From positions 3,923,326 to 3,987,325 of the forward strand of contig NZ_CM001437.1 in the NCBI RefSeq assembly GCF_000243275.1: a stretch of 64,000 nucleotides of DNA, given 5' to 3'. The notes beneath the pieces were generated by a model. That model was not told the DNA's origin, ran no database searches, and saw only the letters and a list, made by a program, of their open reading frames with translations. The position numbers and the translations under genes are program-made. Each line of letters opens with the position of its first letter. The stretch's first letter is position 1. Below are positions 1 through 64,000 of the stretch, in pieces. The stretch is from Myroides odoratus DSM 2801. GTDB taxonomy: Bacteria; Bacteroidota; Bacteroidia; Flavobacteriales; Flavobacteriaceae.

Positions 1-1
1 A

Positions 2-1069
2 TTTTTTCAAGATCAGAAAAGAAAACGGTTTTATCTAGGATCAATCGTTACAACAATAGCTAGTAGTTTACTTGTTATTCTACTTTTTCTATCCTCAGAG
101 CATATTATAAAAAAAGAGAATCCATTTATTAGAAGGTATTTGCCTCATGTTATTGATTATCCAAAAGTAAAAGATTTAGGATTTAATTCTTTTTATTTTG
201 CTGGTGTCAATGCTGATACTATTTATTTAGGAAATACAACGGCTCCTTTGTTGTTGACTTCTATAACAGAAGATATGCAGTTTCAATATGAGAAGATAAT
301 TGAAATTCCACAAATGAATCTTAATTATACAGATATTAAACTGCAGTTTTTAGATTCCTTATTTTTTGTAAGCGATGGTACAGTATCACGAGTTTTTAAA
401 GGTATGTTGCCAGATGTTAAGACAAAAGTAATAATAGAAGATAAGGGAAAATTTACCAAAGCTAAAGCACTTTCAAATAACAAAATTGCTTTTATAGGTC
501 AGTTAGTTGGCAGTAATCAAAGTGTACTTGGATTATTCGAAATAGTTAATGATTCCATAATTCAAACCAAGGTAAATTCAGATTTTTTAGAAAAACAGAT
601 CGATGGAGTTTTTGATGTTGATGGGAATCTATCTTTTGATACAAAAACATCACTTGGCATTTACACTTATAATTACCGAAATGAATTTTTAGTCTTTGAT
701 TCAGATTTGTCTCTTATTTCAAGGGGGAATACAATTGATACTATTTCTAAAGCTCAAGTCAAGGTTACTCAATTAAAGGATGGAACAGTAAAGATGTCTT
801 CTCCTTCAAATCTTGTCAATAGCAAACAGTTTGCTTATAATGGAGATTTATTTAATCATTCAAAAGTAAAAGGAAAAAAGGAATCCAAAAGCCTTTGGGA
901 TGAATCTATAGTTATTGATGTGTATGATTATCAGTCGGCTATTTATCGTTATAGTTTTTCTATTCCCATTAAAGATAAAAAGTTATTTAGAGATTTCTGG
1001 GTGACGGATCAGTATTTCTATATTCTTGCAGATAAAGAATTTATCCAATACAGACGCATGCGTAAATAA
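2..1069 (+). CDS. Membrane-anchored hypothetical protein, 5' end outside window
   Basis: The reading frame is open back to base 2, so the gene starts upstream and only its last 355 codons are present. A single hydrophobic segment (IVTTIASSLLVILLFL) lies about 15-30 residues into the visible part. It is followed by roughly 310 residues of beta-rich sequence, which suggests a protein anchored at the N-terminus with a propeller-like domain outside. A TTG at 140 is in frame but is an unlikely start, because it would discard the membrane segment. The DUF6520 gene follows 89 bp later on the same strand, and in related bacteria such genes sit together. No function can be assigned. Confidence 0.6.
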   Translation, partial: FFQDQKRKRFYLGSIVTTIASSLLVILLFLSSEHIIKKENPFIRRYLPHVIDYPKVKDLGFNSFYFAGVNADTIYLGNTTAPLLLTSITEDMQFQYEKIIEIPQMNLNYTDIKLQFLDSLFFVSDGTVSRVFKGMLPDVKTKVIIEDKGKFTKAKALSNNKIAFIGQLVGSNQSVLGLFEIVNDSIIQTKVNSDFLEKQIDGVFDVDGNLSFDTKTSLGIYTYNYRNEFLVFDSDLSLISRGNTIDTISKAQVKVTQLKDGTVKMSSPSNLVNSKQFAYNGDLFNHSKVKGKKESKSLWDESIVIDVYDYQSAIYRYSFSIPIKDKKLFRDFWVTDQYFYILADKEFIQYRRMRK

Positions 1070-1158
1070 GATCTACTATCTATTGGCCAAATAGAAAGTT
1101 ACAGGAGTCTTGCTGAAAATCCTGTAAAAAAAGAGTAAGCCAGCTAAAATATAATATT

Positions 1159-1452
1159 ATGAAATTTAATTTTAAACAAGTCATATTACCTCTAGTTGTG
1201 GTTGGTATGGCAACAGCGGCAGCATTTGCAACAAATGCAGTAAAATCTAATTCTTTAGCCACACCAAGTGAGTGGGGATATGTTTATAATCACCAAAAGC
1301 AGGAGTGTGAATATAAAATGGATTGTAGTGAAGTACCTGGTGCTATTTGTACTTATTTAGATCAACAGGTATTTGGGGTAAATCGATTTGATGAATTAGG
1401 GCAACCTATTCTATCAGAGTGTAGCGTACTACTTTATAAGCCGTTAAATTAG
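1159..1452 (+). CDS. DUF6520 family small exported protein
   Basis: This 97-residue protein begins with a signal peptide (MKFNFKQVILPLVVVGMATAAAFA). The mature part has four cysteines (QECEYKMDCSEVPGAIC and SECSVL) that could form disulfides. Length, signal peptide and cysteine layout match the DUF6520 family, which is found almost only in Bacteroidota and often near SusC/SusD-type loci and DoxX/MauE-like membrane proteins. The role is unknown. It ends 34 bp before the convergent S9 peptidase, with a shared hairpin terminator between them. An antisense ORF (1080-1262, minus) overlaps its start and is discounted. Confidence 0.75.
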   Translation: MKFNFKQVILPLVVVGMATAAAFATNAVKSNSLATPSEWGYVYNHQKQECEYKMDCSEVPGAICTYLDQQVFGVNRFDELGQPILSECSVLLYKPLN

Positions 1453-1461
1453 ACCAAAAAG

Positions 1462-1483
1462 ATAAGCCGCATTTTGCGGCTTA
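1462..1483. terminator. Bidirectional terminator between DUF6520 and S9 peptidase genes
   Basis: A perfect stem (ATAAGCCGCA / TGCGGCTTAT) has a 2-nt loop. It is flanked by A-rich sequence on the left and T-rich sequence on the right, so it can end transcripts from both convergent genes. Confidence 0.85.
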
Positions 1484-1485
1484 TT

Positions 1486-3996
1486 TTATAATTCAATCCA
1501 ATGTTTATCAATCCCTTTTAGATGATAATCAAACCAATCTAAAATATATAGCGTTAACTTTTTTTGATTTGATGGATCTAATAGTACATGATCTTCTTTT
1601 TTAAAATTCAAAAGCATTGCCTTTTTGTTTAATCTTTTAAGGCCTGTAAAGTATTCAAAACTTTGAAGAGCCGAGACATTTGTATCTAAAAAACCAGTCC
1701 ACAGTAAAATAGGTGTAGATACGTTAGATAAATTTATCACATTGGTTATATCTGAGTAAGTTTGTATATCATCTTGTAGTTTGTTGTTGATCTTAAATAT
1801 TTGGTTTTCAAAGCGCTGGAATCCATACATTCTCCAATTCTTTTTTACACTTAGATATTCACTTATAGCATTATGAACCCCAGCGCCTGATATAGCTGTT
1901 TTGAATAAGTTTGTACGCGCAATAATATATCCGACTTCAAAACCACCAAAAGAATGTCCAATTAATCCAATATTCGTTGAATCAATACTTTGTAACTCAG
2001 TTACTTTTTCTACTGCTTTAAGCGTTGTCTTAAGAGCTATAGATCCAGGATTTCCTCCATAGTTATCAATATCAGGAGATAAAACAAAATAGCCATGTTG
2101 AGTCCATAAATTGTAATTTACTCCTTCACTATTTTTATAAGTTGGAGGAAGGTAAGCGTATGAAGATTTAAATTTCTTTTCATATATATCGACAATTAAA
2201 GGATATTTTTTACTTGGATCATACTCAGCCGGATAATATAACACTCCTTTTTGTTCTTTATTATTTGATTGATAATGAATTATCTCTGTTTTACTCCATA
2301 GATAATCGTTTAGTTGATCACTTGTGTCAATGATGAGCTTTTCTGTATTACTTTTTAAATTAAAACAATGTAAGGAGGGAGGAGTATTCTGCTTTGTTTT
2401 GTTGTATAAAACCTGATAATTGGTATAAATGATATTATCTAGTTTAAAGTCACCTTTAGTTAGTAATGTGGCTTTATCGTTAATTAAAAGCTCTAATGCT
2501 TGAGTCTGATTGTCATTACTTGTATACTCTAGTAATACTCCATGTGTATCGTCAAGTTGATCAATACTTTGATTAAAAATATTCTTTACAAAACGGAATT
2601 TATTGTAACTACTTATGGAATATTGAGTATCTGAATTTGCATTTGTAATTGGTATTAATCTAGTAGGTAGGTCTTTTATAACATAAATATTTTTTGTACC
2701 ACTTACATAAAGTGTTTTGTTGTCTTTTGCACTTATAAAAATTCTGTTTTTAGGACCTTGACCAACAAAGTTAGATACAGTATAAAAATAGTCATCTAAG
2801 TGTTGAGTCAAATTAGAGGTTTGATTACTTAACAGATTATGAAAATACCAGTTTTTATCTTTAAAATAAAATATCCCATCATGTTGATCAGATAAAATGA
2901 AATGATGAGCGGGTATACTATCTAAAGTAACTTGAAAATTAGGCTTTTCTAGATGCTTTACAGTTAGTTTAATAAAAGCAGATTTGGTTGTTTTATCATT
3001 ATATAAATCTGGATTATACTGTACATAGTATTTTGAATCTTCATAGGTTTTGGTAGTATTTTTATTTGTTGAATTCAACATGTTTAAGGAATTATTCTTA
3101 AGGTTTAAAACCCCTATAGTATTTGGTTTTTGATGGATGTTTTTAGTATAAAAAGGTTTTTTTGTATACCATAGTTCAATCTCTGAGTCATCGATATTTG
3201 CGTTTGTTTTTTGATTATAGGATAAGCAGAGATACTGATCAGTTATAAATGATATTTGATTTACTATAAATTCAAAACCTTCTTTTGGGGGAGGAAGTGC
3301 TAAGGTTTTAATTAGTTTACCCTTGGTGTTGTAAATAGTAAGTTTTACCTTGGACTGATCTTTATAGATAACAGCAATTAGTTTTTTGTTTTTATGATAT
3401 ATGATTTTCTCTATACATGTATTTTGATTTATATGATTGAGATAGGTAAACTCACCAGATTTTAAATCAAATAAACTTACTTGATTATCTATTGTGAAAA
3501 TAAGAGTATTGCCTAATTCTTCCCATGTACTGGTTTTATTAATAGCAATGTGTTTTTGTTTTGATTTCAGGTCAACAATATTAATTAAGTAGTTGGTATT
3601 TACCTCCTTTGAAAATACCAACAAGTTGTTTTCTTTATATAATTTAAAAAATGGAACCTGTTTAATGGTATCAATTTTTTGATTTATAGGGTTAATTAAG
3701 TATAATGCTTTTTCTTTGGAGTCTCCAGCTATAAGTAATGTATCGGTATAAAATACAATTGCACTACCAGATGGATCTAGTTGTGGTAATTGGAAGTTTT
3801 TTTTAGTTGTCTTTAAAAAATATTGACTAGACAAATCTCCAAAAATCTTTCGATACACAACATCACCCTTACTTGATATATCATAAGGGTGTATTGTATA
3901 CAAGCTATCATACTGTTGTTCTGGTAATAGGATTTGTCCTTGGGTGCTAGTTACTATTCCAAGGATACTAATCAGAAGTAATACTGCTTTTGTCAT
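1486..3996 (-). CDS. S9 family (prolyl oligopeptidase-type) serine peptidase
   Basis: An 836-residue exported peptidase. A signal peptide (MTKAVLLLISILGIVTSTQG) is followed by a long beta-propeller-like region to about residue 590 and a C-terminal alpha/beta-hydrolase domain. The nucleophile is Ser682 in GHSFGG. Asp771 (GFLDTN) and His803 (KEDHVLL) complete the expected triad. It would cleave oligopeptides in the periplasm. It is the last gene of the operon susC-susD-S9, with only 2 bp between it and susD. The arrangement suggests that peptides captured by SusCD are trimmed here. Substrate specificity cannot be read from sequence. Confidence 0.9.
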   Translation of the reverse strand: MTKAVLLLISILGIVTSTQGQILLPEQQYDSLYTIHPYDISSKGDVVYRKIFGDLSSQYFLKTTKKNFQLPQLDPSGSAIVFYTDTLLIAGDSKEKALYLINPINQKIDTIKQVPFFKLYKENNLLVFSKEVNTNYLINIVDLKSKQKHIAINKTSTWEELGNTLIFTIDNQVSLFDLKSGEFTYLNHINQNTCIEKIIYHKNKKLIAVIYKDQSKVKLTIYNTKGKLIKTLALPPPKEGFEFIVNQISFITDQYLCLSYNQKTNANIDDSEIELWYTKKPFYTKNIHQKPNTIGVLNLKNNSLNMLNSTNKNTTKTYEDSKYYVQYNPDLYNDKTTKSAFIKLTVKHLEKPNFQVTLDSIPAHHFILSDQHDGIFYFKDKNWYFHNLLSNQTSNLTQHLDDYFYTVSNFVGQGPKNRIFISAKDNKTLYVSGTKNIYVIKDLPTRLIPITNANSDTQYSISSYNKFRFVKNIFNQSIDQLDDTHGVLLEYTSNDNQTQALELLINDKATLLTKGDFKLDNIIYTNYQVLYNKTKQNTPPSLHCFNLKSNTEKLIIDTSDQLNDYLWSKTEIIHYQSNNKEQKGVLYYPAEYDPSKKYPLIVDIYEKKFKSSYAYLPPTYKNSEGVNYNLWTQHGYFVLSPDIDNYGGNPGSIALKTTLKAVEKVTELQSIDSTNIGLIGHSFGGFEVGYIIARTNLFKTAISGAGVHNAISEYLSVKKNWRMYGFQRFENQIFKINNKLQDDIQTYSDITNVINLSNVSTPILLWTGFLDTNVSALQSFEYFTGLKRLNKKAMLLNFKKEDHVLLDPSNQKKLTLYILDWFDYHLKGIDKHWIEL

Positions 3997-3998
3997 TA

Positions 3999-5378
3999 TT
4001 AGTAGTTTGTATTTTGAGGAAGTAAATTAGGATTCAAAAGAATTTCATTCTCTGGAATAGGAAGTAGATTATATTTTGTATTCCAATTGTTTTTAATTGA
4101 AAGCATCGTGTTGTCAAGTTCAGAAAAACGCCTTAGATCAAAAAATCGATGGCCGTGTTCTAAAAATAATTCATGTTGTCGTTCTTGTAGTATTGCCTTT
4201 AAAAGTTCTGTTTGATTATTAATTTGAATTGAGGGTAATCCGGCTCTGTTTCTTATTGTATTTAAATCATTACAAGACAGGTCATATACCTGTAGTATAG
4301 CATAAGCCTCACTTCGAATTAGATACATTTCCTCTAAACGAAATACAATAGAAAATTCTTTAGAACTATCGGTTTGACCATTTTGTTTGTATTTGTAAAC
4401 ATGGTGCCATGCTTTATTACCTTGATCAATGGATTTAATCCAATGAGATTTTCTTTGATCGCTACTCTCAAAGGATTCATATAATGAATTAGATAAGGAG
4501 ATTAAATTAGGTGGTGCTGAGCTAAAAATATAGTAAGAGCCCTCTTGTGTGTTAGACTTATCAGCTGATTGGTATTGCCAAATTGTAGATTTATTTTCTT
4601 TTAGAAATACCTGATTCAAATCTGTTTGTATTTCAAAGGAAGAATCATCAATTAATTTAGTTGAATATTCAATGGCATGACTCCAGTTTTGTTGATAAAG
4701 AAATATACGTGCAAGAAGAGCTTGAGCTGTAAATTTATTGGGTTTAATTCGCAAGGAAGAACTGTAATTAATAGACAGTAGTTCTTCTGCTTTTTGTAAG
4801 TCATGAATTAATAAATCATATACGCCTGATTTATTTAGTCTTTTTACTTGTTTGTTTTGCGTATAATTTGTGGTTGTTACATATGGTATATCCCCAAAGA
4901 GTTCGCTCAGATAAAATAAGTAAAGACTCCTCATAAATAAGGCTTCTCCCTTTAATTGATCTTTAAACTGCTCATTTAATGTTATTGAATTATCTAACCC
5001 TTCTATAACTGCATTGCATTGATATATTGCATTATAAGTGGTATTCCAAAGTTGTAAAATATCTTTATTTGAGCTTATAATATTGGGAGTGTAAAAGTTT
5101 AAAAAAGATTCATTTTGTGTGTTACAATTTAGCTCATCGGTTAATAATCCGAGTATGGACCCAACTCCATTTTGATCTCCACTTAAAATAGCTTTTGATA
5201 AGTATATATTAGCCATTGCTGCAGTCGCAGTTTTCTCATCTTGAAATACAACAGAGGAGTTAAGTTGAGAATCAGGTTCATCTATTGTTGTAAAAGACTC
5301 ACAGCTAAGTGTACTAATTAAAATAAGTATAACAAAGCACAATTTGATTATATAAAATAAATGGTATATCGTTTTCAT
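3999..5378 (-). CDS. SusD/RagB family outer-membrane lipoprotein
   Basis: A 459-residue SusD-like nutrient-binding lipoprotein that caps a SusC transporter at the cell surface. The N-terminus has a membrane segment ending in a lipobox (ISTLSC, lipidated Cys26). Alpha-helical TPR-type sequence follows (QALLARIFLYQQNWSHAIEY). The C-terminal region has the typical ERQHELFLEHGHRFFDLRR stretch seen across SusD/RagB proteins. It lies 3 bp downstream of susC and 2 bp upstream of the S9 peptidase, so the three are co-transcribed. The peptidase partner points to peptides or proteins as substrate rather than a glycan, since no glycoside hydrolase is nearby. Confidence 0.92.
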   Translation of the reverse strand: MKTIYHLFYIIKLCFVILILISTLSCESFTTIDEPDSQLNSSVVFQDEKTATAAMANIYLSKAILSGDQNGVGSILGLLTDELNCNTQNESFLNFYTPNIISSNKDILQLWNTTYNAIYQCNAVIEGLDNSITLNEQFKDQLKGEALFMRSLYLFYLSELFGDIPYVTTTNYTQNKQVKRLNKSGVYDLLIHDLQKAEELLSINYSSSLRIKPNKFTAQALLARIFLYQQNWSHAIEYSTKLIDDSSFEIQTDLNQVFLKENKSTIWQYQSADKSNTQEGSYYIFSSAPPNLISLSNSLYESFESSDQRKSHWIKSIDQGNKAWHHVYKYKQNGQTDSSKEFSIVFRLEEMYLIRSEAYAILQVYDLSCNDLNTIRNRAGLPSIQINNQTELLKAILQERQHELFLEHGHRFFDLRRFSELDNTMLSIKNNWNTKYNLLPIPENEILLNPNLLPQNTNY

Positions 5379-5381
5379 AAT

Positions 5382-8300
5382 TTAAAAAGTTAAGTTGATT
5401 CCAAAAGCAAATGTTCGAAGAGGGGGAAGAAAACCTGTTGTTGTAAACTCAGGGTCGTAACCTTTATAACGAGTCAAAGTCCATATATTTTGAGCTTGAA
5501 AATAAACCATAGCATGGATTCCATTAAGGCTCTGCGCTGGTAGTGTATAAGATATATTGATATTTTTTAGCCTTAAATAAGAGGCATCAGAGACTACTTG
5601 ATCACTTGTTTTATAATCCGAATAAGCTTTAATTACATCAGGGTTATTTGTTGTTAAGACTTGATAATCAGCAATAGGTGTGTGCTGATTCCAAGAATTG
5701 TTATAATAGTCTACAGAAGTATTGTTTAAAGCACCTGGTCGATTAAAGAAATACAAGTGATTATAATTTTTTTGTTTGACAAATTGAAATAGAAAACTCA
5801 CAGATAAGTTCTTATAGTTTATGGTATTGGTTAAACCTCCAAATAATTTTGGAAAGAATGATTCGATTATTTTCTTATCATCAATAGCGCTGAGGTTACC
5901 ATCATTATTAAAATCCTTAAAAGTGTATATTCCAGTTTTAGGATCAATACCTGTATATTGAAATAGTTTAATGATATTAATGGGCTGGCCGATTATATAC
6001 TGATTTGCATAGGTTGAGCCTTCAAGATTTGGAAAGGATACTAATTTATTTTTTGGTATTGTCAGATTAAAATCAGTTGTCCAGCTCCATTTTTTTTGTT
6101 TAATATTTTGAGTGTTAAAGCTTACTTCAACTCCTTTGTTTTCCACTACAGCATTTAAATTAGATTGAATAGAAGAAAAACCAGTAGTTCCAGGTAATGG
6201 AGTTCCAACGAGTTGATTGGATGAGCGATTATTATACCATGCAATAGTTGAGTTTAGTCGGTTCTCAAACAAATTAAATTCTAAGGCGATTTCAAGTTTC
6301 TTGGTCTTCTCCCAACTAAAATTTGGGTTATAAAGCCTAGATGGATATAAACCAATTACATTATCATATTTTGCTCTTGACAAGGTATAGGTATCTAAGT
6401 ATGCATAATCTCCAATGTTATCGCTTCCAGTTACTCCATAACTAGAGCGAAGTTTTAAAAGACTAAGCCAGGAGAGATTATTTAGCCAAGGTTCTTCAGA
6501 TAAAATCCAAGCAAATCCAATAGCCCCAAAGTTTCCGAACTTATAGTTTTCTCCAAATCTAGAGGATCCATCTCTTCTGGCAGTAAGGTTTAAGTAGTAT
6601 TTATCAGAGTAGTTGTAATTTAACCTAGCAAATATAGCGCTGTAACGATACGTGGAATTGATTTGGGAACTAACATCCACAGTCGATGCGGATTTTAGAT
6701 TATGTACAAAGGAATTTGAAGTAAAACCTAAGGCGTATAATCCAAGAGAAGTAAAGGTGTTTTCTTGAAATGTGCTCCCTAGAATATAGTTGAATTGGTG
6801 TCTACCAATTTTTAAAAACCCATTTAATTGAGGTTCAATAATCCAGCTATTTGAATTACTTGTAGCATACTGTACACTTGTTTTCTCAGGTCCATATCCA
6901 TAGGAAGGATTAAATCTAGTATGTAATGCTATATTGTATTGCTGAACCCTACTATCGGAATAACCAGTATTAATTTTAAAACTTAATAGATCATGAAAGG
7001 CATATTCAAGACTTAAGTTTGAACTTAATCCTTTAGAGGAAGATTGATATAGACTATTTAATTGCGCTAAAGGGTTTTCAAAAGTATTGTCTTGCCAATT
7101 TAAACTACCATCTTCTTGAAAAAGATTAGGTGCATTTGGAGCAAGATTTCGACTTGTAGAGGTAAGGTCTAAAGTCATAAGATTATTCTTTTGTGTATTG
7201 TAATTCACAGAGAATTTCATACGTAGTTTTTCATCCTGATTTTTGTGATTAACAAAGAATGATAATGTATTTCGCTTGTATGCAAAATCACCAGGAAAAA
7301 CAGTAGTTTCTTCGTTGTGATTTCCACTTAGCATAAATTGAGTGTGCTTATTGCCTCCACTTAAACTAGCTTGTAGAGTTTGAGCTTTAGCAGTTCCTCC
7401 AATTAACTCTTTCTGCCAGTTGGTATATTTATTTTCATCCCAAGTTCCATTTAAATCATATGCATTATCTGGATAGGTAGTAATATTATCATTTTTAAAT
7501 GCTTGTTCTCTAATACTGAGATATTGAGCAGTATCAAGTAGATTTAAAAACTTAGCAACGCTACTAAATGCTGTTGAACTATTAATTGTTAGTTTTGTTT
7601 TTCCCGATTTTCCTGTTTTGGTTGTAACAAGCACTACTCCGTTAGCTCCTCGTGAACCATAAATAGCAGTAGCATCTGCATCTTTTAGTATTTCAATACT
7701 TTCAATATCATTGGGATTGATAGAGTTCAAAGGATTTGATTCACCAAGGGGTAATATTCCTCCAGCTAACAATCTGGAGTTATCCTCTGTAAAAGGAACT
7801 CCATCAATAATATAAAGTGGAGTGTTTCCATCTCTTCTTAAACTATTGCGACCACGTATCTGTATATCAAATCCCCCGCCAGCAATCCCTGAATTTTGCG
7901 TAATACTAACTCCCGCCATTCTACCCTGTAGAGCTTGAAGGGGATTCAAAACTGGCTGAAACTCGATATCCTTAGCTGTCACACGAGCAATACTTCCTGT
8001 GCGTTCTCGGTCTTTTACCGTGTAGTATCCAGCATTAACTACAATTTCATCAAGGGTGGTAGTATCCTCAAGTAGCTCAATATTTAAAATAACCCCCATA
8101 CTACTTGAGTACACCATGGATCGCTCTTTATAACCGAGCATTGAAAAAGTAATCTTATCTCCAATAGCTACATCGATTGAATATTTTCCATCAAGATCAG
8201 TTGTCACAGCTTTACGCCCAACCGATACAATTACTCCACCAAGAACACCTTGAGCGTCTTTTACAGTTCCAGAGAGTTTTATAATTCCTTTTTGCTGCTT

Positions 8301-8432
8301 ATCTTGCAATAGGTAAGAAGCTTTAAAAAACAAATGATTATCATTTGATACGGCATAAGTTGGATAGCCAATTAAAAGGCCAATAAGTATAGCTATCCTA
8401 TAACCACAAGTGGTCAATATTTGAGTTTTCAT
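5382..8432 (-). CDS. SusC/RagA family TonB-dependent outer-membrane transporter
   Basis: About 1016 residues. The start is placed at the internal Met (MKTQILTTCGYRIAIL) because a clean signal peptide begins there; a longer frame to 8483 has no signal at its start. Next come a carboxypeptidase-regulatory-like domain (KLSGTVKDAQGVLGG, GYKERSM), the plug domain (QALQGRMAGVSI, IRGRNSLR, LYIIDGVPF, DADATAIYGSRGANGVV), and a 22-strand-type barrel ending in an aromatic residue (GINLTF). It imports large nutrients using TonB energy, with SusD as lid. It is the first gene of the operon. The leader on this strand holds several hairpins (8559-8680). Confidence 0.93.
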   Translation of the reverse strand: MKTQILTTCGYRIAILIGLLIGYPTYAVSNDNHLFFKASYLLQDKQQKGIIKLSGTVKDAQGVLGGVIVSVGRKAVTTDLDGKYSIDVAIGDKITFSMLGYKERSMVYSSSMGVILNIELLEDTTTLDEIVVNAGYYTVKDRERTGSIARVTAKDIEFQPVLNPLQALQGRMAGVSITQNSGIAGGGFDIQIRGRNSLRRDGNTPLYIIDGVPFTEDNSRLLAGGILPLGESNPLNSINPNDIESIEILKDADATAIYGSRGANGVVLVTTKTGKSGKTKLTINSSTAFSSVAKFLNLLDTAQYLSIREQAFKNDNITTYPDNAYDLNGTWDENKYTNWQKELIGGTAKAQTLQASLSGGNKHTQFMLSGNHNEETTVFPGDFAYKRNTLSFFVNHKNQDEKLRMKFSVNYNTQKNNLMTLDLTSTSRNLAPNAPNLFQEDGSLNWQDNTFENPLAQLNSLYQSSSKGLSSNLSLEYAFHDLLSFKINTGYSDSRVQQYNIALHTRFNPSYGYGPEKTSVQYATSNSNSWIIEPQLNGFLKIGRHQFNYILGSTFQENTFTSLGLYALGFTSNSFVHNLKSASTVDVSSQINSTYRYSAIFARLNYNYSDKYYLNLTARRDGSSRFGENYKFGNFGAIGFAWILSEEPWLNNLSWLSLLKLRSSYGVTGSDNIGDYAYLDTYTLSRAKYDNVIGLYPSRLYNPNFSWEKTKKLEIALEFNLFENRLNSTIAWYNNRSSNQLVGTPLPGTTGFSSIQSNLNAVVENKGVEVSFNTQNIKQKKWSWTTDFNLTIPKNKLVSFPNLEGSTYANQYIIGQPINIIKLFQYTGIDPKTGIYTFKDFNNDGNLSAIDDKKIIESFFPKLFGGLTNTINYKNLSVSFLFQFVKQKNYNHLYFFNRPGALNNTSVDYYNNSWNQHTPIADYQVLTTNNPDVIKAYSDYKTSDQVVSDASYLRLKNINISYTLPAQSLNGIHAMVYFQAQNIWTLTRYKGYDPEFTTTGFLPPLRTFAFGINLTF

Positions 8433-8558
8433 AATTTTATAATTGATTTTGATACAACAAGCCTTTAAATCATCAAGATTCATATTGCCGTAGTACTTTG
8501 ATCGGCCAGTTGTACCAAAAGGTTAGTTAATGGGTAATTTGTAATAGATAATAAAAAA

Positions 8559-8612
8559 CTATCTCCTTCACTCTAAGCACGTCTCCCAAAATGCAAAAGA
8601 GCAAGGAGATAG
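8559..8612 (-). repeat. 10-bp inverted repeat in the susC leader
   Basis: CTATCTCCTT (8559-8568) and AAGGAGATAG (8603-8612) are perfect complements. An inner CTCT/AGAG can stack inside the loop. A second hairpin follows directly (AGCCATG 8611-8617 with CATGGCT 8627-8633), then a CACAA/TTGTG hairpin near 8652-8665. On the minus strand these would form part of the untranslated leader of susC. Confidence 0.6.
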
Positions 8613-9325
8613 CCATGGACTTTTAGCATGGCTCAAAACTCCCTTTAAGCCACACAATTTTTTGTGAGTTTTTGTGCTTACTACTGGCTGACGTCTACAT
8701 TATAACCAACCCAGATACACCAAGATAGTAAGCGGTTTTTTCCATAATAAAATAGTTTTAAGTGTGATTAATAATTAATAATAGAACAGAAGGAAAGTCT
8801 TATTTCATAGCATTTTTCCCTTACTAACTAATTAATATTGCCTTATAACCGAATGGATGAACGAATTATATAGATGTGAATTAAAAGGCAATAGATATCC
8901 TGTACGCATCCAAAAACTGTTTTCGGACCTAGCGTAAAAAGTGTATTATGCTAACTAAATAGATAATAGGGTAGCCATCCAACATTGACAAGTCATGCTA
9001 GATACAACTACAACAATGTGATTTAGTTAAACTAAAATTTAATCATAGGCTAAATGTGAGTTTAGTTACTAATTTGTTGTTTTAATAAAATGTAATAATT
9101 GATAAATTCTCGAATAGAACATTCGATAAGTCCATTAAGGATAGATAAGGTATTGCAAGCATTCATAAAACAGGAACACTAAACAAATCCACCTTTGTTT
9201 TAAACCTCTATATACCAAATTGGGAGACGGTATAGTTTAGAAGTCTGTAGTATGTTTAATATAAAGCGAAACTTAAGAATTTCAATAAAGTGAGAAGTAA
9301 ATGACAAGCCTATATAAAATAAGTT

Positions 9326-9395
9326 GGCGTGGGTACTCACAATATCTGCATCAGAGGTACTGGTATACCGAGGAACAGACAAGTGAGCCCACGCC
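9326..9395. repeat. Long inverted repeat with about 40-nt loop
   Basis: GGCGTGGG plus CTCAC (9326-9340, with a 2-nt bulge TA) pairs with GTGAG plus CCCACGCC (9383-9395). The loop contains its own short palindrome (GGTACTGGTATACC). This is far more GC-rich than its surroundings and lies about 210 bp before the first ICE gene. It may be a structured RNA, a protein-binding cruciform, or part of a transfer or recombination site. Confidence 0.5.
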
Positions 9396-9609
9396 TAGGT
9401 CGTGAGCTTTTAAACTTATCTTCTCGCTCCTTAAAATTACCAGTTTTCTGATACGAGATTCTAAGCAATAGCTTTAATTTCTTTTAATAGTCTAAATACA
9501 AAAATAGAATTTTTATAAAAGAGAATCAAATATAAGTAAAAATATATATACATCCTAATAGGGATGTGATTATGTTTTTTTTAATGAGGTACTTGCTAAT
9601 AAAAATAAT

Positions 9610-10038
9610 ATGGCAAAACTTGAACAGATTACTATTATTATTTCAGAGTTAGAGTTATTTTTAATTGATCGAATTCGTGAGTTAAGAGGTAGAGCTGTGC
9701 CATATATTTCGCAGGTTGATTTATCCATAAAGATGGAATACTCTGAAGGTTATATTGGAAAAGTAGAGAATTTTAAAACTAGTAGTAAATACAACTTGAG
9801 AAGTTTAAATCTAATAGCTAATAGCCTTGGACTTGAATCTTATACAGAATTATTGCCTACGACTATTTTAAAAAATGATTTATTGGAATTAACTATTGAG
9901 GTCAAAGGAAGTAATGATAGGGTAGATTTTGATGAAAATAACCAAGTAATTAAAAATTATAATATTGTTAAAAAACGTATTTTAACTAAAAAAGAGATAA
10001 AGGAATTTAATACTAGACGTAGTAAAAAATCTTCTTAA
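9610..10038 (+). CDS. XRE-type helix-turn-helix regulator
   Basis: A 142-residue protein. The first 75 residues look like a helix-turn-helix domain of the XRE/Cro type (RIRELRGRAVPYISQVDLS, YIGKVEN, IANSLGL). The C-terminal half is lysine- and asparagine-rich and unrecognised. Proteins of this size and layout are common at the ends of Bacteroidota ICEs, where they may regulate element genes. It is transcribed alone, divergent from the small membrane protein downstream. No operator was identified. Confidence 0.65.
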   Translation: MAKLEQITIIISELELFLIDRIRELRGRAVPYISQVDLSIKMEYSEGYIGKVENFKTSSKYNLRSLNLIANSLGLESYTELLPTTILKNDLLELTIEVKGSNDRVDFDENNQVIKNYNIVKKRILTKKEIKEFNTRRSKKSS

Positions 10039-10186
10039 AAAGAAAATATTAAAGGTTTAATATTTTGGGATTAAAGATAGTTAGGATTGAAAAAAACTAA
10101 AATCCTAGGTAAGTATGGTGCTAAGAATCTGTTTTTTTAAATAGTTATGTTTTTGTAGAAATAGTGTTTTTTTAATTAATCATTTT

Positions 10187-10477
10187 TCAGGTTGTCGAAG
10201 CTTCATTCCCCATCTCTATCCTTTGCTGTTTATCTTCAATCCTTTCTTTTTCTAAAGAATGAATATAAAATAAGAATAAACTAAAAAGAATTAATACGTA
10301 AGCTAGCCATTTACCGATACGTTCTATAAAACGTATAAATAGAGAAGCTTCAAAGCTTGAAAAACCTTCTAAACCTGCTACATTGCGTCTGTAGAATTTT
10401 CTTCTATTAATCCAATATATAAGCCCAATTCCTGAGAGTAAGGATAAAATTGCGAGTATTAGTATAACAGTAGCCAT
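10187..10477 (-). CDS. Small two-pass membrane protein
   Basis: 96 residues with two hydrophobic segments: residues about 2-22 (ATVILILAILSLLSGIGLIY) and about 58-76 (WLAYVLILFSLFLFYIHS). A basic linker (NRRKFYRRN) lies between them and the tail is charged. Similar short proteins recur in Flavobacteriia ICEs and are often misnamed transporter permeases; the length rules that out. Function unknown. The frame and the membrane segments make it a likely real gene. Confidence 0.55.
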   Translation of the reverse strand: MATVILILAILSLLSGIGLIYWINRRKFYRRNVAGLEGFSSFEASLFIRFIERIGKWLAYVLILFSLFLFYIHSLEKERIEDKQQRIEMGNEASTT

Positions 10478-10587
10478 ATGAATTTAATTTATGTAAATCA
10501 TTTGATAATGAGTTGATTGCTAATTTAAACAAATTTAGTTAAGCAACTACCTCTTTAAATTGAAGTGTATAAAATATAAGTATTACA

Positions 10588-10620
10588 AAAAAAGCACTGC
10601 TTGATAAAACAGTGCTTTTT
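10588..10620 (-). terminator. Rho-independent terminator after the 43-residue gene
   Basis: AAAAGCACTG and CAGTGCTTTT form a 10-bp stem with a 10-nt loop. It has a T-run on both strands and lies just past the stop of the small minus-strand gene at 10630. Confidence 0.8.
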
Positions 10621-10629
10621 CAATTGCTT

Positions 10630-10761
10630 TTAATCACCTTTCTTATGTTTATGAGGCTTAAGAGAAGGTGTGTTTCCAGAAGTATCTTTATTGTCTCTCT
10701 GACGTCTGTCAGGTTTACCTGTTGAAATAGCAATTCTTTTTGGTCCAGGTTTGATTCCCAT
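10630..10761 (-). CDS. Small basic protein, 43 residues
   Basis: A short frame from ATG at 10761 encodes a 43-residue protein beginning MGIKPGPKRIAIS. It contains the basic stretch GKPDRRQRDNKDTSGN and ends in KPHKHKKGD. It is highly basic and probably unstructured. A strong terminator directly downstream on the same strand supports it as a real transcription unit. Short proteins of this kind are frequent in Bacteroidota genomes and conjugative elements. Function unknown. Confidence 0.5.
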   Translation of the reverse strand: MGIKPGPKRIAISTGKPDRRQRDNKDTSGNTPSLKPHKHKKGD

Positions 10762-10906
10762 ATCGTAATAAGTTTAAAAAGAATTAATTACCACTAATTT
10801 ACCTAAAAAACAGCTATTTATAAATACTGTTTTGCTAATATTTATAGCAAAATAATTAGTTTTGATTTTAGACTTAATTGCTAATTAATAATACACCCAT
10901 TGGCAG

Positions 10907-10959
10907 AGCTTGGCAGATTTATTCTACCAAGCTTTGTTGTTTTGTAATGTTAGCTAACA
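10907..10959. promoter_or_regulatory. Repeats and palindrome upstream of HTH gene
   Basis: TTGGCAGA is repeated twice in tandem (about 10900-10917). AGCTTGG (10907-10913) pairs with CCAAGCT (10927-10933). A perfect 12-bp palindrome TGTTAGCTAACA lies at 10948-10959, about 30 bp before the HTH protein start. This is a plausible operator or recombination-protein site; the role is inferred. Confidence 0.45.
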
Positions 10960-10989
10960 AATTTAATTAACCCATTAAATTCTAACATT

Positions 10990-11286
10990 ATGAATATAGA
11001 TCGCACAGAATTCCTTTTATGGATGGAGCGTATTATGACGCGCTTTGATCATTTATCAGAACATATCAAAGACCTGCCTATAAAAACTCAAACTATAGAT
11101 GGAGAAGAGCTTTTAGACAGTCAAGATGTAATGGCACTTTTTAAAATAAGTCCACGTTCCTTACAACGTTACCGCTCAGATGGTAAACTTCCTTATTATA
11201 CAATTAGTGGTAAACTATACTACAAACGCTCAGATGTCAATCAGTTTATCAGAGAATGTTTTAAACATCCTGTACGCAAGAAGTAA
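10990..11286 (+). CDS. Excisionase-like helix-turn-helix protein
   Basis: 98 residues. The C-terminal 55 residues form a winged-helix domain of the MerR/excisionase type (LLDSQDVMALFKISPRSLQ, RYRSDGKLPYYTISGKLYY, KRSDVNQFIREC). This family is standard in CTnDOT-like ICEs, where members act as excision or regulation factors. The N-terminus is a short helical extension. A long imperfect hairpin (11292-11357) follows the stop and may attenuate read-through into the DUF4099 gene. A second protein of this family is encoded at 47215-47481 next to the integrase. Confidence 0.75.
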   Translation: MNIDRTEFLLWMERIMTRFDHLSEHIKDLPIKTQTIDGEELLDSQDVMALFKISPRSLQRYRSDGKLPYYTISGKLYYKRSDVNQFIRECFKHPVRKK

Positions 11287-11291
11287 ATAGC

Positions 11292-11357
11292 AACTAAAAG
11301 CCAAGAGTGACCTTTAAAACATACTATTTACTGACCAGGCTCTCTTGGCTTTAGTTT
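11292..11357 (+). terminator. Long imperfect hairpin between HTH and DUF4099 genes
   Basis: AACTAAAAGCCAAGAG (11292-11307) pairs with CTCTTGGCTTTAGTTT (11342-11357) except for one unpaired base; the loop is 34 nt. A T-rich stretch follows. It could be a terminator or attenuator upstream of the gene at 11388. Confidence 0.55.
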
Positions 11358-11387
11358 TAAGTTTTTAATCATTTAAAACTAGGTGTT

Positions 11388-12701
11388 ATGAGTACAGAAA
11401 CCACACAAAGACAAGTAGAGCATGATGTGCTTCTTGTCAATGACAAAGCAAAAAACAAGATTCAAGTAGTAAAGGGACTGGATAAAGATGGAAAGCTTGA
11501 AACAGTGCCGGCTACTAAAAAGAATCAAAATCAATTTTTAAAAGTTGATCGTAACGGAGATTTCTTTTCCAACTTCTTTTCTAATTTTTTCAGCCAACTT
11601 AAAAACCCAACGCAGTTCACGTTCTTTAGAGTGCCGGAACTATTGACAATCAAGATGGCTAACCAAATGCAAAAGGAGCTTAAGCAATCAGGACCTACTC
11701 ATGAACTGTTTTTAAAACATGAGATAACAGAGATAGGCAATGAGCCAAAGAAAGAAAACAAGGTAGCTGAACCCACAAAAGAAGAGGGAAAGCACAATTC
11801 CAACAAGTTTGATATTAAAGATATTGATTGGGATTCACTCTCAAGACTTGGCCTTTCAAAAGAGAAGCTTCAAGAAATGGATTTATTAGAACCACTCTTA
11901 CAAGGCTATAAAACCAAGGATTTAGTGGCTGTAAATCTTGATTTAGGCTCAGCGGTGTTTTCTTTGGATGCAAGACTCTCGCTACAAAAAAACGAAGAGG
12001 GCAAAGTGGTTATGGCTCTTGAAGGAGTAAAGAAATACCCTAATCTTAATGTACCATTTTACGGTCATGAATTTTCAAAAGAGGACAAGCACAACCTTTT
12101 AAAAACAGGGAACATGGGCAGGGTAGTAGAGCTTGTTCATCCAACAACTAAAGAAATGATCCCTTCGGTTGTAAGCGTGGATAGACTAACTAATAACCTT
12201 GTAGTTACAAGAGTTGAAAAGATGCAATTACCACAAGAGGTAAAAGGTATTGTTTTAAGTGAAGAACAGCTTCAAACTTTAAAAGAAGGAAAGCCACTAC
12301 TTGTGGAAGGAATGACCTCGGCTAAAGGAAATCTATTTAATGCAGAGATTCAGTTTAACGCAGCTAAAGGACATATTGAATTTTTGTTTGACAATACCAA
12401 TAAGCAGAGTCAGAATAACTCGCAAAATCAATCTCAACTTTCAGATGATTTAAAAACCTTTAGAGGTAAAGAACTTACTAAAAAACAGCAAAGCGATTTA
12501 CTGGAAGGTAAACCAATTTACATCAAAGATTTGATAGATAAACGAGGTAATCCTTATCAAGGGTATGTGACGTATAACAAAGAAACTAAGAAAGCTGACT
12601 TTTCTTTTCAAAATCCAAACAAAGAACAGCAGTCAAAAGCTCAATCGCAGTCAGAAAAACAAGCGGATGAGCCAAAGAAAAGCAAAGGACGTAAAATGTA
12701 A
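11388..12701 (+). CDS. DUF4099/DUF3945 domain protein of conjugative elements
   Basis: 437 residues. The middle region (about 140-320: DIDWDSLSRLGLSKEKLQEM, NVPFYGHEFSKEDKHNLLKTG) matches DUF4099. DUF3945-type repeats follow, with motifs like LKEGKPLLVEGMTSAKG and LLEGKPIYIKDLIDKRGN. The C-terminus is glutamine- and lysine-rich and disordered. The family is almost always found just upstream of topoisomerase III in Bacteroidota ICEs, and here the gap to topB is 11 bp. The role in transfer is unknown. Confidence 0.8.
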   Translation: MSTETTQRQVEHDVLLVNDKAKNKIQVVKGLDKDGKLETVPATKKNQNQFLKVDRNGDFFSNFFSNFFSQLKNPTQFTFFRVPELLTIKMANQMQKELKQSGPTHELFLKHEITEIGNEPKKENKVAEPTKEEGKHNSNKFDIKDIDWDSLSRLGLSKEKLQEMDLLEPLLQGYKTKDLVAVNLDLGSAVFSLDARLSLQKNEEGKVVMALEGVKKYPNLNVPFYGHEFSKEDKHNLLKTGNMGRVVELVHPTTKEMIPSVVSVDRLTNNLVVTRVEKMQLPQEVKGIVLSEEQLQTLKEGKPLLVEGMTSAKGNLFNAEIQFNAAKGHIEFLFDNTNKQSQNNSQNQSQLSDDLKTFRGKELTKKQQSDLLEGKPIYIKDLIDKRGNPYQGYVTYNKETKKADFSFQNPNKEQQSKAQSQSEKQADEPKKSKGRKM

Positions 12702-12712
12702 AGCTAAAGACT

Positions 12713-14776
12713 ATGATTGTAATTCTTGCAGAAAAACCAAGTGTGGCTAGGGAGATAGCTATGCTTGTTGGAGCCAAAACAAAAAAAGATGGCTTTATCG
12801 AAGGAAATGGATACTGTGTTACTTGGGCAATTGGTCATTTAGTTTCTTTGGCTATGCCAGAGGATTATGGATTTCAGGGCTTTAAAAGAGAAGCTTTACC
12901 AATCTTACCAAGGTCTTATTTGTTACTTCCAAGAAAGGTCAAAAAAGCAAACAAATACACTTCTGATCCAGGAGCTTTAAAACAGCTTAAAATTATTGAT
13001 AAACTCTTTAAAGCATGCTCTGAGATTATTGTAGCCACTGATGCAGGTAGGGAAGGAGAACTTATCGCAAGATATATTTTTCAATACCTAAACTGTACTA
13101 AACCTTTTAAAAGACTTTGGATTAGTTCACTAACTGAAAAAGCTATTAAAGAAGGCTTACAAAATCTTAGAGAAGGAAGCGAATTCGATGGACTTTTTAG
13201 AGCAGGCCACAGTAGAAGTAGAGCAGATTGGCTTGTTGGTATAAACGCTTCTCAAGCACTTACTGTTTCAATGAATGATTCGGTGTATTCTCTCGGTAGA
13301 GTACAAACACCAACCCTCAGTCTTATCTGTAAACGGTATTTAGAGAATACTTCTTTTAAGAAGCAACTGTACTATCAAATAGAACTTATTCATCAAAAAG
13401 ACGGTATACTATTTAAATCGCTCTCAACTGATAAATGGGAAGATAAACAAAAAGCAGAACAAGCTTTAAAACTCATTGACAAACAAAGTGAGGTTAAAAT
13501 ACAAAAAGTAGAAACCAAAACAATAAGAGAAGAGTCCCCACTACTTTTTGATTTAACCTCACTTCAAAAAAGAGCCAATGAACTCTTTGGATTCTCAGCA
13601 GATGAGACTCTCAGCATTGCTCAGAGCCTGTATGAAAAGAAGTTTATCACCTATCCAAGAACATCGAGTAAGTATATTCCAGAGGATTTATGGGCTGAGG
13701 TTCCTAATTTATTGAAAGTACTTTCAGATGATAGTAGATATAGTAACCTGCTTCTAAAACTAAAGATGGCAAGGCTTAATAAGAAGATAGTAAATGATGT
13801 AAAGGTTACGGATCATCATGGACTATTAACTACAGATAGACTTCCTTCAGCGATTAACGCTAAAGAAGAAAGCATTTATCATTTGATTGCTCAACGCGTA
13901 TGGGAAACAGTATTTGAACCTTGTGTAAAAAAGCAAACAGAGGTAACCTTAAATGTTTTGGATTATGAGTTTAGTTTTAAGTCTTCTTCAATAATAGAAC
14001 TTGGATGGAGAGAGGTAAGAAAAGAACTTTCTACTACTGATGAGGTAGTAATAGATTTACCTGATTTACAACAAGGCGAGAATCTAAAAATTAAAGAATC
14101 AATTGCTCTTGAAAAATCAACAAGACCAAAAGCTTTATATACAGAGAGTTCACTTTTATCAGCTATGGAAAACGCTTCTAAAGAGGTAGAAGATAAATCA
14201 CTTCAGAGCGTTATTAAAGATGTTGGAATTGGAACAGCAGCTACAAGGGCTTCTATTATCGAAACGCTTTTAAAAAGAGACTACATCACAAGAAAAGCAA
14301 AGTCGCTTGTTCCAACTGAGAAAGGACTCAAAGTGTATGAAATAGTAAAGGATAAACTTATCTCCGATGTACTATTAACTGCTAAGTGGGAATCTGCTTT
14401 TAAAGACATAGAAGAGAATAAAACCGATATGGAAGATTTCCATAGGCAAATTGAAGATTATACTACGGAGATAACAGTAGAGCTTTTAGCTACTAAACCA
14501 ATCACTGAAACAGATCATCTATCTTGTCCTAAGTGTAAAGGGCATACACTTCAACTAAGAGAAAAGGTAGTGAAATGTTTGGATACTGATTGTAGTTGGG
14601 TGTTGTTTAGGGAGGTATGTGGAGTAAAACTAACTATTGATGATATCACTGACCTAATACAACAAGGTAAAACCAAAATCCTAAAAGGATTGACAAGTAA
14701 AGCAGGGAAGAAGTTCGATGCTTACCTTATCTTAAAAGAAGATTGTACTACTGGATTTGAATTTAAAAACAAGTAA
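12713..14776 (+). CDS. topB: DNA topoisomerase III (type IA)
   Basis: 687 residues. An N-terminal Toprim domain has Glu7 (ILAEKPSVA) and the acidic motif D110AGREGE116. The type IA core follows, with catalytic Tyr314 in FITYPRTSSKY. A C-terminal zinc ribbon starts at Cys605 (CPKC, then C and C within 22 residues). It relaxes and decatenates DNA through a 5'-phosphotyrosine intermediate. Plasmid and ICE topoisomerase III is thought to assist processing of the transferred strand. It is transcribed with the DUF4099 gene and ends at a strong hairpin terminator. Confidence 0.95.
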   Translation: MIVILAEKPSVAREIAMLVGAKTKKDGFIEGNGYCVTWAIGHLVSLAMPEDYGFQGFKREALPILPRSYLLLPRKVKKANKYTSDPGALKQLKIIDKLFKACSEIIVATDAGREGELIARYIFQYLNCTKPFKRLWISSLTEKAIKEGLQNLREGSEFDGLFRAGHSRSRADWLVGINASQALTVSMNDSVYSLGRVQTPTLSLICKRYLENTSFKKQLYYQIELIHQKDGILFKSLSTDKWEDKQKAEQALKLIDKQSEVKIQKVETKTIREESPLLFDLTSLQKRANELFGFSADETLSIAQSLYEKKFITYPRTSSKYIPEDLWAEVPNLLKVLSDDSRYSNLLLKLKMARLNKKIVNDVKVTDHHGLLTTDRLPSAINAKEESIYHLIAQRVWETVFEPCVKKQTEVTLNVLDYEFSFKSSSIIELGWREVRKELSTTDEVVIDLPDLQQGENLKIKESIALEKSTRPKALYTESSLLSAMENASKEVEDKSLQSVIKDVGIGTAATRASIIETLLKRDYITRKAKSLVPTEKGLKVYEIVKDKLISDVLLTAKWESAFKDIEENKTDMEDFHRQIEDYTTEITVELLATKPITETDHLSCPKCKGHTLQLREKVVKCLDTDCSWVLFREVCGVKLTIDDITDLIQQGKTKILKGLTSKAGKKFDAYLILKEDCTTGFEFKNK

Positions 14777-14788
14777 CTAAAATTAAAT

Positions 14789-14832
14789 AAATCAAAAGGA
14801 GTTATCTAAAACTAGGTAACTCCTTTTGATTT
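14789..14832. terminator. Bidirectional terminator after topB and the small lipoprotein
   Basis: AAATCAAAAGGAGTTA pairs with TAACTCCTTTTGATTT around a 14-nt loop. It lies between the convergent ends of topB (+) and the lipoprotein gene (-). Confidence 0.85.
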
Positions 14833-14839
14833 ATATCTA

Positions 14840-15031
14840 TTAGTGTTTATGCTTTTTAGCATGTTTTTTCTGTTGTCCAGGAGCATAAGGCTTAGCTGAC
14901 TTTGATCCTGTTACTTTTTTCATTTGTCCAGGAGGAACGTCATTGTTTCCATGTGATTTTACGTGTACAGAACAAGAAGCTAAAAGTAAAGTCGTTAAGG
15001 CTAAAACACCTAATTGTTTAATTCTTTTCAT
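14840..15031 (-). CDS. Small lipoprotein with PGQ(M/Q)KK motifs
   Basis: 63 residues from the Met of MKRIKQLGVLAL. An upstream frame to 15067 is dropped because it would bury the signal peptide. A lipobox (LLASC, Cys20) indicates a lipoprotein. The mature part repeats PPGQMKK and APGQQKK and ends in a histidine/lysine-rich tail (KKHAKKHKH). Proteins like this are widespread in Flavobacteriia and are often mislabelled quinol oxidase subunit 4. Function unknown; the His-rich tail could bind metal. Confidence 0.65.
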   Translation of the reverse strand: MKRIKQLGVLALTTLLLASCSVHVKSHGNNDVPPGQMKKVTGSKSAKPYAPGQQKKHAKKHKH

Positions 15032-15161
15032 ATTTTTTGTATTACTGCTTAGTGAGATAAGAAGCACAGACTTAGCTATACTTACTTTACTTGGCTAAGT
15101 AATGAAGAAACAAAGGTAAATAAATTTTAAACCTATCCGTTTAAAACTACTAAAGTAAAAC

Positions 15162-15190
15162 AAGAAGTTATCTATATCAGATAACTTCTT
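15162..15190 (-). terminator. Terminator downstream of ardA
   Basis: AAGAAGTTATCT and AGATAACTTCTT form a perfect 12-bp stem with a 5-nt loop, 28 bp past the ArdA stop on the minus strand. Confidence 0.8.
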
Positions 15191-15217
15191 ATTATGTAAA
15201 CTAATTGAAATAATCAA

Positions 15218-15745
15218 TTAACTATTTCTAAATACATGACCATTTTCATAAGTATAATCACCTATGAAAAGGTCTCTAGCAAAGCTTTCATAATCAAAGT
15301 ATGATTTTACAAAATCAGACAAATCGTAACATTCATCAATGATTTGATAAGCGAAATCTTCTTCACTGTTATAATATCCTTGATAATCATCTTCAAATGA
15401 TTCAAATAACGAGTCTATATCATCAGATTCAATATCGTGATTACCTATACTTATCCAAGCTGCAAAAGCTTCTAAAGTTTTATAATCTAAATCGGATATT
15501 TTTTCAATGATTGAAAAGGTATTTTCTGAAAGGCTACTTTCTGAGATTAACTCAGAAGGAATATTTTCCCAATCTTGAAACATAAACTCTGGATCTATTT
15601 CATCACAATGTAGTTCTGTACAGAATTCATAAAATTCTTCTATAGAGCTAAAGTTACTTAACTCAATCCATTCTCCTTTAATTGAACCATTGTTATATTT
15701 AGCATAAGTACCAACATAAACTTTTGAGTGTATTAAATTTTCCAT
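15218..15745 (-). CDS. ardA: ArdA family antirestriction protein
   Basis: 175 residues, very acidic, as expected for a protein that mimics B-form DNA. The ArdA N-terminal signature is visible (VYVGTYAKYNNGSIKGEWIE, PEFMFQDWE). The C-terminal antirestriction segment is also present (LSDFVKSYFDYESFARDL). ArdA proteins block type I restriction-modification enzymes and let incoming conjugative DNA survive. The same element carries its own type I system at 37-45 kb, so ArdA may be expressed only early after transfer. It is a single-gene unit with its own terminator. Confidence 0.88.
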   Translation of the reverse strand: MENLIHSKVYVGTYAKYNNGSIKGEWIELSNFSSIEEFYEFCTELHCDEIDPEFMFQDWENIPSELISESSLSENTFSIIEKISDLDYKTLEAFAAWISIGNHDIESDDIDSLFESFEDDYQGYYNSEEDFAYQIIDECYDLSDFVKSYFDYESFARDLFIGDYTYENGHVFRNS

Positions 15746-16139
15746 GATAAATAGTATTATGACCTTAGGGTCTGGTTAATTTCATGGCACGTATGTTTTG
15801 GTTTTCAGCTACGAGCATGTTTTACAAGATAAATACGCTCATAGAATGAGGAAGATTTATTGCGGTAATCCATAGGACTTGAACTTGTAAGAGATAAAAA
15901 GCTAAAAAACTTTGCCTATTGAAATACCAGATCCTAAGTCTATAGAATTGTTAGGAAAAAGGGGGGATACTTTAATATTTGTGTATATATTAGTTCCCGG
16001 TAGATAGTATAGGAAAATGATATTAAGATGTTTTAGTCAACTAAGATGTCATTTTGAGTTGATTTAGTGGCTTTTCAAGAATTGTGAAAATCTAATTTAG
16101 AAAGATATTTATATTTTTGTTTTCATAACTAATTTAGAA
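15746..16139. other. Intergenic region between ardA and cat-like gene
   Basis: About 390 bp. It must hold divergent promoters for ardA and the acetyltransferase. No coding frame, strong hairpin or repeat is evident beyond a G-run near 15960 and a -7-like box at 16112. Confidence 0.4.
16112..16119 (+). promoter_or_regulatory. Candidate Bacteroidota -7 box of the cat-like gene
   Basis: TATTTTTG fits the TAnnTTTG consensus and lies 21 bp before the ATG. No well-spaced -33 TTG element was found (the nearest is 27 bp upstream), so support is modest. Confidence 0.35.
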
Positions 16140-16784
16140 ATGAACTATAAAAAATTTGATGTAGAGTCTTGGAATAGAAAAGAGCATTTTTATCACTTTA
16201 AAAACCAATTGAGATGTGGGTTTAGTTTAACCACTAAAATAGATATAAGTAAGGTGATACTCTTTATAAGAGAACATGAGTACAAGTTCTACCCTACGAT
16301 TATTTACTTAATAACTAAAGCGGTTAATAAGCATTCTGAGTTTAAATTTGCCATGAAGGATGGAGAGTTAATACAGTGGGATACTGTTAACCCAGCTTAT
16401 ACTATTATGCATCCTGAAACAGAGACATTCTCAGAATTATGTTCTGTGTATAAAGGAGATTTTAAAACCTTTTTAGAAGAGTATGATCGAGTATATGAGA
16501 AATATAAAGGAGATTACTCAATGTCACCACAAAGAGAAATAGAGAATATATTTAATATTTCTATGATTCCTTGGGTGAGTTTTGATGGATTTAATTTAAA
16601 TGTACCTGGTTTTGGTGATTATTTTGCTCCAATTTTTACATTGGGTAAGTATATTAAAAACAATGAAGAAATATTGATGCCTATATCAATACAAGTACAT
16701 CATGCGACATGCGATGGACTTCATGTCGCTAAATTACTACATAGCTTACAAGAGCTATGTGATAATATAGAAGAGCTGAAATAA
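16140..16784 (+). CDS. Type A chloramphenicol acetyltransferase-like protein
   Basis: 214 residues, full length for the CatA family. It aligns by eye along its whole length with classical CAT enzymes: SWNRKEHFYHF at the start, KFAMKDGELIQWDTVNPAYT, ETETFSEL, IPWVSFDGFNLNV, and the active-site block HHATCDGLHVAKLL. Catalytic His188 is the second His of HH, with Asp192 after it. It would acetylate chloramphenicol from acetyl-CoA. Whether it gives clinical resistance cannot be read from sequence. As a single gene in the ICE it looks like acquired cargo. Confidence 0.85.
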   Translation: MNYKKFDVESWNRKEHFYHFKNQLRCGFSLTTKIDISKVILFIREHEYKFYPTIIYLITKAVNKHSEFKFAMKDGELIQWDTVNPAYTIMHPETETFSELCSVYKGDFKTFLEEYDRVYEKYKGDYSMSPQREIENIFNISMIPWVSFDGFNLNVPGFGDYFAPIFTLGKYIKNNEEILMPISIQVHHATCDGLHVAKLLHSLQELCDNIEELK

Positions 16785-16815
16785 GATTTATTGACTATAT
16801 AATAAAAATAAGGCG

Positions 16816-17286
16816 TCATAAGACGCCTTCATCTGCAAAAGAGTAGTAACTCTCAGGTGTTATTATTAAATGATCTAAAAGAGCAATATCAAGAATATTG
16901 CTGGCTTGTTTAATCTTTTGTGTGATTTGTCTATCCGCATCACTTGGTTGTAATTTCCCAGAAGGATGATTATGTACTAGAATCATAGCTGTACTTTTAG
17001 ATTTTAGTAAAGCTGCAAATATCAATCTAAGATCTACTACTGTTCCAGTAATACCACCTGATGATATCTCAAGTACACCAAGCACTCTATTATTGTTTGA
17101 AAGCATAAGTACTTTGAACTGTTCTAATAGTTCAATTTTATTCTCATCCCATGCTTTTAAAGCTATTTCAAAAGCAGAATAAGAAGATTCAATTCTTGGT
17201 CTTTGTGATGCTTTAACTTTAGACTTGTAGATTAATTCTATCTCTGATGCCACTAACCAATTGCTGTTTAAAACTGTAGATTCCAT
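16816..17286 (-). CDS. radC: RadC/JAB domain protein
   Basis: 156 residues consisting of the RadC JAB/MPN domain alone. The metal-binding motif is intact: H105, H107, S115 and D118 in HNHPSGKLQPSDAD. Short RadC proteins without the HhH region are typical of conjugative elements and plasmids in Bacteroidota. A DNA-repair role for RadC is doubtful, and the biochemical function is not established; a metal-dependent hydrolase is possible. A hairpin-rich gap of 200 bp separates it from the coupling protein upstream on the same strand. Confidence 0.85.
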   Translation of the reverse strand: MESTVLNSNWLVASEIELIYKSKVKASQRPRIESSYSAFEIALKAWDENKIELLEQFKVLMLSNNNRVLGVLEISSGGITGTVVDLRLIFAALLKSKSTAMILVHNHPSGKLQPSDADRQITQKIKQASNILDIALLDHLIITPESYYSFADEGVL

Positions 17287-17322
17287 AATATTATATTTTT
17301 AAATTAATTATGGAACAGCTAC

Positions 17323-17423
17323 AGGTAATGCTTAAGCAAGCTCAAAAAGCAACGCAATAAAGTGAAGACAAGGTCAAGCATTTATGGGGGAATTTTTTGA
17401 AAGCGAACCGCGGAGCATTACCT
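17323..17423. repeat. Inverted repeat between radC and coupling-protein gene
   Basis: AGGTAATGCT (17323-17332) and AGCATTACCT (17414-17423) are perfect complements 81 bp apart. The sequence between them includes a G-run and the GC-rich GAACCGCGGAG. The intervening DNA shows no coding frame. It may be a small RNA or an untranslated leader of radC. Confidence 0.5.
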
Positions 17424-17486
17424 TGCTTAGTGAGAGAATTGATAAAAAATAAAACCACTAATAGCTTAAAGAACTAAAATATAAGA

Positions 17487-19490
17487 CTACTTCTTCTTAT
17501 TAATCAAATGAGCCAATTCTGGATCGTTTTCAATACGTTTTAACTCTGATTCAATAATTGATTCAACATCAAGTTTAACTTGCCTGTAATTCGCTTGTAT
17601 TGTTTTATCTAAGGTATTATTACCCTTAGCATCTATGAAGGAAGTTATTTGAGGTATCTTTTGATAGGCTTTCATCTCTTTAGATACCTTTTCGTTATCA
17701 ACTACTATTTCTGAATGAAATATCTTTTGCTCTATACGCTCATCAAAATTATCAGACACAGCTCCAACAAACATTCCTTGTGTAAGAGTTGCTATTTTAG
17801 AAGCTGGAATAAGCGTATCAAGCTGGGTAGAGAAGGAGGTAGAACGATCATTTCTATTAATGGATATGCTCTGACGCTTTTGAAGTATCTTACCAAAGCG
17901 TTCTGATAGGGCTTTAGCTGTATCTCCAACTACTTGACCTGAGAAGATATTTCCAACTGTATTTTGAATTACCTTACTTTCTTTATCTCCATAATCTCTA
18001 TTAAGCTGTGAGAAATCTTGAAATCCTAAACACACCGCTACTTTATTACTACGAGCAGTCGCAATAAGATTGTCTAGCCCTCTAAAGTAGATAGTTGGTA
18101 ATTCATCAATGATAACAGAGCTTTTAAGTTGACCTTTTTTATTGATTAGTTTTACAATACGTGAGTTATAAAGCCCAAGAGCAGCAGAGTAGATGTTTTG
18201 ACGATCAGGATTGTTACCCACACAGAGTATTTTAGGTGCTGCCGGATTATTAATATCCAAAGTAAAATCATCTCCTGTCATCACCCAGTATAGCGATGGA
18301 GAAATCATACGAGAGAGTGGTATTTTAGCAGAAGCTATTTGTCCTTGTAACTGGTCTTGTGCTCCACCTTCCCACGCGTCCATAAAAGGAGAAAGGTAAT
18401 TCTCTAAATCAGAGTAGGAGGTAAGAATAGTAAATACGTCAGCATACTTTTTATTAAGTAGTTCAATAGCGTGAGGGAATGTACAGTATTTTCCATTTTG
18501 ATAAATCTTCAAAAACCATATAATAGCTGCTAAGAGTATGATTGGAGATTCTACAAAGAAGTCTCCTTGTTTTTGTATCCATGAGCGGTTAAGGTTAAGC
18601 ATTATAGTATAGGCTGATTCATAAGCATCAGATATATCTGTCATAAACGATGGGTTAATCGGATTACAACGATGACTGAGACTTGGATCATCAAAGTTTA
18701 TAACATAGAACTTGGGAACAATAGCGTATTTATCTTTGTGTAATAACAAGTGATTATAAGCTATAGTTGATAAGTCATGGAACTTAAAATCGTAAATATA
18801 CATCGAGAATCCTTTTTCAATTTGTTGTTTGATAAAGTTATTCACCACAGCATAAGATTTACCAGAACCTGGAGTACCAAGAACGATAGTCGCCCGAAAT
18901 GGATTAACAATATTTATCCAACCACTATTCCATTTTCCTTTGTAATAGAACCTTGAAGGAAGGTTAACAGAGTATTGATTTTCAATAAGACGAGTCTCTT
19001 GCATAAAACTCTCATTTTCAAAATTAAATACATCTTGCATAAGGTTATCGTTTAGTAGCCTACTAATCCAAGCTCCTGAGACAAGAAGTAAAATATACCC
19101 TAAGAAGGTACTTGCTATATACAGTATCGCGCTCCAAGCGTATCCAAAATCAAGTAAGAAGAAGTTGAAAAAAAACAAACTAAAACCAACTGTAAAAACA
19201 CTTATGATTTTAGAGATTGTTATCTTTTCATGTTTTACGCCTTTGCCTCCCCACAGGCTTAAAGAAAGTAAAACCAAACAAAAGAGTTTAGTATAAAGTA
19301 AATGAGAAAACAGTCCTGCTGTTCGGTTGAAGTTTACTAGTATTCGATCTACAACAGTGTGCGTTATTCCTATGTTTAAAAAGAAAGAATAACAATACCA
19401 GTATAAGTGCATAAGCATAATTAAAATACTTACTGCTCGCATAAATGCTAAGATTTTAGCAAGCGCTTTTAAATCGTCTTCTGATTGCAT
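17487..19490 (-). CDS. mobC: Type IV coupling protein (TraG/VirD4 family, MobC)
   Basis: 667 residues. About four transmembrane segments occupy the first 150 residues. They are followed by a Walker A motif with Lys211 (GTPGSGKSY) and a Walker B stretch (KSSVIIDELPTIYF). The TraM-recognition-like segment (VAVCLGFQDFSQL) follows. This ATPase links the relaxosome to the conjugation channel at the inner membrane. It is transcribed leftward, away from mobA and mobB, whereas in CTnDOT mobA-mobB-mobC lie in one direction. It is full length with no sign of damage. Confidence 0.92.
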   Translation of the reverse strand: MQSEDDLKALAKILAFMRAVSILIMLMHLYWYCYSFFLNIGITHTVVDRILVNFNRTAGLFSHLLYTKLFCLVLLSLSLWGGKGVKHEKITISKIISVFTVGFSLFFFNFFLLDFGYAWSAILYIASTFLGYILLLVSGAWISRLLNDNLMQDVFNFENESFMQETRLIENQYSVNLPSRFYYKGKWNSGWINIVNPFRATIVLGTPGSGKSYAVVNNFIKQQIEKGFSMYIYDFKFHDLSTIAYNHLLLHKDKYAIVPKFYVINFDDPSLSHRCNPINPSFMTDISDAYESAYTIMLNLNRSWIQKQGDFFVESPIILLAAIIWFLKIYQNGKYCTFPHAIELLNKKYADVFTILTSYSDLENYLSPFMDAWEGGAQDQLQGQIASAKIPLSRMISPSLYWVMTGDDFTLDINNPAAPKILCVGNNPDRQNIYSAALGLYNSRIVKLINKKGQLKSSVIIDELPTIYFRGLDNLIATARSNKVAVCLGFQDFSQLNRDYGDKESKVIQNTVGNIFSGQVVGDTAKALSERFGKILQKRQSISINRNDRSTSFSTQLDTLIPASKIATLTQGMFVGAVSDNFDERIEQKIFHSEIVVDNEKVSKEMKAYQKIPQITSFIDAKGNNTLDKTIQANYRQVKLDVESIIESELKRIENDPELAHLINKKK

Positions 19491-19656
19491 AATAAATGTA
19501 ATTAAGATTAACGATTTAAAGTAAAAGTAGATTTAAGAACACTAATTGAAATGGCACTAGGTAGTATTATTTGACCTCCATTGATAACAAACCTACATTA
19601 TTAAAACTTGTCAATTGTATTATAATTCCTATTTTTAAAAACCAATATTAATTATT

Positions 19657-20124
19657 ATGAACCATTTAAAAGTGAAAGACTATCTAAAAAGCAAGGGCTT
19701 TGAAGATCGTTTTATTGAATTTAAGGAGAGTACAGCTACTGTAGGAGAAGCTGCAATTGCGATTGGTTGTGATAACGACCAAATAGCAAAGAGTATAACG
19801 CTTTATGCCCCAGAAGAGGGAGCCGCTATTTTGGTCGTCGCTTCAGGAAATAGTAAAATAGATAATAAAACTTTTAAAGACACTTTTGGTATTAAAGCTA
19901 AGATGCTTAAATATGAAGATGTAGAAGAGTTAGTAGGTCACCAAGTAGGAGGAGTCTGTCCTTTTAAGGTAAAAGAATCAACCAAAGTCTACTTTGATGA
20001 ATCTTTAAAAAAACATCAAGTACTCTATCCTGCTGGGGGTAGTACTAATACTGTAGTTCAACTAAAACAAGAAGAATTGATTGACTTGTGTGATTTTGTT
20101 GATTGGGTATCTGTGACAAAGTAA
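19657..20124 (+). CDS. YbaK/EbsC-type aminoacyl-tRNA deacylase
   Basis: 155 residues covering one YbaK/ProX-type domain. Visible features are the conserved lysine region (QIAKSITL), the GNSKID turn and the signature GHQVGGVCPF. Proteins of this family hydrolyse mischarged tRNAs such as Cys-tRNAPro or Ala-tRNAPro. The gene stands alone between the coupling protein and the HAD gene and is not part of the transfer machinery, so it is ICE cargo. It ends at a strong hairpin terminator. Confidence 0.82.
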   Translation: MNHLKVKDYLKSKGFEDRFIEFKESTATVGEAAIAIGCDNDQIAKSITLYAPEEGAAILVVASGNSKIDNKTFKDTFGIKAKMLKYEDVEELVGHQVGGVCPFKVKESTKVYFDESLKKHQVLYPAGGSTNTVVQLKQEELIDLCDFVDWVSVTK

Positions 20125-20165
20125 AAATTATAGGTTACGAGTAATTACTTGTAACCTATAATTTT
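20124..20165 (+). terminator. Terminator after the deacylase gene
   Basis: AAAATTATAGGTTAC and GTAACCTATAATTTT form a 15-bp perfect stem with a 12-nt loop and T-rich flank. The convergent HAD gene ends about 60 bp away. Confidence 0.85.
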
Positions 20166-20223
20166 AAGTGTTATTTCTTCGTATTATCAAAAGCAAACAT
20201 CTTAGTAATATTTCAAGAATCAG

Positions 20224-20928
20224 TTAAAAACTATTTAAAAGTGTGATTAATTCAAGTGGTGTGTTGATTTCATAATCAGGTTTATCATTCCAGTTTTTTG
20301 TGTCTGAATTGCTATACTTTACAGCTATAGAAATGACTGTACCATTATTGTTTAATTCTTTTTTTATGTTTTTAGCAAATGTTACATCTCCTTCATGATC
20401 TCCAATGTATATAATGTTCTTATTATAGAAGTTAGTAAAGATTTGCTCTAAACATTTTAGTCCTCCAAAAGGATTAGGTTTTTGCATATTATTTGGTATA
20501 TCATCATATCCAATAACAGATTTGAACTTATGTTGAAGGTTATTTGATTTTAAAACTTTAAGTATATTATTTGATGAATTTTGAGAGCAAATACCTTGAG
20601 GTAAATCAATTTGTGTAATAGTTTGTTTAATATCAGAAAACAATTCGACAGGGGTTGTGTTTTTTAATTGATATTCAGTCCAAAGAGTACCCGCTTCAAG
20701 CATTTCACTCTCTGTCATTCTGTAATAATTTACGTACAAATCTTGCCAGTTTTTGGATTGGTGATTAGCAATATGATATTGACTTTCAGATTTTAAATAT
20801 ATAGGAAGATTCTCATTTGTTAATCTAGGGGCGACCTTAGCTAATATTTCTTTAGTAATATCAATATTTTTAGGAACAGAGTTTACTAATGTTCCATCAT
20901 AATCCCAAAGAATAGCATCAATTTTCAT
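20224..20928 (-). CDS. HAD superfamily hydrolase
   Basis: 234 residues. Motif I is DYDGTLVNS near the N-terminus (nucleophile Asp in ILWDYDGT). Motif II is the SQNSS region, and motif IV is the acidic GDHEGDV near residue 180. The helical insert between motif I and II resembles a C1 cap of phosphoglycolate-phosphatase-like enzymes. It is probably a small-molecule phosphatase with unknown substrate. It sits alone in the ICE as cargo. Confidence 0.78.
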   Translation of the reverse strand: MKIDAILWDYDGTLVNSVPKNIDITKEILAKVAPRLTNENLPIYLKSESQYHIANHQSKNWQDLYVNYYRMTESEMLEAGTLWTEYQLKNTTPVELFSDIKQTITQIDLPQGICSQNSSNNILKVLKSNNLQHKFKSVIGYDDIPNNMQKPNPFGGLKCLEQIFTNFYNKNIIYIGDHEGDVTFAKNIKKELNNNGTVISIAVKYSNSDTKNWNDKPDYEINTPLELITLLNSF

Positions 20929-21094
20929 AGTTATGTGTTTATTATAAATTTATTTCGTCCAAAGACTAAAGTACAAAGTTATAAGTAAAAAATTAAAAGA
21001 GTGTTTGATTATTTCCAAATACGACCTCTAAGAGCCATTAGAAGTTTAGCGATATAAGTATTTCCTATTTTGACAAAAATCAAGATAAGAAACC

Positions 21095-21523
21095 ATGCAA
21101 ACTACCACTAAAAACAAAGGAGGAAGAAAACTAAAATCCAATCCTAAAAAATACAGACATGTTTTTAGACTCACTGAATCTGAAAACCAACGATTGCTTG
21201 CTTTGTTTGCATCATCAGGAATGACAAACAAAGCAAGCTTTCTTGTTTCTATGCTTTTAGATAGACAAGTTAAAACAGTAAAAGTAGATGTTGCTGCTTT
21301 GCAATATCACGGATTACTAACTAAACTGTTTAATCAATTTAGAGCAGTAGGAGTGAACTACAACCAAATTGTAAAACTTTGTAACCAGTACTTCTCAGAA
21401 AATAGAGCCAAACGTTCTATTTCAAAACTTGAAGAGTATACCAAAGATTTATCAAAACTTTGCTATTACATTATCAAGCTAACCAAAGAGTTTGAAGACA
21501 AGCACTTAAATACTAATCTATAA
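21095..21523 (+). CDS. mobA: Mobilization protein MobA (relaxosome accessory)
   Basis: 142 residues, basic. A ribbon-helix-helix-like N-terminal segment (HVFRLTESENQRLLALFASS) is followed by helical sequence (YHGLLTKLFNQFRAVGVNYN) typical of Bacteroidota MobA/BmgB-type oriT-binding accessory proteins. It ends 3 bp before the relaxase start, so the two are translated together. It likely binds oriT and positions MobB. Confidence 0.82.
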   Translation: MQTTTKNKGGRKLKSNPKKYRHVFRLTESENQRLLALFASSGMTNKASFLVSMLLDRQVKTVKVDVAALQYHGLLTKLFNQFRAVGVNYNQIVKLCNQYFSENRAKRSISKLEEYTKDLSKLCYYIIKLTKEFEDKHLNTNL

Positions 21524-21526
21524 GTT

Positions 21527-22795
21527 ATGATAGCTAAGATTGGTAAAGGAAGTAATCTTATAGGAGCTTTGTCCTACAATCAATTAAAAGTTGATAAAGG
21601 ACAAGGTTCTGTTTTGTTTACAAATAATCTACCAGAACCAAATAACACTTCAAACTACATCACTCAACTTTATAAACACCTTGAGCCTTATCTACTTTTA
21701 AATAATAAGACAGAGAAAGTTGTAAGACATATTTCTTTGAATCCGAATCCCAATGATAAATTAACAGACGAGACCTTAAATGAAATAGCGAAGCAGTATA
21801 TGAATAGTATGGGCTATGAAAATCAACCTTACATTGTCTATAAACACAGTGATATAGAAAGAGAACACATTCATATCGTAACAGTATGTACAGATTTAGA
21901 AGGAAAGAAAATTGATGATAAATACGATCATTTAAAATCAATGAAAGCGTGTCGTGAAATTGAAGGTAAATTCAACCTAACTTCTTCTGTAAAACAAATA
22001 GATAAAGAATCTAAACAGATTCAATTTATACCAGTTGATTATACCAAACATAATTTAAAAGCTCAAATAGCCTCAGTAATACGATATCTACCCAAGTATT
22101 ATAAGTATGATAGTCTAACAAGTTATAATGCTTTATTATCCCTATTTAACATCAGATCAGAAAAGGTTGAAGCTTCCTACAATGGACAAACCAAACACGG
22201 TTTAGTGTACTTTGCTTTAAATGAAATAGGAGAGAAGGTAAGTAATCCTTTTAAGGCTTCCCTTTTTGGAAAAAATGCAAGTTATCAAAATCTTGAAAGT
22301 CACTTTAAAACATCAAAAGAAAAACTAAAATCTTTACCTAATAAAGAGAACCTTAAACATACAATTGAGATAGCGTTAAATACAACAAATTCACAACAAG
22401 AGTTTAAAGGAGAACTTTTAAATCACGGAATAAACGTTGTTTTATTCCAAAACAAAGACAATCGTATCTATGGCGTAACTTTTATCGATCACAACTCTAA
22501 AAGTGTCTATAAAGGTTCTGATTTAAGTAAAGAGCTATCTGCTAATACACTAAATAAAAAGTGGAGTAACGCAGAAGATCATACCAATTCAATTTTAATA
22601 CCTTCTCAACAAGCTAATACTAATGAATCAGACGAGTTACATCCAATGTTTGAGCATTTACATTCTGATACTACCAATTTTAATAATGATGAGTTTTTAT
22701 CATTGTTTAATCTTTTAAACAATAACCAAGAGATAGATTATGAAGAGTTGAGTTTTGAGAAAAGGATCAAAAGAAGAAAAAAAAGATCTTTCTGA
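21527..22795 (+). CDS. mobB: Relaxase MobB (MOBP-like)
   Basis: 422 residues. The relaxase domain is at the N-terminus, with a likely nicking tyrosine at Tyr17 (GALSYNQLKV) and the metal-binding histidine motif H107SDIEREHIH116. The C-terminal half is rich in Asn, Lys and Glu and ends in a very basic tail (RIKRRKKRSF). It nicks oriT and leads the transferred strand. The gene directly follows mobA and ends before a strong terminator. No oriT was found immediately upstream; the best candidate hairpins are at 26.3-26.5 kb. Confidence 0.88.
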   Translation: MIAKIGKGSNLIGALSYNQLKVDKGQGSVLFTNNLPEPNNTSNYITQLYKHLEPYLLLNNKTEKVVRHISLNPNPNDKLTDETLNEIAKQYMNSMGYENQPYIVYKHSDIEREHIHIVTVCTDLEGKKIDDKYDHLKSMKACREIEGKFNLTSSVKQIDKESKQIQFIPVDYTKHNLKAQIASVIRYLPKYYKYDSLTSYNALLSLFNIRSEKVEASYNGQTKHGLVYFALNEIGEKVSNPFKASLFGKNASYQNLESHFKTSKEKLKSLPNKENLKHTIEIALNTTNSQQEFKGELLNHGINVVLFQNKDNRIYGVTFIDHNSKSVYKGSDLSKELSANTLNKKWSNAEDHTNSILIPSQQANTNESDELHPMFEHLHSDTTNFNNDEFLSLFNLLNNNQEIDYEELSFEKRIKRRKKRSF

Positions 22796-22864
22796 GACAG
22801 CGCACCTAATTAGATATTCATATTATGAGCACTTTTAAAACAAATAACTATCTAGATTAAATAT

Positions 22865-22904
22865 AAAAGCCTGTAAACTCATTCAATTTACAGGCTTTTG
22901 TTTT
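22865..22904 (+). terminator. Terminator after mobB
   Basis: AAAAGCCTGTAAA and TTTACAGGCTTTT form a 13-bp perfect stem with a 9-nt loop, followed by TGTTTTG. Confidence 0.85.
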
Positions 22905-23333
22905 GTTTTGAAACTTTTAATAGGTAATAATCCTATTTATGTTGTGGAGAAAGAGGGATTGCCTCTTTTACTTCGTATGCTTTATAAATAGGGATGTTCA
23001 CTTTTTTTAATTGTAGTAAGCACCTTATTCGGAAAGTTTTATACTATGATTGAAATCATTTGATTCAATATCAAAAATAGTAATAAATTTTTATCAAAAT
23101 AATATTATTGAAATGAATTTAAATGTAAAAAAACTACAACTTAATTTAGATGTAGGTTTTATATTTAAAAAATATTTTAATTCTTACAGGGAAAGAAAGA
23201 ATTCTCTTTAATTCTGTACACCTTACAAGTTGGTTTATTTTTTTGAATTACGCTGTGTATCAAACTCTCAAAGTGAGAACTATGATTAAAAGATCTAACT
23301 CTATTGCAAAAAGAGTAATTTTAATAATTAGAA
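22905..23333. other. AT-rich intergenic stretch
   Basis: About 430 bp between the mobB terminator and the end of the STAND gene. It has many stop codons in every frame and no strong hairpin. A TATTTATGTTG/TAAATAGGG-type partial repeat near 22930-22990 is the only structure noticed. Confidence 0.4.
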
Positions 23334-26108
23334 TTATAAAAACCTAATATTATAAGCATGCATTTTATCAAAATCAGATTCTAACTTTTTAAACACTACA
23401 TCTTTATTAATAATTGAGTCGAATAGAATTTCAATTTTTGGAATAAATTTGGAACGATGTCCTAAATATGTTTCATCTGTTTCATTTTCAGTAATAATAG
23501 CAAATCCTTTTTCAGCATTAATTCTTGATATTTTACCATACTTTAAATTTTCTAAATCAAGATTTTCTTGCAAAATAGTATATCGATCATTAAAATTAGG
23601 ATACTTGATCTGTGGTGTTCCCTTAAATTCTCTGTGTATTCGTCCCATATATCTTTTAAATTGTATTTCATCATTGCTATTAATATAGTGTTCAGCTAAG
23701 TTTAGCAATGAGTTTAATTTATAGGAAAGTTGTTTATTAGTATACGCTTGAGAATTTGCAACATTACTTAGAGCTTCTATTGCCTTTGGATACTCTTTTC
23801 TTTCCAAAAGCATTGTACCTTTTCTTAAATTAGATTTATTTAATACGTTATATATTTTTGGATCCTTTGAATTATCACTTATTGCAGAGAAACAATTTCT
23901 TAATGCTTCATTATATTTATCTTCAGCATCTTTATAATTCTTGTTTTTATATAAACTATCCCCCCAATTAACATAGTTTTCTGCCAAACTAGTTTTACAG
24001 ATAACATTATGTTTTATTGAATCAAATTTAGACTCTAATGCTTTTGATAATAGATCTTCTGCTTCTTCATAATTTCCTAATCGACATTGCGCTTGTCCAT
24101 AAGCATTAAGAATAATAGGGTCTTCTGGTGATAGATCATGGGCAATTTTATATTTACTTAACGCGTCTATATGTCTTGTGCTTTTTCTTTTAATGTTTCC
24201 CCAAATTAAAAATATCTGAGGATCATGTTTATCTAAAGTAGCTGCTTTTTCCATTAAGCTATCAGCTTCAGAAAGATGATCTTCATATGCTTCCATTAAA
24301 GCCCAATTACGATAAACGGGAGCAAAATTCGGAGCAGTTTTAATAGCTCTTTTGTACTCCTCCAAAGCTCCTTCATAATCATCATTTTGATATTTTTGAA
24401 AAGCATTCTGTGCAATAATAGTTGCTACTTTTTCTTCATCTGTTTTTGCACCATAATTATATAAACTGTGTTTATATTCTTTTTTCGCAATTTCAGAGGC
24501 TGTGATCGTATGTTCTACTTCATTTATACGATATTTTAATTTTTCTCTTAAATCTAGTGTTTTAGACGCTTGTATTCGTATAAAACTCTTCGTTAAAGGT
24601 AGTAACGAGTATTTTGTTGATATTTCGTTGTTATCATTTTGATATTGCTCTGGAATTACGAGAGATGATAAAATTAATTCTTCAATGGCATCTTCAAAAT
24701 CATCTTCATTTAATTCTACAACATATTGTAAAACTGTAGCAGTAGGTATCTTCTCTACTAAACTTAATGTCAACAAGATTTTTTGAGAATTCTCATTTAA
24801 TGATGAATAGATTTCATCAAAACAAAATTTAGAAATATCACTATCTGATGTATTTATCTTATCTATAATGGAATTAATATCTTTTCCTCTTGCAACTTGC
24901 CCAACAACCCATTTAATCGCTAAAGGATAATTCGATACTTTTTCAACGTATTTACTAATAATCTCATCTTTAAGTTGTGACAGTTTAATTAATCCTTTAT
25001 CTTTTGCAATTTGTCTAAATAAATAAACAGCTTCTTTTTGTTTAAGTTCTCTTAGCTCATGCCTTCTTTCAATTTGTCCTAAACCTTTTCTTGATGTAAT
25101 CAAAAATTTTACATTTAAAGGGGCATCATATATAAAATTAATAATTCTTTGATCTGTTATAGTCTCAAGGTTATCAACCACAATCAAAATTTTTTCATTT
25201 ATCTCAAAGATCTTATTAACAGATATTATTTTTTCTTCAATTGAGTCTAAAATTGGAAGATCAAACATATCAATAATAATATTAAGTAGTTCCTCGAAAT
25301 CTTTTAAGGATGGCTCAATATCTTCTATTCCTAAATCAGATAATTTATTTTCTTTAGCACTTAACCAAACTATAGTATCTAGATTTAATTTGTTTCCCTC
25401 TTCTAATATATCTTGTATAATTCTTAAAGACAAGGCTGTTTTACCTACACCTCCAGACCCTGTTATTGTAACAACAGGAAACTTAGGAGAGGATAAATAT
25501 TGGATGATTTTTTTTCTATCTTCATCTCGCCCAACAAAACCACCATCATACTCATAGTCTGGTGTGGGAAGGTTATTTATTATGCCTATTTTATTATAAG
25601 TATCAATATAGAAATCAGTTGGTACGGTTAGTAAAAAATCCGAATTAGTGTTTTCTTTTAGGTTATCTATTAAATCTAAAATAATTTTTAATTGTAGTTT
25701 TTTAGATAATATTTCAGTGAATTCAATTAATTTTTCTAAATCTATTGAAGAGAAACTTCCTTTTATATGGGCTATTTTACAACGTAAATCATAAAGTTGA
25801 TCCATATATAATATAAAATCATCTTTACTAAAACCTTCATTTATTAATAGTTTAAAATGGTCTTTAAATATTGTTATTTCCTTTAAATCAGGAAAATCAA
25901 TATTTTCAAAAAAATCTAACGAGCTTTCAAAATCGCCATTATTTCTATCTTTAGCTTTTTGAACTATTCCTTTTGGTATATAAATATAGAATGAATCATA
26001 TTTTCTATTTAGAAAATTATTTAAGAGTAATCTGAAATTTTCTTCAAACCTAGATATTATAGTATAACCAACATCTCTTCTATTAGATATAATCATTTTA
26101 GTAATCAT
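23334..26108 (-). CDS. HEPN-NB-ARC-TPR STAND NTPase with C-terminal cold-shock-like domain; candidate antiphage protein
   Basis: About 924 residues from the ATG at 26108 (a TTG three codons upstream is possible). The domains in order are as follows. An N-terminal helical domain of about 150 residues carries the HEPN RNase motif R109CKIAH114 (R-x4-H). The NB-ARC ATPase spans about 190-500, with VGRDEDRK, Walker A GSGGVGKT (Lys223), Walker B ILIVVDN (Asp312), FLITSRKG and YPLAIKW. A winged-helix-like linker follows. TPR repeats run from about 575 to 830. From about 855 to the end is a segment that reads as a cold-shock/OB fold (GKISRINAEKGFAIIT, then YLGHRSKF). STAND proteins sense phage products and trigger an effector, here probably RNA cleavage. 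It is cargo between mob and tra modules. Confidence 0.8.
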   Translation of the reverse strand: MITKMIISNRRDVGYTIISRFEENFRLLLNNFLNRKYDSFYIYIPKGIVQKAKDRNNGDFESSLDFFENIDFPDLKEITIFKDHFKLLINEGFSKDDFILYMDQLYDLRCKIAHIKGSFSSIDLEKLIEFTEILSKKLQLKIILDLIDNLKENTNSDFLLTVPTDFYIDTYNKIGIINNLPTPDYEYDGGFVGRDEDRKKIIQYLSSPKFPVVTITGSGGVGKTALSLRIIQDILEEGNKLNLDTIVWLSAKENKLSDLGIEDIEPSLKDFEELLNIIIDMFDLPILDSIEEKIISVNKIFEINEKILIVVDNLETITDQRIINFIYDAPLNVKFLITSRKGLGQIERRHELRELKQKEAVYLFRQIAKDKGLIKLSQLKDEIISKYVEKVSNYPLAIKWVVGQVARGKDINSIIDKINTSDSDISKFCFDEIYSSLNENSQKILLTLSLVEKIPTATVLQYVVELNEDDFEDAIEELILSSLVIPEQYQNDNNEISTKYSLLPLTKSFIRIQASKTLDLREKLKYRINEVEHTITASEIAKKEYKHSLYNYGAKTDEEKVATIIAQNAFQKYQNDDYEGALEEYKRAIKTAPNFAPVYRNWALMEAYEDHLSEADSLMEKAATLDKHDPQIFLIWGNIKRKSTRHIDALSKYKIAHDLSPEDPIILNAYGQAQCRLGNYEEAEDLLSKALESKFDSIKHNVICKTSLAENYVNWGDSLYKNKNYKDAEDKYNEALRNCFSAISDNSKDPKIYNVLNKSNLRKGTMLLERKEYPKAIEALSNVANSQAYTNKQLSYKLNSLLNLAEHYINSNDEIQFKRYMGRIHREFKGTPQIKYPNFNDRYTILQENLDLENLKYGKISRINAEKGFAIITENETDETYLGHRSKFIPKIEILFDSIINKDVVFKKLESDFDKMHAYNIRFL

Positions 26109-26397
26109 TTTAAACAACCTATTATAAAGTTGTATGGGTTAAAAAATTGTTATAATGAAACATAGCATACATAAACAAAAAACAAGTAATTATTCAATAT
26201 AGTTAAAATAATTATCTTAAATGTTTTAACTATAATTACATCTTATTAAAAGTATTGTAGATGTTTATTTAAATTTCAAATATACAAAACTATTATCATG
26301 AATTTTTACGGAAATACGTAAACCCCTCAATATTTTGAGTCTACCTACCATCCCCAAAAAAAACACGACTTCGGAGTAGTTTTCCAGCCCTCTTCAA

Positions 26398-26456
26398 GAG
26401 CAAGTAGTTTTGATAGCACGAACGTAGTTTCGAGTGCCTCAAAACATAACTTGCTC
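26398..26456. repeat. Long imperfect hairpin, candidate oriT
   Basis: The left arm (26398-26422, starting GAGCAAGTAGTTTTGA) pairs with the right arm (26429-26456, ending ACTTGCTC) with small bulges and a 6-nt loop. CTCATC/GATGAG (26456-26471) and CTCAA/TTGAG (26326-26339) flank it. Such clustered inverted repeats upstream of the transfer operon resemble oriT regions, but no nick site is shown. Confidence 0.5.
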
Positions 26457-26727
26457 TCATCTTTCGATGAGTAATTCCACCAATTTTACAAAGTAAAATC
26501 TATAGTGATTTCATAGTAATAAATCACCCACTATTTGACGCTAAAATGCCAAATATTACCACAAAATGCCATAAATCAGATTCAGGTGGTTTATGAAGTT
26601 TCTTTGTATGTATAATCATATTTGCATAGGTAGATAGATCAGTTGCTTTGCACTGATGTATCTAAAAAAGTAAGTAATGAGGTCATTACGCACATTAGTA
26701 TATAATTAGAGTAACAAGTAGTTATTT

Positions 26728-26946
26728 AAGTATCTATTATGCTAAGTACAAACGTAGCTATTCAACTATTTATGTGAAGTATTGCATAGAAAAGTATATA
26801 GCTAAATAGGTAGTTTGAAACTTAGCTAAGTATTTGATTAGGCTTATAGTTCACTACTTAACTAAGTAAAAAGTTACTGAGATAGCTGACCACAAACTTA
26901 CTAATGGATTGAAGTATCTATTTACTAATGCAGATAGCTAAATACA
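26728..26946. repeat. Iterated motif cluster upstream of parA-like traA
   Basis: TAGCTAAATA or TAGCTAAGTA occurs at about 26799, 26823 and 26935, with variants TGCTAAGTA (26740) and TAACTAAGTA (26858). AAGTATNTA-type motifs occur at 26728, 26777, 26793, 26829 and 26912. The copies lie on the same strand and end 8 bp before the traA start. This fits a partition-like or regulatory binding region for the ParA-family protein or its partner; that is inference. Confidence 0.5.
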
Positions 26947-26953
26947 TACAATT

Positions 26954-27721
26954 ATGAAAACAAAAAAAGAACCAATTTTTGTGGCATTCTCATCTCAAAA
27001 AGGGGGAGTAGGTAAAAGTACATTTACCACATTAGTGGCAAGTATTTTACATTATCAGATGAATTACAATGTAATTGTCTTTGATGCTGATTTTCCACAG
27101 CATAGTCTTGTGAAAATGAAAGAGCGAGATTTATCTATCGTTATGGAAAATGAGGTACTCAAAAAACTTGCTTATAAGCAGTTTACAACGATTAATAAAA
27201 AAGCCTACCCAATATTACAAGAGAAGGCAGATAATGTACTCAGCGCAGCCAAACAATTTATACGTGAGTCAACTATACCAGTTGATGTAGTTTTCTTTGA
27301 TTTACCAGGAACGGTTAATACCGCTGGAATCTTAAATGCATTATCGGGCATGCACTATATTTTTACGCCTATCAAAGCGGATAGAGTAGTGATGGAAAGT
27401 ACGCTTGTTTTTACACAACTTTTGCGAGATGTTGTGATGAAAAAATCAGAGACAGCAATACACAGTATAAATCTGTTTTGGAACCAAGTAGATGGGAGGG
27501 AAAGTACTCCTTTGTATGATGTCTATAACCAAGCTATTAAGGAACTGGATTTTAGTTTGATGCAAAGTCAGATTAAAAGTAGTACGAGATTTCGTAAGGA
27601 GAGTGAAGTGACAAGCAAGTTTGTTTTCCGTTCCACTTTACTACCTCCAGATAAACGTCTTAGTAAAGCTAGTGGCTTAGACCTTTTTATAGAAGAGTTT
27701 TTAACAATCATCCAACTATAA
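26954..27721 (+). CDS. traA: ParA-family ATPase, TraA
   Basis: 255 residues. A deviant Walker A motif KGGVGKST with Lys21 marks the ParA/MinD family, with FDADFPQ and FFDLPG as the later acidic motifs. In CTnDOT-type elements the first transfer-operon gene is a ParA homologue called TraA. It may partition or position the excised element, or regulate transfer; its exact role is not known. It heads a block of four closely spaced genes, and a repeat array lies directly upstream. Confidence 0.88.
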   Translation: MKTKKEPIFVAFSSQKGGVGKSTFTTLVASILHYQMNYNVIVFDADFPQHSLVKMKERDLSIVMENEVLKKLAYKQFTTINKKAYPILQEKADNVLSAAKQFIRESTIPVDVVFFDLPGTVNTAGILNALSGMHYIFTPIKADRVVMESTLVFTQLLRDVVMKKSETAIHSINLFWNQVDGRESTPLYDVYNQAIKELDFSLMQSQIKSSTRFRKESEVTSKFVFRSTLLPPDKRLSKASGLDLFIEEFLTIIQL

Positions 27722-27725
27722 TACC

Positions 27726-28151
27726 ATGGAAAAAGAAAACAAAAAACAACAGCATATTGATGAAGAACTAATGATGAGTCTAATGGTTGATGGAGTGAGA
27801 AAAGAAGGAATCAAAGAACCGTCTCAGGATATTGAAAAAGTAGAAGAGAGAAAGACAGAGGACACTCCTTTGAAGAAGAACTCTGTTTCAAAACAAAAGA
27901 AACAAACAAAGCAATCTGTTGAAACAGATTACGAGAGTATCTTTTTTAAAAAATCTGACACCAATGCCAGAGATGGTAAGACAGTGTATATAAGACCTGA
28001 ATTTCATGAAAAACTAACTCGCATCATTCACATAATAGGTGAGGATAAAATAACAATTTATGCCTATTTAGATAATTTGTTAGACAATCACTTTGATGAG
28101 TTTGCTCAGCAGATTACCAAGAGTTACAATGAAAAATATAAACCAATTTAA
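27726..28151 (+). CDS. DUF3408 domain protein (TraB/TraC-like)
   Basis: 141 residues. The N-terminal 80 residues are charged and disordered. The C-terminal 55 residues form the DUF3408 domain (VYIRPEFHEKLTRIIHIIG, TIYAYLDNLLDNHFDEF), which resembles a ribbon-helix-helix fold. It lies 4 bp after traA, so it is a likely ParB-type or DNA-binding partner. The next gene is a shorter paralogue with the same core (VYIRPEHHE, LYAYIDNILEQH), which suggests a tandem duplication. Confidence 0.75.
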   Translation: MEKENKKQQHIDEELMMSLMVDGVRKEGIKEPSQDIEKVEERKTEDTPLKKNSVSKQKKQTKQSVETDYESIFFKKSDTNARDGKTVYIRPEFHEKLTRIIHIIGEDKITIYAYLDNLLDNHFDEFAQQITKSYNEKYKPI

Positions 28152-28162
28152 TACCAAGAAAC

Positions 28163-28435
28163 ATGAAAAATCTATTCAAAAAAACAGAAGAAAAAAACGA
28201 TACTAAGAAATATGAGGATCAGTTTTTAACTAATCGATTACCTGCAAATAGTAAAGGAAAAGTGGTATACATCCGCCCTGAACACCATGAGGTACTTATT
28301 CGCCTTGTTCAATTATCTAAAGAAAATAAGACAACGCTCTATGCCTATATCGACAATATTTTAGAACAACATTTAAAAGATCATGCGGATGATATCAAGG
28401 CTTATTTTCAGCAACATTTTAAACCAATTCTGTAA
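28163..28435 (+). CDS. Short DUF3408 domain protein, paralogue of the preceding gene
   Basis: 90 residues, consisting of a short charged N-terminus and a DUF3408 domain (KVVYIRPEHHEVLIRLVQLS, TTLYAYIDNILEQHLKDH). About half of the core residues match the upstream gene. It lies 11 bp downstream of it. It is probably a small DNA-binding protein of the transfer operon and may pair with its longer neighbour. The tandem pair is common in CTnDOT-like operons. Confidence 0.72.
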   Translation: MKNLFKKTEEKNDTKKYEDQFLTNRLPANSKGKVVYIRPEHHEVLIRLVQLSKENKTTLYAYIDNILEQHLKDHADDIKAYFQQHFKPIL

Positions 28436-28438
28436 TCT

Positions 28439-28945
28439 ATGGAAATAATTATCATAATCAGTCTTGTACTTGTTATCACTCTTCTGTTATTAGATAAAAA
28501 TAAAACCATTAAACAAGAGAACCCAACTAAAACAGAAGAGCTACCTTTTAAACAAGATGTCCCTGTTAGTATTATAGGAGAAAGTAAACCAGTCATAATA
28601 AAGCAATCGCTAATGAGTCAAACAGAAGTTGAACTTGATTTAGAAGAGGAAGAAAAAGAGTTAAGCAAGAATTTACAATCTATAGATCATGAGTTTACTG
28701 AGCGAGTCAGTATGGAAGAGCTTAATAGTTTTGTTAGGTCTATTGAAAAAGAATTAATTAATGAGACTACAGTAAAAACAGCTCAAAAAATTGAAGGATC
28801 TGATTTACTTGAATTACTTCAACAGGCGATGCCTGATTCAGCTAAAACAATAGCAAAATTATTAGATCAATCATTAAACGAAAAATCACCAAAAAAGGAA
28901 GAAGTAATAGATAGTGAAGATTTTAATATTAATGATTTTGTGTAA
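28439..28945 (+). CDS. TraD-like single-pass membrane protein
   Basis: 168 residues. Residues 2-20 (EIIIIISLVLVITLLLLD) form one membrane anchor. The remainder is acidic and helical with an LDLEEEEKELSKN stretch. It starts 3 bp after the preceding gene and is followed by a terminator, so it closes the traA block. Position matches the traD gene of CTnDOT; sequence alone does not give a function. Confidence 0.6.
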   Translation: MEIIIIISLVLVITLLLLDKNKTIKQENPTKTEELPFKQDVPVSIIGESKPVIIKQSLMSQTEVELDLEEEEKELSKNLQSIDHEFTERVSMEELNSFVRSIEKELINETTVKTAQKIEGSDLLELLQQAMPDSAKTIAKLLDQSLNEKSPKKEEVIDSEDFNINDFV

Positions 28946-28957
28946 AGAAAAACTGTG

Positions 28958-28994
28958 AAGGCGTTATAGTTAAACATACTTAACGCCTTTTTTA
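28958..28994 (+). terminator. Terminator ending the traA-traD block
   Basis: AAGGCGTTA and TAACGCCTT form a 9-bp stem with a 14-nt loop followed by TTTTTTA. It separates the traA block from traE to traN, which must have its own promoter downstream. Confidence 0.8.
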
Positions 28995-29116
28995 TTACAC
29001 CTTATCGCCATGAACATCCACTAACTTCCACAATCAAACCTTCAAACAGTTTTCCAAAGACATTTACCAAAGTATCATGCAAAGGGCATGATCATAACGA
29101 AATAAATGTCATTCTT

Positions 29117-29425
29117 ATGAAAACAAAAACAATCAAACAAAGGTTATTTTTACTACTTATAGTACTAAGTAGTTTACCACTATTAGCTCAAGGAAACGGA
29201 ACAGCTGGAATTACTGAAGCTACCCAGATGGTTACTTCTTACTTTGATCCAGCCACTAAACTAATTTATGCCATTGGAGCAGTAGTTGGTCTTATTGGAG
29301 GAGTGAAGGTATACAACAAATTCTCAAGTGGTGATCCTGATACAAGCAAGACAGCTGCAAGCTGGTTTGGGGCTTGTATCTTCTTAATTGTAGCAGCTAC
29401 AATTCTAAGATCATTTTTCCTTTAA
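29117..29425 (+). CDS. traE: TraE, DUF4134 VirB2-like pilin candidate
   Basis: 102 residues. A signal peptide (MKTKTIKQRLFLLLIVLSSLPLLAQ) is followed by two hydrophobic segments (LIYAIGAVVGLIGGVKVY and ACIFLIVAATILRSFF). Length and topology match DUF4134, the TraE family, which has the form of a type IV secretion pilin. It is the first gene of the channel operon. ATCATGC/GCATGAT hairpin sequence lies about 45 bp upstream. Confidence 0.85.
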   Translation: MKTKTIKQRLFLLLIVLSSLPLLAQGNGTAGITEATQMVTSYFDPATKLIYAIGAVVGLIGGVKVYNKFSSGDPDTSKTAASWFGACIFLIVAATILRSFFL

Positions 29426-29436
29426 AAGATACGCTT

Positions 29437-29781
29437 ATGAAAAAGTTTAGTATCAATAAAGGTATTGGAGCGAGTGTTGAGTTTAAAGGACTCAAGGCGC
29501 AGTATCTGTTTTACTTTGCAGGAGGACTTTTAGCTGATTTAATTCTTGTTATGGTTTTGTATATGGCAGGGGTAAACAATCTTATTTGTTTAGCCCTTGG
29601 CCTTAGTACATCAGGCTATCTTGTATACAAAGTATTTTCACTGAATAAGAAATACGGTCAGTATGGTCTTATGAAACTTCAGGCTAGAAAATATTTTCCA
29701 AGGTATATCATCTCAAGAAAGGACGTCAAAGGGTATTTCAATAGAAACTTAAAACTAAGAAGTTATGAGAAATACAGCTAA
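29437..29781 (+). CDS. traF: TraF, DUF4133 membrane protein (VirB3-like)
   Basis: 114 residues from ATG 29437. An upstream in-frame extension to 29374 is rejected because it overlaps traE. Two membrane segments (LFYFAGGLLADLILVMVLYM and NLICLALGLSTSGYLVYK) sit in the centre, with basic flanks. Position before the VirB4 ATPase and length fit DUF4133/TraF, which is VirB3-like. It overlaps the traG start by 17 bp, indicating translational coupling. Confidence 0.85.
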   Translation: MKKFSINKGIGASVEFKGLKAQYLFYFAGGLLADLILVMVLYMAGVNNLICLALGLSTSGYLVYKVFSLNKKYGQYGLMKLQARKYFPRYIISRKDVKGYFNRNLKLRSYEKYS

Positions 29782-32266
29782 GACAAATACCCTTGAGAGG
29801 ATGTTTCCGATTCTTTCGGTTGAAAATAACTGCATTGTTTCCAAGCAAGGAGATATAACGGTTTGTTACAAGGTCATCTTACCTGAGATATTTACTATTT
29901 CAGATAAAGAATATGAGACTATTCACAGTGTGTGGCATAAAGCGATTAAAACATTGCCTGAGTTTACTGTGATACACAAGCAAGATTGGTTTATAAAAGA
30001 AAGTTATCAGGCGGATTTTAGTGATGTAGAACAAAGCTATCTAAGTAGAAGTTTTGAAAGGCATTTTAACGAGCGCCCCTTTTTAAATCACAGTTGTTAT
30101 TTGTTTATCACAAAGACAACTAAAGAGCGAATTAAAAGCCAAAGCAATTTTTCATCACTCACAAGGGGGGAGCTTATCCCTAAAGAAATCAGAGATAAAG
30201 ATACGGTTCTAAGCTTTTTAGAGGCTACAACCCAACTTGAAAAGATAGTTAATGATAGTGGATTAATAAGCTTAATTAAACTATCTGAAGAAGATATCAT
30301 TGGCTCGGAAGCTAAAAGCGGACTTTTAGAGCAGTATCTAACTCTTAGCTCAAGTGAGAGAGGAAGCCTTGAAGATATTGCTATTAGCGCAGAGCAGGTT
30401 AGAGTAGGAGATAATAGGATTTCAATGCACACTCTTTCAAGTACAGATGATCTGCCTATTGAGGTGTCATATTTATCACGCTATGAAAAACTATCAACCG
30501 ATAAAAGTAGTATGGCTTTGTCGTTTGCATCTCCTGTTGGACTCTTACTTAATTGTAATCACATCTATAACCAGTATTTGTTTATAGAGGATAGTGATTA
30601 CAATTTAAAGCAATTTGAAAAGTCAGCCAAGAATATGCATTCCCTTGCCAGATACAGTAGAGCTAATCAAATCAACAAAAAGTGGATTGAAGAATACTTA
30701 AATGAGGCTCATAGTAAAGGCCTTGCTTCTATAAAAGCTCACTTTAATGTAATGGCATGGTCAGATAATCCAAGCGAGCTTAAACAGCTTAAAAATGACG
30801 TAGGAAGCGCAATCGCTTCTATGGAGTGCGTGCCAAGACACAACACTGTAGATGCTGCTACGCTTTACTGGGCAGGTATGCCAGGGAATAGCGCAGACTT
30901 TCCAAGTGAAGAGAGCTTTTATACCTTCATAGAACCTGCTTTATGCTTATTTACAGGGGAGACGAATTATCAAAACTCACTATCTCCCTTTGGAATAAAA
31001 ATGGCAGATCGATTAACTGGTAAACCAATTCATTTAGATATTTCAGATTTACCAATGAAAAAAGGAATTATCACCAACCGCAACAAGTTTATCTTGGGAC
31101 CATCGGGAAGTGGTAAGAGCTTTTTTACCAATCATATGGTAAGGCAGTATTATGAGCAAGGCGCGCATGTACTGCTTGTTGATACAGGAAACTCTTACCA
31201 AGGATTATGCGAGCTAATTAAAGGCAAAACAAAAGGGGAGGACGGTGTATATTTTACTTACACTGAAGAAAACCCAATTGCCTTTAATCCTTTTTATACT
31301 GAAGATGGGGTATTTGATATTGAAAAAAGAGAGAGTATTAAAACACTTATCCTGACGCTTTGGAAGCGAGATGACCAGCCGCCTTCTAGATCGGAAGAAG
31401 TAGCGCTTTCAAATGCTGTTAGTGGATACATCCAAAAACTTCAAAGCAGTGATATAAAACCAAGCTTCAATACTTTCTATGAGTATATCAAAACAGATTA
31501 CAAAGCTGAGTTGGAAGATAAAAAGGTTAGAGAGAAGGATTTTGATCTTTATAACTTTTTAAATGTACTTGAGCCTTATTATAAAGGAGGAGAATATGAC
31601 TATTTATTAAACTCAGAAAGTGAGCTTGATTTACTAAATAAACGCTTTATTGTCTTTGAGGTAGATTCAATCAAAGATCACAAAATTCTGTTTCCTATAG
31701 TGACTATTATCATCATGGAAGTGTTTATAAATAAGATGAGGCGTCTTAAAGGTCAGCGTAAACTAATACTAATTGAGGAGGCTTGGAAAGCCATAGCCAA
31801 AGAGGGTATGGCATCGTACATTAAATATTTGTTTAAAACCGTTAGAAAGTTTTTTGGAGAAGCCATTATTGTAACTCAAGAGGTAGATGATATTATCCAA
31901 TCTCCGATTGTAAAGGAGAGTATCATCAATAATTCAGATTGTAAGATCCTTCTTGATCAGCGCAAGTACATGAATAAGTTTGATGATATACAAGCTATGC
32001 TTGGTCTGACTGACAAAGAGAAAGCTCAGATACTTTCAATAAACTTAAACAATAATCCAAATCGTCTTTACAAAGAAGTTTGGATTGGTCTTGGAGGTAC
32101 TCACTCAGGTGTGTATGCTACAGAGGTGAGCTATTCGGAGTATCTCGCCTATACCACTGAAGAGACTGAGAAATTGCAGGTCATGAATTTGGCTAAAGAA
32201 CTCGATGGTAATGTAGAGATGGCTATAAAACGTCTTGTACAAGAAAAACAAGAAGAGCAGGCCTAA
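29765..32266 (+). CDS. traG: TraG, VirB4-type conjugation ATPase
   Basis: 833 residues. An N-terminal VirB4 domain comes first. The C-terminal ATPase follows, with Walker A Lys451 (GPSGSGKSFFTNH), DTGNSYQGLC, and a Walker B region LILIEEAWKAIAK. It powers assembly of the conjugation channel at the inner membrane. It is full length for the Bacteroidota TraG family. The reading frame is intact, which supports a functional channel. Confidence 0.92.
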   Translation: MRNTAKTNTLERMFPILSVENNCIVSKQGDITVCYKVILPEIFTISDKEYETIHSVWHKAIKTLPEFTVIHKQDWFIKESYQADFSDVEQSYLSRSFERHFNERPFLNHSCYLFITKTTKERIKSQSNFSSLTRGELIPKEIRDKDTVLSFLEATTQLEKIVNDSGLISLIKLSEEDIIGSEAKSGLLEQYLTLSSSERGSLEDIAISAEQVRVGDNRISMHTLSSTDDLPIEVSYLSRYEKLSTDKSSMALSFASPVGLLLNCNHIYNQYLFIEDSDYNLKQFEKSAKNMHSLARYSRANQINKKWIEEYLNEAHSKGLASIKAHFNVMAWSDNPSELKQLKNDVGSAIASMECVPRHNTVDAATLYWAGMPGNSADFPSEESFYTFIEPALCLFTGETNYQNSLSPFGIKMADRLTGKPIHLDISDLPMKKGIITNRNKFILGPSGSGKSFFTNHMVRQYYEQGAHVLLVDTGNSYQGLCELIKGKTKGEDGVYFTYTEENPIAFNPFYTEDGVFDIEKRESIKTLILTLWKRDDQPPSRSEEVALSNAVSGYIQKLQSSDIKPSFNTFYEYIKTDYKAELEDKKVREKDFDLYNFLNVLEPYYKGGEYDYLLNSESELDLLNKRFIVFEVDSIKDHKILFPIVTIIIMEVFINKMRRLKGQRKLILIEEAWKAIAKEGMASYIKYLFKTVRKFFGEAIIVTQEVDDIIQSPIVKESIINNSDCKILLDQRKYMNKFDDIQAMLGLTDKEKAQILSINLNNNPNRLYKEVWIGLGGTHSGVYATEVSYSEYLAYTTEETEKLQVMNLAKELDGNVEMAIKRLVQEKQEEQA

Positions 32267-32346
32267 TAATACTCTAGCTCAATTTCTTTAAAGGAAAACA
32301 GAGTAGATAATCAATAGAATAAACAATCAATTAAAAACATATTACA

Positions 32347-32979
32347 ATGAAAAAACTATTACAGGTAGTTATGGTAGCTATGCTACTTATTCTGCCAATA
32401 CAGATTAATGCTCAGTGGGTGGTAACGGATCCCACTAATTTGGCATCGGGCATATTAAACAGTGCTAATGAGATTATACAAACTTCTTCAACGGTAAGTA
32501 ATGTCATTAAAAACTTTAAAGAAGTAGAGAAGGTCTATAAACAAGGCAAGGAGTATTATGATAAGCTCCAAGCGGTAAACAATCTTGTTAAGGATGCGAG
32601 GAAGGTTCAGCAAACGGTACTCTTAGTAGGAGAAGTTTCAGAGCTGTATGTCAAGAACTTTGGCAAGATGCTTAATGACCCAAACTTCTCTGCACAGGAG
32701 CTTGTAGCTATTGCCAATGGGTATTCCGTATTACTTCAAGAGAGCACAGAGCTTGTCAAGGAGCTTAAACAGATTGTAAGCGCTTCGAGTCTTTCTTTAA
32801 ATGATAAGGAGCGTATGGATATTATAGATAGGGTTTACAAAGAAGTAAAAGGCTATCACAACCTTGTTAGTTATTATACCAGAAAAAATATAGGTATCAG
32901 CATCTTAAGATCGAAGAAGAAAAATAATACCCAAAGAGTACTTGATCTCTATGGAACCTCGAATCAAAGATATTGGTAG
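32347..32979 (+). CDS. traI: TraI-like DUF4141 protein
   Basis: 210 residues. A signal peptide (MKKLLQVVMVAMLLILPIQINAQ) is followed by a long helical region and a C-terminal basic patch (RSKKKNN). The DUF4141 family is the TraI of CTnDOT and is exported; a VirB5-like minor pilus role is plausible. It lies between the VirB4 and VirB6-like genes, which fits. Confidence 0.82.
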   Translation: MKKLLQVVMVAMLLILPIQINAQWVVTDPTNLASGILNSANEIIQTSSTVSNVIKNFKEVEKVYKQGKEYYDKLQAVNNLVKDARKVQQTVLLVGEVSELYVKNFGKMLNDPNFSAQELVAIANGYSVLLQESTELVKELKQIVSASSLSLNDKERMDIIDRVYKEVKGYHNLVSYYTRKNIGISILRSKKKNNTQRVLDLYGTSNQRYW

Positions 32980-32981
32980 TT

Positions 32982-33977
32982 ATGGGAGATAATAATTTAC
33001 ACGAGGTACTTCAGAACCTCTATTACGATATGATGCCGCTATCAGCCCAGATGGCAGGGGTGGCTAAAAGCTTAGCGGGTCTTGGTGCTCTTTTTTACAT
33101 TGGTATTAAAGTATGGCAAGCACTAGCAAGAGCAGAACCTATTGATGTATATCCGATGCTCAGACCATTTGCTTTGGGTATTTGTATTATGTTTTTTCCA
33201 ACCCTTGTTCTTGGAACTTTAAATACGGTTTTAAGTCCAGTTGTAAAAGGTACACATCAGATATTAGAAAATCAGGTAATTGATATGACTTCCTTACAAC
33301 AAAAGAAAGATATTTTAGAAAGAGAGGCTATGTTACGAAATCCTGAAACAGCTTATTTAGTCTCAGACGAAGAATTTGATAAAAAGCTTGACGAGCTTGG
33401 TTGGTCGCCCTCTGATTTAGCTGCTATGACAGGAATGTATTTAGAGAAATGGCAATATGATTTTCAAAAAAATCTAAGAGATGGCTTTAGAGAGATATTA
33501 GAAATGCTCTTTCAAGCTTCAGCTCTTGTTATCGATACCATTCGAACATTCTTCTTAGTGGTACTCTCCATACTAGGACCCATTGCCTTTGCCATCTCAA
33601 TATGGAGTGGTTTTGAATCTACACTTTTACAGTGGCTCACACGGTATATAAGCGTGTACCTCTGGCTTCCAGTAGCGGATTTATTCAGTGCTATGCTCGC
33701 TAAGATTCAATCGCTAATTATCGAAAGAGATATGTTAATGCTTGCAGATCCGAGCTATGTACCAGATACGTCCAATACTGCTTATGTCATTTTTATGATC
33801 ATTGGTATAGTAGGATATTTTACAATCCCTACAGTAACAGGATGGGTAATTCAAGCAGGTGGAGCAGGAAACTTTATGCGCAACATGAATAAGACTGTAT
33901 CTACTACTGGTAATATGGCTACAGCAGGAGCAGGGGCAACAGTTGGTAATATTTCAGGACAACTAATCAAAAAATAA
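32982..33977 (+). CDS. traJ: TraJ, TrbL/VirB6-like channel protein
   Basis: 331 residues from ATG 32982. A TTG at 32973 would overlap the upstream gene and is not preferred. There are several hydrophobic segments (AGLGALFYIGIKVW, LGICIMFFPTLVLGTL, TFFLVVLSILGPIAFAIS, AYVIFMIIGIVGYF) in the polytopic arrangement of VirB6/TrbL proteins. The tail is glycine/alanine-rich (TAGAGATVGNISG). It forms part of the inner-membrane channel. The gap to traK is 7 bp. Confidence 0.88.
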   Translation: MGDNNLHEVLQNLYYDMMPLSAQMAGVAKSLAGLGALFYIGIKVWQALARAEPIDVYPMLRPFALGICIMFFPTLVLGTLNTVLSPVVKGTHQILENQVIDMTSLQQKKDILEREAMLRNPETAYLVSDEEFDKKLDELGWSPSDLAAMTGMYLEKWQYDFQKNLRDGFREILEMLFQASALVIDTIRTFFLVVLSILGPIAFAISIWSGFESTLLQWLTRYISVYLWLPVADLFSAMLAKIQSLIIERDMLMLADPSYVPDTSNTAYVIFMIIGIVGYFTIPTVTGWVIQAGGAGNFMRNMNKTVSTTGNMATAGAGATVGNISGQLIKK

Positions 33978-33984
33978 AAGTATT

Positions 33985-34608
33985 ATGGAATTTAAATCAC
34001 TTCGAAATATAGAAAATAGTTTTGTGCAGATAAGACTCTATGCCATTGTATTAGCAGTTGTTTGCCTTATAGTAGTAGGATTCTCCATCTATAAGAGCTA
34101 CGATTTTGCTAAAGAGCAGCGAGAGAAGATCTATGTGCTTGACAGAGGTAAATCTTTAATGCTTGCCCTGTCTCAAGATGCTAGTATAAATAGACCAGTA
34201 GAGGCAAGAGAGCACGTAAGGCGTTTTCACGAGCTTTTCTTTACCCTCTCACCTGAAAAAGCAGCCATTGAGGGTAATATGCAAAGAGCGTTTAATCTAT
34301 CTGATAAAACAGCCTTTGACTATTACAAAGACTTACTTGAAAAAGGTTATTACAGCAGAGTCATTTCAGGAAATATCCAGCAAAGGGTAGAGGTGGATAG
34401 TATTAAGATCGATTTTAACGCCTATCCCTATAAGACATTGACCTACGCAACTCAGTATATCATACGATCTAGTAACCTAACTAAAAGGAATTTAATTACA
34501 AGTAGCCAGCTTGTTTCGGCTGTACGCTCAGATAATAACCCGCAAGGGTTCATTATCGAAAAGTTTACAGTTGTAGAGAACAAAGACTTAGAAGTTGTTA
34601 AACGCTAA
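33985..34608 (+). CDS. traK: TraK, VirB8-like assembly factor
   Basis: 207 residues. A short cytoplasmic N-terminus precedes one membrane helix (LYAIVLAVVCLIVVGFSIYK) and a periplasmic domain with the topology of VirB8. The sequence FHELFFTLSPEKAAIEGN is typical of Bacteroidota TraK. It bridges inner-membrane and outer-membrane parts of the channel. It lies inside the uninterrupted operon, 11 bp before traL. Confidence 0.87.
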   Translation: MEFKSLRNIENSFVQIRLYAIVLAVVCLIVVGFSIYKSYDFAKEQREKIYVLDRGKSLMLALSQDASINRPVEAREHVRRFHELFFTLSPEKAAIEGNMQRAFNLSDKTAFDYYKDLLEKGYYSRVISGNIQQRVEVDSIKIDFNAYPYKTLTYATQYIIRSSNLTKRNLITSSQLVSAVRSDNNPQGFIIEKFTVVENKDLEVVKR

Positions 34609-34619
34609 AAAACAAGATT

Positions 34620-34910
34620 ATGAATAAGCTACAACTTCTAAGAGATAGTTATTCTAGTAGACTTAAGGTTTACTGGAATAACCTCTCTATAAAAAGACAA
34701 CGAGTTTTATTACTTACCGCTTTTACTCTCTACGGGATTGTTTGCCTTTTTATTGTAAAGACAAGCTTTACCTCTAAAATAAAGCAGGCAACAAGTAGGC
34801 AGAAACAAAGTAATATAAAACCAGTTAAGTATTTGCTTGATAGGCAAAAAATAGAATTACACCCAACTATTAAACTAAAACATTATGAATCAAGATCAAG
34901 CATCAAATAA
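34620..34910 (+). CDS. traL: TraL, DUF3989 small membrane protein
   Basis: 96 residues with one membrane segment (VLLLTAFTLYGIVCLFIV) and basic flanks. Size and place between traK and traM match TraL (DUF3989). The function is unknown. Its 3' end overlaps the start of traM by 26 bp, so the two are coupled in translation. Confidence 0.8.
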   Translation: MNKLQLLRDSYSSRLKVYWNNLSIKRQRVLLLTAFTLYGIVCLFIVKTSFTSKIKQATSRQKQSNIKPVKYLLDRQKIELHPTIKLKHYESRSSIK

Positions 34911-36171
34911 AATCCACCAGATAGAGAAAGTACCCAAAGAAAATAAGGCAATTCAAAATTTGATAGAAAAACACAAAAAGCACATTGTCTTTGCTTTAAT
35001 GGGGATTGTGTTTTTAGGTGTGATGTACCTTTTGTTTAAACCAGTAGAGAAAGAACTTATCACTCACAATGATTCCGTTCCTGAGGCAACAACTAGCGCT
35101 ATGCCAACAGATAAAGTAAAAGCTTATGAAAAGGAGCTATGGGAACAAAAGCAGCAAGAGAATGAAAATCAGATTCACTCCTTAGCAGACTATTGGAATG
35201 AGCCTCAAGATGAGTCTAATATTACTTATAATCATAAAGATTATAATGTAGAACCAACTTACACGCCCTACGAGCGGTCTTATCAGAACTACAAGCAAAC
35301 CCAAGATGTACTTGGTAGTTTTTATAGCAGTACTGAAAACCCTGAAGCTGATAAGCTTAAAAAGCAAATAGAAGAGTTAGAGAAACAATTAGAAGAAAAA
35401 GATACTCCAACTGCTATTACTATGGATAATCAATTAGAACTTATGGAAAAGTCTTTTCAGATGGCTGCTAAGTACATGCCAGGTGGTCAACCTTCAAATG
35501 TATCAGTACCCATAAATCAAACTACTAGCGTCAAAACAATTCCAAGTAAAAAGCAGGCTATAACTGTGATAGATAAAACAAGTAAAGAGATTGTATCCTC
35601 ACTTGTAAAACCAACGAGTCTTCAGGATTTCTTACCAATTAATTTTGAAAACAATCCAACCTTCTATACAGCAGAAGGAGAGCATAAAACGCAAATCCAC
35701 AAAAACAGTATAAAAGTAAGTATCAAAGAAGATCAGGTCATTATAAACGAAGGTTACATCAAACTAAAACTCTTAGAAAGCATTGTAATAAATGGAGCTT
35801 TATTAGCTGAAGCAAGTACACTCATTGCTAAAGTAAAGGTCAACAGTGGCAGGCTTGAGCTTATTGTAAACTCTATTAAGATAGAAGAGACCATCATAGA
35901 AACAGAGCTTATCGGTTATGATAACTACGGGCAAAGAGGCTTAGAGGTATTAAACCTTCAAGAGATAAGCGCCTCAAAAGAAATCATAGCCAATATGGGG
36001 CAAACAGCAGGCACAAGTATTTCAATGAGTAGATCTGCTTCAGATCAAATTGCAGGAGACTTAACCAAAGGACTCATTCAAGGCGTATCAGGGTATTTCT
36101 CAAAGAAAGTAAAAGCTCAGAGAGTAACGCTAAAACAAGGACAAGAGCTGTTTCTTGTACCTAAGGAATAA
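34885..36171 (+). CDS. traM: TraM, VirB10-like protein
   Basis: 428 residues. One membrane anchor (HIVFALMGIVFLGVMYLLF, about residues 32-51) is followed by a long charged linker and coiled coil (DKLKKQIEELEKQLEEKD). A C-terminal domain (about 270-428) has SRSASDQIAGDLTKG and ends in a beta-rich VirB10-type fold (VTLKQGQELFLVPKE). It would span the periplasm. It is intact and within the operon. Confidence 0.86.
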   Translation: MNQDQASNKIHQIEKVPKENKAIQNLIEKHKKHIVFALMGIVFLGVMYLLFKPVEKELITHNDSVPEATTSAMPTDKVKAYEKELWEQKQQENENQIHSLADYWNEPQDESNITYNHKDYNVEPTYTPYERSYQNYKQTQDVLGSFYSSTENPEADKLKKQIEELEKQLEEKDTPTAITMDNQLELMEKSFQMAAKYMPGGQPSNVSVPINQTTSVKTIPSKKQAITVIDKTSKEIVSSLVKPTSLQDFLPINFENNPTFYTAEGEHKTQIHKNSIKVSIKEDQVIINEGYIKLKLLESIVINGALLAEASTLIAKVKVNSGRLELIVNSIKIEETIIETELIGYDNYGQRGLEVLNLQEISASKEIIANMGQTAGTSISMSRSASDQIAGDLTKGLIQGVSGYFSKKVKAQRVTLKQGQELFLVPKE

Positions 36172-36200
36172 CAATCAATAACCAAGTAAATCAAAACATT

Positions 36201-37073
36201 ATGAAAACAATTATAAAATATGTATTACTGTGCTTACTAACAGTAAACACAGTAACGGCTCAAGAAAGTAGTCAATCTATTAACCTTTCAACTGCTGAGG
36301 TAACTCCTTATAAGGTAGAACTAACCAAAAACAAAACCACTCATATCTTGTTTCCAAGTAGCATTGAATATGTGGACTTAGGAAGTAGTGATATTATAGC
36401 CCGTAAAGTAGAGACGACTTCAAATGTTCTTCGTTTAAAAACGATAAAAGAAGATATCACACCTACAAACTTTACAGTTATTACAAACGATGGTAAATAT
36501 TACAATTTCAATACTACTTACAAAGAGCAGCCAATACAATTGAGCTATGATTTAACCAAGTTTGAGAATCAAAACAGTAAAAAGCAAAGTGAAGTGCTTT
36601 TTAAAGACTTAGGAAACACTAGTCCAAGTTTAGCTGATCTTTTAATGAAAGCTATTATCAAAAAAAACAAGAAAGAGCTAAACATTAAAAGCAAAAATTA
36701 TGGAGTAGAAGCAAGGTTAAAGAGTATTTATATCCAAGATGGTAAGCTCTACTTTCACTTGTCTATAAACAACAAGAGTAATTTACCATATGAAGTTGAC
36801 TATGTAAGCTTTAAAATCAAGGATAGAAGAACCACTAAACGAACCACAGTTCAAGAAGTGAGCTTAAAGCCAATTAGAAGCTTAAGCGATGCTCAAATAA
36901 TCAATAGTCAAAGTAAACAAGATAATGTCTTTATGTTAGATCAATTTACTCTGTCTGATAAACAGGTGCTATTGATTGAAATTAATGAGAAAAATGGAGT
37001 GAGAAATCAGATTTTGAAAGTGAAGAATTCGAATCTTTTAAGATCAAAAGGAGTAGATTATTTGAAGATTTAA
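36201..37073 (+). CDS. traN: TraN, DUF4138 VirB9-like protein
   Basis: 290 residues with a signal peptide (MKTIIKYVLLCLLTVNTVTAQ). The DUF4138 core is visible (NKTTHILFPSSIEYVDLGS, YGVEARLKSIYIQDGKLYF). It is probably the outer-membrane-associated component of the channel, like VirB9. This is the last recognisable tra gene, with a terminator directly behind. In CTnDOT, traO, traP and traQ would follow; here the restriction system starts instead. Confidence 0.87.
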   Translation: MKTIIKYVLLCLLTVNTVTAQESSQSINLSTAEVTPYKVELTKNKTTHILFPSSIEYVDLGSSDIIARKVETTSNVLRLKTIKEDITPTNFTVITNDGKYYNFNTTYKEQPIQLSYDLTKFENQNSKKQSEVLFKDLGNTSPSLADLLMKAIIKKNKKELNIKSKNYGVEARLKSIYIQDGKLYFHLSINNKSNLPYEVDYVSFKIKDRRTTKRTTVQEVSLKPIRSLSDAQIINSQSKQDNVFMLDQFTLSDKQVLLIEINEKNGVRNQILKVKNSNLLRSKGVDYLKI

Positions 37074-37080
37074 CAAATCA

Positions 37081-37107
37081 AAAAGTCCTTTTTTAAGGGC
37101 TTTTTTT
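37081..37107 (+). terminator. Terminator closing the tra operon
   Basis: AAAAGTCCTT and AAGGGCTTTT form a stem with one G-T pair and a 4-nt loop, followed by TTTTT. It separates traN from hsdM. Confidence 0.75.
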
Positions 37108-37227
37108 AGTATATACAGTTTAAGAAGTATATTTTGCCTTATATTATACTTTAGATATAAAAGTTTACTATTTTAGTGCCACTTTAAGGATTGTATATCC
37201 TCAATTAAATAAAAGTTATTTCAAAAA

Positions 37228-38787
37228 ATGTCAGAAGAACAAAAGAAAATATTAGAACAACAGCTTTGGAATATTGCCAATACGTTGAGAGGAAAGATGA
37301 ATGCAGATGAATTCCGAGATTATATTCTTGGATTTATTTTCTACAAGTATTTAGCAGAAAAAATGGAAATCTATGCGAACTCCATTTTGCAAGAAGATAA
37401 TATTGAGTTTAGCAGTATTGATGAAAATTCAGCTGTAGGAAAAGAATATATTGATGCAATTAGAGAGGAAGCTTTGGAAACCTTAGGCTACTTTTTAAAG
37501 CCTTCTGAGCTTTTTAGTGAGATAGCAAAAAGAGGAAGTGGAGGTACTAACACTTTTATCTTAGAAGACTTACAGAAAATTTTAACGAATATTCAGTTAA
37601 GTACTATGGGAACTCAAAGTGAAGAAGACTTTGATAACCTATTTGAAGATATGGATCTTAATAGTACTAAACTTGGTAAAACGGCTGAAGCACGTAATGA
37701 AATTATCGTAAAGGTTTTAGTTCATTTAGATGAAATTGATTTTAAATTAGAACATACTGAATTGGATGTTTTAGGAGATGCTTATGAGTATTTAATTGGT
37801 CAATTTGCAAGTGGTGCTGGTAAAAAAGCTGGAGAGTTTTATACTCCTCAAGAAGTTTCTAAGATTCTGGCAAAGATCGTTACTACAGGAAAGAATAGAT
37901 TAAAATCTGTATATGATCCTACTTGTGGTTCAGGTTCTTTATTGTTACGTGTTGCGCGTGAAGTGAAAGATGTCAATAATTTTTATGGACAAGAGATGAA
38001 CCGAACAACGTATAACCTTGCAAGGATGAATATGATTTTGCATGGTGTACATTATTTAAAATTTGATATTAAACAAGAAGATACGTTAGAGCATCCTCAA
38101 CATTTGAATGATATGCCATTTGAGGCTATTGTTGCAAATCCACCTTTCTCAGCTAATTGGAGTGCTAATCCACTATTTTTAAGTGACGATCGCTTTAGTC
38201 AATATGGTAAACTTGCACCTGCAAGCAAAGCTGATTTCGCTTTTGTTCAGCACATGATTTATCACCTTGCTGAGAATGGTACGATGGCGATTGTTTTACC
38301 TCATGGTGTGTTATTTAGAGGAGCAGCAGAATTACATATTCGTAAGTATCTTATTGAGCAAAAAAACTACTTAGAGGCAGTAATTGGACTTCCTGCTAAT
38401 ATCTTTTATGGCACAAGTATTCCAACTTGTATTTTAGTGTTTAAGAAATGTAAAGAGGATCCTAATCATATTTTATTTATCGATGCAAGCAAAGACTTTG
38501 AAAAGGTAAAGAACCAAAACATGTTGCGTGAGGAACATATTGAGAAAATTGTAGATACTTATCGCAACAGAACCGTAATCGAAAAATATAGCCATTTAGC
38601 TACTTTAGAAGAAGTTGCAGAAAATGATTATAATCTAAATATCCCCAGGTATGTTGATACTTTTGAAGAAGAAGAAGAGATCGATATACATGCTGTAATG
38701 AAGGAAATAAAGTCTTTGGAAGCTAAGCGTGCTGAATTAGACAAGGAAATTGATGTTTATTTCAAAGAACTAGGACTAGTTTTTTAA
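37228..38787 (+). CDS. hsdM: Type I restriction system methyltransferase HsdM
   Basis: 519 residues. An N-terminal helical HsdM domain (NTLRGKMNADEFRDYILGFI) is followed by an N6-adenine methyltransferase domain. Motif I is YDPTCGSGSLLLRVA. Motif IV is N304PPF307. It methylates adenine in the target set by HsdS and protects host DNA. It is followed 38 bp later by the expressed hsdS. It is the first gene of the locus hsdM-hsdS-(hsdS)-recombinase-hsdR. Confidence 0.94.
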   Translation: MSEEQKKILEQQLWNIANTLRGKMNADEFRDYILGFIFYKYLAEKMEIYANSILQEDNIEFSSIDENSAVGKEYIDAIREEALETLGYFLKPSELFSEIAKRGSGGTNTFILEDLQKILTNIQLSTMGTQSEEDFDNLFEDMDLNSTKLGKTAEARNEIIVKVLVHLDEIDFKLEHTELDVLGDAYEYLIGQFASGAGKKAGEFYTPQEVSKILAKIVTTGKNRLKSVYDPTCGSGSLLLRVAREVKDVNNFYGQEMNRTTYNLARMNMILHGVHYLKFDIKQEDTLEHPQHLNDMPFEAIVANPPFSANWSANPLFLSDDRFSQYGKLAPASKADFAFVQHMIYHLAENGTMAIVLPHGVLFRGAAELHIRKYLIEQKNYLEAVIGLPANIFYGTSIPTCILVFKKCKEDPNHILFIDASKDFEKVKNQNMLREEHIEKIVDTYRNRTVIEKYSHLATLEEVAENDYNLNIPRYVDTFEEEEEIDIHAVMKEIKSLEAKRAELDKEIDVYFKELGLVF

Positions 38788-38825
38788 TTTTTTATATCCT
38801 TAATGTTATTACTAACGAAAATTAA

Positions 38826-40025
38826 ATGATTAAAATGACAAGTAAAAGATTAAAAGATAAGAAGGTTCCTAATTTGAGATTTCCAGAGTTTGAAGGAGAG
38901 TGGGAAACGAAGAAGTTGAGGGAATTTGGTGAAATAAATCCAAAATACAAAAAGTTTCCTAGTTTGTTTGTCTACATTGATTTAGAGAGTGTATCCAATG
39001 GACGTCTTTTGAAAGAGGAATTTATAAATGAGAAAGAAGCTCCAAGTAGAGCTCAAAGAATACTTGAAAAAGGTGATATCTTATTTCAAATGGTCAGACC
39101 ATATCAAAAGAATAATTTATTTTTTAACAAAGAAGGAAGATATGTTGCTTCAACTGGCTATGCTCAAATAAGAACAAAACAAAATCCACAATTTGTTTTC
39201 CAATATTTACATAATCAGAAGTTTGTTGACAAAGTTATAGAAAGATGCACAGGGACAAGTTACCCTGCTATTAATTCATCAGATTTAGGAAATATTCATA
39301 TTCATTATCCTCATTTAAATGAACAAAGTAAAATAGCCTCATTCCTATCACTTGTTGACGAACGAATACAAACCCAAAACAAAATAATTGAGTATCAAGA
39401 AACCTTAATGTTAGGGGTGTTGACTAAAATTTTTACCCAAAAACTAAAATCAAATAGTATAAGAACCAAAGAATTTCCTTTATGGACATATAAAAAAGGA
39501 GGTGACATTTTTTACAATTGTTCTAATAAAAAACATAATTCAGATTTACCGATTCTTGCTATTACTCAAGAATATGGTGCTGTACCTAGAGATTTAATAG
39601 ATCATAATATAACAGTAACTGAAAAGAGTATTGACAGTTATAAAGTGGTTGATAAAGGTGATTTTATCATTAGTTTAAGGAGTTTTCAAGGAGGTATTGA
39701 ATATTCAAATTACCATGGAATTTGTAGTCCAGCATATATAATATTAAAAAACAGTATTGATATAGTACCAGAATTCTATAAACACTATTTAAAATCAGCA
39801 GCTTATATAAAGTTATTGAATAAGAAACTAGAAGGGATTAGAGACGGGAAAATGATTAGTTACAATTATTTTTCAGAGATAAATTTACCATATCCATGTC
39901 TGGAGGAACAGAAATATATAGCTGATATTCTTACTACAATTGATAATAAAATAAAGATAGAGAAGCAGATGTTAAACTCGTTAAGTAAGCAAAGAGATTA
40001 TTTACTACAACAAATGTTTATCTAA
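38826..40025 (+). CDS. hsdS: Type I specificity subunit HsdS, expressed copy
   Basis: 399 residues with two target-recognition domains separated by a conserved helix (EQSKIASFLSLVDERI, TQNKIIEYQETL) and ending in a similar helix (EEQKYIADILTTIDNKI). It sets the DNA sequence methylated and cut. Its N-terminal segment contains a 25-bp block (38862-38886) that is exactly inverted at 41222-41246 in the silent copy. A 22-bp block in the central helix (39371-39392) is inverted at 40677-40698. Recombination there would swap one or both recognition domains. ATG 38835 is an alternative start. Confidence 0.92.
   Translation: MIKMTSKRLKDKKVPNLRFPEFEGEWETKKLREFGEINPKYKKFPSLFVYIDLESVSNGRLLKEEFINEKEAPSRAQRILEKGDILFQMVRPYQKNNLFFNKEGRYVASTGYAQIRTKQNPQFVFQYLHNQKFVDKVIERCTGTSYPAINSSDLGNIHIHYPHLNEQSKIASFLSLVDERIQTQNKIIEYQETLMLGVLTKIFTQKLKSNSIRTKEFPLWTYKKGGDIFYNCSNKKHNSDLPILAITQEYGAVPRDLIDHNITVTEKSIDSYKVVDKGDFIISLRSFQGGIEYSNYHGICSPAYIILKNSIDIVPEFYKHYLKSAAYIKLLNKKLEGIRDGKMISYNYFSEINLPYPCLEEQKYIADILTTIDNKIKIEKQMLNSLSKQRDYLLQQMFI
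38862..38886 (+). repeat. Inversion repeat 1, hsdS copy
   Basis: The 25-bp sequence beginning AAGGTTCCTAATTTGAGAT is perfectly matched in inverted orientation at 41222-41246. It encodes KVPNLRFP at the N-terminus of both HsdS copies. Confidence 0.9.
39371..39392 (+). repeat. Inversion repeat 2, hsdS copy
   Basis: The 22-bp sequence AACCCAAAACAAAATAATTG(AG) is perfectly matched in inverted orientation at 40677-40698. It encodes the central conserved TQNKIIE helix between the two recognition domains. Confidence 0.9.
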
Positions 40026-40030
40026 TATAA

Positions 40031-40061
40031 AAGGCAAGAAATGATTAACGTTTCTTGCCTT
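40031..40061. terminator. Bidirectional terminator between convergent hsdS copies
   Basis: AAGGCAAGAAA and TTTCTTGCCTT form an 11-bp perfect stem with a 9-nt loop. It stops transcription of the active hsdS before the silent copy. Confidence 0.85.
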
Positions 40062-40067
40062 ACTATT

Positions 40068-41234
40068 TTAAACGAAAAGATTATCTAAAAGATATTTTTT
40101 CTGGTTATCTAATTTCTGTAGAAAAGTATTTTCTATATCAATTTTAGTATTTAAAGATACTAAGATATTGGATATCTTCTGTTGTTCTTGAATTGATGGA
40201 AAAGGTATTACAATAGAACTCATCGTTCCATTCATAAGTTTTGGATTACCAACATAAGAAACATATTTATGTGAAACAGAATTGATTAATTCTGCTATAC
40301 AATGATTCGCATTACCATTAGAATTTAATAATACACCACAAACATTTGTGCAATAAAATTTTCCTTCCCGATAATTTACATCACCAGCATTAGCTCCATC
40401 AGTAGTCCAAGTAATGGCATTCTCAAATATAAAGTTATTATAGTAACCTGCTAAACCTTTGTTTTTTGTTTGTGAAGAGTAAACAGGGTAATTATTTTCA
40501 TTATCTTTATCATTGGACAACAAGCTCATTGATAAAACATTACCTCTGGTTATTGTAAAAACATCACCTATCTCTTTAAATTCCCATCTAGAGAATTCAT
40601 TACCATTATTATCTTTAAATCTCAAGTTTTGAGAGAATATCTTTTTTGATATACTTGTCTTTAATGTTTCTAACTCCTCAATTATTTTGTTTTGGGTTGT
40701 TATCCTTTCATCTATTAGAGATAGAAATGATGCTATTTTTTGTTGTTCAATGATTGAAGGGAGAGACAAAGTTACAGAGGCTAATATTTCTTGACCAACA
40801 TTATATCTTGTACTTCCTCCTGATTTTGATGTTATTTGATTTCTTACAAAACTAGTTTTTAATGCTTTATTTAAAAATATAGGTTCATATTCTCCAATTT
40901 GTTTTCCTCTAATTACAAATCCACCAAACGTTGCAGTCTTGTGTTTATCTAAATATACGCTAGTTGTTCCTACTTCTTCTCGAGTTTCTGAACTTCTTTG
41001 AAACAAAATATCTCCATAATTCACAGGAAACTTATTTATAATCTCATTCGTCACATTTACGCTTCCGATAATTTTATCGTATGTTATAAACTCATTACTT
41101 AAGATATCTAATACGTTTATAAACTTATATCCATTACCATATTGTTCTTTTGTTGCATTTATACCATTCTTAAACTCCAATAAATCCCCCAACTTCTTCG
41201 TTTTCCATTCTTCTTCAAATCCTGGAAATCTCAA
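40068..41234 (-). CDS. hsdS: Silent inverted HsdS cassette, no own ATG start
   Basis: 388 codons in opposite orientation to the expressed copy. It has the same architecture: RFPGFEEEWKTKKLG, central EQQKIASFLSLIDERITTQ, and C-terminal QEQQKISNILVSLNTKI. Both recognition domains differ from the expressed copy. The frame continues upstream of the repeat (SLGSKVPNLRF) but offers no ATG; only TTG is available at 41234. It is therefore most likely a silent store of recognition domains brought into expression by inversion. Confidence 0.85.
   Translation of the reverse strand: MRFPGFEEEWKTKKLGDLLEFKNGINATKEQYGNGYKFINVLDILSNEFITYDKIIGSVNVTNEIINKFPVNYGDILFQRSSETREEVGTTSVYLDKHKTATFGGFVIRGKQIGEYEPIFLNKALKTSFVRNQITSKSGGSTRYNVGQEILASVTLSLPSIIEQQKIASFLSLIDERITTQNKIIEELETLKTSISKKIFSQNLRFKDNNGNEFSRWEFKEIGDVFTITRGNVLSMSLLSNDKDNENNYPVYSSQTKNKGLAGYYNNFIFENAITWTTDGANAGDVNYREGKFYCTNVCGVLLNSNGNANHCIAELINSVSHKYVSYVGNPKLMNGTMSSIVIPFPSIQEQQKISNILVSLNTKIDIENTFLQKLDNQKKYLLDNLFV
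40677..40698 (-). repeat. Inversion repeat 2, silent copy
   Basis: Reverse complement of 39371-39392, a perfect 22 bp. Inversion between the two would exchange only the C-terminal recognition domain. Confidence 0.9.
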
Positions 41235-41246
41235 ATTAGGAACCTT
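41222..41246 (-). repeat. Inversion repeat 1, silent copy
   Basis: Reverse complement of 38862-38886, a perfect 25 bp. Inversion between the two would replace both recognition domains. Confidence 0.9.
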
Positions 41247-41318
41247 AGAACCTAAGCTATCACTAGGATTAAATATCCTTAATTGTTTTCCTTTGGCGTT
41301 TTAAAATATAAATACAGA

Positions 41319-42245
41319 ATGAATACACAAAAACAACTTTCAGAAGTAATTGAGCTATGGAAAATAGACAAACAGCAATATGTGAAAAAATCAAGTTTTT
41401 CAGCTTATACTCTTTTGATTGAAAATCACTTATTACCCATTTTTGGAGAACAATATGAAATTGAAGAAGCAGATGTACAAAACTTTGTACTTCAAAAATT
41501 AGAAGGAGGATTGAGTCATAAAACAATTAAAGATATTTTGATTGTCTTAAAGATGGTATTGAAGTTTGGAGCTAAGAATAAGTGGTTGAGTTATACGCCT
41601 TTTGATATACAGTTCCCAACAGAGCGAGAAAAGCAAAATTTAGAAGTACTCAGTCGAGCTGAACAAAAAAAGATAATGAACTACATACAAGATCATTTTA
41701 CATTTAAGAATTTAGGAGTTTATATCTGTTTAAGCGCAGGGATCCGTATAGGAGAAGTCTGTGCCCTTACTTGGGAAGATATAGATACTGATAATGGTGT
41801 TATAAGTATTAATAGAACTATTCAAAGAATTTATTTGATAGAGAATGGTGTCAGAAGAACTGAGTTAATTTTAGACACACCAAAGACAAAAAATTCCATT
41901 CGCGATATACCTATTAGTAAAGATTTATTAAGAATATTAAAGCCTTTTAAAAAAATAGTAAACCCTACTTTTTTTGTACTAACTAATGATGCCAAGCCTA
42001 CAGAGCCAAGAACGTATCGTAGCTATTATAAAAAACTGATGAATGAATTAGATATGCCTGAATTAAAATTTCATGGATTAAGACATAGCTTTGCGACTCG
42101 TTGTATTGAGAGTAATTGTGATTATAAAACAGTTAGTGTGCTTTTAGGTCATTCTAATATTAGTACAACCTTAAATTTATATGTTCATCCTAATATGGAG
42201 CAGAAAAAAAAGGCAATTGAACAAATGTTTAAGACATTAAGGTAA
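41319..42245 (+). CDS. Tyrosine recombinase, probable hsdS invertase
   Basis: 308 residues from ATG 41319; a TTG 12 codons upstream is not preferred. The SAM-like N-terminal DNA-binding domain is followed by the catalytic domain, with Arg in GIRIGEVCALTWEDI, HxxR in FHGLRHSFATRC, GHSNISTT, and nucleophile Tyr288 (LNLYVHP). Short recombinases of this type placed inside type I loci of Bacteroidota and Firmicutes invert hsdS segments. The perfect repeats on both sides support that role here. It is distinct from the ICE integrase at 47.6 kb. Confidence 0.88.
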   Translation: MNTQKQLSEVIELWKIDKQQYVKKSSFSAYTLLIENHLLPIFGEQYEIEEADVQNFVLQKLEGGLSHKTIKDILIVLKMVLKFGAKNKWLSYTPFDIQFPTEREKQNLEVLSRAEQKKIMNYIQDHFTFKNLGVYICLSAGIRIGEVCALTWEDIDTDNGVISINRTIQRIYLIENGVRRTELILDTPKTKNSIRDIPISKDLLRILKPFKKIVNPTFFVLTNDAKPTEPRTYRSYYKKLMNELDMPELKFHGLRHSFATRCIESNCDYKTVSVLLGHSNISTTLNLYVHPNMEQKKKAIEQMFKTLR

Positions 42246-42257
42246 AATTATTATCAC

Positions 42258-42347
42258 TATGAATTAGGAGAAATGAGTGGGAGTATGTATATTTTGTTAA
42301 ATTTGTTTACAAATCAAATATTCACCTTTTTTAACTCCTAATTCATA
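42258..42347. repeat. 13-bp inverted repeat in front of hsdR
   Basis: TATGAATTAGGAG (42258-42270) and CTCCTAATTCATA (42335-42347) are perfect complements enclosing 64 bp. The right arm lies 6 bp before the TTG start of hsdR. Possible roles are a leader hairpin that limits HsdR translation or a small mobile repeat. Confidence 0.6.
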
Positions 42348-42353
42348 ATTATT

Positions 42354-45230
42354 TTGAGTAAGCAGTCTGAGCAGTTTTTAGAAGAGCAATTGGTAATCCA
42401 ATTGCAAAAGATGGGATATAAATACGTTTCTATTGCCAATGAAGCAGAGTTGCTGGCTAATTTAAAAATACAATTAGAAAAGCATAATCGAATTGAATTT
42501 AGTGATAGCGAATTCGAGAAAGTACTAAATATACTTAACAAAGGATCTGTCTTTGAAAAAGCAAAAACTTTACGAGAGAAAAAGCAACATATTATTAGAG
42601 ATAACGGAGATAATCTATATTTTGAATTTCTAAATGTTGAGCATTGGTGTCAGAATGAATACCAAGTAACAAATCAGATTACGCAAGAAGGAAAATATGT
42701 AAATCGCTACGATGTTACACTTTTAATTAATGGTCTTCCTTTAGTTCAAATTGAATTAAAAAGAAGAGGACTTGAATTAAAAGAAGCTTTCAATCAAATT
42801 AACCGATACCAAAAACATAGTTATGGTTCAGGAAAAGCTTTGTTTCAATATGTACAATTGTTTGTAATAAGTAACGGGATTAATACAAAGTATTACAGTA
42901 ATTTTGGAACTCATACACCAGAGTTTTTACAGACTTTTCATTGGACAGACGAGCTTAATAATCCTTTAAATAATATTTTAAACGGTTTTACAGATCGATT
43001 CTTAGAACCTTGTCATGTGAGTAAGATGATTTGTAAATACATTGTTCTTAATGAGACAGATAAACGTTTAATGGTTCTTCGTCCCTATCAGTATTATGCT
43101 GTGGAGAGTATTATTAAAAAAGTTACAGAAAATGAAGTGCTCAATGGTTATAATATTGAAAAGAATGGATATATCTGGCATACTACAGGTAGTGGAAAAA
43201 CATTGACAAGTTTTAAAGCGAGTCAAATTCTCTCTAATATACCAGCTATTAGAAAAGTTGTGTTTGTTGTAGACCGAAAGGATTTAGATTATCAAACCAA
43301 TCAAGAATATGATAAGTTTAGTAAGGGATCAGTTAGCTCGGCTACCAATACAGACGATTTAATTAAGAAGTTTATTGATCCTAATGTTAGTATTATTGTA
43401 ACTACTATTCAGAAATTAAACAATGCTATATCTGGTAGAAATGTATCAAAGATGAAATCCATAAAGGACATGCGTATGGTTTTTATTTTTGATGAATGTC
43501 ATCGCTCTCAATTTGGTGATACCCATAAAAATATAGTACAATATTTTACTAATATTCAATTATTTGGTTTTACAGGAACCCCAATATTAGCTGAGAATGC
43601 TAATGGAGAGAAAACAACAGCAAGTCTTTTTGGAAACTGTTTGCATAAGTATGTTATTACTGATGCAATACGCGATGAGAATGTCTTGAAGTTTTCGGTT
43701 GAGTACATTCAAACATTTAAGAAGAAGGATCATATCATTGATTTACAAATAGAGCAAATTAATGAAGCTGAAGTTTATGAAGCTCCTGAGCGTAAAGAAG
43801 CTATTGTAGATTATATTGTGCAATATCACAATCAAAAAACACAAAATAAAAAGTTCTGTGCGATGATGTGTGTACAGGATATTGACGCAGTTATCCAATA
43901 TTATGAGATTTTTAAAAGAAAGAAACAGGATGGAGAACACGATTTAAAGATTGCTACTATATTTAGTTTTGCTCAAAATGAAGATGAGATGGAAGAGCAA
44001 GTTGTAAATCAGCTAAATATGGCTGCTGAATCACCTCTTGAATATCAGAGCAATTATGTTCCTCATCGAAGAGAATTGCTTGAGTTATATGTCGACGATT
44101 TTAATAATCAGTTTGAAGAAAAACATAATATAAAGGATACAGAAGGTTTCTATAACTATTACAATGCTGTGGCAAAGAAATCAAAACAAAATGAAACAGA
44201 TATTCTTTTGGTTGCTAATATGTTTTTAACGGGATTTGATAGCAAATATTTAAATACACTATATGTAGACAAGAATTTACAATACCATGGGCTTATTCAA
44301 GCCTTTAGTCGTACAAATAGAATTTTAGATAAGAATAAGACACAAGGGAATATAGTATGCTTCCGCAATTTGAAGGAGAAGACTGATCAAGCAATTGCTT
44401 TGTTTAGTAATAAAGAAGCTATTGATGAGATTATTGTAGAACCTTATGAAAAGTACGTTGAGAAATTTAATGAAGCTACAGAAAAACTTTTAGAACTTGT
44501 ACCAGGAGTTGATGCTGTAGACGGACTATATTCTGAGGATGAAAAGTTGAAATTTATCTTAGCATTTCGTGCTCTTATAAGACTTCATAAGAAGATGACT
44601 CATTTTACTGAGTTTAATTGGGAAGATTTAGATTTAGAAGAACAAATATTTGCTGATTACACTAGTAAGTATTTAGATTTAAAAGACAAGTTAAGCTCTG
44701 ATACTTCTGCACCAGAAAAAACTTCAATTCTAAATGATATTGATTTTGAATTAGAACTTATTAGAAGAGATACAATTAATGTGAATTATATTCTCCAGTT
44801 ATTAATTACATTCAAATCAAAACAAACAGATAAGGATAAAGAAACTATTGAAAAAGAAATATCTAATTTATTGAATACAGAAGTATCTCTTCGAAGTAAA
44901 CGCGAACTAATAGAGAAGTTTATTCAAGAAAATTTACCTCTAATAGAAGATACCGATAATATCACAGAAGAGTTTGATAAATTCTGGGTTAAAGAACAAG
45001 AATCAGCACTGGTTAAATTAGTTCAGACAGAAAACTTATATAGAGATCAAACAGAGAAATTAATAGAGAATTATTTGTTTTCTGAGAGAGAACCTTTACG
45101 AGATGATTTACTGAGCTTAAGAAAAGATGGAAAACCAAGTGTTCTAAAATTTAAAGAAACAGGTGATCGTATTTTAGGAAAGATTATGGGATTTGTGGAC
45201 ACTTTTGTAAATGGAATATCGGGACATTAA
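42354..45230 (+). CDS. hsdR: Type I restriction endonuclease HsdR
   Basis: 958 residues starting at TTG. An in-frame TAA 15 bp upstream rules out an earlier ATG, and the first 19 residues carry the typical QFLEEQLVIQLQKMGY segment, so TTG is preferred to ATG 42411. An N-terminal nuclease domain (DVTLLINGLPLVQIELKRRG, the PD-(D/E)xK core) precedes a SF2 motor with Walker A Lys282 (TTGSGKT), D380ECH383 and GFTGTPI. It translocates and cleaves DNA not methylated by HsdM. A rare start may keep its level low relative to HsdM. Confidence 0.92.
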   Translation: MSKQSEQFLEEQLVIQLQKMGYKYVSIANEAELLANLKIQLEKHNRIEFSDSEFEKVLNILNKGSVFEKAKTLREKKQHIIRDNGDNLYFEFLNVEHWCQNEYQVTNQITQEGKYVNRYDVTLLINGLPLVQIELKRRGLELKEAFNQINRYQKHSYGSGKALFQYVQLFVISNGINTKYYSNFGTHTPEFLQTFHWTDELNNPLNNILNGFTDRFLEPCHVSKMICKYIVLNETDKRLMVLRPYQYYAVESIIKKVTENEVLNGYNIEKNGYIWHTTGSGKTLTSFKASQILSNIPAIRKVVFVVDRKDLDYQTNQEYDKFSKGSVSSATNTDDLIKKFIDPNVSIIVTTIQKLNNAISGRNVSKMKSIKDMRMVFIFDECHRSQFGDTHKNIVQYFTNIQLFGFTGTPILAENANGEKTTASLFGNCLHKYVITDAIRDENVLKFSVEYIQTFKKKDHIIDLQIEQINEAEVYEAPERKEAIVDYIVQYHNQKTQNKKFCAMMCVQDIDAVIQYYEIFKRKKQDGEHDLKIATIFSFAQNEDEMEEQVVNQLNMAAESPLEYQSNYVPHRRELLELYVDDFNNQFEEKHNIKDTEGFYNYYNAVAKKSKQNETDILLVANMFLTGFDSKYLNTLYVDKNLQYHGLIQAFSRTNRILDKNKTQGNIVCFRNLKEKTDQAIALFSNKEAIDEIIVEPYEKYVEKFNEATEKLLELVPGVDAVDGLYSEDEKLKFILAFRALIRLHKKMTHFTEFNWEDLDLEEQIFADYTSKYLDLKDKLSSDTSAPEKTSILNDIDFELELIRRDTINVNYILQLLITFKSKQTDKDKETIEKEISNLLNTEVSLRSKRELIEKFIQENLPLIEDTDNITEEFDKFWVKEQESALVKLVQTENLYRDQTEKLIENYLFSEREPLRDDLLSLRKDGKPSVLKFKETGDRILGKIMGFVDTFVNGISGH

Positions 45231-45423
45231 AAAAATAGAGATTTCTTGTTTGATCGATAGTAAAGAAGTGTTTATGCTAATAACTAATTAAGTTTTTTAT
45301 TAGAACATGTTTACTTGGAGGTTTGATTTTTCTTATCTAAATAAGTTATTATTTCAGATGTTTTTGTTTGAGATAAGGTGTTACTATTCAATAAACAAAA
45401 TATTTAATCATATGAAAAGAAAT

Positions 45424-45456
45424 TTTGTCACAAATATTGATTAAATTTGTGACAAA
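45424..45456 (+). promoter_or_regulatory. Inverted-repeat operator upstream of abiEi
   Basis: TTTGTCACAAAT (45424-45435) and ATTTGTGACAAA (45445-45456) are perfect complements with a 9-bp spacer. They end 15 bp before the AbiEi start. AbiEi antitoxins are known to bind inverted repeats in their own promoter, so this is a strong operator candidate. Confidence 0.75.
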
Positions 45457-45471
45457 TATACATGTTTTTTT

Positions 45472-46089
45472 ATGAGTGAATCTGTTAGTAATCAGGTTTT
45501 AGAGAAGATTTCTAAATCTAAACGTGGCGAAATTTTTTTCGCTAATGATTTTATTAAATATGGCACATCTGATAATATTCGCCAAGTACTTTCACGTTTA
45601 GAAAAAGAAAAACTTATTGAACGACTAGCCCAAGGTATTTATATAAAACCTAAGCAAGATTCTTTGTTAGGAACAATATATCCAGGTATAGAGGAAATTG
45701 CAAATGAGATTGCAAAAAGAGATAAGGTGCGTATAGCTCCAACTGGTGTATTAGCATTATATCTATTGGGACTAACAACTCAAATACCATTAAAGACTGT
45801 TTATTTGACTGACGGGTCTCAAAGAGAAATTAAGGTTGGAAATAGGAAGATTAATTTTAAGAGGACTGTCCCTAAAAATCTTATGATAAAAGATAATCTA
45901 TTACATTTAGTAGTGCAGGCTTTTAAAGAAAAAGGGCAAAAACAAATTACAGATTCTTTTTTAAATACTATTAAATTAACTATTGATAAAATAGATCAGC
46001 AAGTGATAGAATCTCAATTGAAATTTGCTCCAGTTTGGATTCAAAAAGAAATTAAAAAACTTTATTATAAAGAGGAGTATGTGGATTAA
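45472..46089 (+). CDS. AbiEi-like antitoxin (DUF6088)
   Basis: 205 residues. An N-terminal winged-helix domain (GEIFFANDFIKYGTSDNIRQ, YIKPKQD) is followed by an AbiEi-type C-terminal domain (APTGVLALYLLGLTTQIPLK, VYLTDGSQREIKVG). It should act as a DNA-binding antitoxin and repress its own operon at the repeat just upstream. It overlaps the toxin gene by 11 bp, which couples their translation. AbiE systems are type IV toxin-antitoxin modules with abortive-infection activity. Confidence 0.83.
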   Translation: MSESVSNQVLEKISKSKRGEIFFANDFIKYGTSDNIRQVLSRLEKEKLIERLAQGIYIKPKQDSLLGTIYPGIEEIANEIAKRDKVRIAPTGVLALYLLGLTTQIPLKTVYLTDGSQREIKVGNRKINFKRTVPKNLMIKDNLLHLVVQAFKEKGQKQITDSFLNTIKLTIDKIDQQVIESQLKFAPVWIQKEIKKLYYKEEYVD

Positions 46090-47074
46090 TTTATCAGAAG
46101 AGCAAAGAGTTACTGTACTAAAACAAGCTGAAGCAGTTTATGGACTACCAGCTTTTGTAATAGAGAAAGATTGGTGGGTTTGTATTCTTTTAAAGGCAAT
46201 ATTTCAATCTAAATATGCAGGTTCTATTATATTTAAAGGAGGAACTTCACTGAGTAAGGCTTATAGTTTAATACAACGATTCTCAGAAGATATTGACTTG
46301 ATTATTGACAGACGTTTATTGGGGTTTGATGAGCTTGATTCTAAAACACAAATAAAAAAACTTAGAAAGGCTTCTGGGGGATTTATTATTAATGAATTTA
46401 GAGAAGAGTTAATACATCAATTAACTGAGTTGGGAGTAAATCCGAGTTTATATGAAATTAAGTATAACAATCATGTTGATGATACAAGTGACCCCAATAC
46501 TTTAGAGGTTTATTATCAATCAAGTGTCCCTGCTACTAATGCATATATTCAACAGCGTGTTTTACTTGAAATGGGGGCTAGATCGTTAACTGAGCCAGCT
46601 GAGTCAAAATCTATTATTTCATATATTGATTCGGAATTTTCAAAATCGCCTTTTGCTATGCCTACATTTAATGTAGAAGTTGTTGTTCCCACTCGTACTT
46701 TAATTGAGAAAGTATTGTTATTGCACGAAGAATTCTCAAAGCCTATTGAAAATATTAGAACTGATCGATTGACTAGGCATTTTTATGACATAGACAAAAT
46801 TATGGATTCAGAATTTGGTGAACAAGCAATAGTTGATGATGATTTGTTTACTAATATTGTTGAACATCGACAAAAAGTAACGCCTTTAAGAGGGATAGAT
46901 TACTCAAATCATAAAAAAGGTAAATTGAGTATTTTACCTCCAGAAGAACTACTTGAAAGATGGGCAGAAGACTATAAAACAATGCAAGAGCATATGATCA
47001 TTGGAAATAGTTTAAACTGGACTGATTTACTTAATCGTTTAAAGGAGATCGAAAATAAATTTAATAAGATTTAA
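46079..47074 (+). CDS. AbiEii-type nucleotidyltransferase toxin
   Basis: 331 residues from ATG 46079, preceded by a good ribosome site (AGAGGAG). An in-frame extension to 46025 is rejected. Nucleotidyltransferase motifs are G54GTSLSKAY and RFSEDIDL (E70, D71, D73), and the C-terminal segment has RTDRLTRHFYDI. AbiEii/MenT-like enzymes add nucleotides to substrates such as tRNA and stop growth. The pair sits in the ICE with the restriction and STAND genes. It ends before a very strong terminator. Confidence 0.85.
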   Translation: MWINLSEEQRVTVLKQAEAVYGLPAFVIEKDWWVCILLKAIFQSKYAGSIIFKGGTSLSKAYSLIQRFSEDIDLIIDRRLLGFDELDSKTQIKKLRKASGGFIINEFREELIHQLTELGVNPSLYEIKYNNHVDDTSDPNTLEVYYQSSVPATNAYIQQRVLLEMGARSLTEPAESKSIISYIDSEFSKSPFAMPTFNVEVVVPTRTLIEKVLLLHEEFSKPIENIRTDRLTRHFYDIDKIMDSEFGEQAIVDDDLFTNIVEHRQKVTPLRGIDYSNHKKGKLSILPPEELLERWAEDYKTMQEHMIIGNSLNWTDLLNRLKEIENKFNKI

Positions 47075-47171
47075 AAACTCAACTTTGTTAGTTGTCACAC
47101 AAAAATACAAAGGTTTTAAGATCATTATTTATAAAATATATGGAAATCGATAAATCCCTTTCCATATAATA

Positions 47172-47210
47172 AAACAGCCCCAACTATCCATGTAATAGTT
47201 GGGGCTGTTT
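47172..47210. terminator. Strong terminator between abiEii and excisionase gene
   Basis: AAACAGCCCCAACTA and TAGTTGGGGCTGTTT form a 15-bp perfect stem with a 9-nt loop. It can serve both convergent genes. Confidence 0.88.
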
Positions 47211-47214
47211 CATT

Positions 47215-47481
47215 TCATTCACTTTCCATCATTTTTATTATATCTTCATACCTATAAAATATAAGTCCACCTATCTTCTTAAATGGTATGGTACCATTTA
47301 TTCTCATATTTTGTAAGGTACCAGGAGAAATACCAAGAAGTTTTCTTACTTCATAGCTTTTAATCCATTGTTTTATCTCTTGGTCTTTCTTTCTATTAAA
47401 AGGGCTATACCTTCTTATCTCAGTAATAATCTCTTGTTTAAAAATCTCAAGGTCTTCTTTTGTAATAAAATCTACTTTCAT
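47215..47481 (-). CDS. Excisionase-like helix-turn-helix protein next to integrase
   Basis: 88 residues. The C-terminal 50 residues carry a MerR/excisionase winged helix (YEVRKLLGISPGTLQNMRIN, GTIPFKKIGGLIFYRYEDI). It lies 112 bp downstream of the integrase on the same strand, the normal place for a recombination directionality factor. A 13-bp inverted repeat lies between them. It likely controls ICE excision with the integrase. Confidence 0.8.
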   Translation of the reverse strand: MKVDFITKEDLEIFKQEIITEIRRYSPFNRKKDQEIKQWIKSYEVRKLLGISPGTLQNMRINGTIPFKKIGGLIFYRYEDIIKMMESE

Positions 47482-47490
47482 AATTAATAG

Positions 47491-47550
47491 TATTTAGGGT
47501 TAGTTTTGATTTGTTTTAAGCCGTTATAAGCTTAGTTCTAACCCTAAATA
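47491..47550. repeat. 13-bp inverted repeat between integrase and excisionase genes
   Basis: TATTTAGGGTTAG (47491-47503) and CTAACCCTAAATA (47538-47550) are perfect complements with a 34-bp spacer. It may be an operator or an attenuator controlling the excisionase gene. Confidence 0.6.
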
Positions 47551-47593
47551 ACAATTTGTATGTACTGGTTTAGTTCTGTTGTCTTTGGAAGGT

Positions 47594-48856
47594 TTAATTT
47601 GACTCTTCAAAGTTGTATTTGTGATTTTCCTGAATAAGTCTTCTTTCTCTTAGGTTGTCCATATCTTCACCCAGTTTATGTTCTAATACCTTCGCATAGA
47701 TTTGAGTTGTTTTAATAGCGGTATGTCCAAGCATTTTGCTAACAGACTCAATTGGTACACCATTGTTTAGTGTAACAGTCGTAGCAAAGGTATGTCTGGC
47801 TAAGTGGAAAGATAAGTTCTTATCTATTTCACAAATAATAGCAATCTCTTTTAAGTAACCATTCATTCGTTGGTTACTAATAACAGGAAATAGTTTGCCT
47901 TTGGCAAAAGCCACAGGATGCTCTTTGTATTTTTCAATTAGTTCTAAGGCTTCAGGTAAGAGAGGTACCCTAACTGGTATTTTAGTTTTCTCTCTACTTG
48001 ATATAATCCAATCTTTTCCATCACTTCCTTTTGTTATGTTTTGTGGTGCTAAGTGAAAGATATCTATATAAGCTAAGCCAGTATAACAACTAAACAAAAA
48101 CATATCAAGAACGGATTGTAATCGTTCAATAGCGAAATTCTTGTTGACAAGGATTTCAAGTTCTGATTTAGTTAGGTGTCCTCTTTCTGTCTTTTCAAAT
48201 TGAAGTTTATATTTGGTAAAGGGATCTTTCTCCATCCATTCCATTGTGATAGCTAAGTTGATTAACTTTTTAAACCTTTCAATGTGTTTCATAATACCAT
48301 TGTTATTTAATGGTTGATGCTTGTGAATAGGTTTACAGTTTCTCAAGAAGTTTTCAAAGTCAAAGATAAATTTGTAGTTAATCTCGCTTAAATAGATGTC
48401 AGTTCGATTGTGTACTTTACGCAAATAGTTTTTAAGGTACTTTTCCGTAGAGAAGTAGTTCTTTAGGGTACCATAAGCTAATTTACTTGTAGCTATCTCT
48501 CTGTGATAGTCTATAAGCTTTAAAAGTGATGATTCTGTATCATCATGTCCAAGAAAGATGTTTTTAACAGCTCCAATAGAGACAACTCTTTTTTGTTGAA
48601 CTAATTGATGATAGGCATCTGTAATGAGGGAACGTACTCGCTCAATATGTGCGTTGATTCGAACCGTGTCCTCACTTTTTCCTTTTGCTTTTCCTTTAAT
48701 GTTATCCCAAGAAGTAGGGGATATTTTTAGTTTTAAAGAAATTTCTGTTCGTTGCCCATTTACTGTAACCCTAGCGTATATAAGGGATGGGACTGTTTTG
48801 TTTGAATTAGAAACACGTATAATGAAGTGTATTCCAAATGTGTTTTTTGTTTTCAT
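47594..48856 (-). CDS. int: Tyrosine integrase of the ICE
   Basis: 420 residues. An N-terminal arm-type binding domain (VPSLIYARVTVNGQRTEISL) and a SAM-like domain precede the catalytic domain, with HLARHTFATT, LGHTAIKTTQ and nucleophile Tyr387 (QIYAKV). At the usual first-arginine position the sequence reads CYTGLAYIDIFHL, so Ala replaces Arg, as in IntDOT-like enzymes. It would integrate and excise the element. It lies at the right end, 300 bp from tRNA-Pro, and faces into the element. Confidence 0.9.
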   Translation of the reverse strand: MKTKNTFGIHFIIRVSNSNKTVPSLIYARVTVNGQRTEISLKLKISPTSWDNIKGKAKGKSEDTVRINAHIERVRSLITDAYHQLVQQKRVVSIGAVKNIFLGHDDTESSLLKLIDYHREIATSKLAYGTLKNYFSTEKYLKNYLRKVHNRTDIYLSEINYKFIFDFENFLRNCKPIHKHQPLNNNGIMKHIERFKKLINLAITMEWMEKDPFTKYKLQFEKTERGHLTKSELEILVNKNFAIERLQSVLDMFLFSCYTGLAYIDIFHLAPQNITKGSDGKDWIISSREKTKIPVRVPLLPEALELIEKYKEHPVAFAKGKLFPVISNQRMNGYLKEIAIICEIDKNLSFHLARHTFATTVTLNNGVPIESVSKMLGHTAIKTTQIYAKVLEHKLGEDMDNLRERRLIQENHKYNFEESN

Positions 48857-49100
48857 ATCAATCTATTTTAATGTTAACCGAACTGTTTTGATATGGTTTT
48901 TAAAAACTACTCACCTGAATAGTACTCAAACAAGACCAAAAAGCACTGAATTAAACTAAAATAAATTGTATTTAATTTATTGAAATACAATTAGTTAAAC
49001 TCGATTCGGTGAGCTAATTTACCTTTTAAAAATAGCTCACCTAATAGCTCACATTTAGATTGATTTACAATGGATTATTATGATATATTTAAAAATAAAA
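48857..49100. other. Right end of the ICE with repeated CTCACC motifs
   Basis: No gene. CTCACCT occurs at 48910. GGTGAGCTA (49008-49016) is the exact inverse of TAGCTCACC (49033-49041), and TAGCTCACA follows at 49045. These look like arm-type integrase sites. The attachment core is not resolved. Confidence 0.55.
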
Positions 49101-49131
49101 AAATCCGTAAGTAATTGATACTTACGGATTT
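49101..49131 (-). terminator. Terminator of the tRNA-Ser/tRNA-Pro transcript
   Basis: AAATCCGTAAG and CTTACGGATTT form an 11-bp stem with a 9-nt loop, with a T-run on the minus strand. It is 25 bp past tRNA-Pro, so the original tRNA terminator is still in place and the element inserted beyond it. Confidence 0.85.
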
Positions 49132-49155
49132 AGGCACATTCTGATACCCTAAAAG

Positions 49156-49230
49156 TCGGGGTGGCAGGATTCGAACCTGCGACCTCCTGGTCCCAAACCA
49201 GGCGCGATGACCGGGCTACGCTACACCCCG
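49156..49230 (-). tRNA. tRNA-Pro (anticodon TGG)
   Basis: On the minus strand the acceptor CGGGGTG pairs with CACCCCG. The anticodon stem CCTGG/CCAGG encloses TTTGGGA, giving anticodon TGG. The T arm holds GGTTCGAATCC. ORFs called across it on both strands are artefacts. Confidence 0.95.
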
Positions 49231-49236
49231 AAGAAG

Positions 49237-49320
49237 CGGAGAGACAGGGACTCGAACCCTGGCGACCGTTACCAGTCGACAGATTAGCAATCTGCTCCGT
49301 TACCACTCCGGCACCTCTCC
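49237..49320 (-). tRNA. tRNA-Ser (anticodon GCT)
   Basis: The acceptor GGAGAGG pairs with CTCTCC. The anticodon loop TTGCTAA gives GCT. There is a long variable arm, typical of class II tRNA-Ser, and a T arm with GGTTCGAGTCC. It is 6 bp upstream of tRNA-Pro in the same transcript. Confidence 0.94.
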
Positions 49321-49553
49321 TGAAAACTGAGGAATCCCTCATTTTTACTGGAGCAAACATACCATTACTTTTTATTTTATGCAAATAATTTTAAGTCAAA
49401 AATAGAAGAAAATAACGCAGTTTTTTTTACTCCATTAAGTATGAGATGGATATGATTGAAAAAAAAATAAAAAAAGAAGAGGGTTACATGTCTTTTATTC
49501 CAAAACCACCCTATTTTAAAGGGAAGAAGAGGAGTTTGATTTAAATTATCTCG

Positions 49554-49561
49554 TATCTTTG
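49554..49561 (+). promoter_or_regulatory. Candidate -7 box of the first GNAT gene
   Basis: TATCTTTG matches the TAnnTTTG consensus. TTTG at 49535-49538 could be the -33 element, but the spacer is short (15 bp). Confidence 0.4.
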
Positions 49562-49613
49562 TGCCAGAAATATAGATAGAGCGAAGAAAAAAAAGCATTT
49601 CTAGCCTAAATCA

Positions 49614-50162
49614 ATGCAGCAATTTATGAAATTTGATACAACCCTAACTTTTTCAAGTGATCGCTTGAAGTTTATTATTGTAAATGACCAATACGTAGAG
49701 GACATCTTTAAAGAGTTAACCCCAACAGTGGCTAAGTTCTTACCTTTTATCCCTACCCAAAAAAAAGAGGATACTTTTGGCTTTGTAGCGTATAGCTTAG
49801 GTCAATTAGAAAAGGAAAAAGACATTACTTTACTGGCAATAGATAATCAGACAGGAGAATTCATTGGATGTTGTGGAGTCCACGATATTTGTGATGAATC
49901 TATTTCGATTGGCCTTTGGATTAAAGAGAGTGCAAATGGAAAAGGATATGGAAAAGAAATCGTGAAAGCATTAGAACAATTCGTTTTCGATCACTTAGCT
50001 GTTGATTACTTAATTTACAATGTAGAACGAAACAATGCAGGAAGTATCAACATTGCAGAAAAATTAGGTTACATATACCACAGTGATTTCAAGCGCAACA
50101 TCAGTGAAGAAAAAATATTGGATATGTTGCATTACCGCAAGGCTAATGTAGCCAAGCAATAA
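49614..50162 (+). CDS. GNAT acetyltransferase, RimJ/RimL type
   Basis: 182 residues. The GNAT fold shows ISIGLWIKESANGKGYGKEI, in which the acetyl-CoA pyrophosphate loop is NGKGYG, and a later NNAGSINIAEKLGY segment. It probably acetylates an amino group of a protein or small molecule. The next gene on the same strand contains a second, related GNAT domain, so the two may be duplicates. Substrate unknown. Confidence 0.85.
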   Translation: MQQFMKFDTTLTFSSDRLKFIIVNDQYVEDIFKELTPTVAKFLPFIPTQKKEDTFGFVAYSLGQLEKEKDITLLAIDNQTGEFIGCCGVHDICDESISIGLWIKESANGKGYGKEIVKALEQFVFDHLAVDYLIYNVERNNAGSINIAEKLGYIYHSDFKRNISEEKILDMLHYRKANVAKQ

Positions 50163-50248
50163 ATTCAATTCAAAATAAGAGATAAGAAAGTTCAGTTTGA
50201 TTCGAAAGAATGAAATTGAACTTTTTTTGCATAACAACTCAAATAATC

Positions 50249-51307
50249 ATGAAACAAAGATCCTCCTATACGCCAGAAAACCTTGCTAAACTTTCTTTTT
50301 TAGAGGAAGCAGATTGCGAATTGATAACCTTGTTGCAAGCTTTGCTTCAGGGGGAAACGAATTGGTCAGATGTACTCTTACAAGTAGAAGAAGCGGAGCA
50401 TTTATCCGTAGTTCATCCTTGTATCCTCTCTATTGTATTGGGAAACATAACCCAAGAAGTGGCATTGATTGAACGAGAAGTACAGCTAAGGCTTCTCGCG
50501 GTATTGCTGCAAAAGATGGGAAAACACTGGAATAACTATCGTTCAGTTGCTATACCGAATACAGCAGCCTGGATAGAGCAATTGATTGAAAATCCAACAG
50601 AAGAGATCCCACAAGAGGAACAAACCAAGCACGTTTGGTTTCACTTGTTGCAACTCTTTTTAGATGCTCAGCAAGACCTCAATCAAATGGCTACCTACAA
50701 TTTGATTCAGACAGGGATAAAACAAGAGGTTTGTATGATTGTAGCGATGTTAGCTCCGCAAGAGCGAAAAATATTTGCATCCAATGAAGAATGGGAAACC
50801 TCTCGATTGATGTTTAGAAAAATCCAAGAGGAGGATAAGACCTTACTGCAAAACCATTTTACACCTGCAGTAGGGAAGTATTTGAGTATAGATGCCTTAA
50901 ATCATCCTGTATTAGTACAAGCTTATATTCAACAGTCACAAGCAGAAATGCAACAGGGAACTTGTTTAGTGCTGATGGCTTTTGAGCGTGAAACAGAGGT
51001 GTTTATTGGATGTTTAACCCTTAATGATATCAATCAAGAAACTGCCGAAATTGGATTGTGGGTGCGTGAAGATCAACAAGGAAAAGGGTATGGAAAAGAA
51101 TTACTCAATCAAGCGATTGCTATTATAGAAGAAAGTATTCCGACGAATGAAATAATTTATACCGTTGAAAAGGAGAATCACAAAAGTATAGCGCTGTGTG
51201 AGAACATGGGGTTTCAATTCGACAAGGAGTTAATCTTAGAACCTACCCCTTTAAAGAATAAATACAGGGAAATGTTGCGTTATAGTAAAACGATAAAGGA
51301 GAAATAA
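50249..51307 (+). CDS. Two-domain protein: helical N-terminus plus GNAT acetyltransferase
   Basis: About 352 residues from ATG 50249 (MKQRSSYTPENL). An in-frame start at 50210 is less likely. Residues 1-185 are helical and leucine-rich and match nothing I recognise. Residues about 190-350 form a GNAT domain (EIGLWVREDQQGKGYGKELL, then ENHKSIALCENMGF) very like the upstream gene. It may be a fused or expanded paralogue. Substrate unknown. Confidence 0.8.
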   Translation: MKQRSSYTPENLAKLSFLEEADCELITLLQALLQGETNWSDVLLQVEEAEHLSVVHPCILSIVLGNITQEVALIEREVQLRLLAVLLQKMGKHWNNYRSVAIPNTAAWIEQLIENPTEEIPQEEQTKHVWFHLLQLFLDAQQDLNQMATYNLIQTGIKQEVCMIVAMLAPQERKIFASNEEWETSRLMFRKIQEEDKTLLQNHFTPAVGKYLSIDALNHPVLVQAYIQQSQAEMQQGTCLVLMAFERETEVFIGCLTLNDINQETAEIGLWVREDQQGKGYGKELLNQAIAIIEESIPTNEIIYTVEKENHKSIALCENMGFQFDKELILEPTPLKNKYREMLRYSKTIKEK

Positions 51308-51380
51308 TAAAGACACACTATAACCTTGATACCAAGAATAGTGCTTCATGGTTGCATTTGTCAGACCAAATGAGATAAAA

Positions 51381-51407
51381 AAAATAGCGAGGGTTACTCG
51401 CTATTTT
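51381..51407. terminator. Terminator between GNAT gene and outer-membrane protein gene
   Basis: AAAATAGCGAG and CTCGCTATTTT form an 11-bp perfect stem with a 5-nt loop, between convergent genes. Confidence 0.85.
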
Positions 51408-51443
51408 TATATCGTTATAAGAGAAAAGAGAAAGATCTGTACA

Positions 51444-51938
51444 TTAGAATTTGTAACGCACGGCAATACCTAGATCCAGGTATAAACCATCTCTATACGA
51501 ATTGTTTAAATACAATTCTGGACGTGCATCAATGGCGATTTGCAATGGAATATCCAAATTGTATTCTAATCCTACTGTTCCCGTTAATAGACCAAAAGTT
51601 CCATCATCTTTGTATCGATGACCGTGGTCGTGGTATTTGTAGTCATAGGTTCCTACAGCCGCACCAGCACCCGCAAACCAATTCAGATTACCCTCAATAT
51701 TCCAAACCCATTCGTACAATCCAGTAACCTTAACCGTATTGTAGTTATGGTTGTCTCTAAAACCAAGGTTAACCTCTAAGCGATTGTTGCGCATTAAATC
51801 TCTTTGGTAAGAAATCTCCGTCCCTAGTCCTGAATTTGCTCCAAAACGCAAACCAATAGCATTTTTAGGTCCTTTTTGTGCAAAAGATGCCGTAGTAGCA
51901 AGTCCGACTAATCCAATTGAAAGCAGCAATTTTCTCAT
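51444..51938 (-). CDS. Small outer-membrane beta-barrel protein
   Basis: 164 residues. A signal peptide (MRKLLLSIGLVGLATTASFAQ) is followed by alternating hydrophobic strands (AIGLRFGANSGLGTEISY, WFAGAGAAVGTY) ending in an aromatic residue (AVRYKF). This fits a small eight-stranded-type barrel of the OmpA/OmpX-like group, with a His-rich loop (YHDHGHRYKDDG). Function unknown. TATTTTTG on the minus strand (51968-51975) could be its -7 box. Confidence 0.8.
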   Translation of the reverse strand: MRKLLLSIGLVGLATTASFAQKGPKNAIGLRFGANSGLGTEISYQRDLMRNNRLEVNLGFRDNHNYNTVKVTGLYEWVWNIEGNLNWFAGAGAAVGTYDYKYHDHGHRYKDDGTFGLLTGTVGLEYNLDIPLQIAIDARPELYLNNSYRDGLYLDLGIAVRYKF

Positions 51939-52075
51939 TTTCTTATTTAATTTTTAGTTTAAGAGTGCAAAAATAAGGAATCCAAGAGGATTATAAAAGA
52001 GGAGTGTGTAAATGAATGAAAGTGATAAAATTTATTTTTTTGTTGTCAATTTTAAATAAAGGATTTATCTTTGTC

Positions 52076-52157
52076 GCTTAATTATCAGGAATTTTTCTAA
52101 AAACAAGTAGAAAAATAGCAACCTGCAACAACAAGCAAGGTGCTGCAAACGATAAGC
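52076..52157 (+). promoter_or_regulatory. Riboswitch-like leader resembling the SAM-I 3' core
   Basis: GCTTAATTATC (52076-52086) can pair with GATAAGC (52151-52157). Inside lies a stem ATTTTTCTA/TAGAAAAAT, then AGCAACCTGC, a short loop, and GCAAGGTGCT. The AGCAACC...AAGGTGCT...GATAAG order matches the 3' half of SAM-I riboswitches, but the usual AGAG...GGGA...GGCCC core is absent. A small hairpin (ATACC/GGTAT, 52181-52197) and a T-run follow. It precedes the NhaC-type gene by about 110 bp. Confidence 0.45.
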
Positions 52158-52265
52158 CAGTAATGGAAAAAATGTTGTATATACCACACTTAGGTATGAT
52201 TTATGTAGTATTTTTTTTCGTTCGGTACGCGTTGTTACTTGACTTTAGAATGAAAAAAACGAACT

Positions 52266-53558
52266 ATGTCAGACAATAAATTCTACACCCTCATTCCGTT
52301 TTTTGTATTTGTAGCTGTCTTTTTAGGTAGCTGAATAGCTTTAGACAACTTTTATCAATTGCCATCGCCTATAGCCATCAGTTTAGGGATTATTACGGCT
52401 TTTGTGCTTTTTTATAAAACACCAATTAACGATCGCATAACTGCACTAATTGAAGGTTGTGGGGATAGTAAAATTATAACCATGTGTTTAATTTACTTGC
52501 TAGCTGGTGCTTTTGCAACCATAACCAAGGCTATTGGTGGAGTTGATGCCATGGTGAACATTGGGCTACAATATATCCCAGTGGCCTACTTAGGCGTGGG
52601 GATTTTTGTAATCTCTTGTTTCTTATCCCTTTCTATTGGAACATCAGTCGGGACGATTGTCGCCTTAGGGCCTATCGTCGTAGGTTTAGCAGAAAAAACA
52701 GGCAGTTCGATGGGACTACTTTGTGGTGCGCTATTAGGAGGTGCTATGTTTGGAGATAATCTCTCTATTATTTCAGATACTACAATTACAGCAACTCAAA
52801 CGATGGGATGCGAGATGAAAGATAAATTCAAAGCCAATTTTAAAATTGCTATTCCAGCAGCACTATTGACGATTGTCGTTTTGGTATTCATGAAAAATGA
52901 TACTGTAGATGTTGCTTTGGCGGTAGATGAGCACGCCAATTATGTACTGTTGATTCCTTATGTATTGACGATTGTATTGGCTTTGGTGGGCATTCAGGTC
53001 TTCGTAGCTTTGTTCTTAGGGATTCTATCAGCGGGTATTATTGGTTTAGTGCAGGCAGATTTTGACCTGGTAGGTTTAGCGAATCATACGTATGACGGAT
53101 TTACGTCCATGACAGAAATCTTTTTGTTGTCTATGTTAACAGGCGGTTTAGCGCGTATGATTGAACAACAGGGAGGAATTGTATGGATATTGAGAAGCAT
53201 GCAAAAGAGAATTCGAACCAGTAAAGGAGCCGTTTTTGGTATTGCCTCTCTTGTTTCAGGGATTGGGGTTTGTATGGCAAATAACACCGTTTCCATTTTA
53301 GTTGCAGGAAATTTAGCCAATGATGTCGCAACCGAATACAAACTAAATCGTCCGTATGTAGCCTCCGTGTTGGACATTTTCGCTTGTATTGTACAGGGAA
53401 TTCTGCCGTATGGGGCTCAAATCCTTATCTTACTGAGCTTTACAGATAAGAAGCTAGGGTATCTTGAATTGGTATCTCAAGGTTATTACTTCGCTTTTCT
53501 ATTTGTAGTAACCATATTTTACATGGTGTTCTTTAGAAAAGAGGTACAAACCACTTAA
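52266..53558 (+). pseudogene. NhaC-family Na+/H+ antiporter with in-frame TGA
   Basis: From ATG 52266 the frame reads MSDNKFYTLIPFFVFVAVFL, then GS, then TGA at 52332-52334, then IALDNFYQLPSPIAIS and onward to 53558. The stop replaces one codon in the first membrane segment; GGA to TGA would explain it. The remaining 407 residues are uninterrupted and contain about ten membrane segments (LIYLLAGAFATITKAIGGV, LSIGTSVGTIVALGPIVVGL). NhaC relatives include methionine transporters such as MetT. A TTG at 52359 could restart translation without the first helix. It is otherwise intact. Confidence 0.7.
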
Positions 53559-53585
53559 AATAGTTATACCGAATTACAAAATGTT

Positions 53586-53593
53586 TATATTTG
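53586..53593 (+). promoter_or_regulatory. Candidate -7 box of fabG
   Basis: TATATTTG fits TAnnTTTG and lies 30 bp before the fabG ATG. No clear -33 TTG is present. Confidence 0.35.
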
Positions 53594-53622
53594 CGCTTTG
53601 TCAAAACAAAATTTGAATATAC

Positions 53623-54369
53623 ATGAAATTATTAGAAGGAAAGATAGCAATTATTACCGGTGCTACACGTGGAATTGGTAGAGGTGTAGCAATAGCGTTT
53701 GCAGAGCAAGGAGCTAATGTAGCTTTTACTTATAGCTCATCTGTACAAGCAGCAGATGAATTAGTAAGCGAATTAGTAGCTTTAGGAGTTCAAGCAAAAG
53801 GATACCAATCAAATGCAGCTGAATATGCAGCAGCAGAACAATTGGTAGATGAAGTTTTGAAAGACTTTGGTAATATTGATATTTTAATTAATAATGCTGG
53901 TATTACAAAAGATAACTTATTAATGAGAATGTCGGAACAAGATTTTGATGCAGTTATCGAAGTAAACTTGAAATCGGTGTTTAATATGACAAAAGCCGTA
54001 CAGCGTACCATGTTAAAAAATAGAAAAGGTTCTATTATTAATATGAGCTCTGTTGTGGGAGTAAAAGGAAATGCAGGTCAAGCAAATTATGCAGCGTCTA
54101 AAGCAGGGGTAATTGGATTCTCTAAATCAGTAGCTTTAGAATTAGGATCTAGAAATATTCGTTGTAACGTCATTGCGCCAGGATTTATCGAAACAGAAAT
54201 GACTGGAAAATTAGCCGAAGATGTAGTGAAAGGATGGACAGATGCTATTCCATTAAAACGCGGTGGAAAACCAGAAGATATTGCAAATGCATGCGTATTC
54301 TTGGCTTCTGAGATGTCAGCTTATATTACAGGACAAGTAATCAACGTGGATGGAGGAATGTTAACTTAA
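53623..54369 (+). CDS. fabG: 3-oxoacyl-ACP reductase FabG
   Basis: 248 residues, full length for the short-chain dehydrogenase family. The cofactor motif is TGATRGIG (residues 12-19). NNAG is present. The active site is Ser143, Tyr156 and Lys160 in YAASK. It reduces 3-oxoacyl-ACP with NADPH in fatty acid elongation. It stands alone with a terminator directly behind. General FabG identity is strong, though some SDR paralogues have other substrates. Confidence 0.92.
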   Translation: MKLLEGKIAIITGATRGIGRGVAIAFAEQGANVAFTYSSSVQAADELVSELVALGVQAKGYQSNAAEYAAAEQLVDEVLKDFGNIDILINNAGITKDNLLMRMSEQDFDAVIEVNLKSVFNMTKAVQRTMLKNRKGSIINMSSVVGVKGNAGQANYAASKAGVIGFSKSVALELGSRNIRCNVIAPGFIETEMTGKLAEDVVKGWTDAIPLKRGGKPEDIANACVFLASEMSAYITGQVINVDGGMLT

Positions 54370-54390
54370 TCCATTTTTAAAATAGAGTAA

Positions 54391-54424
54391 AGAGGGTGCC
54401 TTAAACGGTTGCCCTCTTTTTTTT
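54391..54424 (+). terminator. Terminator after fabG
   Basis: AGAGGGTGCC and GGTTGCCCTCT pair as a stem of about 6-8 bp, followed by a run of nine T. Confidence 0.75.
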
Positions 54425-54577
54425 TGTGTTGTAATGGCGAAAGGTATTCGCCTTTGTGTAGGAGGAGTTTCTTTAAAAGAAAAAGCAAATGTTAAAAATA
54501 TTTGATTTATAGACGAAAAAAGGATAATTTTAATATTCAGTTGAAATGAATTAACTGAGGTTTATACGTCAAAAAAG

Positions 54578-55366
54578 TTGAAAGATTTTATCATACATAA
54601 TCAAAAAGCTTGGGATAATCAAGCGAAGGCGAATGTAGCTTGGTCACAGCCAGTTAGTAGTGAACAAGTAGAAAATGCAAAAAAAGGAATATGGGAGTTG
54701 TATATATTGCCAACCCCCATAGATAAAGATTGGATTGGCGATATAAAAGGAAAAAAAGTATTGTGTCTCGCTTCTGCAGGAGGGCAGCAAGGGCCTATAT
54801 TAGCAGCTTTAGGAGCCGAAGTTGTGGTCTATGACTTATCCGAAGAACAGCTGAATAAAGATCAAATGGTGGCACAACGAGATCACTTAAATCTGCGTAT
54901 TGTACAAGGAGATATGTGTGATTTATCCTCATTCGAGGACGCGTATTTTGATTTAATTGTACACCCTATCTCCAACTTATATGTCGATGATGTCAATAAA
55001 GTTTGGAAGGAATGTCATCGGGTACTAAAAGTAGGAGGAAAGCTTATCAGTAGCTTTTATAACCCGATTGTTTTTGTAGAAGATAGAAACGCTGAATTAA
55101 AAGAAAAAGGATTAATTCGTCCGCGTTTCACCATTCCTTATGCGGATCGCGTGGATTTAACTCCAGAAGAATTACAGCAAAAAATGGATAGAGGAGAAGC
55201 CTTGGTGTTTGGTCATAGCTTAAAGGATCTAATCGGAGGGCAAACACGCGCTGGTTTTGCAATTACAGCATATGATGAAGCCTGGCAGCCTCATCCTCGT
55301 TTCACCATAGATCCTTTTATTCCAACTTTTATAGGAACACAAAGTGTAAAATTACAAAACTCATAG
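54578..55366 (+). CDS. SAM-dependent methyltransferase, class I
   Basis: 262 residues starting at TTG 54578, since the only in-frame sequence upstream ends at a TGA at 54542 and has no ATG. Motif I is VLCLASAGGQQGPILAALGA, then VVVYDLSEEQL and VQGDMCDL, and a later HRVLKVGGKLISSFY. This is a small-molecule or tRNA-type methyltransferase; the substrate is not recognisable. It lies 10 bp before the DUF1089 gene, so the two are probably co-transcribed. Confidence 0.83.
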   Translation: MKDFIIHNQKAWDNQAKANVAWSQPVSSEQVENAKKGIWELYILPTPIDKDWIGDIKGKKVLCLASAGGQQGPILAALGAEVVVYDLSEEQLNKDQMVAQRDHLNLRIVQGDMCDLSSFEDAYFDLIVHPISNLYVDDVNKVWKECHRVLKVGGKLISSFYNPIVFVEDRNAELKEKGLIRPRFTIPYADRVDLTPEELQQKMDRGEALVFGHSLKDLIGGQTRAGFAITAYDEAWQPHPRFTIDPFIPTFIGTQSVKLQNS

Positions 55367-55376
55367 TCTTGAATAT

Positions 55377-55922
55377 ATGGAAAAAAAACGTACGTGGTTA
55401 GGCATAGATACAATTTCGGTTGAGCATCTGACCTGTATTGAGAAAGAAGGTAGTTATCACTGCAAAGGGGAACGCGTAGGCAATAAAAACAATCGTATCT
55501 ATGGAGTAGAGTACCAAATCGTAGCTACTTCTAATTGGGAAACTCGATTTTTTGATATTCGCTGTCAAGAGGGACATCGCTACTATCAATTAAGCGGGCA
55601 TAAACTAAATGAACAATGGATGTTGGATGAACAAGAATATCCCCATTTAAAAGAATGCTTGGATATTGATATTTCAGTCACTCCTTTTACAAATACATTG
55701 CCTATTAATCGATTAAAACTCAATATAGGTGAATCAAAAACAATTCCTGTATTGTACATTAATCCTTTAGAGGAAAACTTTACAATGATACAACAACAGT
55801 ATACCAAGTTGTCTGACAATACTTATCATTATAAAAACATTTGGAGCGATTTCGAAGCTACCATTACAGTTGATCAAGATGGATTAGTTGTAGAATATCC
55901 AGGACTTTTTAAAATCGTTTAA
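55377..55922 (+). CDS. DUF1089 putative glycolipid-binding protein
   Basis: 181 residues. The signature WLGIDTISVEHL at the start, WETRFFDIRC in the middle, and DIDISVTPFTNTLPINRL in the second half match the DUF1089 family. The C-terminus (VDQDGLVVEYPGLFKIV) is also typical. A glycolipid-binding role for this family is proposed, not proven. It has no signal peptide. It lies 10 bp after the methyltransferase and ends before a terminator. Confidence 0.85.
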   Translation: MEKKRTWLGIDTISVEHLTCIEKEGSYHCKGERVGNKNNRIYGVEYQIVATSNWETRFFDIRCQEGHRYYQLSGHKLNEQWMLDEQEYPHLKECLDIDISVTPFTNTLPINRLKLNIGESKTIPVLYINPLEENFTMIQQQYTKLSDNTYHYKNIWSDFEATITVDQDGLVVEYPGLFKIV

Positions 55923-55975
55923 AGCAGTTGCTAAGACGAGTTTGAAACTTTTACTACCCCATTGGGTAGGATAGA

Positions 55976-56006
55976 AAAGAGCATTGAAATATCAATGCTC
56001 TTTTTT
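55976..56006 (+). terminator. Terminator after the DUF1089 gene
   Basis: AAAAGAGCATTGA and TCAATGCTCTTTT form a 13-bp stem with a 4-nt loop and a T-run. Confidence 0.85.
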
Positions 56007-56362
56007 TTTTGCCCTATACTTAAAGGCCAATAGAAACAACGGTTTATTTTCTTTTCTCTAGAAAGTTCATTTTTTTAAAATAGTTCATTTTTGTTAATTG
56101 TTTTGGCTATATGATATTATTTTTAACAGAATGAATGAAAATGTTAATTTAATTTCAAATAGTTTTATGATATTCTTTAAATGTCGATCAGGTCAAATAG
56201 GCCAATCTAAGTATTGACTCGTTAGGTATGCAATGGAAGGATAGAATTAGGATAGCACTTCAATCTAAAACATCCTTCTATATAAGTAGTCCTATTTTGA
56301 AAAATCACACAAATGAGAACATCTAGGGGATAATAAAAAGGAGTGGATAAAAGCGATGGGCA
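56007..56362. other. Intergenic leader of the first beta-helix gene
   Basis: About 355 bp, strongly AT-rich, with no coding frame that survives inspection. It must hold the promoter of the beta-helix locus. No repeat or hairpin stands out. Confidence 0.4.
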
Positions 56363-57886
56363 ATGGATAAATATAGAATTACTGATGAATCCATGGAATA
56401 TAATGGGCACAAATTGTGGCGTATTGAATGTTTGCGTACACATAAAAAAGGAGGTTGGATTCAAAATGAAACGAATTTGAGTCAAGTAGGAGAGGCATGG
56501 ATTGCAGACAATGCCAAAGTGTACGGAGAAGCATCCATTTCAGATAATGCGAAAGTAAGTGGAAATGCTGAAGTATTTGGGGCAGCAAAAATTACGGCAG
56601 ATGCACAAGTATACGATAATGCCATCGTTTCTGATTATGCTGTTGTAACGGCTTATGCACAAGTATATGATCATGCTACTGTTGAAGATTCTGCTCAAAT
56701 TTATGGACATGCCACTGTATCAGGGCACGCTCTTGTAGCTGCTTATGCACAAGTGTATGATTATGCTTCAATTGAAGGTTGTGCGCAGGTATATGATAAT
56801 GTACAAATCTATGGTCATGCCAAAGTCAAAGATTATGCTCATATTTTTAAGGAAGCTCGTATTAAAGGACAAACAGTTGTATTGAATAATGATCGAGTAA
56901 GTGAAAACTTATATAACTGGGAAGATATCAATGAGTTGTCCTTCTTGCAAATCAGTGATGTGCATAACAATAAATCAGTACAACTCTATGCAAATGGTCG
57001 ACACCAAGTTGCAGTGAAGGTATCTTTTGAAGCAAAAGATCGGAACAAAAACACAATTAAAATAGCTGCAAAAGAAATTTTTGAAAATATTGAATTTGTA
57101 GATGAAGAAAATAGACCCATTCAAAATGGAATTACCTATACGGATACTCCTAGTATATATGTTTATCCACTCCCAGATAAAACAAGGATCAATAATAAGG
57201 ATACAAAATCAACAGCCTTGTTTTATTTCTCCATAGATCGCGTAGTTAATGTATTTAAATTATGTGTGAGATGTAAAATTAAGCAGTGGTCGATAGCGAA
57301 TGGAATGGAAAAAATAAAACGAATAGAATATGCCACTACAATTGAAAATAATAATGACTTAATGCAAGAAGATTTTTTGACTGTGCAAGTTGTTCCTAAA
57401 CGACAGTTTACTCAATCCAATCTCGCTGTACAAATTTTTTCTGAAGTGGATGTTAATGGAATACCTAATTCTATTTTGACTAAATACTACGTTCAATTTG
57501 ATCCACTTGATGGCACGATAACACGTCAGGCCTCTTGTATTGAAAAAAATTGGTTTCATTATAGACAAATGGGAATTTATAAAGGATGTAGTGTATCTAC
57601 GGATAGTTCGTTTGTGAAAAATGAAAATGCTTTATTCACGATGAAGTTCGAATATACTTCAAGTAAATATAAAGTAATAACCTCCAAAAATCACGAGGCG
57701 GACGGCCTTTGTTTTTGGGTATATCAATTATGGGAAGGTCTACTGTGGTCCTATTATGAAGGAGGAGGTGAAATGTATTTTTTGCTGTATGATCAATATG
57801 GTAATGAAGCCAACTTAAAGGCTCAAGTAGCAGAAGATGGACAATTGAATTTTCATGTTCGATTGCCAGAATTAAACCAAGAGTAA
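56363..57886 (+). CDS. YdcK-like beta-helix protein with C-terminal LYANGRHQV domain (copy 1)
   Basis: 507 residues, no signal peptide. A conserved cap (KYRITDESMEYNGHKLWRIE, then KKGGWIQNETNLSQVGEAWI) is followed by about 20 hexapeptide repeats of the form AxVYxx or AxIxxx to about residue 170, a left-handed beta helix. The last 310 residues form a beta-rich domain (LYANGRHQVAVKVSFEAKD, GLCFWVYQLWEG, LLYDQYGNEANL). The cap resembles E. coli YdcK. It is the first of four paralogues and lies 17 bp before an Rhs-type gene. Possible roles are a secreted structural spike or Rhs partner; none is shown. Confidence 0.78.
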   Translation: MDKYRITDESMEYNGHKLWRIECLRTHKKGGWIQNETNLSQVGEAWIADNAKVYGEASISDNAKVSGNAEVFGAAKITADAQVYDNAIVSDYAVVTAYAQVYDHATVEDSAQIYGHATVSGHALVAAYAQVYDYASIEGCAQVYDNVQIYGHAKVKDYAHIFKEARIKGQTVVLNNDRVSENLYNWEDINELSFLQISDVHNNKSVQLYANGRHQVAVKVSFEAKDRNKNTIKIAAKEIFENIEFVDEENRPIQNGITYTDTPSIYVYPLPDKTRINNKDTKSTALFYFSIDRVVNVFKLCVRCKIKQWSIANGMEKIKRIEYATTIENNNDLMQEDFLTVQVVPKRQFTQSNLAVQIFSEVDVNGIPNSILTKYYVQFDPLDGTITRQASCIEKNWFHYRQMGIYKGCSVSTDSSFVKNENALFTMKFEYTSSKYKVITSKNHEADGLCFWVYQLWEGLLWSYYEGGGEMYFLLYDQYGNEANLKAQVAEDGQLNFHVRLPELNQE

Positions 57887-57903
57887 CTAAAATTAAATAC
57901 GCT

Positions 57904-59157
57904 ATGAGTTATTTTTATTCACAAAGTCAAAACTTGGTAAGTACAATGCATACAGGAATTGATCCTAGAACGGGAGCATTTTATTTGCGTATTCCTATAG
58001 CTTTGGTCAAGAGTAACTATGGAAAAGGTCCCATCATGAATCTCACGCTACAATATCAAACGAGAAACACACAACAGAACGGATTTGGTCTTGGTTTTAG
58101 CCTTCCTGTAACGTGCTATGATCAAGAAAATAAAATATTGAAATTAGCTACAGGTGAGCAATATCAAATGGAAGATACTGAAACTTCTTTTGAAGTGAAA
58201 CAAAGAAAGCAATCTAACTTTGTATGTGAGCGATTAATGGATTGTTATAAAATTACGTATGAAACCGGATGGATTGAAATATTGGATAGTCCTTTTTCCA
58301 AACAGAAAATTAAAAATACTGTGCGTATAGAGAATCAGGAAGGATATTGGATAGCATTAAAATGGGCTTTAGATAAAGTGAATTTCTTGGTAGAGATTAC
58401 AGATAGTCAGACGAAGCTACTACAAATTGAGGATGCGGATTTACTGCATCCTGCAATTGCCCTATTCTCAGGTACAGAAGAGGAAGATAGATTTGAATTG
58501 ACCTTGGTTGATGGATTTTTAAAGACGTTAAAACAAGTAAAAACAGAGGGAAATTGGGCTTTTGATTATACAACCTCTGGATTACTACATCAGATAGAAC
58601 ATCCAAATGGAACAATTGAAAGGGTTGAATATCAATCGGAATACCTCCGTTTTCCTCAGGATTTTCATACTGCTTTAACTGTTGCAACGAGTCATATTAT
58701 CTCTTCTAAAAGCAATCAATTGCGTTCCGTTTCTTCTTTTACCTATACACAAACCAATTTTTTAGGATTTGCTAGTGTATTAGATTTTAAATCTAATCGA
58801 GATAATTTGTATGATGTATTGAAGGCTTATCGATACGGATCAGTTGAAACACAGATATTAGAGCATGGTGTGATAGAAACACAACGGCTGTATAATAAGT
58901 ATCATCTTCTTGTCAGTGAGAGGGTTTCTTTCCATTCACCCAGTGGATTGGCGAGTATACATACAGAATTAGAATATTATGATTTATTAGATTTTCCCTT
59001 TGCGAAACAAGTGGATGAGCTTCAAGTGCTAAAACGAAAAACAATTACCTGGAAAGACAATCATAAGGAGATAAAGCAAGAAGTTTTTCATTTTGAATTT
59101 GATCCACAAGGCAATCTCCTATTTGAAATTCATCCTACAGGTATAGCTATTGCTTAA
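57904..59157 (+). CDS. Rhs-family N-terminal protein, truncated
   Basis: 417 residues. It starts MSYFYSQSQNLVSTMHTGID and PRTGAFYLRIPIAL, the N-terminal segment of an Rhs-family protein, and continues to GNLLFEIHPTGIAIA before stopping. Full-length Rhs proteins run well over 1000 residues with YD repeats and a C-terminal toxin; these are missing. An open tail in the following noncoding stretch (59226-59279, reading TGDVFDAVNFHIHK) may be a remnant of the lost end. It therefore looks like a deletion derivative. The same N-terminus recurs at 63892. Confidence 0.72.
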   Translation: MSYFYSQSQNLVSTMHTGIDPRTGAFYLRIPIALVKSNYGKGPIMNLTLQYQTRNTQQNGFGLGFSLPVTCYDQENKILKLATGEQYQMEDTETSFEVKQRKQSNFVCERLMDCYKITYETGWIEILDSPFSKQKIKNTVRIENQEGYWIALKWALDKVNFLVEITDSQTKLLQIEDADLLHPAIALFSGTEEEDRFELTLVDGFLKTLKQVKTEGNWAFDYTTSGLLHQIEHPNGTIERVEYQSEYLRFPQDFHTALTVATSHIISSKSNQLRSVSSFTYTQTNFLGFASVLDFKSNRDNLYDVLKAYRYGSVETQILEHGVIETQRLYNKYHLLVSERVSFHSPSGLASIHTELEYYDLLDFPFAKQVDELQVLKRKTITWKDNHKEIKQEVFHFEFDPQGNLLFEIHPTGIAIA

Positions 59158-59694
59158 ATCAATAGAGTGCCAAAACTCAAAGAGCGCTGAATTGATATAA
59201 AAGGAACACATGCTTCTTGGAATAGGACAAAATAACAGGCGATGTATTTGATGCCGTGAATTTCCATATACACAAGTAGAAGAGAAATCTTACAATTAAA
59301 TAGCAATCAAAAAACAGCTCACTTAATACGAATCCACTCAAATAAAATCAAGGGAATACAGTATTGTTATCCCTTTTTTTTCCATTTGACCCTGTTGATG
59401 GCTAATAATCAAGGGGAGTGAAAACTTGTTTCATTTTAATGGATTAAATCCTGTTTTTTAAAAAAGTATTGATTTGTTAACATAATGCGATTGATGATCG
59501 CTGATTTAACTTATTTAACGTGATTCTGTTTGATATTCATGGTAGTTTTATCTGAATTCTTTTCGAAAATAAGAACAATAAAATAAAAATAAGTTATTTA
59601 AAAGCATAGGCTAGTTGTATAAAACATTTCTAAAAATTGAAAAGAAGAAGAAATTTCAAAAAGAGCAAAATACAAGAAATTTAAAAATAAAAGT
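59158..59694. other. Intergenic region with possible Rhs remnant
   Basis: About 537 bp. At 59226-59279 a short open frame reads DKITGDVFDAVNFHIHK then TAG, which could be the tip of a deleted Rhs gene. A hairpin-like AAGGG/CCCTT with a T-run lies near 59350-59382. The rest is AT-rich and holds the promoter of the next gene. Confidence 0.4.
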
Positions 59695-61224
59695 ATGGCG
59701 AAGTACAAAATTATTGATGAGTCTATGGAATACGATGATTGTATTCTCTGGCGTATAGTAGAAATTCAAAGCGGAAAAAAAGGAGGTTGGATTGAAAGTG
59801 AGGCCAATTTAAGTCAGTCTGGACAATGTATGGTTTTAGACGAAGCAAAGGTATATGGCAATGCCAAAGTATATGATGATGCGATAATTAGTGGATTTTC
59901 AAATGTTTATGGTAATGCTGAAGTATATGGTAACGCTGTTGTTTCGGAGTATGTTAGTGTTTTTGGTCAGGCTAAAATTTACGGAAATGCTAAAGTGAAT
60001 GGTGATGTAGTTGTAAAAGATGCTGCTCAAGTACTTGGTTATGCTCAAGTTGAACGATTCGCTGAAATAATGGGACATGCAGTTGTCTATGGGCATGCTA
60101 AAATTAGTGGAAATGCAGAAATTCAAGATTATGCACGTGTTTATGGATATAGCCAAGTTTTAAATAGTGCAGTTGTAAAAGATAATGGATTAGTTCACGG
60201 TCATGTTATTGTGAAGAATTCTACTATTGTTGAAGGAGAAGAAGAACTTTTTGATGGACAATATACGTGGGATGATATTGATATATTTTCAAGGTTGAAG
60301 CTATACATTCAAGATGGTGTTAGTGGTGATTTTGCCAAGCTTTATGCTAACGGTAGACATCAAGTACAAGTAGTGGTAATACTTGAAGCTAAAGATGGAG
60401 GTAAAGATGGAGTTCCCAAATATATTCAAATCCCTGAAACTGAAATTCTCCAAAATATAGTGTTCGTCAACTATAGAAATGATCCTTTTGGCAATCGATT
60501 TCAGTATAGTGATTCACCCGGTGAATATTGTGCTGGTCGATTACTACAGGATGAATCGAGTTCACGCATTGTAGAAAGTTCTTCTGCATCCGTTTATTTA
60601 TCCACAGTAGAACCAATGGGAGAAACTGTAGTTTGCGTTAGTTGTTGGGTTACTAGAGTTGAAAAAGGAGTAGTTACAGTAGAAGAATATTCTACAGCAT
60701 TAGAAAATAATGGTAGAAGACCTATGCCTAATTCCGTGACTTTACAAGTTGTTCCACAATACATCTTTTCAAATGGGGATATCGATGTCTTTGTAAGTAA
60801 GGAGGAAGAGTCTACTTATACCTTGAGATCTAACTATGTGCGATTTCATATAAATGGTATACATCGACTGCATCGTGGAGAAGTTAGTAAAGAGCGTCAA
60901 TTCTACGAAAGAACACGTATTGCTGTACGTCAAGGAGATTATTATTCCGCTATATCTACAGATAGTTCAATTGAAATTAATGATGATCTGTATACTTATA
61001 CATTTGGAGTAACAATATATGATCGTTGGACAGTAGTTAAGCCAAATCATGAATTTGAAGGATTGTGCTTTTGGGTATTTGAAAAGAATTATCTAGAGGT
61101 TGTTAATAGTGTTCGTGAAACTCCAATGTTTTGTTCTCTTTTTGATATTTATGGGAATGAGGCAAAATTAAGTATTAAAATTTCACAGAAAGACAGAACA
61201 ACATTAGAAGCTTACGTGATATAA
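59695..61224 (+). CDS. YdcK-like beta-helix protein with C-terminal domain (copy 2)
   Basis: 509 residues. The cap is KYKIIDESMEYDDCILWRI and GGWIESEANLSQSGQ. About 22 hexapeptide repeats run from about residue 45 to 185 (AKVYGN, AKVYDD, AEVYGN and similar). The C-terminal domain starts after YTWDDIDIF, with LYANGRHQVQVVVILEAKDG and ends in FSLFDIYGNEAKL-like sequence (CSLFDIYGNEAKLSIKI). Bases 59778-59858 are identical to 62764-62844 except at 2 of 81 positions, which indicates recent exchange with copy 4. Role unknown. Confidence 0.78.
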   Translation: MAKYKIIDESMEYDDCILWRIVEIQSGKKGGWIESEANLSQSGQCMVLDEAKVYGNAKVYDDAIISGFSNVYGNAEVYGNAVVSEYVSVFGQAKIYGNAKVNGDVVVKDAAQVLGYAQVERFAEIMGHAVVYGHAKISGNAEIQDYARVYGYSQVLNSAVVKDNGLVHGHVIVKNSTIVEGEEELFDGQYTWDDIDIFSRLKLYIQDGVSGDFAKLYANGRHQVQVVVILEAKDGGKDGVPKYIQIPETEILQNIVFVNYRNDPFGNRFQYSDSPGEYCAGRLLQDESSSRIVESSSASVYLSTVEPMGETVVCVSCWVTRVEKGVVTVEEYSTALENNGRRPMPNSVTLQVVPQYIFSNGDIDVFVSKEEESTYTLRSNYVRFHINGIHRLHRGEVSKERQFYERTRIAVRQGDYYSAISTDSSIEINDDLYTYTFGVTIYDRWTVVKPNHEFEGLCFWVFEKNYLEVVNSVRETPMFCSLFDIYGNEAKLSIKISQKDRTTLEAYVI

Positions 61225-61271
61225 GTAGTATCACATTTAATAATTGTTACACAATAGAAGAATAAAGAAAA

Positions 61272-62639
61272 ATGAAAAAGTACAATATAACAGAAGAGTC
61301 AATGACGCATAAAGGGTGCGTTTTGTGGCGTATACAACATATAGCAACACAAGAAAAAGGGGGATGGATTCAAGAGGAACAGAATTTGAGTCAAGAAGGA
61401 GGAGCTTGGATTGCTGAAGAAGCAAAAGTATATGGGGAAGCTTGTGTATCAGATGATGCCTGTATTAGTGGAAACGCAGAAATATTTGGAAGTGCACAAA
61501 TTAGAGAAACAGGCCAAGTCTATGGGGAGGCTAAGGTTTATGATGAAGCTATTGTGGAGGGCGTAGCGCTTGTATATGATCGAGCAGAAGTTTGTGGTAA
61601 AGCAATTATTCAAGAGGCTGTATCAATTTGTGAGGATGCTTGTATTAGAGGAGAACGAATTTTAACAGGGAATCAACGTGTAGTTGAAAGAGAATATACC
61701 TGGGAGGATGTCAATTCCATTCAATCTTTAAAGATTGTGTTTAGTGGAGGACAACGAGAAAATAGGCTCTATGCGAATGGAAGACACCAAGTAGGTGTAC
61801 ATGTTAATCTAGTAGCGAAAGACAAGGATGGCGAAATTATAATATTAGCTGAAGAGGAGGTTTTTAAACATATGGAATTTGTTAATATGCTGAATAAACC
61901 GTATGGGAATGATCTCAAAGTAAGTGCTGAGCCAGGTGAATATGTCTTTCCTATTGAAAGAATAGAAGAGAAAGCACCTAATGCTAGTCTTGGTGTTTTT
62001 TATTTATCAACAACTAAACAATTTGTCGTTGAAAATGTCTGCGTGAGATGTGTAGTAAATCAAAAAATAGACCCTTCCGGAATTCCTGTAGAGAAAAAGG
62101 TTGAATATACAACCGCAAGAGAAAATAATAATGGAAACGCCACGCCAAATTCTATTATTTTATCTGTGTTACCTCCACGCGTTTTTGGTTTCAGTGATAT
62201 TGATATTAAGACAATCAAATTAAAAAGAGCAGATGACTATAACTCAGTTCTCACAAAACATTATATACGATTTAAAGATACAGCTAACGCTTCTATTCAT
62301 AATGCAGCGTGTGAAGAAAGTTTTTGGTTTCATTATAAACAAAAGGGGAATTATAAGGGATTTTCTACAACAACAGATAATAGGGTAAAAGCGGATCCTA
62401 AAGCTATATATACTGCCGTTTTTGATATTACAAAGAAATGGACTATTGAAGTAACCTCAACAAATCACGATATGTCTGGTGTTTGTTTATGGACTTATCA
62501 AGTTTGGCATGGCGCACTTTGGATGTATAATACCTGGAATGAACCGATGTCCTTTTCTCTTTTCGATCTCTATGGTAATGAAGTTAAAATGAAGGTAGAG
62601 ACTTTAAATGATACAGTATTAGAATTTAATATAGTGTAA
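61272..62639 (+). CDS. YdcK-like beta-helix protein with C-terminal domain (copy 3)
   Basis: 455 residues, the shortest of the three two-domain copies. The cap is KYNITEESMTHKGCVLWRIQ and GGWIQEEQNLSQEGGAWI. There are only about 14 hexapeptide repeats, so the helix is shorter than in copies 1 and 2. The C-terminal domain begins YTWEDVNSI, holds LYANGRHQVGVHVNLVAKDK, and ends MSFSLFDLYGNEVKM. It lies 47 bp after copy 2. The helix length varies between copies while both ends are conserved. Role unknown. Confidence 0.78.
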   Translation: MKKYNITEESMTHKGCVLWRIQHIATQEKGGWIQEEQNLSQEGGAWIAEEAKVYGEACVSDDACISGNAEIFGSAQIRETGQVYGEAKVYDEAIVEGVALVYDRAEVCGKAIIQEAVSICEDACIRGERILTGNQRVVEREYTWEDVNSIQSLKIVFSGGQRENRLYANGRHQVGVHVNLVAKDKDGEIIILAEEEVFKHMEFVNMLNKPYGNDLKVSAEPGEYVFPIERIEEKAPNASLGVFYLSTTKQFVVENVCVRCVVNQKIDPSGIPVEKKVEYTTARENNNGNATPNSIILSVLPPRVFGFSDIDIKTIKLKRADDYNSVLTKHYIRFKDTANASIHNAACEESFWFHYKQKGNYKGFSTTTDNRVKADPKAIYTAVFDITKKWTIEVTSTNHDMSGVCLWTYQVWHGALWMYNTWNEPMSFSLFDLYGNEVKMKVETLNDTVLEFNIV

Positions 62640-62677
62640 ACAGTATAAAGTAATACCAAATTAAAAAAATAAAAATT

Positions 62678-63733
62678 ATGGCAGATAAATATCAACTTAC
62701 AGATGAATCCATGATTCACAATGGACATACTCTTTGGCGTATTGTTGAAAATAGTACAGGAGTAAAAGGAGGTTGGATTGAAAGTGAGTCCAATTTAAGT
62801 CAGTCTGGACAATGTATGGTTTTAGACGAAGCAAAAGTATATGGAAATGCTGTGGTTTCAGGTAATGCAATCGTTATGGATCAGGCTGAAGTATATGATG
62901 ATGTAAGAGTAAGTGATCAGGCTAAAATTCATGGAAATGCTAGAGTTAGCCTGAAAAGTATAATCGTAGATGACGCACAAGTAGCTGGCTTTGCACAGGT
63001 AGCGGGGTATGTTTTGTTATGTGATGAGGCAATGGTTACTGATTATGCTATCATTCAAGGTAGAGTAAGTCTAAAAGGGAATAGTAAAGTATATGATGAA
63101 GCAAAATTATTTGATTATGCTACTGTCTCTGATTTTGGTCAAGTATATGGTCAAGCTCAAGTATATGGATTTGCAGGTATTCTAGGGAATGTAAAAGTAT
63201 ATGATAATGCTCGTGTGTGTGAATCCATTAATTTAACTGGAAATACAGCAATCTATGGTCGTGCTTTTGTTGGAGGTTATGGAACTATAAATGAGAATTG
63301 TAAAATATATGGAAATGCTCAAATTACAGGGACAGTTCTACTAGCAAACTTTGCTGAAGTGTATGGTGATGCCCAATTAAAGGGAAATATAACACTACTT
63401 AATAAGGCTGAGGTATATGGTCAAGCAGTACTACAAGGAACCGTTTTTGTGGTAGATAATGCCAAGGTTTTTGGAGAAGCTGAGGTAGATGGAGATATGG
63501 TTGTTCTTAGAAATAATGGATGCCTTTATGATCAAGCAAAAATGTATGATGTTTCTACTATATATGGTAATGCCCAAGTATATGGTCAAGCAACTATCAA
63601 AAACTATGGTCAAGTGTTTGAAGAGGCTAAAGTATATGATCAGGCACTTGTAAAAGATTCTGCATGGGTATACGGACATGCATCCATTGGTGGAAATACT
63701 GTCGTTGCTGGTAATGAACGTATATTTGAATAG
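62678..63733 (+). CDS. YdcK-like beta-helix protein lacking the C-terminal domain (copy 4)
   Basis: 351 residues made of the cap (KYQLTDESMIHNGHTLWRI, GGWIESESNLSQSGQ) and the longest run of hexapeptide repeats in the cluster, about 48. It stops at NTVVAGNERIFE, exactly where copies 1-3 continue into YNWEDI or YTWEDV and the LYANGRHQV domain. The domain boundary and stop coincide, so this is a natural helix-only form or a clean deletion. It lies 159 bp before the next Rhs gene. Role unknown. Confidence 0.77.
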   Translation: MADKYQLTDESMIHNGHTLWRIVENSTGVKGGWIESESNLSQSGQCMVLDEAKVYGNAVVSGNAIVMDQAEVYDDVRVSDQAKIHGNARVSLKSIIVDDAQVAGFAQVAGYVLLCDEAMVTDYAIIQGRVSLKGNSKVYDEAKLFDYATVSDFGQVYGQAQVYGFAGILGNVKVYDNARVCESINLTGNTAIYGRAFVGGYGTINENCKIYGNAQITGTVLLANFAEVYGDAQLKGNITLLNKAEVYGQAVLQGTVFVVDNAKVFGEAEVDGDMVVLRNNGCLYDQAKMYDVSTIYGNAQVYGQATIKNYGQVFEEAKVYDQALVKDSAWVYGHASIGGNTVVAGNERIFE

Positions 63734-63891
63734 TAGCTTGCCAATATCACTATACAAGTAATAATAACAGGAAATAATAGTACTTCATCAAGTATAAAAT
63801 GACCTAGTCCGATAGTTTTATCGAGGGAAAAATAAAATTAATAATTAATCTCTTATTATTTGATTAATAGCATACGAAAAACCAAATGCTT

Positions 63892-64000
63892 ATGAAGGAT
63901 TTTTTTACACAAAGTCAGAATTTCATTGGTTCTCAACAAACGGGAATCGATCCAAGAACGGGTGCTTTTATCTTGCATCTTCCTTTAGCAACGCTCAATG
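63892..64000 (+). CDS. Rhs-family protein, 3' end outside window
   Basis: The first 36 codons are present: MKDFFTQSQNFIGSQQTGID then PRTGAFILHLPLATLN. This matches the start of the truncated Rhs gene at 57904 (FYSQSQNLVSTMHTGIDPRT). It is probably a longer Rhs protein continuing past the window. No signal peptide is seen. It closes a repeating pattern of beta-helix genes and Rhs genes. Confidence 0.8.
   Translation, partial: MKDFFTQSQNFIGSQQTGIDPRTGAFILHLPLATLN

Follow-up and report, generated by a model that had tools for sequence, protein, structure and literature searches.

What does the only gene in the cargo slot of a Myroides odoratus conjugative element do for its host? The window, that is, the whole stretch of 64,000 nucleotides from strain DSM 2801 that was analyzed, carries an open reading frame (ORF) for a protein that a first-pass annotation had read as a STAND NTPase with a HEPN RNase motif at one end and a cold-shock-like domain at the other. 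From the computational follow-up described here, we consider it likely that the gene encodes a self-contained, NLR-like abortive-infection receptor, carried as defense cargo on a Bacteroidota integrative conjugative element (ICE). The product is a single-gene immune-receptor candidate that would cut RNA when triggered, and its role is probably antiviral.

The ORF runs on the minus strand without internal stops and spans 23334-26117 if a TTG start is used (927 amino acids [aa]) or 23334-26108 from the first ATG. Because most homologues in the family alignment begin at residue M5, the true start is probably the next ATG, at base 26096. Everything that the first-pass annotation had observed within this gene was found again, namely the intact ORF, the HEPN motif, the NB-ARC, the TPRs, and the C-terminal segment; its interpretation held for the HEPN, STAND, TPR, and OB assignments and for the ICE cargo position but not for its belief that the domain order was undescribed. 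A search of the organism's own genome at E 0.001 returned a single match, the gene itself. No fitting family was found when the protein was scanned with PADLOC, which presumably includes Avs models; no Avs family was matched, and the only match was to mad8 (E 0.0015) over the P-loop. The full-length predicted model, built from 92 aligned rows (mean pLDDT 83.6, pTM 0.44), has an all-helical N-terminal domain and a five-stranded C-terminal domain; with the whole model as query, a fold search brought up a list dominated by TPR proteins, which bears on neither end of the protein. Features are collected in Table 1.

Table 1. Features of the HEPN-STAND gene and its element in the window, and contents of the corresponding slot in related elements
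Feature	Position	Strand	Remarks
HEPN-NB-ARC-TPR-OB protein gene	23334..26108	minus	924 aa from ATG
HEPN domain, residues about 8-152	25653..26087	minus	All-helical; R109 and H114 lie where helix 95-113 ends
R-C-K-I-A-H motif, R109-H114	25767..25784	minus
NB-ARC and ARC/winged-helix region, residues about 190-540	24489..25541	minus	Walker A K223, Walker B D312, R340
TPR superhelix, residues about 541-850	23559..24488	minus	C-terminal half (698-850) highly variable in family
Cold-shock-like OB domain, residues about 852-924	23337..23555	minus	Five strands
MobA/VirD2-type relaxase, left slot flank	21527..22795	plus
ParA-like ATPase, right slot flank	26954..27721	plus
Cargo stretch of the mob-ParA slot	23115..26273		No ORF besides the HEPN-STAND gene in the 60-aa ORF list
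Type I restriction-modification locus, same element	37228..45230
AbiEi/AbiEii pair, same element	45472..47074	plus
L135 slot (relaxase 98% identical)			DUF4062, DUF5457, and one ORF without family; no PADLOC match
L136 slot			DRT2, PDC-S31 candidate, DUF4062
L138 slot			LmuA and LmuB (Lamassu)
L139 slot			Type II/IIG methyltransferase and HATPase protein
L142 slot			AbiU/AIPR and two ORFs without PADLOC match
L140 slot			No ORF of at least 100 aa; free-standing 62-aa cold-shock protein ORF, 8933-9121

The element encodes a relaxase, ParA, TraG, and a tyrosine integrase, the last lying about 300 bases from tRNA-Pro and tRNA-Ser genes, together with a type I restriction-modification locus, AbiEi/AbiEii, ArdA, and a chloramphenicol acetyltransferase. 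As first described, the HEPN-STAND gene is cargo between transfer modules, with the relaxase gene on one side and the ParA-like gene on the other. It had also been placed next to other defense genes, which is correct for the element but not for the immediate neighborhood, as the type I and AbiE loci are 11-21 kb off. No direct repeats longer than 12 bases that might mark the element ends were found between 48851-49700 and 8001-11000.

Several other features of the window were recorded in passing. The ArdA antirestriction gene adjoins the chloramphenicol acetyltransferase gene (CAT, PF00302) at 15218-16784. Two hsdS-like genes lie in opposite orientation (38826-40025, plus strand; 40068-41234, minus strand), share inverted repeats of 65 nt at 89% and 123 nt at 72%, and are followed by a tyrosine recombinase gene at 41283-42245; the stretch 38826-42245 has the look of a type I specificity locus that varies in phase by inversion. 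Beyond the integrase and tRNAs on the right, in the region 56363-63733, genes with alike N termini start at 56363, 59695, 61272, and 62678, and an ORF among them at 57904 reads as Rhs-like. A weak Rfam match to the Bacteroides small RNA BTnc005 (22864-22975; 28 bits against a cut-off of 174.8) lies in backbone DNA of the element, shortly after the end of the relaxase gene and also downstream of the HEPN-STAND gene.

Because backbone homology to the related elements L135 and L136 breaks off at 23088-23114 and restarts at 26274-26277, the cargo here amounts to about 3.2 kb and one gene. A relaxase search of 299 genomes of the genus gave 107 with a match, our own included, from which ten downstream stretches were fetched. 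Both Mob and ParA were present in six of these (L135, L136, L138, L139, L140, and L142), and in five of the six the slot was filled by other genes of at least 100 aa, 17 ORFs being counted (Table 1). When 13 of the 17 were scanned with PADLOC, six matched, distributed over four of the six elements (L136, L138, L139, and L142), and seven had no family. L135 was counted as defense through DUF4062 only, a domain reported as an antiphage NADase in the accessible part of a preprint (PMC13174449). Two stretches with no ParA in the fetched piece gave one weak TIR-effector match (1e-6) among four ORFs (L137) and none among three (L141); the distant L143 and L144 were left out of the scan. As a control, among four ORFs lying downstream of ParA in these elements, one gave PDC-S09 as a weak candidate (3e-7), and one of three backbone genes in the window matched DpdF (gene 12713-14776, 2.7e-106), the latter probably through a shared domain of a topoisomerase III-like gene rather than as part of a Dpd system; because control genes thus matched in two of seven cases, the library gives false positives. 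Within this six-element sample, the mob-ParA slot is likely a defense-cargo site, and its exchange of DRT2, Lamassu, methyltransferase, AbiU/AIPR, and DUF4062 genes among relatives agrees with the defense context that the first-pass annotation had seen in the cargo.

At the N terminus, the predicted domain is all-helical with a HEPN-like fold and bears the R-x4-6-H motif of the HEPN superfamily (Swt1/Abi2 class). In one sequence alone such a motif means little, since R....H arose in 413 of 5,000 shuffles of residues 1-160; R109 and H114 are, however, invariant in all 92 aligned homologues, and RxKIAH is found in 117 of the 120 listed homologues, the remaining three having RCKIVH, RCRIAH, and RCDIAH. 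No Pfam HEPN match reached its cut-off in the window protein: HEPN_Swt1 (PF18731) scored E 0.11, with another model ahead of it at 0.012. The same model gave 7e-6 in L005, 8e-5 in L004, 0.0043 in L114, and nothing in L003, and it passed the cut-off in none of the five proteins, window included. A six-row profile of the domain matched no sequence in the PDB. The invariant residues and the fold together support HEPN as the identity of the domain.

The central region is more readily assigned. NB-ARC (PF00931) covers residues 196-415 at 40.8 bits against a Pfam cut-off of 23.5, and K223, D312, and R340 are each conserved in 92 of 92 homologues, consistent with the intact Walker A/B STAND switch reported at first pass; several TPR models likewise exceed their Pfam cut-offs, as the reported repeats led us to expect.

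The C-terminal GKISRINAEKGFAIIT segment lies within the five-stranded domain of the predicted model, whose strands fall within residues 855-923 at pLDDT 81-93 per 10-residue block. For comparison, cold-shock genes were taken from the organism's own and 20 related genomes, and 27 of 30 loci gave the domain by motif. A 92-row profile of the tail aligned with these cold-shock domains (CSDs) over 62 columns (probability 90.5, E 1.4e-6). Leaving out P0114, a family member with a clear precomputed Pfam CSD (PF00313), gave a probability of 64.7 and E 6.2e-5, a score that was unreached by 200 column shuffles, the reversed alignment, and three other stretches of the family. The window tail alone matched the CSD model at E 2.9e-5 for 1,000 sequences, the best of 460 shuffled tails reaching 0.078, and 14 of the 92 tails fell below E 0.01. 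PF00313 itself scored 13.8 bits on the window tail against a cut-off of 27 (E 0.055), 26.9 bits on L114, and 13.2 on L004, with no match in L005 and L003. Against the PDB, an 11-row OB profile that included CSD-rich members found CspB (E 3.7e-9); because a 7-row profile from which these were removed found no CSD chain, only uL24m at E of at least 0.23, the label for this clade leans on the intermediates and on the 92-row comparison. From the profiles and the predicted model, we conclude that the C terminus is a divergent cold-shock-like OB domain, the reading initially proposed. Cold-shock domains bind single-stranded nucleic acid, and the OB domain here most likely binds RNA or single-stranded DNA (ssDNA). 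A loose OB motif occurs in 107 of the 120 listed homologues, and the domain was recognized by eye in 8 of the other 13; the five in which it was not seen by eye are shorter proteins of 623-870 aa. The tail had been taken as unusual for such a protein; it is not an oddity of a single gene and recurs across the family.

Organism names among the listed relatives are few, mostly Bacteroidota with one Brocadiales and one Turicibacter. The same domain order recurs in L004 and L005, from contigs titled Woesearchaeota and Bathyarchaeota, with 32-33% identity over residues 9-759; HEPN, NTPase/TPR, and tail were each recognized in them, the last by alignment alone. This order is also that of a Planococcus plasmid protein (L114; 24.6% identity over 78%). 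Among the 80 loci kept from genome contigs, only L002-L006 reach at least 32% identity from the HEPN end through the TPRs, and the others are 21-38% matches, mostly around the NTPase. Matches came from 12 plasmid records, and in none did they extend over 80% of the query. Neither the 298 other genomes of the genus nor 394 others drawn from the phylum gave a match at E 1e-60; the gene is rare in both. A phage or viral origin was also considered and rejected, with no match at E 1e-10 among 50,697 phage records; viral contigs gave one weak match, confined to residues 191-237. The neighborhoods of homologues, as read from ORF lists, count against a defense gene: the flanks of L003-L006 hold mostly housekeeping genes rather than defense islands, and an integrase-like ORF lies about 4 kb from the L005 homologue. 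No recurring partner gene was found in the L002-L006 flanks by the same reading, in keeping with a gene that stands and travels by itself.

Conservation is uneven along the protein. Mean pairwise identity is 46.8% for HEPN, 65.3% for NB-ARC, 52.4% for ARC/WHD, 60.1% for the first TPR half, 30.8% for the second, and 31.5% for the OB domain. In pairs more than 80% identical, the most changed parts are the OB domain (71.5%), the second TPR half (78.5%), and HEPN (79.1%). A conserved switch with variable ends fits the pattern of a receptor.

How such a receptor may work can be proposed in outline, with antiphage activity, assembly, RNase activity, and ligand all inferred from what HEPN and STAND proteins are known to do. 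The NB-ARC switch would hold ADP in a resting cell, in which the protein would be unassembled. A sign of infection would be recognized by the variable C-terminal TPR-OB part, whereupon ATP-bound subunits would assemble and pair their N-terminal HEPN domains, which act as dimers; the paired R109/H114 site would then cut RNA and arrest growth before phage release. The OB domain would bind nucleic acid, serving as part of the sensor or delivering substrate to the nuclease. Against the receptor reading stand the sub-threshold Pfam HEPN and CSD matches, the Cys at the second motif position, the lack of a fitting PADLOC family, the housekeeping neighborhoods of L003-L006, and a slot tally of six elements scanned with a library that also matched control genes.

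Which of these two parts the OB domain plays is the point on which the closest alternatives differ. It may only recruit or orient the RNA substrate for HEPN, the trigger being a phage protein bound by the TPRs, and we give this a chance somewhat below even. In STAND defense proteins, known or proposed, an N-terminal effector goes together with repeats at the C terminus (PMC9122126 and PMC12931631); here, the second TPR half is variable, and the closest relatives have kept the OB domain well. Rather unlikely, in our estimate, is an RNA-sensing receptor in which the OB domain is the sensor of the trigger (phage RNA, damaged host RNA, or ssDNA) and the TPRs relay only, so that RNA bound at one end would switch on RNA cutting at the other. 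The nucleic-acid binding typical of cold-shock domains and the retention of the OB domain in distant relatives speak for it, and in four of five identity bands the domain is the least conserved part, as a sensor would be, its 28-72% comparing with 55-92% for NB-ARC and for the first half of the TPRs. Yet residues 698-850, the second TPR half, vary just as much (mean pairwise identity of 30.8% versus 31.5%), and between the window protein and its closest relatives, P0002-P0004, the largest differences are in HEPN (59-65%) and in the second TPR half (58-71%), with the OB domain kept at 77-88%; C-terminal repeats are, moreover, the proposed sensor in other bacterial STAND defense proteins. The boldest form of this idea, an ancient single-chain, RNA-in, RNA-out immune receptor of bacteria and archaea whose CSD senses phage-linked RNA or ssDNA, whose STAND module assembles, and whose AbiF-type HEPN destroys RNA, we hold to be doubtful.

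A catalytically dead HEPN domain, serving as an RNA-binding or signaling adaptor, is improbable. The second motif position is given as N, H, or D in the accessible text of PMC12373285, and in 118 of the 120 listed members a Cys replaces this polar residue after the Arg; R109 and H114 are nevertheless invariant in 92 of 92, which is unexpected if activity had been lost, and relatives with Asn at that position exist (P0114 and L114). Very improbable, and rejected as no DNA-binding domain was found (the only helix-turn-helix match in the N-domain being HTH_72, E 0.13), is a transcriptional regulator, a reading that draws on the public name "LuxR family glucitol operon transcriptional activator" of P0010, P0021, P0036, and other homologues, on a MurQ-like sugar-metabolism ORF that adjoins the L003 gene on the opposite strand in the ORF list, and on GutR-type regulators, which also join an NTPase to TPRs, but which has against it the HEPN-like N-domain, the defense-cargo slot, and the ORF lists of L002-L006 and the window, in which no glucitol operon was recognized.

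The abortive-infection receptor that we favor can also be set beside described systems. Its domain order had been thought new, but Anantharaman et al. (2013; PMC3710099) describe HEPN-STAND proteins of bacteria that in some cases carry TPR/S1 or cold-shock OB domains; the group likewise has an N-terminal Swt1-like HEPN, a STAND NTPase, TPRs, and a C-terminal OB-type domain, and the window protein, with HEPN, STAND, TPR, and OB in one chain, is a fresh example of this kind. The 2013 examples (Npun_F6454, MED222_16016, Desac_1927, and a B. cereus gi) were compared by domain make-up, L114 being the nearest stand-in for their sequences; the window copy differs from them in being ICE-borne and in belonging to a clade with mostly Bacteroidota named members. 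AbiF (Abi2/AbiD/F HEPN toxin; PDB 8vz6) is a separate HEPN protein bound by a noncoding RNA, whereas the window protein carries HEPN as part of a STAND receptor; the weak BTnc005 match was the only one from an Rfam search of 22600-27000 at E 0.1, which listed no AbiF RNA. Avs/AVAST, TIR-STAND-TPR, and SIR2-STAND proteins follow the same plan of effector, STAND NTPase, and C-terminal repeats, from which the window protein departs in its HEPN effector, its NB-ARC-type NTPase, its extra OB domain, and its match to no PADLOC Avs family. CoCoNuT type IV restriction systems (PMC11090510, in its accessible part) also combine cold-shock-like OB folds, HEPN nucleases, and a P-loop NTPase, with RNA as the predicted target, but they use a McrB-type GTPase, coiled coils, and several genes, in contrast to one gene with NB-ARC and TPRs; no McrB or McrC was found among the window genes profiled. 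The literature matches listed, a set that mostly excludes subscription papers and is not proof of absence, included no experimental study of HEPN-STAND-TPR-OB proteins, and the accessible parts of PMC7159879, PMC13092281, PMC8195603, and PMC12839542 give no account of testing such a four-domain protein.

HEPN-STAND proteins with a nucleic-acid-binding tail have stood in domain lists since 2013, and the window copy, a single intact gene in a cargo unit of defined extent, offers a compact case for testing. The mob-ParA slot of this Bacteroidota conjugative element is itself a place to seek further unknown defense systems, with 7 of 13 scanned slot ORFs unmatched. If the RNA-in, RNA-out reading were true, the family would represent NLR-type receptors that are triggered by nucleic acid and also act on it, and AbiF/Cas13-type RNases would be tied to NLR-like receptors.
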